A stretch of DNA of 48,235 nucleotides. Origin: Bacteroidales bacterium. Lineage in GTDB: Bacteria; Bacteroidota; Bacteroidia; Bacteroidales; UBA10428. Location: assembly GCA_016926235.1 (NCBI GenBank), contig JAFGOZ010000284.1, positions 1-48,235 on the forward strand. Direction: 5' to 3'. The notes under the pieces were generated by a model, which saw only the letters and a program-made list of their open reading frames with translations, was not told the DNA's origin and ran no database searches. Positions 1-48,235 of the stretch are shown piece by piece. Every line of letters begins with the position of its first letter. Position 1 is the stretch's first letter. The position numbers and the translations under genes are program-made.

Positions 1-3000
1 TGACTCATTAAAAATCCAGTGAAATACCTCGGCAGTTCCCGATGAGCTTAATTGAGTTTCGTTAATATCGGAACAGAATTCAGTTTCGCCTTCGATGAGA
101 ATTGTTGGTTTATCGGGAGATTCAAAAACAGTAACATTCACTGCATTTTGGCTGGGCTTTGAGCAGTCTTCGCTGTTAACTACAACCACAAAGTATTCTC
201 CCGAAACGCCAGCCTTTAGAATATTTGAAGCAAATTCTGCCTGGTGTAGGCCGTTTCGATACCAATAGTATTGTAAGGTTTCATCGTTGTAAATACTGAA
301 AGTTATGGTGTCGCCCAAGCAAATAACCTGGTCATCGCCCGGAACAATTTGTGGCACCGCGGGTACACCTACAATTTCGATTTCTATTGTGTCTGATTCT
401 ATGTTTTTACACAAACTTGCATTGTTTACAACTGTAATTGAGTACATACCTGAATCGGTTGCAAAAACTGCCCCGGCGTTGCCAATAATTACCGAATCTT
501 TATACCAGTAGTAAGAATACCCGCTTAATACAGGAGTTGTAAGTTTGCAGGTATCGCCTTTGCACAGCCTGTTGTGGTAACCTTCTTCTATTGTTATCTG
601 CGGGGTAGGCGGGTTCTCTGAAACAGTGATAAGGGCAGACTCTTCTGAAATACAATTGGCTGTGTTGGTTTCTATTTCAAGGCTGTAGGTATTAACAGAA
701 GCTACATCCTTAATAATCAGAAAGGTGTCGGAAACACCCAGATTATCATTGTTTTTCTGCCAGCGGTAAGTACAGTCGACAAAATAAGGTGCGACCAGAA
801 TTGTGCTATCGTTCTGGCAAAATTGGGTGTTATACGATGAATTGGCTAAATCAATATTGAACTGGGAATATTCAACAACTTCTGCGATTTTCATATCAGT
901 GTCTGAACAACCATTGTTAGCAGTAATGGTAAGTGTTACAGAGGTTGTTTCGTCAAACTTTTCATTAACAGTTCCCTGGTAAAGCGATGAGTCGCCGTTG
1001 CTGTATTTCCAGAGCCAGGAAGCAACCACTACCTGAGAAACATCGGATTGGTCAGCCATTACAGAGGTTTCTCCCTTGCAGACTGGGTCAACTGTAAATG
1101 CTGCTGTTGGCGAGGGTTTTACAATAACTTGGTGGGTTCGGCTTGCACTGTCACCCGATTCGGTGTAGGCCCAAAGTGTTACTTCGAATGTATCGGCTGT
1201 CTGGTAGAGATGGATTGGGTTTGTGGGGTTTTGTTCAGTGGAGGTTGTGCCATCTCCAAAAAACCATTTTCTGGCAATAATTGTATCGGTTGTAACTGAT
1301 GTGTCTGCAAAGGTTGTGGGAGTTCCATAGCAAACAGCTGTGTCATAATTAAAATCGGGGCTGACATCATTAATAATGAATGTGTCAACTGAAGACCATG
1401 TTCCACCAATCATACCGGAAGAAACAGCTTGAACGCCCCATAAATATTCATTAACGGGCAATGAGTCTAAGATAAAAAAATTATTTACTGAAGCGTTTCC
1501 CCGTTCGGGAATATATCTAAAGCCTGTTGCTGTATCACTCATTGGAGAGACGATGTCAAAATCAGAACCCTTGGTAGCAACCCAAACATTATAGGTTACG
1601 CCCTTCTCATTTACAGGTGTCCAGCTTAAACGAATTCCATACCCTTCTGTTTGAGTACTTAATTCAGTGGGGCTATCTAGTTGAGTGGGGGAGTAATTTC
1701 CGTTATTTGTATATTTTAAAACCACCTCTCCAGTTGGAGTTCCCAATCCACTAGATATAAAATCAGGGTCTCTGTCATTGTTTAAGTCAGCCACATCGGT
1801 TAAATATGGCCCTTTTGAAAGTGGTTCAAAGAAATTAGTATTTAATTCTATGTAATCCCCTCCTTCATAGAAATATACTTTCTTGATATTAACACTACTT
1901 TTCCCTGATAATAGGATATCCAAGTCATGATCACCATCAAAATCTATCCATTGGGCCTTTCCTTCAGATATACCTCTTAAAATAAAATTCATTTCAGAAA
2001 AACTATGCATACCATCATTTCGGTATATTTTTGTGTAATTATTTCTATATTCATCAAAACCACATATTAGTAAATCTAAATCACCGTCATGATCGATATC
2101 TCCTAAATCGGCTGAACCATTTGAAAGGTTTTTAATAAAAGCCCCACACGCAGTAAAAATGCCTAAATTATTATAGTAAATGACGGAAGCGCTCGAATCG
2201 GCGACAACTAAATCAATCTGCCCATCTGAATTTAAATCACCCACTACAGATGCCGGATAACCTAAGTCGAAATCGGTTATGCTTTGTGATAAATTAAATG
2301 AAGTATCATTATTGTTTTCATAAATCCAAATACCTGTAACAGATAAAGTGTTTTTTCTCCCTCCTACGAGTATTATGTCTAAATCTCCATCGTTATCAAT
2401 ATCGGCCCAATGGCAGTTGCCAAAACGGAGGCTTTGTAAACCAAAATCCTTTTCTGTGAAATTCCAATTGCCTTCGTTAATAAAAACTAAAGAAGATATA
2501 GCACCCTCAATTTCACCCATAGCCAATAAATCCAAATCTCCATCATTATCAAAATCCCCCCAATCAAATCCACATTTTTTGATAACAGGTAAATTATTAA
2601 TTTTTGTACTAAAAACTCCGGCATCATTTTGTGCAAGAATAGTAGAACTAAAACCTCCGGCTGAAAAATCTAAATCACCGTCTATATCAATATCTGCTAT
2701 CTTTAAATATGGATTATCAGGGTTTAAATTAGTGACATTTATGTCTATTTCTCCTTCTGAGAAGATTTCTTTTATTTGAAAACTTTGCTCTAAAGAGAAG
2801 GCCGAAGCCTTATAGACGCCATCAATGGCTTGTACTTTGTAGAAGTAAGTACCTGCATCAAGCCCTGAAAACTTGAAAGTATTGTTTTTACCGCAATTGC
2901 CAATTCTGCATAATAACTGAGTGCCTGTTGATAATCTGGCATCTGCTCTCTTTAAATCGGCCTGACCTGATGAGGAGCCAATGCTAATATTATAGTTTAA

Positions 3001-4674
3001 ACCATTAATTCCTGATTCGGAATCATTACTCTTTTTCCATTGTATAGTTACTTCATTTCCTCTGGTTGAATAAGTAAATACAGATGGAGTCGAAGGTATT
3101 GAATTCCCTAAATCCCTATTATTCAAAAATATTTTTGCAAATTCTATATCTCCGGGCCCCATACCTGATATCATCAAGTCCAGGTCGTTATCATTATCAA
3201 AATCGGCCCAATCAATATAGCCTTCTTCTGCCGCGCCTGCTACTATATTTTCGACTTCAATAAATGTACCATCGCCATTATTTTTATAAATCAAAGCTGT
3301 CCTGTTCCATCCTTCGTCAAAATACCTGCCAACAGTAGCTATATCTAAATATCCATCATTATTATAATCGCCCCATCGACAGCAACCTCGAGACATGCCC
3401 TGCAGTCCTGCATTAACTTCAAGAAATTCGTCATTGCCATTATTTTCATATATCGATAATACAAAACTATTGTCAATCAATTTTTGACCATTTATTAATA
3501 AATCCAGGTCGCCATCGTTGTCAAAATCGCCCCAATCAAAGTAACCATTATAAATAATTGGAAGACCGGTATCCAATTCTTCAAAAATTAAGTTTCCTTG
3601 ATTTTTATATAATGTTGTATAAAGGTTTCCATCAATAGTTCGTCCGCTTATTAAGATGTCCATTAAGCCATCGGTATTATAATCAGCTATTGAAATTGAA
3701 GGATTTACACCCATATTTTTAATACCTGTTTCAACTTCCGTAAACGTCAAATCTCCATTATTTAAATAGCATTTAGTTATTACCTCATTTGTTAGCATAT
3801 CGTTGCCACAAACAATAATGTCTTTTAAACCGTCATTATCTAAGTCAACACATTTGGCGTTTCCCTGCTCAACTTGTGTTAATCCAGCAGCTACTTCAGA
3901 AAAAACATTTGAGCCCTGGTTTTCAAAGAGTTTTGTCATGCCAGGGGAAACTATTCCTGCTACCAACAAATCCAGATCACCGTCATTATCAATGTCGCCC
4001 CAATCTTGATTAATAGTGTTTTGTCCGGAAATATCAGTTGGTATTTGTGTAAAAGAACCAGATCCATTATTAACATGAATTCTATCATTCAGAAATACAT
4101 CCATATCTCCATCTGAGTCACTATCGATTATCGAAAATGGATAGTATGTTCCTGAAAAAACCTGGCTACTTTCAGTAAAGGTGTGTATGCTTACTTCATA
4201 ATCTTCCGTTTCGCCATATGTGTAATTTCCACACGGGGTATTATAAAAAGTACCATAAGCACACCTTATTCGAAGTCTTGTTTTAACAAACGGATTATCG
4301 GAAGGAACTGTAAATGGAATAGAGTTTGTCTGATAAGTGGCTGTTGAATGAACATATCCTAAATATTCATTTGCATCATCAAAGTCACCATCATTGTTAT
4401 AATCTAACCAGGCATAGTAATAGTTGGAACTGAAATTGCCACTGGTGATACTAAGATTGTAACTATTCCCAACAATTAGCTCAGTGGTCAGGTTATCATA
4501 AAGGGTATAAGTTGATCCTGAGCACCCAGTTGAATTATTTGAAAGGGTATTTAATACAACTCCATTAATGAAATCAAAAGAACAACCAGATGTATGATTT
4601 ACTGCGCAATAGTCCTGGCAGTTTGTAATCTTGAGAAATGCAATGGTAACTATGAAAACAACAGCGGGTTTCAT
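1..4674 (-). CDS. Giant secreted GEVED / FG-GAP / PKD / Ig-like repeat protein, 3' end outside window
   Basis: Open reading frame without a stop from an ATG at 4674 to the window edge (at least 1558 codons); the C-terminus is missing. Translation starts with MKPAVVFIVTIAFLKITNCQ, a signal peptide. Domains in order: a GEVED-type domain (about 60-160, ending GETEDYEV); a first block of FG-GAP/VCBS repeats rich in Ca-binding D-x-D-x-DGD motifs (about 165-520); a fibronectin-III-like domain ending with a KVQAID motif (to about 630); a second FG-GAP block (to about 980); another FN3-like domain; PKD domains with FGDGT (about 1100-1270); then Ig-like repeats to the edge. Such proteins are usually exported by T9SS and anchored or released at the surface; the sorting domain is presumably beyond position 1. 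It lies 80 bp downstream of the IS-split paralogue and shares its domain order. Role in adhesion is inference. Confidence 0.85.
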   Translation of the reverse strand, partial: MKPAVVFIVTIAFLKITNCQDYCAVNHTSGCSFDFINGVVLNTLSNNSTGCSGSTYTLYDNLTTELIVGNSYNLSITSGNFSSNYYYAWLDYNNDGDFDDANEYLGYVHSTATYQTNSIPFTVPSDNPFVKTRLRIRCAYGTFYNTPCGNYTYGETEDYEVSIHTFTESSQVFSGTYYPFSIIDSDSDGDMDVFLNDRIHVNNGSGSFTQIPTDISGQNTINQDWGDIDNDGDLDLLVAGIVSPGMTKLFENQGSNVFSEVAAGLTQVEQGNAKCVDLDNDGLKDIIVCGNDMLTNEVITKCYLNNGDLTFTEVETGIKNMGVNPSISIADYNTDGLMDILISGRTIDGNLYTTLYKNQGNLIFEELDTGLPIIYNGYFDWGDFDNDGDLDLLINGQKLIDNSFVLSIYENNGNDEFLEVNAGLQGMSRGCCRWGDYNNDGYLDIATVGRYFDEGWNRTALIYKNNGDGTFIEVENIVAGAAEEGYIDWADFDNDNDLDLMISGMGPGDIEFAKIFLNNRDLGNSIPSTPSVFTYSTRGNEVTIQWKKSNDSESGINGLNYNISIGSSSGQADLKRADARLSTGTQLLCRIGNCGKNNTFKFSGLDAGTYFYKVQAIDGVYKASAFSLEQSFQIKEIFSEGEIDINVTNLNPDNPYLKIADIDIDGDLDFSAGGFSSTILAQNDAGVFSTKINNLPVIKKCGFDWGDFDNDGDLDLLAMGEIEGAISSLVFINEGNWNFTEKDFGLQSLRFGNCHWADIDNDGDLDIILVGGRKNTLSVTGIWIYENNNDTSFNLSQSITDFDLGYPASVVGDLNSDGQIDLVVADSSASVIYYNNLGIFTACGAFIKNLSNGSADLGDIDHDGDLDLLICGFDEYRNNYTKIYRNDGMHSFSEMNFILRGISEGKAQWIDFDGDHDLDILLSGKSSVNIKKVYFYEGGDYIELNTNFFEPLSKGPYLTDVADLNNDRDPDFISSGLGTPTGEVVLKYTNNGNYSPTQLDSPTELSTQTEGYGIRLSWTPVNEKGVTYNVWVATKGSDFDIVSPMSDTATGFRYIPERGNASVNNFFILDSLPVNEYLWGVQAVSSGMIGGTWSSVDTFIINDVSPDFNYDTAVCYGTPTTFADTSVTTDTIIARKWFFGDGTTSTEQNPTNPIHLYQTADTFEVTLWAYTESGDSASRTHQVIVKPSPTAAFTVDPVCKGETSVMADQSDVSQVVVASWLWKYSNGDSSLYQGTVNEKFDETTSVTLTITANNGCSDTDMKIAEVVEYSQFNIDLANSSYNTQFCQNDSTILVAPYFVDCTYRWQKNNDNLGVSDTFLIIKDVASVNTYSLEIETNTANCISEESALITVSENPPTPQITIEEGYHNRLCKGDTCKLTTPVLSGYSYYWYKDSVIIGNAGAVFATDSGMYSITVVNNASLCKNIESDTIEIEIVGVPAVPQIVPGDDQVICLGDTITFSIYNDETLQYYWYRNGLHQAEFASNILKAGVSGEYFVVVVNSEDCSKPSQNAVNVTVFESPDKPTILIEGETEFCSDINETQLSSSGTAEVFHWIFNES

Positions 4675-4754
4675 TTGAGACTGATTTAATATGAGCATAA
4701 TATACAAAACAATCCTCTAAAAGCCAACGAATTATTGATAAATGCATAAAAATG

Positions 4755-7729
4755 TTACTCAATTATCAGATGTTCGGTCCAAACCTTATTTTCTGCAATA
4801 ATACGCAGTGTGTATATTCCGGTTTTTAGGTTTGGATTTTGTTCAGTTCCGATACGATAGGCAGATTTCTCAATTTTCTCAGAAATGATTTTCCTTCCGG
4901 TAATGTCTAAAATTTCCAGGGAGATATAGCCATAATAACTTCCTTCAAAATCGATATTAAAAATTCCCTGACTTGGATTAGGGAAGAGTATGATTGATAA
5001 ATCTGGAGGAGTATAACCGGCTAATTTAAATTTTGTTTTTTCAGTAATAAATGTATCTGCTATGGCTGTGCATCCTGAATCATCAGATATCTCAAGACTT
5101 ATAAAAATTGTATCATTTTCCAGATTTTCAATTGAACCAATCATTAAAATCTTATCTGTTTCATCCTTAACAATTTCATTGTCAATATACCAGCGATAAG
5201 TTGATACATTGTTGTTTGAACAGCCAACATAACAAATTGTAGGTCCGAATATGGTTAGTTTTGGTTTTTCAATGTCTGACTCAAAAGTAAGATCGATTTC
5301 ATCTGATTCTTCAAAACAGCCTCTGTTTTCCGGATTAACAGAAGTTACAAAATATCTCTCTTCTTCCAAAATTCCGATTAATGTTTTACTGGTAGAATCA
5401 AACCATTTTTCATTGCTTCGATTCCAGTAATAGTCGTAATTTGGATTAAAGTTTGTTACTTCGAGAATAACCTGGTCAAAGGGGCATCCGTTTGGTGTCT
5501 GGTTTTCAATGACTGGAACCGTTGGGTATTCAGCAACAGTAACCACAATGGGAGAACTGTATGCACTGCATCCGGATGAGTTTATAACTTCAAGTAAATA
5601 TTCTCCGGCCTCATAAACATCAATATCTGCTAAAGTTTGGTCTGGTATAGCACCTAAAATATCATGCCATTGGAAACTGAGTCCGGTAGGAGAGCTATTC
5701 AGACTTAATCTGACGGTGTTTCCATCACAGATATTTGTACTGGATTGGTTTCTGATTGCAGGTGTAGCTGGATTCTGATTTACAGTTACACTAACAGCTT
5801 CAGATTGTGCTGAGGCGCAATCCTGGGTGTTAATAACAGTGAGCCTGTAATTTCCTGCACTTTTAACAACGATCTCCTTTTCTGAATCTTCATATCCGCT
5901 TACAGACCAAATGTAATCTTTATAACTGGTTGTACCTATCATCCTGATTATTAAAGAGTCGTTTTGGCAGAATGTTGTATTTCCAATACTTTCTAAAACT
6001 GGTGTTGCCGGAGATGGTCTGACTATCAGTATTTTCGAATTTACACTTATGGCATTGCAGTCATGCTCATTAATAATTCTTACTGTATATGTGCCGGCTT
6101 GTGAAGCATCTATGCTGTCGGCAGTCTCGGCAGGTACAATGTCACCATCTTTTAGCCACTGGTAACTAAATTGGGGATTATATGGAACCCTTAACTTACT
6201 GCTATTGCCATTGCAGATATTAAGCGAGCTTTCATTTTCAATCAGATAACCTGTTGGTTCAGGATAATGTATAATGACAACGGTATCGGAAGAGAGTGAA
6301 CTGCAATGATAAACCGTATCTGTAACTTTGGCAATATATACTCCTCTTTCTTTTGCAAATTTCTCATGCGATGAGGTTCCGGTAGATTGGTTATCAATGA
6401 GCCAGTCGAAATGAAGTGCCGGATTATTTGTAACATCAAGTAAAATACTGTCACCAGGACAGAAATAGAAAGTATCTTTTACTGCATTAATCATCGGAAC
6501 ATCTGGTACAGGATTAAAAGTTATCTGTTTGTTGGAACTTGTAGTTGAACATAGTAATCCACTAATATTTGTACTATTCTGAACATATAAGGAATAATTT
6601 CCGGAAATATTTGAAACAGTTAATGAATCAGAGGTTGCTCCCGGAATCTGAACTCCATCCAGATTCCACCTATAAGTATAGTTTGCGTTGGTTTCAGCGG
6701 GATACAGAATAACACTATCACCCAGGCATTTAATAATATTACCAACAGGAATTATTGCTGATGGTGGATTAGGTGCTATGTAAACATTACTTGCATAGGA
6801 ATCAAAACAGGAATTTGTAGCCGTAACAATCAGAGTAACATTATAGGTTCCAGTATCAGTATAAATATGACTGGTATTACCAATTTCGTCAGAAGTTTTG
6901 GAATTTCCAAAATTCCACAGATATGAACTTACGGTGATATTGCTGGTATTTGTATTATCAGTAAAATCAGATACTGTGTTTAAACACACCGGCTCAGAAG
7001 AATACTCTGCCTGAGGTTTGTATTTTACAAATACCTCAGCCGAATCGGTTTGTTCAGTAAACTCTGATACAACTGTTAGTTTTACAGTATAGGTGCCACC
7101 AGTATCATAGGTGTGTGTTGGGTCCTTAAGGGTGGAATTGGAGCCATCGCCAAAATCCCAGAAATAGTTTACTATAATATCTTCACCAAGAACTGTTGAC
7201 TTATCTTCGAAAGTTGTTGGTTGCCCAGCACAAGTTGTATCAAAAGTAAAATCTGCATCGAGAGTAGAAACATAAAATGTATCAATAAAAGACCATGGTC
7301 CTCCTGAAAATGACTGATCAATAGCCTGTACACTCCAATAATATTTACCGGGTTCTAATCCACTAACCTTCCAGCTGTGTCCATAAGATGCATTTCCAGG
7401 TTGAGGTATATATCTGTAACCAGTTGACAAGTCCGATTCGGGTTGAATAATTTCATCACAATCAATAGTTGTTCCTAAACGAATATTGTATGAGTAACCA
7501 TATTGGTTATTTATCTTATCCCAATTTAGAAAAATATCTAACCCATTTTGTTCAAAGGACAAATTTTGAGGAGCACTATTTACTCTTTCGCTTGTACCCC
7601 AATTGTTATAAAGTATACAGGTTTGAAGTGGACTCATAAACCCATAGACTATATCAAGTCCTTTTTGATTATCTAAATCTGCAAAAACAATAGGAATATT
7701 ATCGTGTAGCAAGTAGCCACTAAAATCTA
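4755..7729 (-). pseudogene. C-terminal half of an IS-split giant FG-GAP / PKD / T9SS protein
   Basis: Reading frame with no proper start; the only candidate near the front is a TTG at 7712, which is an ordinary Leu codon of the unbroken gene. It begins inside an FG-GAP repeat (VFADLDNQKGLDIVYG), then an FN3-like domain with YYWSVQAIDQ, two PKD domains (WDFGDGS at about 185, WNFGN at about 265), about six Ig-like repeats, and a type-A T9SS sorting domain over the last 80 residues (LFPNPSQGIFNIDF ... TGIYTLRI). No signal peptide, so it cannot be exported by itself. The missing front is the frame at 9365-12304: deleting 7730-9387 fuses the two in frame (…TYTID|FSGYLLHDN…), giving 1963 residues. 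It may still be transcribed from within or through the IS. Confidence 0.85.
7725..7729. repeat. Target site duplication ATCTA, left copy
   Basis: ATCTA directly abuts the left terminal repeat of the IS and is repeated at 9383-9387 directly outside the right end. A 4-5 bp duplication is usual for IS1380-family elements. The flanking coding frame becomes continuous when one copy is removed with the element. Confidence 0.9.
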
Positions 7730-7747
7730 CCTAGATTCCGCAAGTAA
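7730..7747 (+). repeat. IS left terminal inverted repeat
   Basis: CCTAGATTCCGCAAGTAA; pairs with 9365-9382 on the other strand with mismatches only at positions 5 and 7. The inner CCGCAAGTAA block is identical in both ends and likely holds the transposase binding site. Confidence 0.9.
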
Positions 7748-7760
7748 ATTGTTGAAAAAA

Positions 7761-7793
7761 GCTGTAAAGCTTACTGCATTTGGGCTTTACAGC
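7761..7793. other. Hairpin inside IS left end
   Basis: GCTGTAAAGC (7761-7770) and GCTTTACAGC (7784-7793) form a perfect 10-bp stem with a 13-base loop, 44 bp before the transposase start. There is no T-run, so it does not look like an intrinsic terminator. Hairpins of this kind can mask the translation start on transcripts entering from outside the element and so limit transposition; that role is inferred. Confidence 0.65.
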
Positions 7794-7837
7794 TAAGGTA
7801 TTTTCACCTAAATTGGTGTTGCTTACAAAATACCGAT

Positions 7838-9142
7838 ATGAAAATACTAAATAGTGCGCCAATTTCTCCATTTGGGGGCTTAAACTTTGTTCTCAAAGAA
7901 TTCGACAATCTTAAAATTGATCAGATATTTAAAGATAACCTTCCTAAGCTATCATCAAACAGCAAATACAAATGGAAAGATATCCTATATTCTTTTTGGT
8001 CGATTTACTTTTGTGGAGGAGAAAGCATAGAAGATTTAGGTCATAATTTTAAAAACTTTTTGTGTGACATTCCTTATATGAATGTACCAAGTCCTGACCG
8101 AATATTAAGTAGATTTAAGGAACTTTCGGTTCCAAAGTCTTTTCGAAAGAGTCCCCGAGGGAAGGCCATTAACGAGTTGAGCGAAAATAAAGCACTAAAC
8201 TCATTAAATATTAAGCTACTAAAGAAACTTAATCCTAAAAAATATACTCGTAATGACCTAACACTGGATTACGACAATACGATTATTTATACCGAAAAGG
8301 CAGATGCAAAAAACACTTATTTAAAAGCTTTTGGATATCAGCCGGGAGTAGCGATTATAGGTAACGATATTGTTGGTGTTCAAAATAGAAATGGCAACAG
8401 TGTTGCTTACGCTTTACAGGATGAAACTTTAAAAGTAATTTTTGAAAACCTTAAATCAGAAGGGGTTCAGGTAAAAAATTTTAGAGCTGATAGTGCATCT
8501 TACAATTTTAATATCCTGAGTCTGGTTAACCAATATGTTGACAACGTGTTTGTTCGCGTAAAAATGAGCGAGAGTGTTTATGAAGTTATTAACTCTATAG
8601 ATAAATGGACGCAAATAGACACGAAAGATGGTAGAACATTATATAGAGGTTCCGCAGTTTTTACACCTTTTAAGAAAACTGCTAAGGAGCAAAATAAAAA
8701 AGAGCTGCTTAAAGAATATAAAATTGTTGTTACAAAAGAAGCTAATTGCGATGGACAGCTTAATATGTTTACCAATGAAGCTTGTGTATATGGTTGTATT
8801 ATGACTAATGATTTCACTAAAACAGATGACGAAATTGTATTCTTTTATAATCAAAGAGGAGCGACAGAACGAGAATTTGATGTACTGAAAAATGATTTTG
8901 GTTGGCAAAACCTACCTTTCTCAAAGCTTGAGCAAAACACAGTATTTCTAATACTTACTGCTATATGTCGTAACTTATATAACTATATTATTAGTCACTT
9001 CTCTAAAATATATAAACACCTAAAATCTAATTTCAGAATTAAGAAATTCATCTTTCGTTTTGTTTGTATACCTGGCAAATGGGTGAAATCGGGTAGAACT
9101 ATGAAGTTAAGGCTGTATGGCTCTTTGGCCTTTAAGACATAG
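7838..9142 (+). CDS. IS1380-like DDE transposase
   Basis: 434 residues from an ATG at 7838, a normal length for the family. It catalyses cut-and-paste transposition of the surrounding IS with an RNase H-like DDE fold. Candidate acidic residues: D144/D146 in LDYDN, D218 in RADSAS, and E344/E346 in GATEREFD, followed by FGWQNLPFS, a stretch typical of DDE_Tnp_1/IS1380 enzymes (Y/R-x-E region). The C-terminal basic segment (KFIFRFVCIPGKWV) is also typical. The frame is unbroken, so it is probably active. The family call is confident at the level of DDE_Tnp_1; IS4 is the main alternative, but the ends and the 5-bp duplication favour IS1380. Confidence 0.92.
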   Translation: MKILNSAPISPFGGLNFVLKEFDNLKIDQIFKDNLPKLSSNSKYKWKDILYSFWSIYFCGGESIEDLGHNFKNFLCDIPYMNVPSPDRILSRFKELSVPKSFRKSPRGKAINELSENKALNSLNIKLLKKLNPKKYTRNDLTLDYDNTIIYTEKADAKNTYLKAFGYQPGVAIIGNDIVGVQNRNGNSVAYALQDETLKVIFENLKSEGVQVKNFRADSASYNFNILSLVNQYVDNVFVRVKMSESVYEVINSIDKWTQIDTKDGRTLYRGSAVFTPFKKTAKEQNKKELLKEYKIVVTKEANCDGQLNMFTNEACVYGCIMTNDFTKTDDEIVFFYNQRGATEREFDVLKNDFGWQNLPFSKLEQNTVFLILTAICRNLYNYIISHFSKIYKHLKSNFRIKKFIFRFVCIPGKWVKSGRTMKLRLYGSLAFKT

Positions 9143-9364
9143 CCTAAAGAAATATTGAACAGCCAAATCTTACTATTAAACAAATTAACAAAGTGTGCCT
9201 TTGATATAAAAACCTATGCCTTAACCGTTTGTCTCAAGAGAATCAAACCCCATTCTGTTATAATTTTTTAAGTAAAGAAGCAAAACGTCCAAAATACCAC
9301 CACGAAAAGGAAGGGAAATAATACTTTGTCGCACAATAAGTCCAACTATTTAGGCTTGTATTTA
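9143..9364. other. Non-coding tail of the IS
   Basis: 222 bp between the transposase stop and the right terminal repeat. No convincing coding frame or second open reading frame is seen on either strand. Confidence 0.6.
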
Positions 9365-9382
9365 TTACTTGCGGATTTTAGG
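9365..9382 (-). repeat. IS right terminal inverted repeat
   Basis: Read inward on the minus strand it is CCTAAAATCCGCAAGTAA. It supplies the last five codons (Pro-Lys-Ile-Arg-Lys) and the TAA stop of the truncated gene that reads into it from 12304. Confidence 0.9.
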
Positions 9383-12304
9383 ATCTATTGTGTAGGTGTC
9401 AACGATTTCTTCATTTTCAACAATATAAACTATTATATAATTAACGTCTGGATTGTCGCTTGAATAAACAATAATATCTAAATCACCGTCATAGTCCCAA
9501 TCTGCCCAATAATTACCAACCCTATCCCAACTTTGTAACCCAAGATTAGCCTCATTAAAAATCCCATTATCATTAATGTAGATCTTTGAATATTTATTTT
9601 GGAAGCTGTCTACTCCGGTCAGGAAAATATCAGGTTGTCCATCAAGATTAAAATCTCCTTTATAAATTTTTGACATTTTAAATATTAGTCTTCCGAGTTT
9701 ATCGTTCGTAATTGGAATTTTGTTAAAATTGAAGTTACCCTGGTTCTTGTATAAATAAATGCCAGGACTATCCAACGAGTCTGTACCGTATATTATAATA
9801 TCGTTATCCAGATCACCATCGAAATCTCCTGCAACAGCATCACAGAATATGAACCCTTCTATATTATGTTCTGCAAGGGTGAAATTTGTGTCTCCTTGAT
9901 TTTCATACAATAATGTTGTTAGTGGGCGTGGGAATACTTTAGTATCCTCGCCAGATGTTAGTAAATCCTTATCTCCATCGTTGTCAAAATCAGCAAAAAG
10001 GGTAAAGCCATCGTTAAGATTATAGAACCATATGGAACTATCATGAACGAAATTTGAACCAACTCTTTGGACTAAAAACGCGAGACTATCGAATTCCCTG
10101 GAAATTAAAAAGTCAATATCATTATCATTTCCAAAATCTACTGGTTCAATGTCATCTATGTCATATAGCCCAAATTTAATGTTAAGATTCATAGTATCTT
10201 CGTTCCAGGATACATAACCATTCGTGTTAGTAATAATTCTTAAAGTATCATCAATAGTAAAGAAGATATCTTGGTCATTGTCCATGTCAAAATCCCACCA
10301 AGCGGCAGCTTCGGCATGAATTGTCTCAACAGCACAATAATTATCAAATTGATCATCAATAGTAAAGGTCTGTTCAAAAGCGAAAGTTGAACCTACTCTA
10401 CTGTTATCAATTGCCTGTACGCTCCAATAATATGTTCCGGGCGACAGATTTTTTATGATCCAGCAAGTATCCTGAATATATCCTGGAACAGATATAAGTC
10501 TTTTCCCGGAAGGAATAACTGAATGTGGGCTCACAATATCATCTCCCTGACTTACTGTTCCAATATAAATGTTATATGTAAGAGATTTCTGGTTTGTTGT
10601 ATTATCAGTTGATGGATTCCAATTAAGTATAACGCCAGTTCCAAAAACATTCGAAGATAGATTTGTTGGAGCTGTAGGGGCTGTATTCTGTATAAGACTC
10701 TCGTTTTTATATATTTTAGTTGAAAAGGCACTGAAAGCCATCGATACATAGCGTGATCCATTCAGAACAATATCTAAATCATTATCATTATCAAAATCTC
10801 CGAATTCGCAATTATTAATTTTATACGTTCCTGTTGTAAATGGTAGAGCCGATAATGAGTCATTTGAATGATTAATAAAAAATGAGTTGTTGCTATTTAT
10901 ACCTACAAAGAAGTCCAATAAACCATCATTATTAATATCTCCAAATTCAACGCCATTTACAGAGCCAGCAGGAAGATTTGCATCAGACTCGTGGAATGAT
11001 TCTCCAGTATCATTAATATACAAGATAAGTTCAGAACTTAGACCATTCATTCCATTTAATAAAAGATCTGGATAACCATCTTCATTAAAATCGCCCCAGG
11101 CAAAATTTGTACCTTCCATGTTTCTAAATTGATATGGATGTGGGGAATAGCTGCCGTTTTCATTTTCCAGCAAGATAGTAAAGGTATTACCGTTATTATC
11201 GTTTCCACTTAGAAAAACATCAAGGTCACAATCAACATCAAAGTCAATAAATTGAACCTCTCCCCAATATATACCGGGAAGTTCAATACCACTATTAGTA
11301 AATACCCCATTATTATTTGTGTATATTGAAGTTGTTGCTACACTTGCACCATTTAGGCCACAAATTATTAGATCATAGTCGCCATCGTTATCATAATCCC
11401 CCCAATCAAGACTTCCACTTTCAACATATTCAAAATTTGCAGTTTGTTGTAAGGAGAATGTATGATTACCGGAACCGTCTATATTATCCAGGCGATAAAT
11501 TCCTGTATAGTTTGAACTATTCCTTCCAGTAAAAACATAATCAGGATCTCCGTCATTATCATAATCGAACCATTTATGTGTGCCGTCTCCAATGGCGGTA
11601 AAACTATTTGCCGTGGAAAAAACGCCGTCGTCATTTCTACAAAAGACTCCTCTGAAAAAAGATAGTGTTGTGGAATATCTACCAGAAATACTTAGATTCA
11701 TATCTCCATCCTGATCAGTATCTACCCATCGTGATGTACCTGACGAAGAGGGTTGGGTAGTATCATATTTAGCATAAATTGCATCGTTTTTTATGAATAC
11801 TGTATAATCCTCAACTTCGCCATAAGCAAATGGCCCGCATGGATCTTGATTTACTACATTCCAAACACATAAAACCCTTAACCTGGTTTCACCTCCCAAT
11901 GATGTATCAGGCACTGTAAAACTTATTGAATTGATTTGATTGGGAGCTGTTGTTATAAACTCTCCAAGCTTTTCATCAGATCCATAAAAATTTCCATCCC
12001 TATTATAATCAATCCAGGCCATATAGTGCATGTTTGAATAAAATGGACTTCCAGTAATATAGATTGAAAAGGTCGAATCTTTTGAAAGAGTAGTTGATAA
12101 GTATGTATAATTGTTATAGGTTGGATTTGATATGCCTCCAGTATTTAGATTTGAAATATCTTCTAATTCAACCCCATTTATATAGGTATCATAAATAGGA
12201 CCATAAGTTGAAGTGGGCACACAATACTGGCCCAAAACACTAACAGAAAGGATAAACAAAAGCCCCAAAAGACTAACAGGCTTAAATGTGAGAAAAGATT
12301 TCAT
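9365..12304 (-). CDS. N-terminal half of the IS-split giant GEVED / FG-GAP protein
   Basis: ATG at 12304 gives MKSFLTFKPVSLLGLLFILS, a good signal peptide; an upstream TTG at 12340 only adds 12 polar residues and is not preferred. 979 residues, of which the first 974 are native and the last five come from the IS end. Order: signal peptide; GEVED domain (about 80-170, WIDYNRDGNF ... GEVEDYTVF); FG-GAP/VCBS block with many D-x-D-x-DGD motifs (about 185-540); FN3-like domain with YYWSVQAID; second FG-GAP block cut at its last repeat (WADWDYDGDLDIIVY). It lacks the PKD, Ig-like and T9SS sorting parts, which lie at 4755-7729. It could still reach the periplasm but should not be sorted to the surface. 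It is divergent from the sensor gene at 12534. Confidence 0.87.
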   Translation of the reverse strand: MKSFLTFKPVSLLGLLFILSVSVLGQYCVPTSTYGPIYDTYINGVELEDISNLNTGGISNPTYNNYTYLSTTLSKDSTFSIYITGSPFYSNMHYMAWIDYNRDGNFYGSDEKLGEFITTAPNQINSISFTVPDTSLGGETRLRVLCVWNVVNQDPCGPFAYGEVEDYTVFIKNDAIYAKYDTTQPSSSGTSRWVDTDQDGDMNLSISGRYSTTLSFFRGVFCRNDDGVFSTANSFTAIGDGTHKWFDYDNDGDPDYVFTGRNSSNYTGIYRLDNIDGSGNHTFSLQQTANFEYVESGSLDWGDYDNDGDYDLIICGLNGASVATTSIYTNNNGVFTNSGIELPGIYWGEVQFIDFDVDCDLDVFLSGNDNNGNTFTILLENENGSYSPHPYQFRNMEGTNFAWGDFNEDGYPDLLLNGMNGLSSELILYINDTGESFHESDANLPAGSVNGVEFGDINNDGLLDFFVGINSNNSFFINHSNDSLSALPFTTGTYKINNCEFGDFDNDNDLDIVLNGSRYVSMAFSAFSTKIYKNESLIQNTAPTAPTNLSSNVFGTGVILNWNPSTDNTTNQKSLTYNIYIGTVSQGDDIVSPHSVIPSGKRLISVPGYIQDTCWIIKNLSPGTYYWSVQAIDNSRVGSTFAFEQTFTIDDQFDNYCAVETIHAEAAAWWDFDMDNDQDIFFTIDDTLRIITNTNGYVSWNEDTMNLNIKFGLYDIDDIEPVDFGNDNDIDFLISREFDSLAFLVQRVGSNFVHDSSIWFYNLNDGFTLFADFDNDGDKDLLTSGEDTKVFPRPLTTLLYENQGDTNFTLAEHNIEGFIFCDAVAGDFDGDLDNDIIIYGTDSLDSPGIYLYKNQGNFNFNKIPITNDKLGRLIFKMSKIYKGDFNLDGQPDIFLTGVDSFQNKYSKIYINDNGIFNEANLGLQSWDRVGNYWADWDYDGDLDIIVYSSDNPDVNYIIVYIVENEEIVDTYTIDPKIRK
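9383..9387. repeat. Target site duplication ATCTA, right copy
   Basis: Identical to 7725-7729, directly outside the right end of the IS. On the minus strand it encodes the end of the Ile-Asp codons at the break. Confidence 0.9.
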
Positions 12305-12375
12305 GTGGTTTGATTTACAATTATTTACGTAAATAATCAAAAAAAGTTATAGATAAAACTGCACCAAATATTTTG

Positions 12376-12392
12376 TTGTATATAGTATACAA
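12376..12392. promoter_or_regulatory. Palindrome TTGTATA-TAG-TATACAA between divergent genes
   Basis: A perfect 7-3-7 inverted repeat in the 229-bp gap between the surface-protein gene (start 12304, minus) and the sensor gene (start 12534, plus). There is no T-run, so it is not a terminator. Its position suits an operator for either or both genes. The TGTATA half-site is also in the inverted repeat at 26363-26395. AT-rich background lowers confidence. Confidence 0.4.
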
Positions 12393-12533
12393 TTTACAAC
12401 TTCAAGGTAGCCGTTTCAAAACAGAGTATCAACAATTTCAGGGCATTGGTCAATTTAACGATTTTAATCATCTTAATAAAAAGTATTCTCTTGTATGTTA
12501 TGATTTTGTAACTTGGTTTTAAAATCACAGTCA

Positions 12534-15500
12534 ATGAATCGTCAATCTACTATTAAACAAGCAGTTTACAAGCATTGTGTATTTTTATTACTATTCTTTC
12601 TCGGCAGTACACAATTAATAGCTCAAAAATATTCATTTACAAGTTTCTCAATTAAAGATGGATTACCCAATTCATCAATAAGTGTGTTGTACCAGGATTC
12701 CCGCGGTTTAATATGGATTGGAAGCCAGGGCGGTGGCCTTTGTCAGTACGATGGCTATAATTTTTATCCTCTTGAAATTGATGATGCCTCAAAAACAACC
12801 AATATTTTCGATATAGCTGAAGATACTCTGGGCAGAATATGGTTTAGCGCCGATTCCGGTTTGTTTATCTTCGATGGTGAAAAATTAAGCCAGCCAATCA
12901 CATATAATGAAACTGGTAAAATCGGGAAATTATTTTGTGAAAAGTCCGGCCTTATCTGGTTATTGACTAAAGATAAAGGAGCGCTTCGGGTTAACCCCGC
13001 GAGCCAGGTAAAGATTATTGAAAAATACGGTATCGAATCCGGCTTGAAGTCAAATCATTACATCGATATTGAAGAAGATCTTTTTGGCAGATTCTGGTTG
13101 GTTTCCGACAGCAATCTTACAATATTGGATCCTGCTCAGGAAATGAATACTATTGATCTGGGATTGAAATATGCTATTCCTCCGGTTAAGATTACTGCAA
13201 TTGATGCGGCAAGTTCGTCAGAAATATGGATTGGCACTGCAAATAAAGGAGTTATTTTACTGTCGTATGACTCGTTATCATGTTACGAAAAAAGAAGCTA
13301 TAACAGCTATTTCTATGATATCGATGATAATATTCTTTCAGTTACTGTTGATAAAAGCGATAATGTATGGATTGGTACAGATGATAACGGTCTGATTTAT
13401 ATCGATTATCCTTTTGTAAAAATACTGGCAGCTGAGAATGGACTTGAATCAAACATGGTTACCGATATCCTGGAAGATTCTGAAGGGAATGTCTGGTTTG
13501 GAACACAAAATAGTGGAGTTAAACTTTTTGCCGGTTGGCAATTCATTCATTACGATTCAAAATCAGGACTGCCTGACAATGCTATAAGCTCTATTGCTCA
13601 GGACAGAAGTGGGAACTACTGGTGCACCGGTAGCCTGGGACTGTATCGTTTTGCAAGAGATAACGACAGATTGGAGTATGTACAGAATGTAATGCTTGAT
13701 GATTTTGAAAATGTCGATATAAACCGAATACTGTTTCTTACGGGAAATAATATAATTTTTGGAACAGCTTCAGATGGAATTCTATTAATCAGAGATAATA
13801 AGGTTTATCATTATAATGAAACTCAAGGATTGGCAGGAAATGAGGTAAACTGTCTTTATGCTGATACCAGTAAAATCTGGATAGGAACAGGGAAGGGTTT
13901 ATCGCTGCTGACTAAAGACACTCTAATGGATTTGACACATAAGCAAGCTTCACTTGCAAATGGAGTTAATGCTATTGTTCAGGATAAAAAAGGGAATGTA
14001 TACCTGGGAAGCAATAATGGTATTGTTGTTCTAAAGGGTGAAGAAGTCTTGCGGTTTGGTAAAGCAAATAATTTAATGCATGTTCGAATAAACTCATTGG
14101 TTTTGGATGAGAAAAACAACCTCTTTGTTGGAACGCTGGGCGGTGGAATATATACATGTTCTGTAGATAACATTTCGGGAAATACACTTTTCAAGACTTT
14201 TGCCGGAGATGGAAAATTGTTGTCAGATAATGTTTTTTCTATGGCAAAATTTAAGGATACTTTGCTTGTTGTCGGCACCGATAAGGGAGCTAATATAATA
14301 GAAATAGAATATGACTCAATTCCATTAGTTTCTGCCATTCATAGCTACGATAATTCCAACGGTTTTTTAAATACAGAATGCAATCCGAATGCCATTCTGG
14401 TTGATCAATCATCGTATGTGTGGTTTGGCACTAAATCCGGACTTACCTGCTACGACAGGCAACGTGAGCAGAAATACCATAAAAAGCCTCGAATTTATCT
14501 TACAGGTCTGGAGGTAAACTTCGAAGCTGTTAAGTGGCAATCAAAAGATGACGGACCGGATGAATGGTATAGTTTTCCGAAAAATTTAAAGTTAAAGCAT
14601 AACGAAAACTATTTAAACTTTTCTTTTTCCGGGGTTTATTTCTCTGAAGGATTACAATACCAGTATTTTCTCGAAGGGTTAAACCGCGATTGGAGTAACC
14701 CAAGCCTTGAACGTACCGAGGACTTCTCAAAACTTAGTCCCGGGAAATATAATTTCAGAGTCAGGGCAGTAACAAAATCAGGTTTAATTAGCGACGAACA
14801 AAGCTTTGCTTTCAGAATTAAACCTCCTTTCTGGCGAACATGGTGGTTTACTCTTCTTTTCTTTGCTGCAATTATTTACCTGGTAATCTGGTATATCCGG
14901 TACAGGGAACAAAAACTAAAACACGATAAAGAAGTTCTTGAAGAAACCGTAAAACAGCGAACCCAGGAAATCAGGGAGCAGAAAACGCACATTGAACAGC
15001 AAAAACAGGAACTCACCGATAGCATAGAATATGCGAAACGTATACAAGATGCTGTTATTTCTCAACCTACGGGGATAGAGAAATATCTTAGCGATTATTT
15101 TATAATGTTCCTGCCGCGCGATATTGTTAGTGGCGACTTCTACTGGTTTGGCGAATACGATAATAAATTTATATTCTCTGTAGCCGACTGCACCGGTCAT
15201 GGCGTTCCGGGAGCTTTCATGAGCATGTTGGGAATACGTTTGTTAAACGAGATTGTGTTAGAACGAGGGGTAACTGCTCCTAACGAGATACTCGATCAGT
15301 TAAGAGATGGAGTTATACATGCCCTAAAACAGGAAGGCAAAGAATCGACGACTAAAGACGGTATGGATATGGCCCTTTGTACTATTGATAAATCAAAGGG
15401 TAAACTTTATTTTTCGGGTGCCTATAATGCTCTTTGGCTAATCAGGGGAGATGAAGTTTTAACCTATAAAGCAGATCGAATGCCAGTGGCAATTTACTTT

Positions 15501-15758
15501 AAACTGAACGATTTTACCTGCCACGAAATTGATTGCCAACCCGGCGATCAGCTTTATTTATTCTCCGACGGATTCCCTGATCAGTTTGGTGGTCCGGAAC
15601 AGAAAAAATACATGTCGAAAAAACTGCGCGAAAATTTACTTTCTATTTCACATTTACCAATGGATCAACAAAGAGAATACCTGCTTAAAGAGTTTTATGA
15701 ATGGAAAGGCGACTCCGAACAAATAGACGATGTTTCTTTAATGGGGGTGAAGATTTAA
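12534..15758 (+). CDS. Membrane sensor: Reg_prop propeller, Y_Y_Y domain and SpoIIE/PP2C phosphatase
   Basis: 1074 residues from ATG 12534; a TTG at 12513 would add seven residues ahead of a normal signal peptide and is not chosen. Signal/anchor segment (VFLLLFFLGSTQLIAQ), then about a dozen Reg_prop repeats (pattern LPNSSI...D..G..WIGS) that should form periplasmic beta-propellers, a Y_Y_Y domain (about 690-755), one membrane helix (about 770-788), a basic coiled coil (about 790-840), and a SpoIIE-type PP2C phosphatase (855-1074) with the metal-site motifs VSGDFYW, ADCTGHGVPGAFMS, GMDMALC and FSDGFPDQ, ending QIDDVSLMGVKI. No histidine kinase or response-regulator domain is present. The likely output is dephosphorylation of an anti-anti-sigma-type partner, not encoded here; the external signal is unknown. 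Paralogue at 28160, with near-identical C-terminal half. Confidence 0.92.
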   Translation: MNRQSTIKQAVYKHCVFLLLFFLGSTQLIAQKYSFTSFSIKDGLPNSSISVLYQDSRGLIWIGSQGGGLCQYDGYNFYPLEIDDASKTTNIFDIAEDTLGRIWFSADSGLFIFDGEKLSQPITYNETGKIGKLFCEKSGLIWLLTKDKGALRVNPASQVKIIEKYGIESGLKSNHYIDIEEDLFGRFWLVSDSNLTILDPAQEMNTIDLGLKYAIPPVKITAIDAASSSEIWIGTANKGVILLSYDSLSCYEKRSYNSYFYDIDDNILSVTVDKSDNVWIGTDDNGLIYIDYPFVKILAAENGLESNMVTDILEDSEGNVWFGTQNSGVKLFAGWQFIHYDSKSGLPDNAISSIAQDRSGNYWCTGSLGLYRFARDNDRLEYVQNVMLDDFENVDINRILFLTGNNIIFGTASDGILLIRDNKVYHYNETQGLAGNEVNCLYADTSKIWIGTGKGLSLLTKDTLMDLTHKQASLANGVNAIVQDKKGNVYLGSNNGIVVLKGEEVLRFGKANNLMHVRINSLVLDEKNNLFVGTLGGGIYTCSVDNISGNTLFKTFAGDGKLLSDNVFSMAKFKDTLLVVGTDKGANIIEIEYDSIPLVSAIHSYDNSNGFLNTECNPNAILVDQSSYVWFGTKSGLTCYDRQREQKYHKKPRIYLTGLEVNFEAVKWQSKDDGPDEWYSFPKNLKLKHNENYLNFSFSGVYFSEGLQYQYFLEGLNRDWSNPSLERTEDFSKLSPGKYNFRVRAVTKSGLISDEQSFAFRIKPPFWRTWWFTLLFFAAIIYLVIWYIRYREQKLKHDKEVLEETVKQRTQEIREQKTHIEQQKQELTDSIEYAKRIQDAVISQPTGIEKYLSDYFIMFLPRDIVSGDFYWFGEYDNKFIFSVADCTGHGVPGAFMSMLGIRLLNEIVLERGVTAPNEILDQLRDGVIHALKQEGKESTTKDGMDMALCTIDKSKGKLYFSGAYNALWLIRGDEVLTYKADRMPVAIYFKLNDFTCHEIDCQPGDQLYLFSDGFPDQFGGPEQKKYMSKKLRENLLSISHLPMDQQREYLLKEFYEWKGDSEQIDDVSLMGVKI

Positions 15759-15765
15759 GATTTTT

Positions 15766-15786
15766 GAGTTTCGTGTTTCGATTTCG
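15766..15786. repeat. Three degenerate heptamers after the sensor gene
   Basis: GAGTTTC, GTGTTTC and GATTTCG follow one another 8 bp after the stop codon. This is a weak, short example of the 7-bp periodicity seen more clearly at 31416 and 46587. It may be chance. Confidence 0.3.
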
Positions 15787-15876
15787 GGAAGATATATGAT
15801 TTTCTAGTTGGTTCGAAAATTAAATTTATCGATTAAATTTTTATTTTTGATACCTTAACTATTCAAAATAGTATAA

Positions 15877-17061
15877 ATGTCTAAAAGAATAACTTTAGTC
15901 CTGTTAACATTTCTTCTTTTAACGATAGGTTGTGAATGGAATCTTCAAAAAAGACCAGATCATAATTACATCTATAAGAATTTTGAACAAATGGTTGATG
16001 TTGGAATAATTGATTTAGCTAATGGCATAACTCAAGCCGAGGAAGGTTTTTATATTCTTGGTAATCAAAGCAATGGATCAGGAGACAACAGGTCTTTCGT
16101 TATTAAGGTTAATAATCAGGGAGAACATGTGTGGACTACCGAAATTAACAATATGGATGAAGGTTGCCAGATTCAGAATATAAATAATTCGCAGTTGTAT
16201 GTTGCTGGAACAACTTTCATCGATGATACCACCTCAAGTATAGTTTTAGAAAACCTTTCTTTTTCGGGCTCAATAGGCTGGTCACAATTATATGGTTTAC
16301 CCAATAGTCTGAATACCATAGGAAGTTTCTTACAATTTGGTAATAATTTCTATTTAGCAGGCGGAACAGATGCAATCAAAGTGTTTGGCAATGAATCGTA
16401 TATTATACAAACCAACGATGTAGGGAATTCAGAAAAAACATCATATTACTATAATATTAATACCGGTGTTGATGATAATTGTCTATATGCAATTGAAACC
16501 TCCGACAGGAATATAGTAATGTTAAGTCTTATCAATAAAGATAGTAAATCATCGATAAAGCTTGTTAAGCTTGATGGGTCAAACAAGACAATTTTATGGC
16601 AATACCTAGTATTGGAAAATTGCCTTCCTTTAAAATATAAAGTTGTTGAAACATCGGATCAGAATTACTTGGTTGTTGCGGCAATATCTACAGATAATCA
16701 GGCTGTATCGACTTCAAACACACAGCTTAACTTAATTAAAATTGAAAATTCGGGTGAGAAAATTCTTTCGAAAAAAACAATTTCGAATGTCGATGTTCAG
16801 CAAAACGTTAATTTTCTTGAAAATAATTCGGGTGAAATAATCATACTAACTGGCGGATTTCAACTCATCAAAACATCTTCTGCAGGAGATGAAATCTGGA
16901 GAAAAAGCTTTTCAGGCCGTTGTGATGGAATTGATTGTCTATTGCAAACTCCTGATGGAGGCTATGTATTTGTTGGTTCTTCATCGAAAGATACAAGCAG
17001 TAATTCTGATATTACTATCATCAAAACCGATCCGGACGGTAAGTTGAGCTTTTCTGAATAG
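15877..17061 (+). CDS. Lipoprotein with propeller-like repeats, function unknown
   Basis: 394 residues from ATG 15877. Begins MSKRITLVLLTFLLLTIGCEW; LTIGC is a lipobox, so the mature protein would start at Cys19 and be lipid-anchored. The rest holds about six repeats of the type 'W-x-x-x-[FL]... DGGYVFVGSS... D-[IV]-x-[IV]-[IV]-K-[IL]-x-x-x-G', the last being TPDGGYVFVGSS ... DITIIKTDPDG. Repeats of this sort are common in Bacteroidetes and probably fold as a beta-propeller (delta-60/PQQ-like). No catalytic motif is seen. It follows the first sensor gene by 118 bp on the same strand and could be co-transcribed with it, and converges with the gene ending at 17087 (25-bp gap). Confidence 0.75.
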   Translation: MSKRITLVLLTFLLLTIGCEWNLQKRPDHNYIYKNFEQMVDVGIIDLANGITQAEEGFYILGNQSNGSGDNRSFVIKVNNQGEHVWTTEINNMDEGCQIQNINNSQLYVAGTTFIDDTTSSIVLENLSFSGSIGWSQLYGLPNSLNTIGSFLQFGNNFYLAGGTDAIKVFGNESYIIQTNDVGNSEKTSYYYNINTGVDDNCLYAIETSDRNIVMLSLINKDSKSSIKLVKLDGSNKTILWQYLVLENCLPLKYKVVETSDQNYLVVAAISTDNQAVSTSNTQLNLIKIENSGEKILSKKTISNVDVQQNVNFLENNSGEIIILTGGFQLIKTSSAGDEIWRKSFSGRCDGIDCLLQTPDGGYVFVGSSSKDTSSNSDITIIKTDPDGKLSFSE

Positions 17062-17086
17062 CAATACCAGAAGGGTACAATGCTTG

Positions 17087-20000
17087 TTATTTCAGTATTA
17101 ATATTTCATTCTGATCATACTCAGCTGATTCAAGCCTGACTATATAGGTTCCTTTCATCAAACCAGCCACATGAATCTTTGTTTGATATCTTCCTGCTGA
17201 CGGTAAAATTTTATGTTCCGATACCAGTTCTCCTGTTATTGTAAATATACTAACTTTTAAAGGATCTGAGGAGAGGGTTATTCCTTCAATATAAAACAAT
17301 TCAGAAGCTGGATTTGGAGATATATTAACTTTATGATTTTCTATGGTGCTTCCTGTAAGAGTATTTGAATTATCTGACCAAAAGTTTGCCTGGAACCCAT
17401 TACCATTATCCGTGCCATTTGAAATAAACTCAATATACAGCTTGTTGCTTGTTGAGGCAATTACTGCTTTCGGAATATTTTCATTGTCGTAAATACCAAT
17501 TAAGCTTGAGCTAGCATCCTGGCCATCATAGACAATTAGTTGGTCACCTGGGATTATGTCGAAGCTGTCGGATACAATTTCAAAGTAAATTTTCTGAGCG
17601 CCAGCTGGAGTGAGGAGCCAGTTACAACTTAAGTTATCCGAATAATTATTCTCTGTACAACCATGATTTATAGAACCACTTTTTTCATAAATAATTTCTC
17701 CACCAGAGCATGGCGTGCATAAAACTTGAAGATATATTGAATCAGATACTGAACAACCAAAATTATTAGTACCCTCCACAAAATACTTAGTGCTAATAAG
17801 GGCGCTTGAAATCACCGTATCGTTATAAACTTCGTTAAGCCTGTATACGGGTGACCATTGATAGTTAACAGCACCGGAAGCAACTAAAGTAGATTGCTCT
17901 CCTATGAAAATAGGATTGTTTGATTCAGTAATATGGGTTGTTGGAATTGGTCTGACAATTACAGAAACAGAATCATAAGCTTTACAGCCAGAAGAATCAA
18001 TGGTTTGTTCAAGGAAGTATTTATTATCTGATAATGGTTTTACATAAGGGTCAGAAACTGTTTGAATAGTTTCTCCTTCATTGTTTTTCCAAGAATAACT
18101 GTTTCCTGTGCTATTTTTACTTCCAATCTGCACTGAATCGCCAAAACAAATCTCTTCGTTTTTTGAAAAGTTTATTTCTGGAAGGGTATGAATGGTAAGT
18201 TCAGCTTCAGTATTTAAACTCTGGCAATTATTTACTTCCTGGGAAACATACCAGGTATATGCTCCTGCATCTGAAATACCATGAGAAAATGTATTGCCAG
18301 TATCAACCTGGCTGGTTCTTTCAGCATCCTCAAACCATTTAACATTAATTCCAGTTGCAATAAAATCAGGAATACTATCACCAAAACAAACAGAAATTTC
18401 ATCTATCATAGGGGCTGAAGGCACAGTAATAATAACTATTTCAATTTTGGCATGAGGGCCTTCACAGCCGTCAATACTTTCAGTCACATAATAATTTTTT
18501 ATTCCAACAGTATTTTCCGGTGAAAGGAGATTGTTGTTTCCAATTATAGATGAGTGGTTAAAATCGGCATACCAGGTTAATGTACCGTCTTCTGTTGTAC
18601 TTGCCTCAATATCAGAAATTGCCTCTCCAAAGCAATAGCTTGTGTCAGGGCTTACCACTGGGGCTAAAGGGGCATCAGGATTTGTAATTATAATATCCTC
18701 AGGATTTATCTCACATTCATTATTATTTCGAACAATAGGATAATAGCTTCCAATTGATAAATTGGTAAACCCATTTGTCGCAAAGAAGTTTTCACCATTA
18801 TCAACGGAGTATTCCAAACCATTACCTTTTACATAGAAAGTAATAGAGCCATTTTCAGAGGCACAATCACTTACAGCTGTGGTAATTATGGAATCAATCT
18901 GTGGTATGGGATGAATTGTAAGGGTGTCTCTTGCAGCTTCACTTTCACAATTCTTTATAGTTTCAGTAACATAATAGACATAGGATCCTGCTAACGTTTT
19001 ACCAGTAGTAAAGGTATTGCCTGAAAAGACTTCATTTGCTAATTCAGCATCGGAATACCAGGTTATATCTGTTCCTTCGGCACCTAGTTGTGGTATAGTT
19101 GAATTTGAACATGCACTTAGGTTGGTAGAAGTTGGAGCTGCAGGTGTTACATTAACAGTTATGCTTAAAGGAGCAGAAGCAGCGCTTGAGCCACAACCGT
19201 TCGAAGATATAACGGTGATATCTCCTGATTGTGCATCTGAACTGTAGTCAACTGAAATTGAATTTGTGTTTTCACCTTCAGAAACGGAAGCGCCATCAGG
19301 TAAGTTCCAGGTATATATTTCAGCAAAGGCTATTTCTGGAACATCGTAATGAACAAACGGTTCTCCTGAGCAAACAATCTGTTTACCTGTTATAGTTCCA
19401 GGATTATCCGGGAAATCGTTTATGGTCACGGTAACAGTATTGGCATTGCCCTCACAACCATTTGTTGTTTGTGTTGCGTAATAAGTATAACTACCGGCAT
19501 CTGTTTGGCCGTGATTGTATGTACTGCCTTCATATACCAGGTTTGTTAGCTCACCATCGCTGTACCATTTAATAGCTGACCCAATAGCAGTTAATGGGTC
19601 TATTGTTTCACCATAGCAGTTTGAAACGCTAGAAGCTTCAGGTTTATCCGGTAATTCAATAATACTCACAATAACAGAATCTGTTGCTGTACACCCAACT
19701 GCATCGCTAACTGTAACAACAAATGTGTCTGCAGAGCTAATTGTTAATGAACTTTCTGTAGAACCATCCGACCAGAGATAGCTGTTAAATCCGCTTTCAG
19801 CTAATATGGTCGAATCATTTCCTTTGCAGATAGCAAAATCTGCTTGTAAACTTGTTGAAAGCTCGTAATGGCTTATAGTTTTTCTTAGTGTGTCGTTATC
19901 CCTGTTTTCATCTCCGGTCAGGCTTACAACTGCAATACAGTTATAATTTTGAACAAAAGAAAAATCTGCAGTTTGTGTAAAGGTGTAGATAAGTGTATCT

Positions 20001-20707
20001 CCAGAGTTTATGGTCTTTGTAACATTTTCTGTGATGTAGGTTTGGCCGTTGTCTGAGGAGTAGGAAATATTAAAAGCTGCTTGGCTCAATGCACCTCTAT
20101 TGTATATCTTAATTGCTATATTTTGACTGTTTGAAAAGCTACAACTATCACTAGGAAATAACCACTGAATGATATTAAGGTCATTGTCTGATTCAGGTTG
20201 ATATTCGTAAGGTCCTATATCAATTATATTACTTTTTATTCGAGAATTCCCAGCTAGGTCCTTCTCAGGTAAATTTAAACCCGAAGTGTCAGCTTTACCT
20301 GCATTTATGCATGGGGAGTTTTCATTTAAAGCATAGTCCTTATAAGGCTTGTCCACAAATAAGGGATCTAACGATAAATTTCCATATAAATCAGTCGAAT
20401 CACCATTTGTATTTTCTATAAAAAGTTGACCAATAAAAGAAGAAACACCTTGTAATTTATTAAAGGACTCAAATAAATTATTACAAATTGATGTTCCTAT
20501 TGGTGTACCTCCTTCAGAACAATATATATTTATATCTATTGGGCATTCATTACTAAAAAAAATATTATTGTAACTGCGAAATTCACCTGTCGAATTATCG
20601 GCATTGAATATTTCAATTGCACCGTAAGATTCAGAATTATTTTTATTGCCAATGATTAATGAGTTATTTAATTGACATTCAAAGTAATAACTATTGTTAT
20701 CTTCCAT
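17087..20707 (-). CDS. C-terminal part of a frameshifted beta-helix / Ig-like / CUB / T9SS protein
   Basis: An ATG at 20707 opens 1206 residues, but this Met lies inside a beta-helix repeat (GGCLYMEDN) and there is no signal peptide. The frame stays open upstream to the G7 tract at 20880-20886, where it meets the end of the 20869-21819 frame. Parts in order: remaining beta-helix rungs and a closing CINAGKADTSG / DIGPYEY segment (to about 170); CARDB-like domain (about 175-280); some eight Ig-like or PKD-like repeats with 'tWYSD...YtYYVTq...C' patterns (about 285-990); a CUB-like domain with paired Cys (about 1000-1115, SGSINHGCTENNYSDN, YDGQDAS); T9SS type-A sorting domain (last 80 residues, ISPNPASELFYIEG ... 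KGTYIVRLES). On its own it could not be exported. Confidence 0.8.
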   Translation of the reverse strand: MEDNNSYYFECQLNNSLIIGNKNNSESYGAIEIFNADNSTGEFRSYNNIFFSNECPIDINIYCSEGGTPIGTSICNNLFESFNKLQGVSSFIGQLFIENTNGDSTDLYGNLSLDPLFVDKPYKDYALNENSPCINAGKADTSGLNLPEKDLAGNSRIKSNIIDIGPYEYQPESDNDLNIIQWLFPSDSCSFSNSQNIAIKIYNRGALSQAAFNISYSSDNGQTYITENVTKTINSGDTLIYTFTQTADFSFVQNYNCIAVVSLTGDENRDNDTLRKTISHYELSTSLQADFAICKGNDSTILAESGFNSYLWSDGSTESSLTISSADTFVVTVSDAVGCTATDSVIVSIIELPDKPEASSVSNCYGETIDPLTAIGSAIKWYSDGELTNLVYEGSTYNHGQTDAGSYTYYATQTTNGCEGNANTVTVTINDFPDNPGTITGKQIVCSGEPFVHYDVPEIAFAEIYTWNLPDGASVSEGENTNSISVDYSSDAQSGDITVISSNGCGSSAASAPLSITVNVTPAAPTSTNLSACSNSTIPQLGAEGTDITWYSDAELANEVFSGNTFTTGKTLAGSYVYYVTETIKNCESEAARDTLTIHPIPQIDSIITTAVSDCASENGSITFYVKGNGLEYSVDNGENFFATNGFTNLSIGSYYPIVRNNNECEINPEDIIITNPDAPLAPVVSPDTSYCFGEAISDIEASTTEDGTLTWYADFNHSSIIGNNNLLSPENTVGIKNYYVTESIDGCEGPHAKIEIVIITVPSAPMIDEISVCFGDSIPDFIATGINVKWFEDAERTSQVDTGNTFSHGISDAGAYTWYVSQEVNNCQSLNTEAELTIHTLPEINFSKNEEICFGDSVQIGSKNSTGNSYSWKNNEGETIQTVSDPYVKPLSDNKYFLEQTIDSSGCKAYDSVSVIVRPIPTTHITESNNPIFIGEQSTLVASGAVNYQWSPVYRLNEVYNDTVISSALISTKYFVEGTNNFGCSVSDSIYLQVLCTPCSGGEIIYEKSGSINHGCTENNYSDNLSCNWLLTPAGAQKIYFEIVSDSFDIIPGDQLIVYDGQDASSSLIGIYDNENIPKAVIASTSNKLYIEFISNGTDNGNGFQANFWSDNSNTLTGSTIENHKVNISPNPASELFYIEGITLSSDPLKVSIFTITGELVSEHKILPSAGRYQTKIHVAGLMKGTYIVRLESAEYDQNEILILK

Positions 20708-20868
20708 ATATAGACAACCGCCCTTGGAGCCAGCAGTATTATCTGAAATGATGCAGTTATTAATTTTGAGTATATCATCAGATAAATAGTCTGCAAATAT
20801 AGCCCCTCCCTTTCCAAGGGTATAGTTGTCTGAGATTTCACATTTTTGTAATTCAAGTGTAGAATTTC

Positions 20869-21819
20869 TTAAATATACACCCCCCCTGCTCCAGTATAGT
20901 CTGCATAATAATATCCACCATGGGCTTCGTTTTTTGATATTATTGCATTGTATATTAGGATGTTGCTATTTTCAACACACAATCCTCCACCAGCTGATCC
21001 ATATCCATTTTCAAGCATTCCACTTTTATTTAAACAAATATTACTTAGGATCATGCATGAATCCAAAATGCAATCCACAGAATTCCCAATATAAATTCCT
21101 GCCCCGTATGTATTTCCCCAGATACTTGTTGTTCCAACAGTGTTATTTGTAATTTTACATTTTCTGATATTAATATTATTGCTTGTAGTAATATATAATC
21201 CACCACCGTGAAAATTATCATATCCATTTGTAATTGTCAATCCTAATATTGATAATGAATTACCAGCATAATTACTTATTTCTATAACATGAGCACTATT
21301 ACTACCATTAATAATTGTATTGGATATAATGCTTGTATCTTTTTTTGAACAATAATTTGATGAAATAAAAAGCTCTTTATCAACGGGCAATATTAAATTT
21401 TCATAATAAGTACCCTCACTGATTATTATAGAATCTTCTGAATTGCAATAATCTAATGCATCTTGTATTGTAGTAAATTCTGAAGGTATTAATATTTTTC
21501 TTCCTTTATCCTGTAACTCAATATCTGGAAGTGTTTTATCTGTAAGTAAGATTTGGTTCATGAACCAGTTATTTTTGTAACCACTTTCCGAAAATATTAT
21601 GTTATAAACTCCAGGATCAATTTCTGCTAAATATTCACCAGTAATGTCTGTATAAACTTCAAAAATTGAATTACCTGGTGCAATCATTTCAAAATGGACC
21701 AAAATGCCTGAGTGATTTGATGTTCCCTGCTTCGTTATTTTACCTGTAACTGTATTACTTTGAGCAGATACTCTTATAACAAGCATTGCAAGTAGAACAA
21801 TAAAGATAAATCGTTTCAT
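20869..21819 (-). CDS. N-terminal part of the frameshifted beta-helix / CUB / T9SS protein
   Basis: ATG at 21819 gives MKRFIFIVLLAMLVIRVSAQ, a clear signal peptide; a TTG at 21846 upstream is not needed. 316 residues: signal peptide, a carboxypeptidase-regulatory/CnaB-like fold (about 25-95, VTGKITKQGTSNHSGILVHF), then a right-handed parallel beta-helix (FTTIQDALDYCNSEDSIIISEG and repeated N-x-x-I-x-x-C-x-I-x-N-N rungs) that stops abruptly at GAGGVYI. The stop directly follows a run of seven G. Adding one G, or slipping back one base, continues the helix as GVYLRNSTLELQKC and into the 17087-20707 frame, for 1577 residues in all. It begins 33 bp after the stop of the gene at 21853-26280, so the two probably form an operon. 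Confidence 0.85.
   Translation of the reverse strand: MKRFIFIVLLAMLVIRVSAQSNTVTGKITKQGTSNHSGILVHFEMIAPGNSIFEVYTDITGEYLAEIDPGVYNIIFSESGYKNNWFMNQILLTDKTLPDIELQDKGRKILIPSEFTTIQDALDYCNSEDSIIISEGTYYENLILPVDKELFISSNYCSKKDTSIISNTIINGSNSAHVIEISNYAGNSLSILGLTITNGYDNFHGGGLYITTSNNINIRKCKITNNTVGTTSIWGNTYGAGIYIGNSVDCILDSCMILSNICLNKSGMLENGYGSAGGGLCVENSNILIYNAIISKNEAHGGYYYADYTGAGGVYI
20880..20886 (-). repeat. G7 homopolymer at the frameshift point (possible phase-variation tract)
   Basis: Seven C on the plus strand, seven G on the coding strand, in the context GGAGCA-G7-TGTATATTTAA. Frame 0 stops three codons later. Eight G, or five, would give the full-length protein; six G runs into a different stop soon after (at a TGA). 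Long G runs are rare in this AT-rich sequence and are prone to slipped-strand change. Confidence 0.8.
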
Positions 21820-21852
21820 TTTTATATTATTATTTTGAGAGATCAAGCACTT

Positions 21853-24800
21853 TTAGTGTTTCTTAATAATTTTCTTAACCGCAACTTCCTCCCCGTTAAA
21901 TATTTTCACCCAATATATACCCTCAGAAAAACTTGAAATATCCAGTTTATTGCTTTCCATAATTTGAGATTTTACGCTCTGACCAGCAATGTCAAATATT
22001 TCTATATGTACATCCTTAAAATCTTCTAAACCTTTAATTATTAATTCACCTTTTGTAGGATTTGGGTATAGAATAACTTTATCCTTTAGGGTATTTGTTA
22101 TACCATCTCCAGGTTCAGTTTGCTGTTCCTTGCTAGACCAGTATTTTGCTCTGAAACCACTTCCTGTAGCTGTACCATTAGTGTTTAATTCAACCAACAT
22201 TTTATTGCCGGAAGTAATAACCTGGTAAGGGAAATTATCGTTGTTGAATTCACCCAAAAGTGTGCTTGTATTTGTCATCCCATCGTATATCCTCACATAG
22301 TCACCGGTTTTTACATCAAAACTGTCAGGTTCGAATTGTAAGTAAACATGTTCAATACCACTAGGAGAAATAATCCATGAGCATTCCGAATTGTTTGCAT
22401 AGTTCTGATTTTCGCAGCCATGGTTGAACCTTCCGGAATCGCTTGTTATAATGTCACCATCGGCACAGTTAAGGCATTGTACATAAACCGGAATCATTAC
22501 GGTATCTTCACAAGTGGTTGCATTAATACCTACTGCATAATAATTGGTGTTTTCTTCTGGTGAAACCACTATTTGTTTCCCCACACTATTTGGCAGGTAT
22601 CCATCGGAAAACCAGTAGAAATATTCAGCACCATCAACCTGAATAGTAACAGATTCCCCTGGGAGAATATCGTTCTTATCCTGTGCAAATTCTATATCAG
22701 GTCTTTCTTTTATAGTAAGTTTAACCGTATTTGGGTAACTTTCGTTTCCCTGGTAAATCTGAGTAACATAAAAGTAATATTCACCAGGATCAGATAATGC
22801 ACATGTGTAATTATCTCCTTCGTACAATAAACTTGTCAGGGTTATATTGCTGTACCATTTAATGTCTGTTCCCGTGGCCTCAAGAGTGGGCGTATTGCCA
22901 TCGTAACAATGGCTAACATCATCTGCCTCCGGAACTCCTTCGTGTAGGGTTGTTGCATGACTTTCATTACTGTATTCCGAGTTTCCTAAAGGACCTAAGG
23001 CTTTAATCTTATAATAATACTTAGTGTTGTTCGTTAGATTTGAGTCGATATATTCGCTGTAGCTAAAGCTAATAGTGTCGAGAATACTATAATTACCATT
23101 GTTAAATATAGACCTTGAAATTTCTACTTCTGTTGTATTTCTTGAGTTTCGTAACCAAGATAGCTTTACTTGCGATGAGGATAATTCTTTTGCAACCAGA
23201 TTTGCTGGGGGATCTGGAAGTTCGATGATTTCGCCTGATAAATATTCAATATCGTATTGAGATAACTTTCGGTTATATACTCTAAACTCATCCACTTTAC
23301 CGTTAAAGTAATAATTGCTAAGTACCTGGCCAATATACCCTATTGCAGAGGAATGTGTCATAGTATGTGTGTTACTTCCTCCTGTTTCTAAATCATACGA
23401 AACTCCATCAACATATAATTCAATGTTTGAGAAACTATGAAAAACAAAAGCAATATGATGCCATTCCTTTTCAGAAATAACAGGTTCTATGCTTGTTGAT
23501 GTTTTGTAATATATATCTCCAGCACCAATAAGGGCTTGTAATCTTCCTTGCGGCAAAATAAAAAAAGTAATTCCTCGATAATAGATTCCATTCTTCATTC
23601 CATCTGTGGAGAAAATAGCTGATGATGCATCATTATAAGAATTGCAGAATATCCATGAACTAACACTAAATGGGAATTCAGGCTTAACACCATTACCTAT
23701 TTCAAGATAATCATCAACCCCATCAAATAAACAAGCAGTATTTGTTGAGTCGTTTTTGTCGGTGGAAAAAACAGGGCCGTATAATGTGGCGTGGTTATTG
23801 TTCCCACTTATATCAGAGGTGTCCCCGTCGAATGGATAATGAACTATAAGTCCTGAACCGGTAGAATTAGTTTCACAATCAGTAATATTTGAGAATTCAC
23901 TTGAATCTGCAACACTAATTGCTCTTATCTTATAGTAATAAGATGTGTCACTAACTTTATTTGTATCAAGAAAATTAGTTTTATCTGAATATGTTGTGCT
24001 GAGCAAAAAGAAATCCTCTGCTAAGGAAGTATTCGATCGGTAGATTTCATACCCGGTTTCAACAATAGAATTGTCTACCCAAGTTAAATAGATTTGCTTT
24101 TCTGTTACAACAAATGATTCAAGATCGGTTGGAGCTAAAGGCCTGGTTATAGTGAAGGCATTTGCCTTGATGTTATTGCTATAGTTAAGCTCATAATCAA
24201 TTGTATCTTTATTCAGATAGGATATTAAGTAATATTGTCCGGGTTGTATACTGTCGGGTATTACTACTGTATTTGCAGCGATAATCTCCTGATCTTCAAG
24301 TATACCTAAAAGTACTTCAGAAGATAACAATAGGTCTGATTCTTCTTCAAAACTATTATTGTAAGAAAAATAGTATTGAATAGAACTCTGATTCGATGCT
24401 CTAAGCCCCTGGTTAAGTATGGTGGAGTTTATTTCAATAGAACCACCCCTCTCAATAGAATTTATAGATAGACTTTGAGTTGAAGTGAGCAAATCGGGCC
24501 AATCGTTCTGAACCTCAACAAGACTTGATCCATAATTATTACTAAAAACACTTTCGAGTTCGAGGGAATCTCTGTTTACTATTGGAATAATATAATAATC
24601 ACCCACCTGTAATGTGTCCGGTATGGTTATGGTATAGTTTGTGTCTATTGATTCGCTAATACCAATACTTTCAACAATAACGGAATCACCTAATAAGTCG
24701 GTATTTATTTCGAAAGAATTATTTTCTGAAATATAAAAATACAAGTTGGTAGCTATTGTGGCACGTTCTCCCTGGTTTGTGATTGTATAGTTTACTTTTA

Positions 24801-26280
24801 ATTCACCGCCTTTTTCCACCATAGCTTTGTCTAAAGTAATTCCGGATATGGCCAGGTCAGGTATTCTTTCTTCCTGGGTAATAACAGATGAATCAATCAT
24901 GGGACTGGCAGCCTCAGCTTCGATAAAGAGTTTGCCTTGTCTTTGATATCCCGTATTTTGCTTGTATTCATATACAACATACCCTTCATCTGTGCCAGTG
25001 GTACCTTCAATTATTTTCAACCAGGAAGTATCGGTAGTATTTACGTAAGAAATCCAATTCATTGAGCCTGTTCCTGTGTTTTCTACAAATACTGTATCAC
25101 GTCCAGAGACATCACTTAGTGTTGAGGAAGCAGGTGATATAGATAGTTTAGGATATCCGCACGAACCTCTTCCACCGTAAGCTCCCATATCGTTTATCTC
25201 GGTTCCTTTTCCCTCTGGAATACATAAGTCGTAAAAAGCTTCCTTTGTGCTTCCGGCATCTATACACGGCGAACTCTCATCAAGTTTGTAAGAGATTGTA
25301 TCTGTAAAAACCGGATCCAGGTAAATATTAGCTGCAATATCACAGGGGTCGCCATTTCTGTTAGTCATAACAACCTGGCCATAAGCCGAAGGATATCCGA
25401 TAAAACTTGCCGAATCACTATTGTAAAAGCAATTATTCGAAATAGTACCACTTAGTGTTCCTGTTCGTTCAACACCAATTTTACAGCCTGAAAAAATGTT
25501 ATTCTGTGTTGTTATATCGTATGGTTCGTTTGCAAGATATCCCCTCCAGCAATCAATAAAATTATTATTTGTAAGACTTATGTTACTACTTCCACTATAT
25601 GTTGTGTTTTCGCAATAAATAGCTGAGTTTAATATGCTATCAAAAATGCAATTGGTAATTGTTGAATTCACTTTGCCCTGAGAAGCTCCATAATAGGTAT
25701 TATAGCCAGCTGTATAAAAATGAAATCCAGCATTTGATTTTTCAAAAACACTATTGGAAATAATAGTTTGAATTGTTGGTTTGCCTGTTCTGAATACCCC
25801 AACATTTGCATAACATGTTCCATATGCATGTCCATAAATACAATATTCGGAACAATTGGAGAAATTGCAATTTAATAATTCAACAGAGTATGTAGGTGAA
25901 TAAACCGATTCAGCATATAAATAGATTCCAGTTTTTGCTTCTGAAATATTACAATATTTAAATGTTGAATTATTATTTACTATATATATTCGGTTCCAAT
26001 AAACTGTGTCAGAGGGAGATTTTATAGTAACAGGACTTGTTGCTGTGCCGTTAACATATATTGGGCCCGAAGCATTTATCGATAAATCTTTACCTACAAA
26101 AACTATAACTCCTGCTTCAATTGTAAGCGAATTGCTTGAACTTATTGTTATGTCGTCAACAATAACATAAGGGCTTTCATCAACCGTCCATATTCCGGAT
26201 ACGTTTCCTGAAACCATAGTTTGAGAGAATAATTGGCATGTTATAAAGCTTGAAATAACGATTAGATAGAACTTCTTCAT
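21853..26280 (-). CDS. Giant secreted beta-helix / CARDB / LamG / CUB protein with T9SS sorting domain
   Basis: 1475 residues from ATG 26280, with signal peptide MKKFYLIVISSFITCQLFSQ. Domains in order: right-handed parallel beta-helix (about 20-380) closing with SPCIDAGS and DMGAYGG; a BACON-like all-beta domain (about 385-455); two CARDB-like domains (about 460-700); FN3 (about 700-800); a LamG/concanavalin-like domain (about 805-985, HYPFDGDTSDISGNNNHA, FDGVDDYLEIG, EWHHIAF); a second FN3; Ig-like and PKD-like repeats; a CUB-like domain with Cys pairs (about 1268-1381, RFNHGCENQNYANN, RIYDGMTN); type-A T9SS sorting domain (about 1395-1475, LYPNPTKGELIIKG). LamG and beta-helix parts suggest polysaccharide binding; no catalytic motif was recognised. 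First gene of a probable operon with the frameshifted gene downstream; divergent from the gene at 26429. Confidence 0.9.
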   Translation of the reverse strand: MKKFYLIVISSFITCQLFSQTMVSGNVSGIWTVDESPYVIVDDITISSSNSLTIEAGVIVFVGKDLSINASGPIYVNGTATSPVTIKSPSDTVYWNRIYIVNNNSTFKYCNISEAKTGIYLYAESVYSPTYSVELLNCNFSNCSEYCIYGHAYGTCYANVGVFRTGKPTIQTIISNSVFEKSNAGFHFYTAGYNTYYGASQGKVNSTITNCIFDSILNSAIYCENTTYSGSSNISLTNNNFIDCWRGYLANEPYDITTQNNIFSGCKIGVERTGTLSGTISNNCFYNSDSASFIGYPSAYGQVVMTNRNGDPCDIAANIYLDPVFTDTISYKLDESSPCIDAGSTKEAFYDLCIPEGKGTEINDMGAYGGRGSCGYPKLSISPASSTLSDVSGRDTVFVENTGTGSMNWISYVNTTDTSWLKIIEGTTGTDEGYVVYEYKQNTGYQRQGKLFIEAEAASPMIDSSVITQEERIPDLAISGITLDKAMVEKGGELKVNYTITNQGERATIATNLYFYISENNSFEINTDLLGDSVIVESIGISESIDTNYTITIPDTLQVGDYYIIPIVNRDSLELESVFSNNYGSSLVEVQNDWPDLLTSTQSLSINSIERGGSIEINSTILNQGLRASNQSSIQYYFSYNNSFEEESDLLLSSEVLLGILEDQEIIAANTVVIPDSIQPGQYYLISYLNKDTIDYELNYSNNIKANAFTITRPLAPTDLESFVVTEKQIYLTWVDNSIVETGYEIYRSNTSLAEDFFLLSTTYSDKTNFLDTNKVSDTSYYYKIRAISVADSSEFSNITDCETNSTGSGLIVHYPFDGDTSDISGNNNHATLYGPVFSTDKNDSTNTACLFDGVDDYLEIGNGVKPEFPFSVSSWIFCNSYNDASSAIFSTDGMKNGIYYRGITFFILPQGRLQALIGAGDIYYKTSTSIEPVISEKEWHHIAFVFHSFSNIELYVDGVSYDLETGGSNTHTMTHSSAIGYIGQVLSNYYFNGKVDEFRVYNRKLSQYDIEYLSGEIIELPDPPANLVAKELSSSQVKLSWLRNSRNTTEVEISRSIFNNGNYSILDTISFSYSEYIDSNLTNNTKYYYKIKALGPLGNSEYSNESHATTLHEGVPEADDVSHCYDGNTPTLEATGTDIKWYSNITLTSLLYEGDNYTCALSDPGEYYFYVTQIYQGNESYPNTVKLTIKERPDIEFAQDKNDILPGESVTIQVDGAEYFYWFSDGYLPNSVGKQIVVSPEENTNYYAVGINATTCEDTVMIPVYVQCLNCADGDIITSDSGRFNHGCENQNYANNSECSWIISPSGIEHVYLQFEPDSFDVKTGDYVRIYDGMTNTSTLLGEFNNDNFPYQVITSGNKMLVELNTNGTATGSGFRAKYWSSKEQQTEPGDGITNTLKDKVILYPNPTKGELIIKGLEDFKDVHIEIFDIAGQSVKSQIMESNKLDISSFSEGIYWVKIFNGEEVAVKKIIKKH

Positions 26281-26362
26281 ATTTAAAATTTAAATGAAAT
26301 GGCTTGGCGAATCTCAATATAGACAATAATTTCATCAAAAATATTATTTTGAACTTATTTAG

Positions 26363-26395
26363 AATGTATATATTTATCTGATTTTTATATACATT
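26363..26395. promoter_or_regulatory. 10-bp inverted repeat between divergent genes
   Basis: AATGTATATA (26363-26372) and TATATACATT (26386-26395) are perfect inverted copies with a 13-bp spacer, 23 bp centre to centre, about two DNA turns. They lie in the 148-bp gap between divergent starts at 26280 (minus) and 26429 (plus). Half-site TGTATA is shared with 12376-12392. A dimeric regulator site is possible, but AT-rich chance is not excluded. Confidence 0.4.
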
Positions 26396-26428
26396 GAGTT
26401 ATATTTGATAAAAAAGTATCTATTCCTG

Positions 26429-27202
26429 ATGAACATTTTCAGAAAATACCTATCAATACCATTTTTTTTGCTGTTTTTATTTAATAGCATTAATGTTTTT
26501 GGAAATTCAGATGTTGCTATTGCAAATATCGATTTTTACTTATTTGAAAATAAAATAGTTACTGTATATGACATTGTTGGGAGTAATCGTTATCAGCGTT
26601 TTGATATAAAGCTGCATTTTGAAACCAAGGAAGGAAGAGTTATAACACCTACTTCAATTACAGGAGATGTTGGTTTCCCTGTGTCAGGAGGTGAACAGAA
26701 AAAGATTTATTGGAATGTATTTAACGATTTACTGGAATTAACAGAAGAAATAAAGCCGGTTATAACAATTGTTAATACCTATGAAGAATTTGGAGGTCCG
26801 GCAAATGCCCTGTTGTCTCTAGCTGTGCCGGGTTTAGGTGATACTTATGTTAGAAATACTAAAGAATCTCTTTTAAAACCATACTTCATCACAGCTGCAT
26901 CATACGGTCTCGTCGGTTATGGTATATATCAAAAAATTGTTTCAAACGATTATTTTGGGCAGTATGAAAACGAAACCAATCAGGAGAATTTCGATGATTT
27001 ATATAACAAAGCAAATACTGCACATCATGACTTTATAATATTCACTGCAATTGGTGGAACAGTATGGCTTGCAGATGTTGTTCATGTTGCTTTAAGAGGT
27101 AAAAAGAACACAACAAAGAACAGGGAGTTTTACGAAAATATGACCTTTCACTACCAGTATGTTCCGAATGGTTCGGGTGTAAGACTGGTGTATAAGTTTT
27201 AG
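26429..27202 (+). CDS. Small secreted or membrane protein next to caspase gene
   Basis: 257 residues from ATG 26429 (MNIFRKYLSIPFFLLFLFNS, signal peptide); a TTG at 26405 upstream is not preferred. After the signal comes a beta-rich stretch (about 25-115) ending SITGDVGFPVSGGEQKKIYW, a pattern I know from other Bacteroidetes secreted proteins ('sGDVG..v.pG..kkI.W.v..D'). The second half has a PGLGDTYVRN motif like that in DUF5683-type proteins and two hydrophobic segments (about 148-170 and 200-220), so it may sit in a membrane. No enzyme motif is seen. It is followed after 46 bp by the caspase-like gene and then the sensor gene; a shared job is likely but its nature is unknown. Confidence 0.75.
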   Translation: MNIFRKYLSIPFFLLFLFNSINVFGNSDVAIANIDFYLFENKIVTVYDIVGSNRYQRFDIKLHFETKEGRVITPTSITGDVGFPVSGGEQKKIYWNVFNDLLELTEEIKPVITIVNTYEEFGGPANALLSLAVPGLGDTYVRNTKESLLKPYFITAASYGLVGYGIYQKIVSNDYFGQYENETNQENFDDLYNKANTAHHDFIIFTAIGGTVWLADVVHVALRGKKNTTKNREFYENMTFHYQYVPNGSGVRLVYKF

Positions 27203-27248
27203 CAATATTTTATTATGCTGATAATGTAATTATGTTAAAAAAGTTACC

Positions 27249-28154
27249 ATGAAATATCGAATCCGTTTAACCATTCTTTCATGCTTATTCTTAACGGCAT
27301 TTAGTTTTTCGCAACAAGGCGAAGGTGATTTTAAATCGTTGAATTTAACTAAAGAATCAAATCCTGCTTATCGTGGCGATCCACTTAAAGGCTTAAACGT
27401 TGCAGGAGCTATTGAAGAATTGAAATTTGGTAAGTTTTATGCGCTGATAATAGGTATTGATAAATATTCCGGCAATTGGGTACCTCTTAGTAATGCAGTG
27501 AACGATGCGAAAACTATTGAAGCGATGTTGAAAGAAAAATATCAATTCGATAAGTTTATTTCATTATATAACGAACAGGCTAGCAGGATGGGTATTATGA
27601 ATGCTTTCGAAGGCTTATTACAAGAAGTCAATCCCGAAGATAATTTGTTTATTTTCTATAGTGGCCATGGCGAATACAAAGAAGAACTTGATAAAGGTTA
27701 CTGGGTACCCTATGGTGCAAGAAGCAAATCAACCTATGAACTAATTTCAAATTCCGATATTCAAACTTTCTTAAAAGGTATACCATCGAAGCACACATTG
27801 TTAGTTTCTGATGCCTGTTTCAGTGGCGATATTTTTAGAGGAAATACGACTCCGATATCATTCGAAGATTCTGAGAAATATTATGCCAAGGTTAATGAAT
27901 TATCTTCAAGGAAAGCCATAACATCCGGGGGAGTAGAACCTGTTCTCGATGGAGGTAAAGATGGCCATTCTGTATTTGCGTTTTATCTGCTTAGAATGTT
28001 AAATCAGAACGACAAAAAATATATCGATGCCAGTCAGATATACGAAGGAATCAGAATTCCTGTTCAAAGCAATTCATCTCAGACTCCCCAGTTTCAACCT
28101 ATTCATGATACAGGCGATGAAGGTGGGCAGTTTATCTTTATTAAAAAAGACTAG
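27249..28154 (+). CDS. Secreted caspase-like peptidase (family C14)
   Basis: 301 residues from ATG 27249. Signal peptide MKYRIRLTILSCLFLTAFSFSQ, then a caspase/metacaspase fold: FYALIIGIDKYSG (about 60-72) as the first strand, catalytic His140 in FYSGHGE, and catalytic Cys190 in VSDACFSGD. RKAITSGG and HSVFAFYLL follow, as in bacterial C14 proteins. Both dyad residues are present, so it should be an active Cys peptidase in the periplasm or outside the cell, with Arg/Lys or Asp preference not decidable from sequence. The pro-domain is short. Its stop is 5 bp before the GTG of the Reg_prop/SpoIIE sensor, so the two are surely co-transcribed. Proposed role: processing of a surface or periplasmic protein in the same signalling circuit (inference). 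Confidence 0.9.
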   Translation: MKYRIRLTILSCLFLTAFSFSQQGEGDFKSLNLTKESNPAYRGDPLKGLNVAGAIEELKFGKFYALIIGIDKYSGNWVPLSNAVNDAKTIEAMLKEKYQFDKFISLYNEQASRMGIMNAFEGLLQEVNPEDNLFIFYSGHGEYKEELDKGYWVPYGARSKSTYELISNSDIQTFLKGIPSKHTLLVSDACFSGDIFRGNTTPISFEDSEKYYAKVNELSSRKAITSGGVEPVLDGGKDGHSVFAFYLLRMLNQNDKKYIDASQIYEGIRIPVQSNSSQTPQFQPIHDTGDEGGQFIFIKKD

Positions 28155-28159
28155 TTTTC

Positions 28160-31100
28160 GTGCTTAAAAGAAGCATACATACCTTTTCAGTTTTTTTTCT
28201 GTTTCTGCTTGCTCCATATCTTCAGGCACAGCAATATAGTTTTACGAAATACTCTCTTGCCGAAGGTCTTTCTCAGTCTACAGCCTACTGCCTTCTGCAG
28301 GATTCCAGGGGATATTTATGGATTGGAACAAACGGAAATGGCATTAACCGCTTCGATGGAAAGAATTTTATTGAAATATCAAAAAAGAACGGACTTGCAG
28401 GCAATATCGTACGTACAATATTTGAAGATAAAAAGGGTAATATCTGGGTTGGAACAGATGGGGGTATCAGCATTTTTAATGGATACAATATTAAAAACAT
28501 AACAAATTCCAACGGACTACGTGGTTCTGTAGTTCTGTGTGTCAATCAAGACTCAATAGATAACTATTGGGTAGGTACCAACGATGGAGGGCTAAACAGG
28601 TTAAATTTTTTTAGAGATAGTATTACAATAAAAACTTTTGGAAAAGATGAAGGTTTAAGGGGCAGGCTTGTGTTTAATATTCAGGTAGATAGCCTGAATC
28701 GCTTATGGTTATCAACCGTTGGAGGAGTTAATCTGGTTACGCAGAATAAAGATTCTCTGGAGTTTTTACACTTTATTGAAGAAAGAGGCGAAATCCCAAG
28801 TAATATGGTTATAACAGCCTCTCCCGATAATAATGGTGATCTTGTTTTCGGAACTTATGATGCAGGTGTTTTTAGAATTAAAGCTTATAATAGTACTGAT
28901 AAATTTAAAGTTACAGGTTCTTTTAATACTATTTCTGAAGGTAATAATTTTGAAACTGTGTGGAGTATCTTACCCGACTCAGAAAATAATATTTGGTTTT
29001 GTACAGATAAAAAGGGTATAATATTTCAGTCGGGAAATAAAATTGTCGACTTCAATGAAAATAATGGCTTACCCGAAAATCAGGTTTTGTCTTCAATACA
29101 AGATTCCGAAGGTAATATATGGTTTGGTACTTTTAGTAATGGTATATGCAGATTTAGCGGTTTTAATTTCGTGCATTATGCAGAAGATGAAGGCTTTGGC
29201 GAACCTATAACTTCAATCATTCAAGCTGGCGATAATAGTCTGCTGTTTGCATCAGAAGGTGCAGGTATACTACAATCAGAACTTATTAATGGACAACTGG
29301 CAATTCCTGAAACTATTCTCAAAGAAGCATCCTTGTTTGTTAATGATATGTTTTATGATAAAACAAGTCAGACTATATGGATAGCCACTGCTGATAGGGG
29401 AGTCTTTAAGGTTTGTAACGGGGTAATTGAAAATTTCAATAGTTTTAATGGACTGACAAATAATACCGTTAGTTGCATTCATGTTGATTCTAAAAAGCGT
29501 TTGTGGGCAGGAACAAAAGGCGGTTTGAGTATTTTAATAGAATCAGGTTTTAAAAATTTTACTGAAAATTCAGATCCTAAACTGGTAAGTAACGAGGTCC
29601 AGACAATAATTGAGGATAGAGAAAAAACAATTTGGATTGGAACATTGAATGGATTGGTTTCCTTTACTGAAACATCAATGACCAACTATGATGAAGTTGA
29701 AGGTTTAAACAGCAAAAAGATACATTGTTTAGCTGAGGATTATATGGGGAACATATGGATTGGAACTTTTGGCGGTGGAGTATTTAAGTTTGATAAAGAG
29801 CTTGATACTCTTCCTATTCAAAAAATACTTGACGATAACTCTATATTATCAAATAATGTATATTCTTTACTTTTTTATAACGATACAACACTTTTATGCG
29901 GAACCGATAGGGGATTAAATCAAATAGGGTTAAATAAGAACATGCATGTTAAATATATTCGGAGCTATTCTCGTAGTGAAGGTTTTATCGGTACTGAAAG
30001 CAATATAAACTCTATTTTTAAGGATAAAGATAATAATGTTTGGATTGGAACTAAAGATAATTTAACCCAGCTAAAGATAGATGAGTTTAAGGAACAAAGT
30101 TCAATAAAAAATATAGAGATCACGAATATTCAGCTTAATTACGAAGAAGTTAATTGGATTAGCACAGGTTTTAATGTTAGCAAATGGTTTAACGTACCAC
30201 TTGACCTTAAATTGAAACATAATGAAAACAAACTTTCAATTGTATATCGGGCTATTTATTTAACTAATCCTGATAAAATTATTTATAGTTATCGAACAAA
30301 AGAATCTGAGAAATGGTCTCCTTCAACCAAGGAAAATTCAATTACTCTGCCTGGCCTAACATCCGGGAAATACACATTTCAGGTCAGAGCTAGCATTGAT
30401 AATATAGTCTGGAGCCAGCCCGCCTCTTTTTCTTTTATCATAAAGCCTCCAGTCTGGAAAACCTGGTGGTTTATTCTGGTAACTATTTTTATTATTTTGA
30501 CAGGTTTCATTTCCTTAATTAAAACCAGGGAGCGCAAGCTTCTGAGGGATAAACAGATCCTCGAAGAAACTGTTAAAAAGCGTACCCAGGAAATAAGGGA
30601 ACAAAAAACCCGAATTGAACGGCAAAAGCAAGAGCTAACCGATAGTATTGAATATGCTAAAAAGATACAGGAGGCAGTAATTTCCAAGCCAAAAGACGTA
30701 GAAAAATATCTTAGTGAATATTTCATTTTGTTTCTTCCGCGCGATATAGTAAGTGGTGATTTTTATTGGTTTGGAGAGTATGACAATAAATTCGTTTTCT
30801 CGGTTGCCGATTGTACCGGTCATGGTGTTCCGGGAGCATTCATGAGTATGTTGGGTATTCGTCTGCTTAACGAAATAGTGCTTGAACGTGGTGTTACAGC
30901 ACCCAATAAAATATTGAATCAACTTAGGGCTGGAGTTATTCAGGCTTTACAACAGGGAGGTGAAATTTCTGAGACTCGTGATGGCATGGACATCGCATTA
31001 TGCACATTCGATCCGGTAAAAAGTAAATTATATTATTCCGGAGCATACAACTCATTGTGGCTGATGCGCGATGGCGAGATAGAAACCTATAAAGCAGATA

Positions 31101-31381
31101 GAATGCCTGTTGCAGTCTTCGATAAGCAAGAAGATTTCACTTGTCACGAAATTGATTGCAAAAAGGGCGATCAGATTTATATATTCTCCGATGGCTACCC
31201 CGACCAGTTTGGCGGAGATAATCTGAAGAAATACATGTCGAAAAATCTTCGCGAAAAAGTAGTTTCCATATCAAACTTACCTATGGAGCAGCAAAAAGAA
31301 AAACTGCTCGAAGAGTTTTATGCCTGGAAGGGCGATACCGAACAAATCGATGATGTTACCCTGCTGGGGGTGAAGATTTAA
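28160..31381 (+). CDS. Membrane sensor: Reg_prop propeller, Y_Y_Y domain and SpoIIE/PP2C phosphatase (second copy)
   Basis: 1073 residues from a GTG at 28160, chosen because it gives a complete signal peptide (LKRSIHTFSVFFLFLLAPYLQAQ) and no ATG lies before it in frame. Reg_prop repeats (LSQSTAY..D..GYLWIGT and so on) to about 640, Y_Y_Y domain (about 680-755), one membrane helix (about 769-787), coiled coil KRTQEIREQKTRIERQKQ, then SpoIIE phosphatase with VSGDFYW, ADCTGHGVPGAFMS, GMDIALC, FSDGYPDQ and final DDVTLLGVKI. It closely resembles the protein at 12534, most of all in the phosphatase. In contrast to that copy it sits in a tight set with the caspase-like gene (5 bp) and the small secreted protein, so its signal or target may involve proteolysis. 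Followed by a heptamer array. Confidence 0.92.
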   Translation: MLKRSIHTFSVFFLFLLAPYLQAQQYSFTKYSLAEGLSQSTAYCLLQDSRGYLWIGTNGNGINRFDGKNFIEISKKNGLAGNIVRTIFEDKKGNIWVGTDGGISIFNGYNIKNITNSNGLRGSVVLCVNQDSIDNYWVGTNDGGLNRLNFFRDSITIKTFGKDEGLRGRLVFNIQVDSLNRLWLSTVGGVNLVTQNKDSLEFLHFIEERGEIPSNMVITASPDNNGDLVFGTYDAGVFRIKAYNSTDKFKVTGSFNTISEGNNFETVWSILPDSENNIWFCTDKKGIIFQSGNKIVDFNENNGLPENQVLSSIQDSEGNIWFGTFSNGICRFSGFNFVHYAEDEGFGEPITSIIQAGDNSLLFASEGAGILQSELINGQLAIPETILKEASLFVNDMFYDKTSQTIWIATADRGVFKVCNGVIENFNSFNGLTNNTVSCIHVDSKKRLWAGTKGGLSILIESGFKNFTENSDPKLVSNEVQTIIEDREKTIWIGTLNGLVSFTETSMTNYDEVEGLNSKKIHCLAEDYMGNIWIGTFGGGVFKFDKELDTLPIQKILDDNSILSNNVYSLLFYNDTTLLCGTDRGLNQIGLNKNMHVKYIRSYSRSEGFIGTESNINSIFKDKDNNVWIGTKDNLTQLKIDEFKEQSSIKNIEITNIQLNYEEVNWISTGFNVSKWFNVPLDLKLKHNENKLSIVYRAIYLTNPDKIIYSYRTKESEKWSPSTKENSITLPGLTSGKYTFQVRASIDNIVWSQPASFSFIIKPPVWKTWWFILVTIFIILTGFISLIKTRERKLLRDKQILEETVKKRTQEIREQKTRIERQKQELTDSIEYAKKIQEAVISKPKDVEKYLSEYFILFLPRDIVSGDFYWFGEYDNKFVFSVADCTGHGVPGAFMSMLGIRLLNEIVLERGVTAPNKILNQLRAGVIQALQQGGEISETRDGMDIALCTFDPVKSKLYYSGAYNSLWLMRDGEIETYKADRMPVAVFDKQEDFTCHEIDCKKGDQIYIFSDGYPDQFGGDNLKKYMSKNLREKVVSISNLPMEQQKEKLLEEFYAWKGDTEQIDDVTLLGVKI

Positions 31382-31415
31382 TTCTGAAGGTATTTTGAAA
31401 AATGTATAATTGAGA

Positions 31416-31502
31416 ACCGATCACCGATCACCGATCACCGATCACTGATCACCGATCACCGATCACTGATCACCGATCACCGATCACTGATCACCGATCA
31501 CC
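31416..31502. repeat. Heptamer tandem array, ACCGATC / ACTGATC
   Basis: Twelve complete 7-bp units plus three bases. Order by third base: C C C C T C C T C C T C, so the later part has a 21-bp higher-order period. It fills most of the 124-bp gap between the convergent ends of the sensor gene (31381) and the acyltransferase gene (31506). Each unit has a GATC. No gene or clear terminator is seen in it. Confidence 0.95.
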
Positions 31503-31505
31503 ATT

Positions 31506-32354
31506 TTAAAACGGCACCGAACTCACCCCGTCAAGCTTATAAACCTGTTCCTTAACCCATTTTGCCCATTCAAGAGGTTGTTTTGTGTTATCGAAAGTTT
31601 GCCAGGGTATAGGCTTACCAACCTTAATAACAAAGTGCTTATTTTTATGGTGATAGGTTTCGTCAACCAGGTAAAGCATTTCAATATTGGCTTTAATTCC
31701 TAAGGTTTTCCTAAGGTTTGCCAGCCTGTAAAAAAACTTTGTACACTTACCACTCATATGAATGGGAATAACATCGCGCTGGTATTTTACAGCCTTTACA
31801 ATAAAGCTTTTTTGCCAGGTAAGGTCAACAATCTGACCTTTTATTTTTCGTGAAACCAAGCCGGCCGGGAAGGTTAGTACCTGAGTGTCTGAATCATAGG
31901 TATTTTCAATCTCTCTTGCAGCCTCCATGGCCTGCCTTCCATGCTTGTTAATTGGAATAAATAGCGGAGTCAGGTTTGTAACATTCATTAAAATGTCGTT
32001 TACAAGAAACTTAACCGGGCTAAGGAATTTACATACAGCTTTTATTATTAAAAGTCCATCGAATCCTCCAAGTGGGTGATTCGAAACAAATACAAACCGG
32101 CCTGATTTAGGAATGTTTTCTTCGCCTTGAACTTCAAGAGAAACCTTGTATTCTTTCATGGCCGCCTCAATAAAATCGATACCTATTCTGTCGCCATATT
32201 TACCCATAAAATAATTTACTTCGTCCTGATGAGCAATACGTTCCAGGTATTTATATATAAATCCGGGAATCATACGGGCTACTTTGGGGTTCTTCTCTTT
32301 AAAAATTTCTCTGATATTGACTTTCTTAATTTTTTTGCCGGCAGCTTCTGTCAT
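31506..32354 (-). CDS. PlsC-like lysophospholipid / lipid O-acyltransferase
   Basis: 282 residues from ATG 32354. It likely transfers an acyl chain to a lysolipid at the inner membrane. The acyltransferase block I appears as SNHPLGGFDG (about 92-101), with five residues between His and Asp instead of the usual four; this HPxGGxDG form is the one I know from Bacteroidetes putative hemolysin/OlsF/GlsA-type acyltransferases. TFPAGLVSRK (block III-like) and VIPIHMSGKCTKFFYR (block IV-like) follow. Substrate could be lysophosphatidic acid or an amino-acid lipid such as N-acyl glycine; the partner glsB-type gene is not adjacent. Stand-alone gene, convergent with the sensor gene and divergent from mraZ. 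Confidence 0.82.
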   Translation of the reverse strand: MTEAAGKKIKKVNIREIFKEKNPKVARMIPGFIYKYLERIAHQDEVNYFMGKYGDRIGIDFIEAAMKEYKVSLEVQGEENIPKSGRFVFVSNHPLGGFDGLLIIKAVCKFLSPVKFLVNDILMNVTNLTPLFIPINKHGRQAMEAAREIENTYDSDTQVLTFPAGLVSRKIKGQIVDLTWQKSFIVKAVKYQRDVIPIHMSGKCTKFFYRLANLRKTLGIKANIEMLYLVDETYHHKNKHFVIKVGKPIPWQTFDNTKQPLEWAKWVKEQVYKLDGVSSVPF

Positions 32355-32570
32355 TTTTATCTATATTGAAATTGATTCGTAAAATTAGGAAAAAGTTTTG
32401 CAACGAAATGCTTTAAAAGACTTTAGTGTTTAGTCTTCACTTTCTCTTCTGGTTTGGTTTTTCACTCATATAACCATAAAGAATCGCATAAACTGCATCA
32501 TGTTTTTAACTTGATACTAAAGTTATTTTAAACTAAAAGCTGATGTTATTCATCTAAAACAAAAAAACAC

Positions 32571-32608
32571 AAAAAGGACTATTTGAATTTCTCCAAATAG
32601 TCCTTTTT
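32571..32608. terminator. Orphan intrinsic-terminator-like hairpin
   Basis: AAAAAGGACTATTTG (32571-32585) and its perfect reverse complement (32594-32608), 15-bp stem, 8-base loop, T5 at the 3' end of the stem on plus and, on the minus strand, T-rich sequence as well (A7 and A5 runs ahead). It would work in both directions. Neither neighbouring gene is transcribed into it: both start away from it. Confidence 0.8.
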
Positions 32609-32761
32609 GTTTATACCTAATAGCAGAATTAAGCAATTACCATCCGGCAGGTGTTTTATCTCCTTCTCAAAAAAACCGCAATTAACGCTGCCTTTTAACT
32701 GTCCGAAATTTCTATAAAAAATTGCACAACAAAATCCACAATAAAAATAAAGTTATTAACA

Positions 32762-32800
32762 AAAGTGGGAAAAAGTGGGTCAAAATGGATCAAAGTGGGA
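32762..32800 (+). promoter_or_regulatory. MraZ operator: four TGGG-type boxes, 10-bp spacing
   Basis: GTGGGA, GTGGGT, ATGGAT and GTGGGA sit at identical places in four consecutive 10-bp steps (GTGGG at 32765, 32775, 32795; ATGGA at 32785). MraZ of E. coli binds TGGGN direct repeats spaced by 5 bp, the same 10-bp period. Placement 38 bp before the mraZ start suggests autoregulation of the cluster. The third box is degenerate. Confidence 0.85.
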
Positions 32801-32837
32801 ATATTTTCATATTTTTACGCTCAATTATCCTGACTAT

Positions 32838-33305
32838 ATGATAAACTTTATTGGCGATTATAATTGCAAGCTGGATGCAAAAGGCCGACTAATGCTGCCC
32901 TCAACCTTTCTGAAGCAGATGGGAGAAGGTGTGCCTGCAAAGCTGATTGTCAAAAAGGATGTATTTGAAAGTTGCCTGGTAATTTACCCCGAGAGTGAAT
33001 GGGATAAGCAGGTAAAGCTTTTAAAGAAAAAACTGAATCCCTACAAAAGAGAGCATAACACATTTATGCGGGTATTTTTTAAGGGAGTTGCCGAATTGGC
33101 CATCGATTCAAACAACAGGATATTGTTGCCAAAACGTTTATTGGAGCTCATAGATGCCGATAAGGAGGTGGCTCTTGCCGGGCAACCCGGTAAAATTGAG
33201 CTCTGGGCTAAAACTAAATACGATAATGTTGAGCTTGGCGATGATGAATTTGCCAACATGGCAGAAAATTTACTTGACGGATTAATAGATGAATTAGAAG
33301 AATGA
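32838..33305 (+). CDS. mraZ: Transcriptional regulator MraZ
   Basis: 155 residues from ATG 32838 (MINFIGDYNCKLDAKGRLML). A GTG at 32775 would extend it but lies within the TGGG boxes, so the ATG is taken. Two SpoVT/AbrB-like halves: GDYNCKLDAKGRLMLPSTF (about 5-23) and the second copy LAIDSNNRILLPKRLLE (about 80-96), each with the D-x-x-x-R-[IL]-x-[IL]-P motif of the family. MraZ forms rings and binds TGGG repeats in front of its own operon, mostly repressing it. First gene of the dcw cluster; its TGA overlaps the ATG of rsmH by 4 bp. Confidence 0.95.
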   Translation: MINFIGDYNCKLDAKGRLMLPSTFLKQMGEGVPAKLIVKKDVFESCLVIYPESEWDKQVKLLKKKLNPYKREHNTFMRVFFKGVAELAIDSNNRILLPKRLLELIDADKEVALAGQPGKIELWAKTKYDNVELGDDEFANMAENLLDGLIDELEE

Positions 33306-34201
33306 CAGATTATCACCAACCGGTACTGCTGAAAGAAAGTGTTCATGGACTGGATATCAAGCCGGATGGGATTTATGTCGACACCACTTTCGGAGGAGGT
33401 GGTCATTCCCGCGAAATATTAAGTCATCTTACCACTGGAAAACTTATTGCCTTCGATCAGGATAAAGATGTTTTACCTAATCTGCCCGATGACGAACGTT
33501 TCATTTTTGTGCAGCATAATTTCAGATTTCTAAAGAATTTTTTGAGGTATCACGGCATTGAGTCAATCGATGGTTTGCTGGCCGATCTTGGGGTTTCATC
33601 ACATCATTTCGATACGGCTCAAAGAGGTTTTTCATTCCGACACGATTCAGCTATTGATATGCGAATGAATCAGGATTCAGGATTTTCTGCAGTCGATTTG
33701 CTGAATAGTTATGATCTCAATCATCTTACAAAGGTTTTTCGGGAATACGGTGAATTGAGTAATGCCCGCCGGGTAGCCCATTGCATTATTACTTATCGCG
33801 AGAAAGACGCAATCGACAATACCCGAGATTTAATAGAGGCACTTTCATCTGTTTTACCACGTCATGCCGAGCATTCCTTTCTTGCCAAGGTTTACCAGGC
33901 AATTAGGATTGAAGTGAACCACGAGATGGATTACCTGAGGCAGATGCTCGAGCAAACTTTGCAAGTGCTGAAACCGGGTGGAAGATTGGTTGTGATAAGT
34001 TACCATTCACTCGAAGACAGAATTGTCAAAACATTCATAAAGAATGGAGCTTTTGAGGAAGATACCTCTTTTGATTTATATGGAAACAAGAAGTCGGTGT
34101 TTAAATCAATTACCAGGAAGGTAATTATACCGTCAGAAGAAGAAATTAAAAGAAATAACAGGGCACGCAGTGCAAAGCTGAGAATTGCTGAAAAGAATTA
34201 G
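33302..34201 (+). CDS. rsmH: 16S rRNA (cytosine1402-N4)-methyltransferase RsmH (MraW)
   Basis: 299 residues from ATG 33302. SAM-dependent N4-methylation of C1402 in the ribosomal P site. SAM-binding motif FGGGGHSREIL at about 24-34, LADLGVSSHHFD (about 94-105), catalytic-region motif YHSLEDRIVK (about 234-243) and the usual basic tail NNRARSAKLR. Length is normal. Starts in a 4-bp overlap with mraZ, three bases before ftsL. Confidence 0.96.
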   Translation: MTDYHQPVLLKESVHGLDIKPDGIYVDTTFGGGGHSREILSHLTTGKLIAFDQDKDVLPNLPDDERFIFVQHNFRFLKNFLRYHGIESIDGLLADLGVSSHHFDTAQRGFSFRHDSAIDMRMNQDSGFSAVDLLNSYDLNHLTKVFREYGELSNARRVAHCIITYREKDAIDNTRDLIEALSSVLPRHAEHSFLAKVYQAIRIEVNHEMDYLRQMLEQTLQVLKPGGRLVVISYHSLEDRIVKTFIKNGAFEEDTSFDLYGNKKSVFKSITRKVIIPSEEEIKRNNRARSAKLRIAEKN

Positions 34202-34204
34202 GCT

Positions 34205-34585
34205 ATGCTGGGAAGTAAAAAAGAGAAGATAGAATTTGTTGACTCTAAAGTTGAGCGGGAAGAGATAAAAGGATTCTCAATTAAGGGAATGCTCGATGGA
34301 AGCCTGCTTGCCGGTACCGCGTTTGCAAAGCAGTTGCCTTTTATTCTTTTCCTTGTATTTCTTGCAATTATCTATATCGGCAATCGCTACAATGCCGAAA
34401 AATTGGTCAGGCAGCTAATCACTGTTCGCGAGGAAGTAAAAAACATGCGCGCAGAACAAATAACAACAGCATCGGAGCTTATGAACGACAGTAAACCTTC
34501 GACGCTTGAAGAAATGGTTGAACAACGTGGACTGGGGTTGAAACAGCCCTCAAGTCCGCCACATAAAATAATTGTAGAAGATTAA
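34205..34585 (+). CDS. ftsL: FtsL-like divisome protein
   Basis: 126 residues from ATG 34205. Bitopic shape: cytoplasmic N-terminus of about 45 residues, one membrane helix (PFILFLVFLAIIYIG, about 46-61), then a coiled-coil-like periplasmic part (RYNAEKLVRQLITVREEVKN) and GLGLKQPSSPPHKI near the end, a 'lGL..p..pP..i' ending that is common in FtsL. Sequence is weakly conserved and the call rests on position between rsmH and ftsI, size and topology (FtsL_2 type of Bacteroidetes). It would bind FtsQ and activate FtsWI. Overlaps ftsI by one base (TAATG). Confidence 0.88.
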   Translation: MLGSKKEKIEFVDSKVEREEIKGFSIKGMLDGSLLAGTAFAKQLPFILFLVFLAIIYIGNRYNAEKLVRQLITVREEVKNMRAEQITTASELMNDSKPSTLEEMVEQRGLGLKQPSSPPHKIIVED

Positions 34586-36732
34586 TGTCAATTAAGAAAG
34601 ATATCATATGGCGTGTAGGTCTGGTTTATTTGTCAGTCCTTTTATTTGCTGTGGTTATTGCATCAAAATTGATTGTTCTTCAGTTTATTAAAGGAGAAAG
34701 CTGGAAGCAGATTGCCAGGGAAGAAAAAATCAAGAATTTTACAATTCCTTCTCATCGGGGTGATATTTATGCCGATGATATGCGTCTTCTGGCTAGTGAT
34801 GTGCCCTATTACGAAGTTCGGATGGACTTTGCGGCTCCTGCTCTTACCGATAAAATTTTTAATGCCGAGGTTGACTCACTGGCATGGCATTTATCAAGTC
34901 TATTCAGAGACAGGTCTGCCTCAATGTATGCAAGGGAATTGAAAAATGCCCGCCGGAAAGGTGAAAGATATTACCTGGTAAAAAGCAATGTGAATTACCT
35001 CCAGCTTAAACAGCTTAAAGAGTTTCCAATTTTCCGTCGTGGAAGATATAAGGGAGGAGTAATTTATACATCCAAAACAGAGCGCGTCAGGCCACACGAA
35101 GAGTTAGCAAGCCGAACTATTGGATACACCAAAGAAGAAAAAGATAAAAACGGAAATATAACAAAACTACTGGTTGGCTTAGATGGTGCTTACGATGAGG
35201 TATTGGTCGGGAAAAAAGGTTTCATGAAAATGCAGAAACTTTCCGGAGGGGTATGGATGCCGATTGACGGAGAGGGAGAGGTTGATCCCGAAGATGGCAG
35301 CAGTATTATTACTACCATCAATGTCGATTGGCAGGATGTAGCTCATAAAGCGCTTAAACAGCAATTGCAACTTCAGGATGCAGCGCACGGAACGGTGGTT
35401 CTAATGCACGTTAGAACTGGAGATATAAAGGCTATCGTTAATCTTGAAAAGAAGGGTGATAACTATTACGAAACATACAATTATGCTGTTGGAGCCAGCA
35501 CTGAGCCTGGTTCTACATTTAAAATTCCGGTTATAATTACTGCACTTGAACAAGGGGTTATCGATATCGATGATACCATTGATACACAAAACGGTAAGTT
35601 CGAAGTTTATGATATTGTAATTCGCGACGAGAGTTACACGCACGGTGGTTATGGTAAAATAACTGTTCAGCAGGTGATCGAAAAATCATCGAACGTTGGA
35701 ATGGCAAAAATAATTACCGGGGCCTATCAGAAAAAGCCAACAGAATTTGTTGACCGTCTTTACAAAATGTCATTAAAAGATCCATTAAACTTGACTATAC
35801 CCGGAGAAGGAACCCCCCAGATTAATTACCCGGGCGATCCCTTATGGTCGGGGGTATCATTAGCGCAGATGGCATACGGTTACGAAGTAAAGCTTACCCC
35901 TCTGCAGATTTTAACCTTCTACAACGCCATCGCAAATGATGGACGTATGGTTAAACCTCGTTTTGTTAAGGAAATCCGTAATCATGGCAAAATTGAACAG
36001 GTATTTCCGGTTGAAGAAATAAATCCTTCAATATGCTCTCGACCTACGCTTAAAAAGGTTCGGACAATGCTTGAGGGAGTTGTAGAGCATGGAACAGCAG
36101 AGAACCTCAAAGCCTCGCATTTTAAAATTGCCGGAAAAACCGGTACCACTCAAATTTACAATGCAAAATACGGATACAAAGGTGGTCAAATGAGTTACCA
36201 GGCATCTTTTGTTGGCTATTTCCCGGCGTCGGATCCCGAGTATTCCTGTATTGTAGTAATCAATGCACCATCAAAAAACGTGTATTATGGGAATCGTGTT
36301 GCCGGGCCTGTATTTCTTGAAATAGCAAATAAAGTATATGCTACCAGCCTTGACCTTCAGGATCCTTTAAATAAAAAAGATATAAGACTGGCCGAAGCTC
36401 CCTTTTCAAAAAGTGGCGAGAAGTTACAAACCAAAACGGCATTAAAAGATCTGGGAATAAAGGTTGAAGCGGATGAGAATCTCTCTGACTGGGTGTTAAC
36501 CCAGAAAAATGAAGACAAGGTAAAGTTGGAAAACAGGAAGATGGTTAATAACCTCATGCCTAACCTGGTGTCCATGGGTCTTAAAGACGCTTTATACCTT
36601 GCTGAGAATATGGGTTTAAAGGTTGAAGTGAGAGGAAGAGGTAGTGTCAGAAGTCAGTCAATTCAAGCCGGAAGCAGAATATCAAAAGGTCAGAAAGTAA
36701 TACTTGAAATGAGTTTTATAGATGAGCTATGA
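34585..36732 (+). CDS. ftsI: Septal peptidoglycan transpeptidase FtsI (PBP3) with PASTA domain
   Basis: 715 residues from ATG 34585. Class B penicillin-binding protein that cross-links septal peptidoglycan with FtsW. N-terminal membrane helix (about 10-33), dimerisation/pedestal domain with [10 protein letters not shown] (about 56-65), transpeptidase with Ser310 in STFK, Ser368-x-Asn370 in SSN, and K518-TGT, all three active-site motifs intact. A single PASTA domain ends the protein (about 652-715, [18 protein letters not shown]), which E. coli FtsI lacks but which is usual in Bacteroidetes. Overlaps ftsL by 1 bp and murE by 4 bp. Confidence 0.95.
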
Positions 36733-38198
36733 AAAAACTACAAACTATACTAACTAACATCGATTACAAACTTATCGGCCCTGCAGATATCGGGGTTAAC
36801 AACCTGGTTCTTGATTCAAGGCAGGTTGGAAAAGGAGACTTGTTTGCCGCCCAAAAAGGTACTGCCAGCGATGGGCACGATTATATACCACAGGTAATCG
36901 AGAAAGGGGCCTCTTGTATTTTATGCGAAATTGTACCAGAAAATATTCCTGAAGGGGTTACCATAATTCAGACTCCTGATTCACACAAGGCTCTTGGACA
37001 GCTGGCTTCAAATTTTTACGACAATCCGTCTTCGAAATTTAAACTTGTGGGAGTTACCGGCACTAACGGAAAAACATCTATTGCAACTCTCTTGCACCGG
37101 TTGTTTCAAAAGCAGGGATACAAAGCAGGTCTGCTTTCAACAGTAAGAAACCTGATTGCTGATCGCGAAGAACCTTCTACACATACCACCCCCGACTCCA
37201 TTAATCTGAACAGGCTTATGGCAGAGATGGTTAAAGAAGGTTGTGATTATGTTTTTATGGAGGTCAGCTCTCATGCCATTGACCAGAAAAGAATTACCGG
37301 TCTTGAGTTCGATGGAGCCATATTCACAAACATAACTCACGATCACCTCGATTACCATAAAACTTTCGATTCCTATATCAAAGCAAAAAAAGGATTGTTT
37401 GATTCGCTTAGCGAAAATGCTTTTTCATTGGTAAATCTCGATGATAAAAGAGGTTTGGTTATGGTTCAGAATACGAAGAGCAGTGTAAAAACTTTTTCGC
37501 TTTTAAAGCCAGCCGACTACAAAGGAAAAATACTCGAAAGTCATTTCGATGGAACGCTACTTGATATCAACGGAACAGAACTTTGGGTAAAACTCATTGG
37601 TAAGTTTAATGCCAGCAATCTTTTAGCTGTTTGTGGCGCAGCAACAGAGTTGGGTCAGAAATTCGATGAGGTACTTCAGCAGCTTAGCTGCCTTGAAACT
37701 GTCGATGGCCGGTTTGAATATGTAAGGTCAAACACCGGGGTAACTGCCGTAGTAGATTATGCGCATACCCCCGATGCATTAAAAAATGTAATTGACACCA
37801 TAAATGGTATTCGTGAAGGTTCAGGCCAGTTAATTACGCTTGTTGGCGCAGGCGGAAACAGGGATAAAACCAAGCGTCCTGAAATGGCAAATATTGCTGC
37901 CGCGGGTAGCGATAAAGTAATTCTCACTTCTGATAATCCAAGATTTGAAGAGCCTCAAGACATTTTGAACGATATGATGAAGGGTATTGAACCGCATCAA
38001 AATATTAAAACCCTTTCAATAGTCGACAGGAAGGAAGCTATCCGTACTGCCTGCATGCTTGCAAAACCCGGCGATATCATTCTTATTGCCGGTAAGGGAC
38101 ACGAAACTTACCAGGAGGTTAAAGGTGTACGAACCCATTTTAACGATAAAGAAATTGTATCGGAGTTTTTCATGTTGAATCAGATTAATATCCAATAA
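36729..38198 (+). CDS. murE: UDP-MurNAc-tripeptide synthetase MurE
   Basis: 489 residues from ATG 36729. Adds the third amino acid to UDP-MurNAc-L-Ala-D-Glu in the cytoplasm, using ATP. N-terminal Mur ligase domain ([14 protein letters not shown], about 29-42), P-loop VTGTNGKTS (about 109-117), central SSHAIDQKR, and C-terminal ligase domain with [11 protein letters not shown] and [14 protein letters not shown] is the signature for the meso-diaminopimelate-adding type, so the cell wall should be mDAP-type. No murF follows in this cluster. Starts in a 4-bp overlap with ftsI. Confidence 0.96.
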
Positions 38199-38199
38199 A

Positions 38200-39447
38200 A
38201 TGCTTTTTTACTTATTTGAATACTTAGAGCAATTTGATTTTCCGGGAGCCGGAATGTTCCATTACATATCCTTCAGAGCATCTTTGGCTATAATAACATC
38301 GCTTATTATTTCAATGATCTTCGGCAAGCGAATTATTATCTTCCTTCAGCGTAAGCAAATTGGTGAAACCATCCGCGACCTGGGTCTTGAAGGGCAGCTT
38401 TCAAAAAAAGGTACACCTACTATGGGCGGTATAATTATTCTTGCGGCCATTCTTATTCCGGTATTGCTGTTTGGCGATTTAAGTAATGTATATGTATTAC
38501 TCATGCTCCTGACAACTGTTTGGTTGGGTTTTGTAGGTTTCCTCGATGATTATATTAAGGTATTCAAAAAGAATAAAGAAGGCCTGCGTGGCAAGTTCAA
38601 AATGCTCGGACAAATAGTACTGGGTTCTATTATTGCTATAACCATGTACTTTCACAACGATGTTGTCATTCGTGAGAATGTATTACAGGCTGACGGAACT
38701 CCTGTTACACAAATTGTTGAAAATGAGTTGGGCGAAGAACAAACTGTGGTTTTAACTGAGGATGTAAAGTCAACAAAAGTTAATGTGCCATTCTTCAAAA
38801 ACAACGAATTTGACTATTTCTACCTGATTAGCTGGATGGGAGAGAACGCCCGGAAATATACCTGGATAGTATTTGTACTTGCTGTAATATTTATTATAAG
38901 TGCTGTTTCAAACGGCGCAAATCTTACCGACGGGCTGGATGGCCTTGCAGCCGGATCCTCAGCCATTATTGGAGTCACTTTAGGCATTCTGGCCTATGTT
39001 TCGGGTAACACCATTTTTGCCGACTACCTCAATATAATGTATATACCAAATACCGGCGAGTTGGTAGTCTTTATTAGCGCCTTTATTGGCGCTATGGTTG
39101 GCTTTATGTGGTATAACTCGTATCCGGCACAGGTATTCATGGGAGATACCGGAAGCCTGGCTATTGGAGGCATAGTTGGTGTCTTTGCTATCCTTATCAG
39201 AAAAGAATTATTAATACCCATACTCTGTGGTGTTTTCCTGGTAGAAACATTATCGGTAGCTCTGCAGGTAAGTTGGTTTAAATATACCCGGAAGAAAACC
39301 GGTGAGGGCAAAAGAATTTTTCTTATGTCTCCCTTACATCATCATTTTCAGAAAAAGGGATATCCCGAAGCTAAAATTGTTACCCGCTTCTGGATTGTAG
39401 GAATTCTACTTGCTGTAATTACTATTGTCACACTCAAAATTAGATAG
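38200..39447 (+). CDS. mraY: Phospho-MurNAc-pentapeptide transferase MraY
   Basis: 415 residues from ATG 38200, about ten membrane helices. Transfers phospho-MurNAc-pentapeptide to undecaprenyl phosphate, making lipid I. Motifs: [10 protein letters not shown] (about 68-77), FLDDYIKV with the Asp pair (about 114-121), [10 protein letters not shown] (about 242-251), [10 protein letters not shown] (about 315-324), and the [12 protein letters not shown] loop (about 370-381). Longer than the 360 residues of E. coli MraY, because of a polar loop of some 60 residues after the fourth helix (about 155-208, rich in Val, Glu and Thr), common in Bacteroidetes. Confidence 0.96.
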
Positions 39448-39452
39448 AACCT

Positions 39453-40790
39453 ATGGAAAAGCGTATTGTTATTCTTGGAGCTGGAGAAAGCGGAACCGGA
39501 GCTGCGGTTCTGGCGAAGACTAAGGGATTCGAAGTTTTTGTTTCGGATCTTGGCAAAATTAAGCCTCACTACAAAGAAATTCTTTTTAACTACGAAATCG
39601 AATGGGAGGAGGAACAACATACCGAAAAGTATATCCTCAACGCCGATGAAGTAATAAAAAGTCCCGGTATTACAGATAAATCCGATATGGTACAACTTCT
39701 TATGAAGAAGAACATTCCTATCATATCAGAAATTGAATTTGCAGGTAGATATACCGAAGCAAAAAAAATCTGCATCACAGGAAGTAACGGAAAAACCACA
39801 ACAACTTCTTTGTTGCATCACATGTTGCGTCGTGCCGGATTAAATTGTGGTCTGGCCGGAAACGTAGGTAAAAGTTTTGCCATGCAGGTTGCAACAAAAA
39901 CATACGATTACTATGTAATTGAACTTTCAAGCTTTCAGCTTGATGGAATGTATAAATTCAAACCGGATATTTCAATTCTTCTCAATATTACACCGGATCA
40001 TCTCGACAGGTATAATTACAACATTCAGAACTATGTCGATTCAAAAATGAAGATTACTCAAAATCTCTCCGAAGACGATTACTTTATTTATTGTTCCGAT
40101 GATGAGATTACTATTGCTGAGCTCGAGAGAATTGTTTTACGCGCAAAACAATTAGAATTTTCACAGGAAAAGATAGTTGATAAGGGAGCATATGTCGATA
40201 ATGGCAATATGGTAGTAAAAGTAAATAACGACGAAATGTCAATGCCATTATCGGAGATGTCGTTAAAAGGTAAGCACAATACCTATAACTCTATGGCAGC
40301 AAGTATTGCCAGCAGGGTGTTGGAGATTAAAAAAGAAGTTATCAGAGAATGTCTGCAGGATTTTAAAGGTGTTGAGCACAGGCTTGAACGGTTTATTAAA
40401 GTACATGGAATAGAATTTATTAACGATTCAAAAGCAACTAATGTCAATTCAACCTGGTACGCCCTGGAATGTATGACAACACCTACTGTCTGGATAGTTG
40501 GCGGAGTAGATAAAGGCAATGATTATTCCAGTCTTGTACCATTGGTAAAAGACAAGGTAAAAGCTATTGTTTGCCTGGGAGTTGATAATTCAAAAATTCA
40601 CGAAGCATTTAAAGATTGTGTCGATAAAATAATTGATACATCATCGATGAAAGAAGCTGTAACAAAAGCTTATAAACTCGGCGAGAAAGAGGATACTGTT
40701 TTGCTGTCGCCGGCTTGTGCAAGCTTCGATTTGTTTAAAAGCTATGAAGATAGGGGTGAGCAATTCAAAGAGTGTGTTCGTGAACTATAA
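39453..40790 (+). CDS. murD: UDP-MurNAc-L-alanine:D-glutamate ligase MurD
   Basis: 445 residues from ATG 39453. Joins D-Glu to UDP-MurNAc-L-Ala with ATP. Rossmann-like N-terminus (VILGAGESGTGAA, about 5-17), P-loop ITGSNGKTTT (about 107-116), ELSSFQLD, NITPDHLDRY, and C-terminal domain with NDSKATNVNST and LLSPACASFDLF. All motifs are present; length is normal. Five bases after mraY. Confidence 0.96.
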   Translation: MEKRIVILGAGESGTGAAVLAKTKGFEVFVSDLGKIKPHYKEILFNYEIEWEEEQHTEKYILNADEVIKSPGITDKSDMVQLLMKKNIPIISEIEFAGRYTEAKKICITGSNGKTTTTSLLHHMLRRAGLNCGLAGNVGKSFAMQVATKTYDYYVIELSSFQLDGMYKFKPDISILLNITPDHLDRYNYNIQNYVDSKMKITQNLSEDDYFIYCSDDEITIAELERIVLRAKQLEFSQEKIVDKGAYVDNGNMVVKVNNDEMSMPLSEMSLKGKHNTYNSMAASIASRVLEIKKEVIRECLQDFKGVEHRLERFIKVHGIEFINDSKATNVNSTWYALECMTTPTVWIVGGVDKGNDYSSLVPLVKDKVKAIVCLGVDNSKIHEAFKDCVDKIIDTSSMKEAVTKAYKLGEKEDTVLLSPACASFDLFKSYEDRGEQFKECVREL

Positions 40791-40809
40791 AAACTGATGT
40801 TCTGAAATA

Positions 40810-41994
40810 ATGGTTGAACGACTGAAAAAATATTTAAAAGGAGATTCTGTAATCTGGGGAGTAATAATTGCCCTCATGGTATTTTCTATGCTGGCTGTTT
40901 TTAGCTCAACAAAAACTCTGGCATACAGGTATCATGGTGGCAATGCAATGTATTATTGGTTCCGGCACAGCGCTTTTCTGTTTATAGGTTTTATCACAAT
41001 TTATTTTGTGCACCTGGTTCCATATAAATACTTCTCAAGATTATCGCAATTATTGCTTTATATTTCAGTTCCGCTGTTAGCCATTACTTTAGTTTTTGGT
41101 ACCAGTATCAACGATGCTTCACGCTGGCTGAGAGTACCAGGCATTGGGCTCACATTTCAGACTTCAGATCTTGCAAAAATTGTTCTAATTATGTTCCTGG
41201 CCCGTATGTTGTCGTTGAAACAAGATACGGTTAAGTCATACCGACAGGGTTTTCTTCCACTGGTAGCACCTGTAATAGTAATTTGTGGCCTGATTATGCC
41301 GGCAAACCTGTCAACAGCTGTTATACTTTTTGGTGTTTCAATGATTCTGATGTTTATTGGACGAATCAGATTTGCATATATTTTTGGCTTGTCGACACTT
41401 GCAATAGCTGTTATTATTGCTCTTATTTCAATAATGTTGCATCTCGAAGTGGAGGGAACCCGTGCCGAAACCTGGAAAAACAGGGTAGAGAATTACATCA
41501 GCCAGGATGATAAGGACGCCAGCTATCAATCCGATCAATCAAAAATTGCAATTGCTACCGGAGGTTTTATTGGCAGAGGCCCCGGTAACAGCGTTCAACG
41601 TGATTTCTTACCACATCCATATTCCGATTTTATTTTTGCCATAATTGTTGAAGAATACGGACTGATCGGAGGTATGCTGGTAATATTTTTATACCTGTAT
41701 TTACTTTTCAGGGCCGGTGTAATTGTGAATAAAAGTTCAAGAACCTTTCAGGCTTTTCTGGCCTATGGATTAACACTTATGCTTGTTTTACAGGCTATGG
41801 TAAATATGGCGGTGGCCGTAGGTATTTTCCCTGTTACAGGCCAACCCTTGCCGCTCATTTCAATGGGAGGTACATCTATATTATTTACAGCTGCTGCGCT
41901 GGGCATGATTCTTAGTGTAAGCAGAAGTATTGAAAAAGAATTAAAACTAAAAGCTGAAGCTGTGGCAGAAGCAGCAGTAGAAAATGAAGAGTAA
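40810..41994 (+). CDS. ftsW: Septal peptidoglycan glycosyltransferase FtsW
   Basis: 394 residues from ATG 40810, about ten membrane helices, SEDS family. Polymerises lipid II glycans at the septum together with FtsI. Motifs: FSSTKTLAYR near the first helix, NDASRWLRVPG (about 99-109), periplasmic loop with GRGPGNSVQRDFLPHPYSDF (about 255-274, with the SEDS catalytic Asp region nearby), and SMGGTSILF (about 352-360). The tail is Ala/Glu-rich and charged. Its end overlaps murG by 11 bp. Confidence 0.95.
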   Translation: MVERLKKYLKGDSVIWGVIIALMVFSMLAVFSSTKTLAYRYHGGNAMYYWFRHSAFLFIGFITIYFVHLVPYKYFSRLSQLLLYISVPLLAITLVFGTSINDASRWLRVPGIGLTFQTSDLAKIVLIMFLARMLSLKQDTVKSYRQGFLPLVAPVIVICGLIMPANLSTAVILFGVSMILMFIGRIRFAYIFGLSTLAIAVIIALISIMLHLEVEGTRAETWKNRVENYISQDDKDASYQSDQSKIAIATGGFIGRGPGNSVQRDFLPHPYSDFIFAIIVEEYGLIGGMLVIFLYLYLLFRAGVIVNKSSRTFQAFLAYGLTLMLVLQAMVNMAVAVGIFPVTGQPLPLISMGGTSILFTAAALGMILSVSRSIEKELKLKAEAVAEAAVENEE

Positions 41995-43084
41995 TTTACG
42001 TATCATAATAAGTGGAGGTGGAACAGGAGGACATATTTTTCCTGCTCTGGCAATTGCTGATGAAGTGAAAAGAAGGTATTCTGATGCGGATATACTTTTT
42101 GTTGGTGCTGAAAGCCGGATGGAAATGGAACGTGTTCCTGCTGCCGGTTATCAGATTGTTGGTCTGCCCGTTCAGGGATTAAAGCGAAAACTAAGTTTTG
42201 AAAATATAAAAGTCATTCTGAACTTCCTGAAAAGTCAGAGAATGGCAAAGAAAATTGTAAAAGATTTTAAACCCGATTTGGCAGTTGGTGTTGGCGGGTA
42301 TGCATCAGCTCCGCTAATCAGGGCAGCTGCTCAACTTCATATTCCATGTTTATTACAGGAGCAAAACTCTTATGCAGGCCTAAGCAATAAACTTCTTGCA
42401 AAAAAGGCAAAAACAATTTGTGTGGCATACGATAAAATGGACAGGTATTTTCCGGCAGATAAAATTGTTAACACAGGAAATCCGGTTAGGAAAATTGCAA
42501 TAAAAGAAGAATTAAAAGCCGAAGGCTACCGGCATTTTTCACTAAGTGGGAGCAAACCGGTGCTTTTTATAATGGGCGGTAGTTTAGGAGCCCGTACACT
42601 GAATAATGCAGTTGTAATGAGGCTTGAAGAAATTAAAAACACCAATATTGAAATATTGTGGCAAACAGGAAAATATTATTACAATAAACTGAAGGAAGAA
42701 ATTGGAGCAAATTTGCCGCAAAACCTGCACATGATGGACTTTGTTTCAAGAATGGACCTTGCCTACAATGTTTCAGACCTGGTTGTATCCCGCGCTGGTG
42801 CCTTGAGCCTATCAGAATTGTGCCTGGTAAAAAAACCTTCGGTTTTGGTACCATCACCAAATGTTGCTGAAGATCATCAGACAAAGAATGCACTGGCTCT
42901 GGCCGAAAAAGGAGCTGCCTTAATGATAAGGGATCAGGATGCAGAAGCCGTTCTTCTGGATAAGGCATTTGAACTGATTGCAGATGTTGAGAAACTAGAA
43001 GGTTTTGCTGCTGAGGCCGGAAAGCTGGCTAAACCAAATGCTACAGAAGATATTGTAGATGAACTGATTAAACTTTTGAAATAA
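41984..43084 (+). CDS. murG: UDP-GlcNAc:lipid I N-acetylglucosaminyltransferase MurG
   Basis: 366 residues from ATG 41984, GT28 family, GT-B fold at the inner face of the membrane; makes lipid II. GGGTGGHIFPALAIADE (about 11-27) is the N-terminal glycine loop, VGVGGYASAPLI (about 102-113), LLQEQNSYAG (about 123-132), the second loop MGGSLGARTLN (about 196-206) and VSRAGALSLSEL (about 267-278) for nucleotide-sugar binding. Starts 11 bp inside ftsW. Confidence 0.96.
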   Translation: MKSNLRIIISGGGTGGHIFPALAIADEVKRRYSDADILFVGAESRMEMERVPAAGYQIVGLPVQGLKRKLSFENIKVILNFLKSQRMAKKIVKDFKPDLAVGVGGYASAPLIRAAAQLHIPCLLQEQNSYAGLSNKLLAKKAKTICVAYDKMDRYFPADKIVNTGNPVRKIAIKEELKAEGYRHFSLSGSKPVLFIMGGSLGARTLNNAVVMRLEEIKNTNIEILWQTGKYYYNKLKEEIGANLPQNLHMMDFVSRMDLAYNVSDLVVSRAGALSLSELCLVKKPSVLVPSPNVAEDHQTKNALALAEKGAALMIRDQDAEAVLLDKAFELIADVEKLEGFAAEAGKLAKPNATEDIVDELIKLLK

Positions 43085-43085
43085 A

Positions 43086-44462
43086 ATGGATTTTTCAAAA
43101 ATCGATAGTGTATATTTTTTAGGTGTCGGAGGAATCGGAATGAGTTCCCTTGCCCGGTATTTCTATGCTCAGGGTAAGCATGTAGGTGGCTATGACCGGA
43201 CACCTTCAACACTTACCGAAAGCCTTGAATTACAGGGAATTCATATACACTTTGAAGACGATATAAATCTTATTCCTGAAAATTACAAGAACAAGGAAAC
43301 AACCCTGATTGTCAGAACTCCCGCAGTACCAAACGATCATAGCGAGCTTGTTTATTTCGGGGAAAACGGGTTTACCATGATGAAACGGGCACAGGTTCTT
43401 GGTTTACTGTTTAATGCCAGGAAAGGTATTGCCATTGCAGGTACTCATGGTAAAACCTCGGTTACAACATTTACTTCGTACCTTGTAAATGAATGCGGTA
43501 TTGATGCCAGTGCATTTCTAGGTGGTATTTCCAAGAATTACCATACAAACTTAATTTTAGGAGATTCAGAATATGTTATTGCCGAGGCCGATGAATTCGA
43601 CAGGTCTTTCCTTCAGCTCCATCCGTTTATTACGCTTGTAACGGCAATAGATTCCGACCATCTTGATATCTATAAAGACTTTGAGGATATAAAACAAACA
43701 TTTTCGAAATTTCTTGGACAAACTCAGGAAAACGGAATCATAATCCTCAAACATGGACTGGAAGTTTCTGTTCCGGAAAATTGTAAGTGTTACAGCTACT
43801 CTCTCGATAATGCATCAGCAGATTTCTTTGCTTCGGATATTTTTGTGAAAGATGGAAAATACAGGTTTTCATTCAATACACCCGATGGAAAAACTGAAGG
43901 TCTCTCCATACAGGTGCCGGGCAGAATAAACATTGAAAACTCGGTTGCTGCAATGGCCATAGCATGGTCATTGGGTGTTCCGGTTGAAAAACTTAAAAAT
44001 GTGTTGCCCGATTTAAAAGGGGTGGTTCGAAGATTTGATATACAGTATAAATCAGAAACATGTATTTATATCGACGATTATGCACATCATCCGCGGGAGT
44101 TAGATGCTGTTATCGGTTCGCTGAGAGATTTATATAAAAGCAAAAAAATTACCGCCGTTTTTCAGCCACACCTCTATTCAAGAACACGTGATTTTGCCGA
44201 TGAATTTGCTGAGAGTCTGTCAAAGCTGGATGAACTTATTTTATTGGACATTTACCCTGCACGTGAGAAACCCTTGCCAGGTGTGACTTCTGATATGCTT
44301 TTCGATAAAATTAAGGGGCCTGTGAAGCATCGCTGTTCAAAAGAAAACTTGCTTTATATGCTAAAAGAATTAAATATTGAGGTATTGCTTACGGTAGGTG
44401 CTGGCGATATCGACCAGTTTATAGAGCCTATAAAAAAGTATTTAATAAGTGAAGAAGCTTAA
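43086..44462 (+). CDS. murC: UDP-MurNAc:L-alanine ligase MurC
   Basis: 458 residues from ATG 43086. First amino-acid ligase of the muropeptide pathway. FLGVGGIGMSSLARYF (about 11-26), P-loop IAGTHGKTSVTTF (about 118-130), EADEFDRSFLQL (about 167-178), DSDHLDIYKDF, and DDYAHHPRELDAV (about 329-341). All expected motifs are present. One base separates it from murG. No ddl gene follows, unlike in E. coli; the next gene is ftsQ, overlapping by 14 bp. Confidence 0.96.
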   Translation: MDFSKIDSVYFLGVGGIGMSSLARYFYAQGKHVGGYDRTPSTLTESLELQGIHIHFEDDINLIPENYKNKETTLIVRTPAVPNDHSELVYFGENGFTMMKRAQVLGLLFNARKGIAIAGTHGKTSVTTFTSYLVNECGIDASAFLGGISKNYHTNLILGDSEYVIAEADEFDRSFLQLHPFITLVTAIDSDHLDIYKDFEDIKQTFSKFLGQTQENGIIILKHGLEVSVPENCKCYSYSLDNASADFFASDIFVKDGKYRFSFNTPDGKTEGLSIQVPGRINIENSVAAMAIAWSLGVPVEKLKNVLPDLKGVVRRFDIQYKSETCIYIDDYAHHPRELDAVIGSLRDLYKSKKITAVFQPHLYSRTRDFADEFAESLSKLDELILLDIYPAREKPLPGVTSDMLFDKIKGPVKHRCSKENLLYMLKELNIEVLLTVGAGDIDQFIEPIKKYLISEEA

Positions 44463-45234
44463 GAAAATATCGGTCTGGATTGTTGTACTGGTCTATTTGA
44501 TTGGTATTTCTGGTTTTGTAACACAAAAGCATGAGGGTATTTTATGCAATAAAATTGAAGTAATAATTGCTGACAGCCTGGCCAAACGCTTTCTTAACAG
44601 AGACGATATCAATAAACTTATTTTAAGCAACAATCTTGCTGTTCTGGGAGAGCCTATTGCAAGCATAAATACCGATTCTATTGAGCGGCTTGTGCTGGCA
44701 AATACTATGGTTAAAAACTGCGAAGCATATACTACTGTCGATGGAAAACTGAATATTAAGGTAAACCAGCGGGAGCCTGTCGTACGAATTATTGATATGT
44801 ATAATCAGAACTACTACCTCGATGCCGAAGGAAGCATAATTACTATGTCATCCAGGTTTACACCCCATGTGCTTGTAGTAAACGGAAATATAAAAACCCC
44901 TTTTTCAATCCGAAAGGTGGAAAATATTTATGCTAAGCAATACGATAAAAAGGCAACTCACCTGAGAGAGATTCATGAGATGTCTATGTTCATTAAACAA
45001 AACCAATTCTGGAACTCTCAGATAGAACAGATGTATTTAAACAAAAAGGGTGAATACGAAATAATTCCTCGTGTTGGTCCGCATTTAATAATTCTCGGAA
45101 ACGCCGAAGGATTTAAGGAAAAGCTTGATAAACTCTGGATATTCTATAACGAAGGGCTGAAAAATACCGGATGGAATAAATACTTAAAAATCAATTTAAA
45201 ATACAAAGATCAAATAGTTTGTTCAAAAATATAA
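44449..45234 (+). CDS. ftsQ: Cell division protein FtsQ
   Basis: 261 residues from a GTG at 44449, inside the end of murC; no ATG nearby gives the membrane helix. Cytoplasmic tail MKKLKK, one membrane helix (VWIVVLVYLIGISGFV, about 9-24), POTRA-like domain (about 30-110, with RFLNRDDINKLIL), then the FtsQ beta domain (INKVNQREPVVRI-like segment at about 102-115, QNYYLDAEGSII). Links the FtsBL part of the divisome to other proteins. FtsQ is poorly conserved; the call rests on topology and place between murC and ftsA. Confidence 0.9.
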   Translation: MKKLKKISVWIVVLVYLIGISGFVTQKHEGILCNKIEVIIADSLAKRFLNRDDINKLILSNNLAVLGEPIASINTDSIERLVLANTMVKNCEAYTTVDGKLNIKVNQREPVVRIIDMYNQNYYLDAEGSIITMSSRFTPHVLVVNGNIKTPFSIRKVENIYAKQYDKKATHLREIHEMSMFIKQNQFWNSQIEQMYLNKKGEYEIIPRVGPHLIILGNAEGFKEKLDKLWIFYNEGLKNTGWNKYLKINLKYKDQIVCSKI

Positions 45235-45244
45235 TATTACCTAA

Positions 45245-46579
45245 ATGAGGCAGGAAAGTAAACATATTGCGGCAATCGACATAGGAACAACAAAGATTGT
45301 GGCCATTGTCGGCAAGCAGAACGAGAACGGCAAGCTCGAGGTTCTGGGTATGAGCAAAACTCCATCGACAGGTGTTAAACGCGGAGTTGTGCTAAACATC
45401 GAAGAAACAGTGAATGCTATTAAAACTTCTGTTGAAGAAGTAAAAAAACAATCGGGAGTTACCTTGCACGATGTTTATGTGGGTATTGCCGGTCAGCATA
45501 TAAAAAGTGTAAAAAACCGCGGCTATTTGAACCTAGGTCCAAATCGTGATGAAATTACAAAGTCTGATATCGATGCGCTGATTGCTGACATGCAAAAAAT
45601 TCCAATTGATCTGGGTGAAGAGATTATTCATGTATTGCCGCAGAATTATATTGTTGACCACGAAACAGGAGTAAAAAATCCGATTGGCATGTCGGGCAGG
45701 CGCCTCGAAGCAAACTTTCACATAGTTATTGGCGAGATAGCTTCGGCAAAAAATATTGAAAAATGCGTTAACCGCGTTGGCCTTAAAGTCAACCAGTTGA
45801 TTCTGGAACCCATTGCATCTTCGGCAGCCGTGCTTACCGACGATGAAAAGGAAGCAGGGGTTGCGCTTGTTGATATAGGAGGTGGTACTACCGATGTTGC
45901 AGTTTATTATGACGATGCAATACGCCATACAGCTGTTATACCTTTCGGTGGAAATGTAGTAACCATGGATATTAAAGAAGGTTGCTCAATTCTTACAAGA
46001 CAGGCTGAAGCTCTGAAAACCCAGTTTGGCATGGCTTTGGGCGACATTGCTCCCGAAGATAAAGTAGTTACGATACCTGGTATTAGCGGCCGCGAACCTA
46101 AGGAAATATCATTTAAGAGCCTGGCTTATATCATCCAGTCGCGTATGGAAGAAATTATTGATGCCGTAATGTTTGAAATTGAAAACTCCGACTGCCTTGA
46201 GAAACTAAGTGCCGGAATAGTTCTTACAGGGGGCGGGGCCATGCTGAAACACCTGGCTCAGTTAGTAAAATTCAGAACCGGATTAGATGTAAGGTTGGGC
46301 TATCCGAACGAATATCTGGCTTCAAACAGCCTCGATGAGATAAATCAACCCATGTATTCCACAAGTGTTGGCCTTTTGTTAAAAGGTGTTGAGAATCAAA
46401 GGGAAGGGATGAAATATGAGAAAACTGAAGAGCCTTTAAAGAAAGAAACCCTGGTAGAAGATGAATTTGAAGACGATGATGAAATGGAAGACAGAAGACA
46501 AGGTTCGGGAAAACTATTTGATGCTATTAAAAAAGGCTTTTCAACAATTTTTGAGGAAAAAGGAGCCAGCATGGATTAA
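45245..46579 (+). CDS. ftsA: Cell division protein FtsA
   Basis: 444 residues from ATG 45245. Actin-like ATPase that tethers FtsZ to the membrane. Phosphate motif AAIDIGTTKIVAIVGK (about 9-24), 1C domain with KSVKNRGYLNL, second phosphate loop ALVDIGGGTTDVAVYY (about 209-224) and adenosine motif IVLTGGGAMLKHL (about 324-336). The acidic linker (about 390-420) is followed by a C-terminal amphipathic helix KLFDAIKKGFSTIF, the membrane-targeting sequence. Ten bases after ftsQ; 69 bases before ftsZ. Confidence 0.96.
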   Translation: MRQESKHIAAIDIGTTKIVAIVGKQNENGKLEVLGMSKTPSTGVKRGVVLNIEETVNAIKTSVEEVKKQSGVTLHDVYVGIAGQHIKSVKNRGYLNLGPNRDEITKSDIDALIADMQKIPIDLGEEIIHVLPQNYIVDHETGVKNPIGMSGRRLEANFHIVIGEIASAKNIEKCVNRVGLKVNQLILEPIASSAAVLTDDEKEAGVALVDIGGGTTDVAVYYDDAIRHTAVIPFGGNVVTMDIKEGCSILTRQAEALKTQFGMALGDIAPEDKVVTIPGISGREPKEISFKSLAYIIQSRMEEIIDAVMFEIENSDCLEKLSAGIVLTGGGAMLKHLAQLVKFRTGLDVRLGYPNEYLASNSLDEINQPMYSTSVGLLLKGVENQREGMKYEKTEEPLKKETLVEDEFEDDDEMEDRRQGSGKLFDAIKKGFSTIFEEKGASMD

Positions 46580-46586
46580 TAAGGGG

Positions 46587-46642
46587 GTGATCAGTGATCA
46601 GTGATCAGTAACCAGAAACTTTGAACTTTGAACTAGAAACTT
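46587..46642. repeat. Heptamer run between ftsA and ftsZ
   Basis: Eight successive 7-bp units: GTGATCA three times, then GTAACCA, GAAACTT, TGAACTT, TGAACTA, GAAACTT. GTGATCA is the reverse complement of TGATCAC in the array at 31416. It ends 6 bp before the ftsZ start, so it would lie in the ftsZ leader. Confidence 0.75.
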
Positions 46643-46648
46643 ACTATT

Positions 46649-48121
46649 ATGCAAGATTTAATGAACTTTGATATTCCTGTTAATCGTTCATCAATTATTA
46701 AGGTAATTGGTGTTGGCGGAGGTGGATCCAATGCAGTGAATCATATGTTCCGCAGAGGAATAAAAGATGTTGATTTTGTGATTTGCAATACCGATGCACA
46801 GGCTCTTGCCAATAGTCCGGTACCGGTAAAAATACAACTGGGATCATCATTAACAGAAGGACGAGGAGCAGGAAACAAGCCTGCAATTGGCCGCGAAGCT
46901 GCAATTGAAAACCTCGACGATATTATTGAAGTGTTGGCCAACAATACTAAAATGATCTTTATTACCGCCGGAATGGGTGGTGGTACAGGAACAGGTGCAG
47001 CCCCTGTAATTGCAAAAGCTGCTCAGGAACTGGGTATTCTTACTGTTGCCATTGTTACCATTCCATTCAGAAACGAGGGGCAGCGAAGAGTAAACCAGGC
47101 AATGGAAGGTATTGCTGAAATTGAAAAATATGTCGATTCTCTGCTTATCATTAATAACGAGAAAATACGTGAGATTTACGGCGACTTGAAAGTGTCGGAA
47201 GCCTTTGCCCGTGCCGATGATGTTATTGCTGTTGCTGCAAAAGGTATTGCTGAGATTATTACAGTTCATGGTTATATAAATGTTGACTTTGCCGATGTTG
47301 AAACGGTAATGACTAAGTCAGGTGTAGCTATAATGGGTTCTGGCACTGCCGAAGGTGACAAACGAGCCATTGATGCCGTTCAGACAGCCCTGAATTCGCC
47401 CTTGTTAAATGATAACAACATTTCCGGAGCAAGAAATATATTGATTAACATCACATCGGGCACCGAAGAAGCTACCATGGACGAAATTGGCCAGATTACC
47501 GATTATATTCAATCCTGTGCCGGTGATGATGCAGATTTAATCTGGGGTAATGGTATGGATGCAAATCTTATCGATGCAATAAGCGTAACGGTTATTGCCA
47601 CTGGATTTGAGACAAACAGTATTCCTGAAATTTATTTGCGCAAACGCCAGCTTGATAAAGTTACGCTGGAGAAAAATTTTACAATTGAAGAGCAACACAA
47701 TGCCGAAGAAAAAACCGGGTTCGAGGTGAGGGAGAAAAAACCAGAGCGCCCGCGCGAAAGCAATGTTGTAACTCAACGAACAATTGAATTCGATCTTTCA
47801 AGAGAGAGTGCTACTAATGAGTTGAGCACAAACTCTAATCTCGAGAAGAATTTTGTTACAAAAAAAGCAGCCGACAGGGTTAAAACTCTTAAGCGTAATT
47901 ACGAGCAAATGAAAGAGCTCAACTTAAGTAATCGTCAGCGATTATCAAATATCGAAGAACTTGAGAATCAACCAGCCTACCAACGTAAAAAGGTTCAGCT
48001 CGACAAGTCTACTCCTTCAACCGAAAAAAAAGTATCACGCTTTTCGCTGGAGGACGATGATGAAGAGGGGGGAGTGCGGTTGAGCAATAATAACCGCTAT
48101 TTACACGAGAATGTAGATTAA
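46649..48121 (+). CDS. ftsZ: Cell division GTPase FtsZ
   Basis: 490 residues from ATG 46649; a second ATG four codons later is possible. Tubulin-like GTPase forming the Z ring. IKVIGVGGGGSNAVNHM (about 17-33), tubulin signature GGGTGTGAAPVIAKAA (about 111-126), TIPFRNEGQRR, and the T7 loop region VDFADVETVM (about 209-218), all intact. Core ends at about 325; then a long charged linker and a C-terminal segment NNNRYLHENVD, the conserved peptide form of Bacteroidetes that would contact FtsA. Preceded by the heptamer run, so it may have its own promoter as well as read-through from ftsA. Confidence 0.97.
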   Translation: MQDLMNFDIPVNRSSIIKVIGVGGGGSNAVNHMFRRGIKDVDFVICNTDAQALANSPVPVKIQLGSSLTEGRGAGNKPAIGREAAIENLDDIIEVLANNTKMIFITAGMGGGTGTGAAPVIAKAAQELGILTVAIVTIPFRNEGQRRVNQAMEGIAEIEKYVDSLLIINNEKIREIYGDLKVSEAFARADDVIAVAAKGIAEIITVHGYINVDFADVETVMTKSGVAIMGSGTAEGDKRAIDAVQTALNSPLLNDNNISGARNILINITSGTEEATMDEIGQITDYIQSCAGDDADLIWGNGMDANLIDAISVTVIATGFETNSIPEIYLRKRQLDKVTLEKNFTIEEQHNAEEKTGFEVREKKPERPRESNVVTQRTIEFDLSRESATNELSTNSNLEKNFVTKKAADRVKTLKRNYEQMKELNLSNRQRLSNIEELENQPAYQRKKVQLDKSTPSTEKKVSRFSLEDDDEEGGVRLSNNNRYLHENVD

Positions 48122-48182
48122 TTCTAATCGTCATTCCGGAATCTCTATTTAGTTGATCCTTAAAATACGATTATATTCCTGA

Positions 48183-48205
48183 TTATTAACATATTATGTT
48201 AATAA
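48183..48205. promoter_or_regulatory. 23-bp perfect palindrome after ftsZ
   Basis: TTATTAACATA (48183-48193), one T, and TATGTTAATAA (48195-48205). No GC stem or T-run, so not a classical intrinsic terminator. It lies 62 bp after the ftsZ stop and near the right edge, perhaps an operator of the next gene outside the window. Confidence 0.4.
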
Positions 48206-48235
48206 CTTAGCAAAAATTCGAGGGCTAATTTGCAA

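What the first reader, a model, noticed from the sequence alone, without database searches (positions are those of the whole stretch)
4755..12304. IS insertion splits a 1963-residue surface protein, and the original frame can be rebuilt exactly
The frames at 9365-12304 and 4755-7729 look like two separate genes but are one. The IS at 7730-9382 is flanked by ATCTA on both sides. Deleting 7730-9387 joins codon ATA-GAT directly to TTT-AGT-GGC-TAC with no frame change and completes an FG-GAP repeat. The order then matches the next-door paralogue (signal, GEVED, FG-GAP, FN3, FG-GAP, FN3, PKD, Ig). An automatic annotation would report two unrelated proteins, one with a false TTG start at 7712 and one with a tail (PKIRK) that is IS-encoded.
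Basis: seen in the sequence. Interest (0 to 1): 0.8.

Follow-up and report, generated by a model that had tools for sequence, protein, structure and literature searches.

The report
Surface protein gene split by transposon
A small mobile DNA element has jumped into the middle of one large cell-surface protein gene of an uncultured bacterium, so that what looks like two genes is one broken gene; this is an ordinary event, cleanly documented.

Summary
Confirmed, and mostly ordinary. An IS1380-family element (7730-9382, 1653 bp, 18-nt imperfect terminal repeats, open transposase frame) lies in a minus-strand gene, flanked by the 5-bp duplication ATCTA. Leaving out 7730-9387 in a script gives one open frame of 1963 codons. 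A tandem paralogue, a homologue in another genus, and 100 of the 120 listed database homologues align across the site within one protein. The gene looks like a type IX secretion cargo: GEVED and FG-GAP on the 5' half; PKD, Ig and a sorting tail on the 3' half. The break parts the apparent export signal from the sorting tail, so neither half should be displayed (inference). Corrections: Pfam sees no FG-GAP repeat across the junction, and the next-door paralogue is cut by the contig end. New detail: a hairpin with a T run 30 nt inside the IS's left tip, facing the 3' half, is found in 8 of 8 elements with at least 41% transposase identity, this one included; the insertion may thus be transcriptionally polar too.

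The parts
9365..12304 (-). 5' half of the split gene: apparent N-terminal signal peptide (by eye), GEVED domain, FG-GAP repeats; the last 5 residues (PKIRK) and the stop come from the IS
   Evidence: GEVED 63.7 bits, cut-off 24.4; FG-GAP_3 123.9 bits, cut-off 26.9, 8 stretches
4755..7729 (-). 3' half of the split gene: degenerate FG-GAP-like stretch, sub-threshold FN3, two PKD stretches, Ig-like domain, T9SS sorting tail; no evident signal peptide; mechanical start TTG at 7712
4761..4988 (-). type IX secretion type A sorting domain (Por_Secre_tail)
   Evidence: 39.1 bits, cut-off 27; TIGR04183 31.8, cut-off 23
11798..12025 (-). GEVED domain (P0002 residues 106-181)
7730..9382 (+). IS1380-family insertion sequence, 1653 bp
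   Evidence: only match in the assembly
7838..9142 (+). IS1380 transposase, 434 aa, open frame
   Evidence: NF033539 211.5 bits, cut-off 180
7730..7747 (+). left terminal inverted repeat
   Evidence: 18 nt, 89% complementary to the right one
9365..9382 (-). right terminal inverted repeat
7725..7729 (.). target site duplication ATCTA, left copy
9383..9387 (.). target site duplication ATCTA, right copy
7755..7794 (-). hairpin (7760-7794, 11 pairs, 13-nt loop) followed on the minus strand by five T (six with the last stem base), pointing out of the IS left end into the 3' half; terminator-like
   Evidence: the tool's own terminator scan lists this hairpin on the plus strand only
1..4707 (-). tandem paralogue g2 (GEVED, FG-GAP, PKD, Ig-like), unsplit, running off the contig start

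Best explanation
A single gene for a 1963-residue surface repeat protein, probably a T9SS cargo, was interrupted by transposition of an IS1380-family element, which duplicated its 5-bp target ATCTA. Shown from sequence: the element, its ends, the duplication, the unbroken reading frame on either side, and read-through homologues. Inferred: translation from the gene's own start runs five codons into the IS and stops, giving a truncated exported protein without a sorting tail; the 3' half has a sorting tail but no export signal, and may also lie behind a terminator at the IS's left end. So the gene is most likely a knock-out, and probably a recent one (both halves fully open, duplication perfect), its loss cushioned by at least two tandem paralogues and about a hundred other genes with sorting tails.
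For: IS ends, inverted repeats and target duplication; IS1380 transposase over the curated cut-off; 1963 codons in frame with no internal stop, against a stop-triplet frequency of 5.6% on that strand of the window; paralogue g2 aligns in one BLASTP segment to residues 14-1562 (30% identity) across the junction at residue 972, and a 1884-aa protein of another genus of the family (G012) covers 827-1962 in one segment at 29%; 100 of the 120 listed homologues have one segment covering residues 922-1022, the best, P0004, at 41% over 1655 columns; complementary domain sets on the two halves; SprA present (2504.6 bits, cut-off 200) and 112 Por_Secre_tail matches in the genome, 108 marked over cut-off.
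Against: No IS-free allele of the same species was found, so the empty site is inferred. The 20 best read-through homologues shown are only 28-41% identical, and the junction lies in a weakly conserved stretch: identical positions within 30 columns either side are 13 of 40 with g2, 8 of 34 with g3, 6 of 41 with G012. 20 of the 120 homologues lack a segment across the junction window, and 378 of the 498 hits were not listed and so not compared. Signal peptide and effect on export are not tested. Only one assembly is available.
Confidence: 0.94

Rival explanations
1. The join is an assembly artefact: an IS from elsewhere in the sample was placed between the halves of an intact gene by the assembler.
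For: The genome is a 239-contig draft, and an 85-87 bp identical repeat stands where this very contig stops, so repeats do disturb this assembly.
Against: An artefact would not create a perfect target duplication exactly at both tips of matched inverted repeats. Only one copy is in the assembly, and an element present in many places should have broken the contig, as the 87-bp repeat seems to have done (inference).
Confidence: 0.03
2. The IS sits between two genes that were always separate.
For: Each half is open on its own and is listed as an ORF; 20 of 120 listed homologues show no segment across the junction window.
Against: Exact frame continuity without an internal stop, no sorting tail on the 5' half and the sorting tail on the 3' half, no signal on the 3' half (by eye), and single-protein homologues across the site.
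Confidence: 0.02
3. The insertion is a reversible switch: precise loss of the IS would restore the gene, so that the population varies in surface display.
For: Insertion is clean and the duplication perfect; a neighbouring T9SS gene changes frame at a run of seven G on its coding strand, the kind of tract that can vary in length.
Against: No second allele seen in the searches made; precise excision is not an expected outcome for such elements (recalled).
Confidence: 0.04
4. Both halves are expressed as separate working proteins, the 3' half driven by an outward promoter of the IS.
For: Outward promoters are known in IS1380-family elements such as ISEcp1 and ISPme1 (PMC9330008, passages seen).
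Against: The left IS end, which faces the 3' half, carries a terminator-like hairpin; the promoter-like matches in the region are modestly above shuffles (49 found; shuffles 37.4, sd 5.9) under a model that does not cover Bacteroidota promoters (recalled); the 3' half has no evident export signal (by eye).
Confidence: 0.02

Closest known systems
IS1380-family insertion sequences (NCBIfam NF033539; ISEcp1 and ISPme1 as named in PMC9330008)
   Same: Transposase over the curated cut-off, terminal inverted repeats, short target duplication.
   Different: Those two are described for outward promoters and gene capture (PMC9330008, passages seen); here the element simply interrupts a gene, and its left tip carries an outward-facing terminator-like hairpin.
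T9SS type A cargo proteins with FG-GAP, PKD and Ig-like repeats in Bacteroidota (e.g. P0004, 1794 aa, named as from a Bacteroidales MAG)
   Same: GEVED, FG-GAP, PKD and Por_Secre_tail in one protein, 41% identity over 83% of the query.
   Different: Here the gene is cut in two by the IS, separating the apparent signal from the tail.
IS-inactivated surface protein genes in general
   Same: Gene interrupted by a mobile element with target duplication (recalled as commonplace).
   Different: Nothing essential.

Membership tests
IS1380 family | transposase matches the family model | tested here: met
   NF033539 211.5 bits, cut-off 180; PF13701 58.4, cut-off 34.7
IS1380 family | terminal inverted repeats | tested here: met
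   18 nt, 89% complementary, at the exact tips
IS1380 family | short target duplication of 4-5 bp and length about 1.5-2 kb (family rule recalled) | tested here: met
   5 bp, 1653 bp
IS1380 family | catalytically active DDE transposase, mobile element | not testable with these tools
   frame open; catalytic residues not checked; single copy, no second insertion seen
T9SS type A cargo protein | C-terminal sorting domain | tested here: met
   PF18962 39.1 bits, TIGR04183 31.8 bits, on the 3' half and not on the 5' half
T9SS type A cargo protein | N-terminal Sec signal peptide | tested here: inconclusive
   hydrophobic N-terminus on the 5' half seen by eye; no predictor available
T9SS type A cargo protein | secretion machinery in the same genome | tested here: met
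   SprA TIGR04189, 2504.6 bits, cut-off 200; other components not searched
intrinsic transcription terminator (IS left end) | stem followed by a T run, outward (minus) strand | tested here: met
   11 pairs then T5; rule met in 8 of 8 elements at >=41% transposase identity (this one included) and 1 of 13 at <=37%; same rule on the plus strand 1 of 8 and 2 of 13. Against: the scan, which allows loops up to 8, does not list it on the minus strand and does list it on the plus strand
intrinsic transcription terminator (IS left end) | stops transcription | not testable with these tools
   needs a reporter assay

The most novel reading that the evidence does not exclude
A subgroup of Bacteroidota IS1380 elements carries a conserved, outward-facing intrinsic terminator about 30 nt inside its left tip, so that insertions opposite to the host gene, like this one, block transcription as well as translation. 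The hairpin keeps its pairing while its sequence changes: in 7 sequences, 5 of 11 pairs show a change on both sides, three of them in one divergent copy (L122), one in L120 and one in this element.
Probability: 0.4. Interest if true: 0.35.

Novelty: new member of a known kind. Interest (0 to 1): 0.2.

Why it matters
Mainly a correction of annotation: what reads as two genes is one broken gene, and giant T9SS repeat proteins in draft genomes should be checked for such splits. The terminator-like hairpin in this IS subgroup, if it works, would make such insertions polar in one orientation and gives a simple test.

Tried and rejected
Looked for an IS-free allele: 8 same-genus genomes (best match to the 5' half E 5.3e-30; to the 3' half E 6.1e-20); the protein collection with the read-through protein (498 hits among 7993 scored candidates, 120 listed; best-scoring 41%) and with the 5' half (1187 hits, 120 listed; apart from the window's own P0244 none listed above 41%). 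The three protein searches went to the read-through protein, the transposase and the 5' half, so the 3' half was not searched there. 16S naming failed: no SSU match in the assembly. Placement rests on MurG (best identity 58%, to MAGs labelled Bacteroidota, Draconibacterium and Prolixibacteraceae; the best 80 of 341 relatives kept; the tool says very near records may be left out).

Considered an outward IS promoter for the 3' half: the promoter scan gives 49 against 37.4 (sd 5.9) in shuffles over 8.1 kb and does not cover Bacteroidota promoters; not taken as evidence.

Results against the terminator reading: terminator-like sites as a whole are near chance (6 found; shuffles 3.8, sd 2.1). That scan lists this hairpin on the plus strand (tail AAGGTATTTT), not on the minus strand, because on the minus strand the loop is 13 nt and the scan stops at 8 (my explanation; loops of the close relatives are 3-5). 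The fold z-score of -2.92 (1 of 200 shuffles as good) is for the whole 108-nt leader, which holds a second hairpin. The first hairpin test gave L120 a T count of 3; I let the T run begin inside the stem end after seeing that, so the criterion was adjusted; with the T run required after the stem, 7 of 8 pass. The stem lengths printed allow one mismatch (the '12' of this element is 11 pairs plus a mismatch). On the plus strand the same rule is met by 3 of 21 (L120, L129, L130), and L136, though not called, has five T after its stem there too. Single shuffled leaders meet the rule in 2 to 20 of 100. One search took 21 leaders; left out were L033 (leader cut at 20 nt), L131, L134, L133, L135 (further copies in genomes already counted, same result), and L035-L037 (partial matches, given to neither script). 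In the probability of the novel case I went from 0.45 to 0.4 on finding that the scan speaks for the other strand.

Paper searches: GEVED/FG-GAP/T9SS (0 papers); IS1380 with terminator and hairpin (0 papers); IS terminator polarity (listings only); T9SS with FG-GAP and PKD (listing); T9SS phase variation (listing); IS in T9SS adhesins (listing); IS1380 in Bacteroides (listing, of which two papers were looked at by passages).

Full report
What is there. The window is positions 1-48235 of contig C133 of a 5.22-Mb, 239-contig draft genome. MurG from the window is at most 58% identical to the named genomes kept, the nearest being MAGs labelled Bacteroidota, Bacteroidales, Draconibacterium and Prolixibacteraceae, so the host is an uncultured, probably environmental member of the Bacteroidales (inference). 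On the minus strand, two open stretches (12340-9365 and 7730-4755; 991 residues each as translated) are separated by an element of 1653 bp that carries a plus-strand gene for a 434-aa transposase.

The element. The transposase passes NCBIfam's IS1380 model (211.5 bits, cut-off 180). The element's tips are 18-nt inverted repeats, 89% complementary, at 7730-7747 and 9365-9382, and it is flanked by ATCTA on both sides; a 5-bp match at fixed borders has a chance probability of about 0.0015. It is the only match in the assembly. Counting this genome itself, related transposases occur in 13 of 99 relatives at E<=1e-3 (some of them fragments), 16 of 392 genomes of the order at E<=1e-60 and 2 of 395 of the class at E<=1e-100; a metagenomic protein is 94% identical (P0124).

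One gene, not two. Leaving out 7730-9387 in a script joins the halves without a frame change: 5892 bases, 1963 codons, one stop, at the end. The stop-triplet frequency on that strand of the window is 5.6%. Codon-position G+C agrees between the halves (0.43/0.36/0.26 and 0.42/0.40/0.26), while the IS read in that orientation differs (0.30/0.31/0.37). The tandem paralogue g2 (1-4707, minus) aligns to residues 14-1562 in one BLASTP segment across the junction at residue 972, at 30% identity; paralogue g3 on contig C178 aligns to 354-1562 in one segment; a single 1884-aa protein of another genus in the family (G012) aligns to 827-1962. Of 498 database homologues, the 120 listed were compared: 100 of 120 have one segment covering residues 922-1022. 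Against this, local identity at the junction is low (13 of 40 positions with g2, 8 of 34 with g3, 6 of 41 with G012), 20 of the 120 show no such segment, and no allele of the same species without the IS was found.

Domains. 5' half: GEVED and eight FG-GAP_3 stretches. 3' half: two PKD_4 stretches, Ig_7 and Por_Secre_tail; TIGR04183 agrees. An FN3 match in the 3' half is below cut-off. The claim that the join completes an FG-GAP repeat is not borne out by Pfam: in a 281-residue piece across the junction, the only FG-GAP_3 match is residues 29-91, wholly on the 5' side; the paralogue alignment does suggest a degenerate repeat downstream.

How it most likely works. The genome has the T9SS protein SprA and 112 Por_Secre_tail matches, 108 marked over the cut-off, so the intact protein would be a T9SS cargo (inference from the sorting tail). 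The insertion separates the apparent Sec signal (5' half, by eye) from the sorting tail (3' half). The 5' product ends in PKIRK, read from the IS; the 3' half is opened by the ORF list only at TTG 7712. Near the left tip of the IS, on the minus strand, stands a hairpin of 11 pairs with a 13-nt loop, followed by five T (7760-7794, T run 7755-7759). In 21 leaders of related elements, a stem with a T run in this orientation was found in 8 of 8 with at least 41% transposase identity, this one included, and in 1 of 13 with at most 37%; on the plus strand the same rule is met in 1 of 8 and 2 of 13. Across seven of them, 76 of 77 cells pair (98.7%), and five of 11 pairs change on both sides, three in the divergent copy L122, one in L120 and one in this element. 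Against this reading, the tool's own terminator scan lists the hairpin on the plus strand and not on the minus strand. Termination is inferred, not shown; a paired DNA site for transposase, or a leader structure controlling the transposase, would also conserve the pairing.

Surroundings. Contig C133 ends inside g2 at an 85-bp overlap shared with both ends of contig C178; C178 holds a sorting-tail end (2-1210) that fits g2, and a third paralogue (1290-6053), which also runs off its end. So at least three genes of this type exist, apparently in tandem, which would cushion the loss of one (inference).

Literature. Outward promoters and gene capture by IS1380 elements are described in PMC9330008 (passages seen); terminators predicted within IS elements are mentioned in general in PMC9208149 (passages seen). 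A search for IS1380 together with terminator, hairpin and transposase found no paper in the held library.

Verdict. The finding is correct and well observed, but it is an ordinary IS knock-out in a draft genome. The only point that may be new is the conserved terminator-like left end.

Noticed in passing
17087-21846 (minus), frame change at about 20880-20886: ORFs 20869-21846 and 17087-20707 look like one beta-helix T9SS gene whose reading frame changes at a run of seven C (G on the coding strand), the longest G/C run in the window: an indel, a length-variable tract or an assembly error.
   Followed up: partly
window 1-87 and L038 (contig C178) both ends: An identical 85-87 bp segment is shared by the end of g2 and by both ends of C178, which suggests a third tandem GEVED/FG-GAP paralogue downstream and shows where the assembler stopped.
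   Followed up: yes
7755-7794: Terminator-like hairpin with T run, 30 nt inside the left tip of the IS, kept in related IS1380 elements.
   Followed up: partly
L039 (G012) 9881-15535 and 5978-9865: In another genus of the family, two homologous FG-GAP/PKD genes stand in tandem and unsplit beside a gene with a caspase-like look; the window has a similar-looking gene at 27249-28154 (the caspase label is by eye).
   Followed up: no
12513-15758 and 28160-31381: Two similar large plus-strand proteins (sensor-like repeats with a phosphatase-like end, labels by eye) stand on either side of the two other T9SS-tailed genes at 17087-26280.
   Followed up: no
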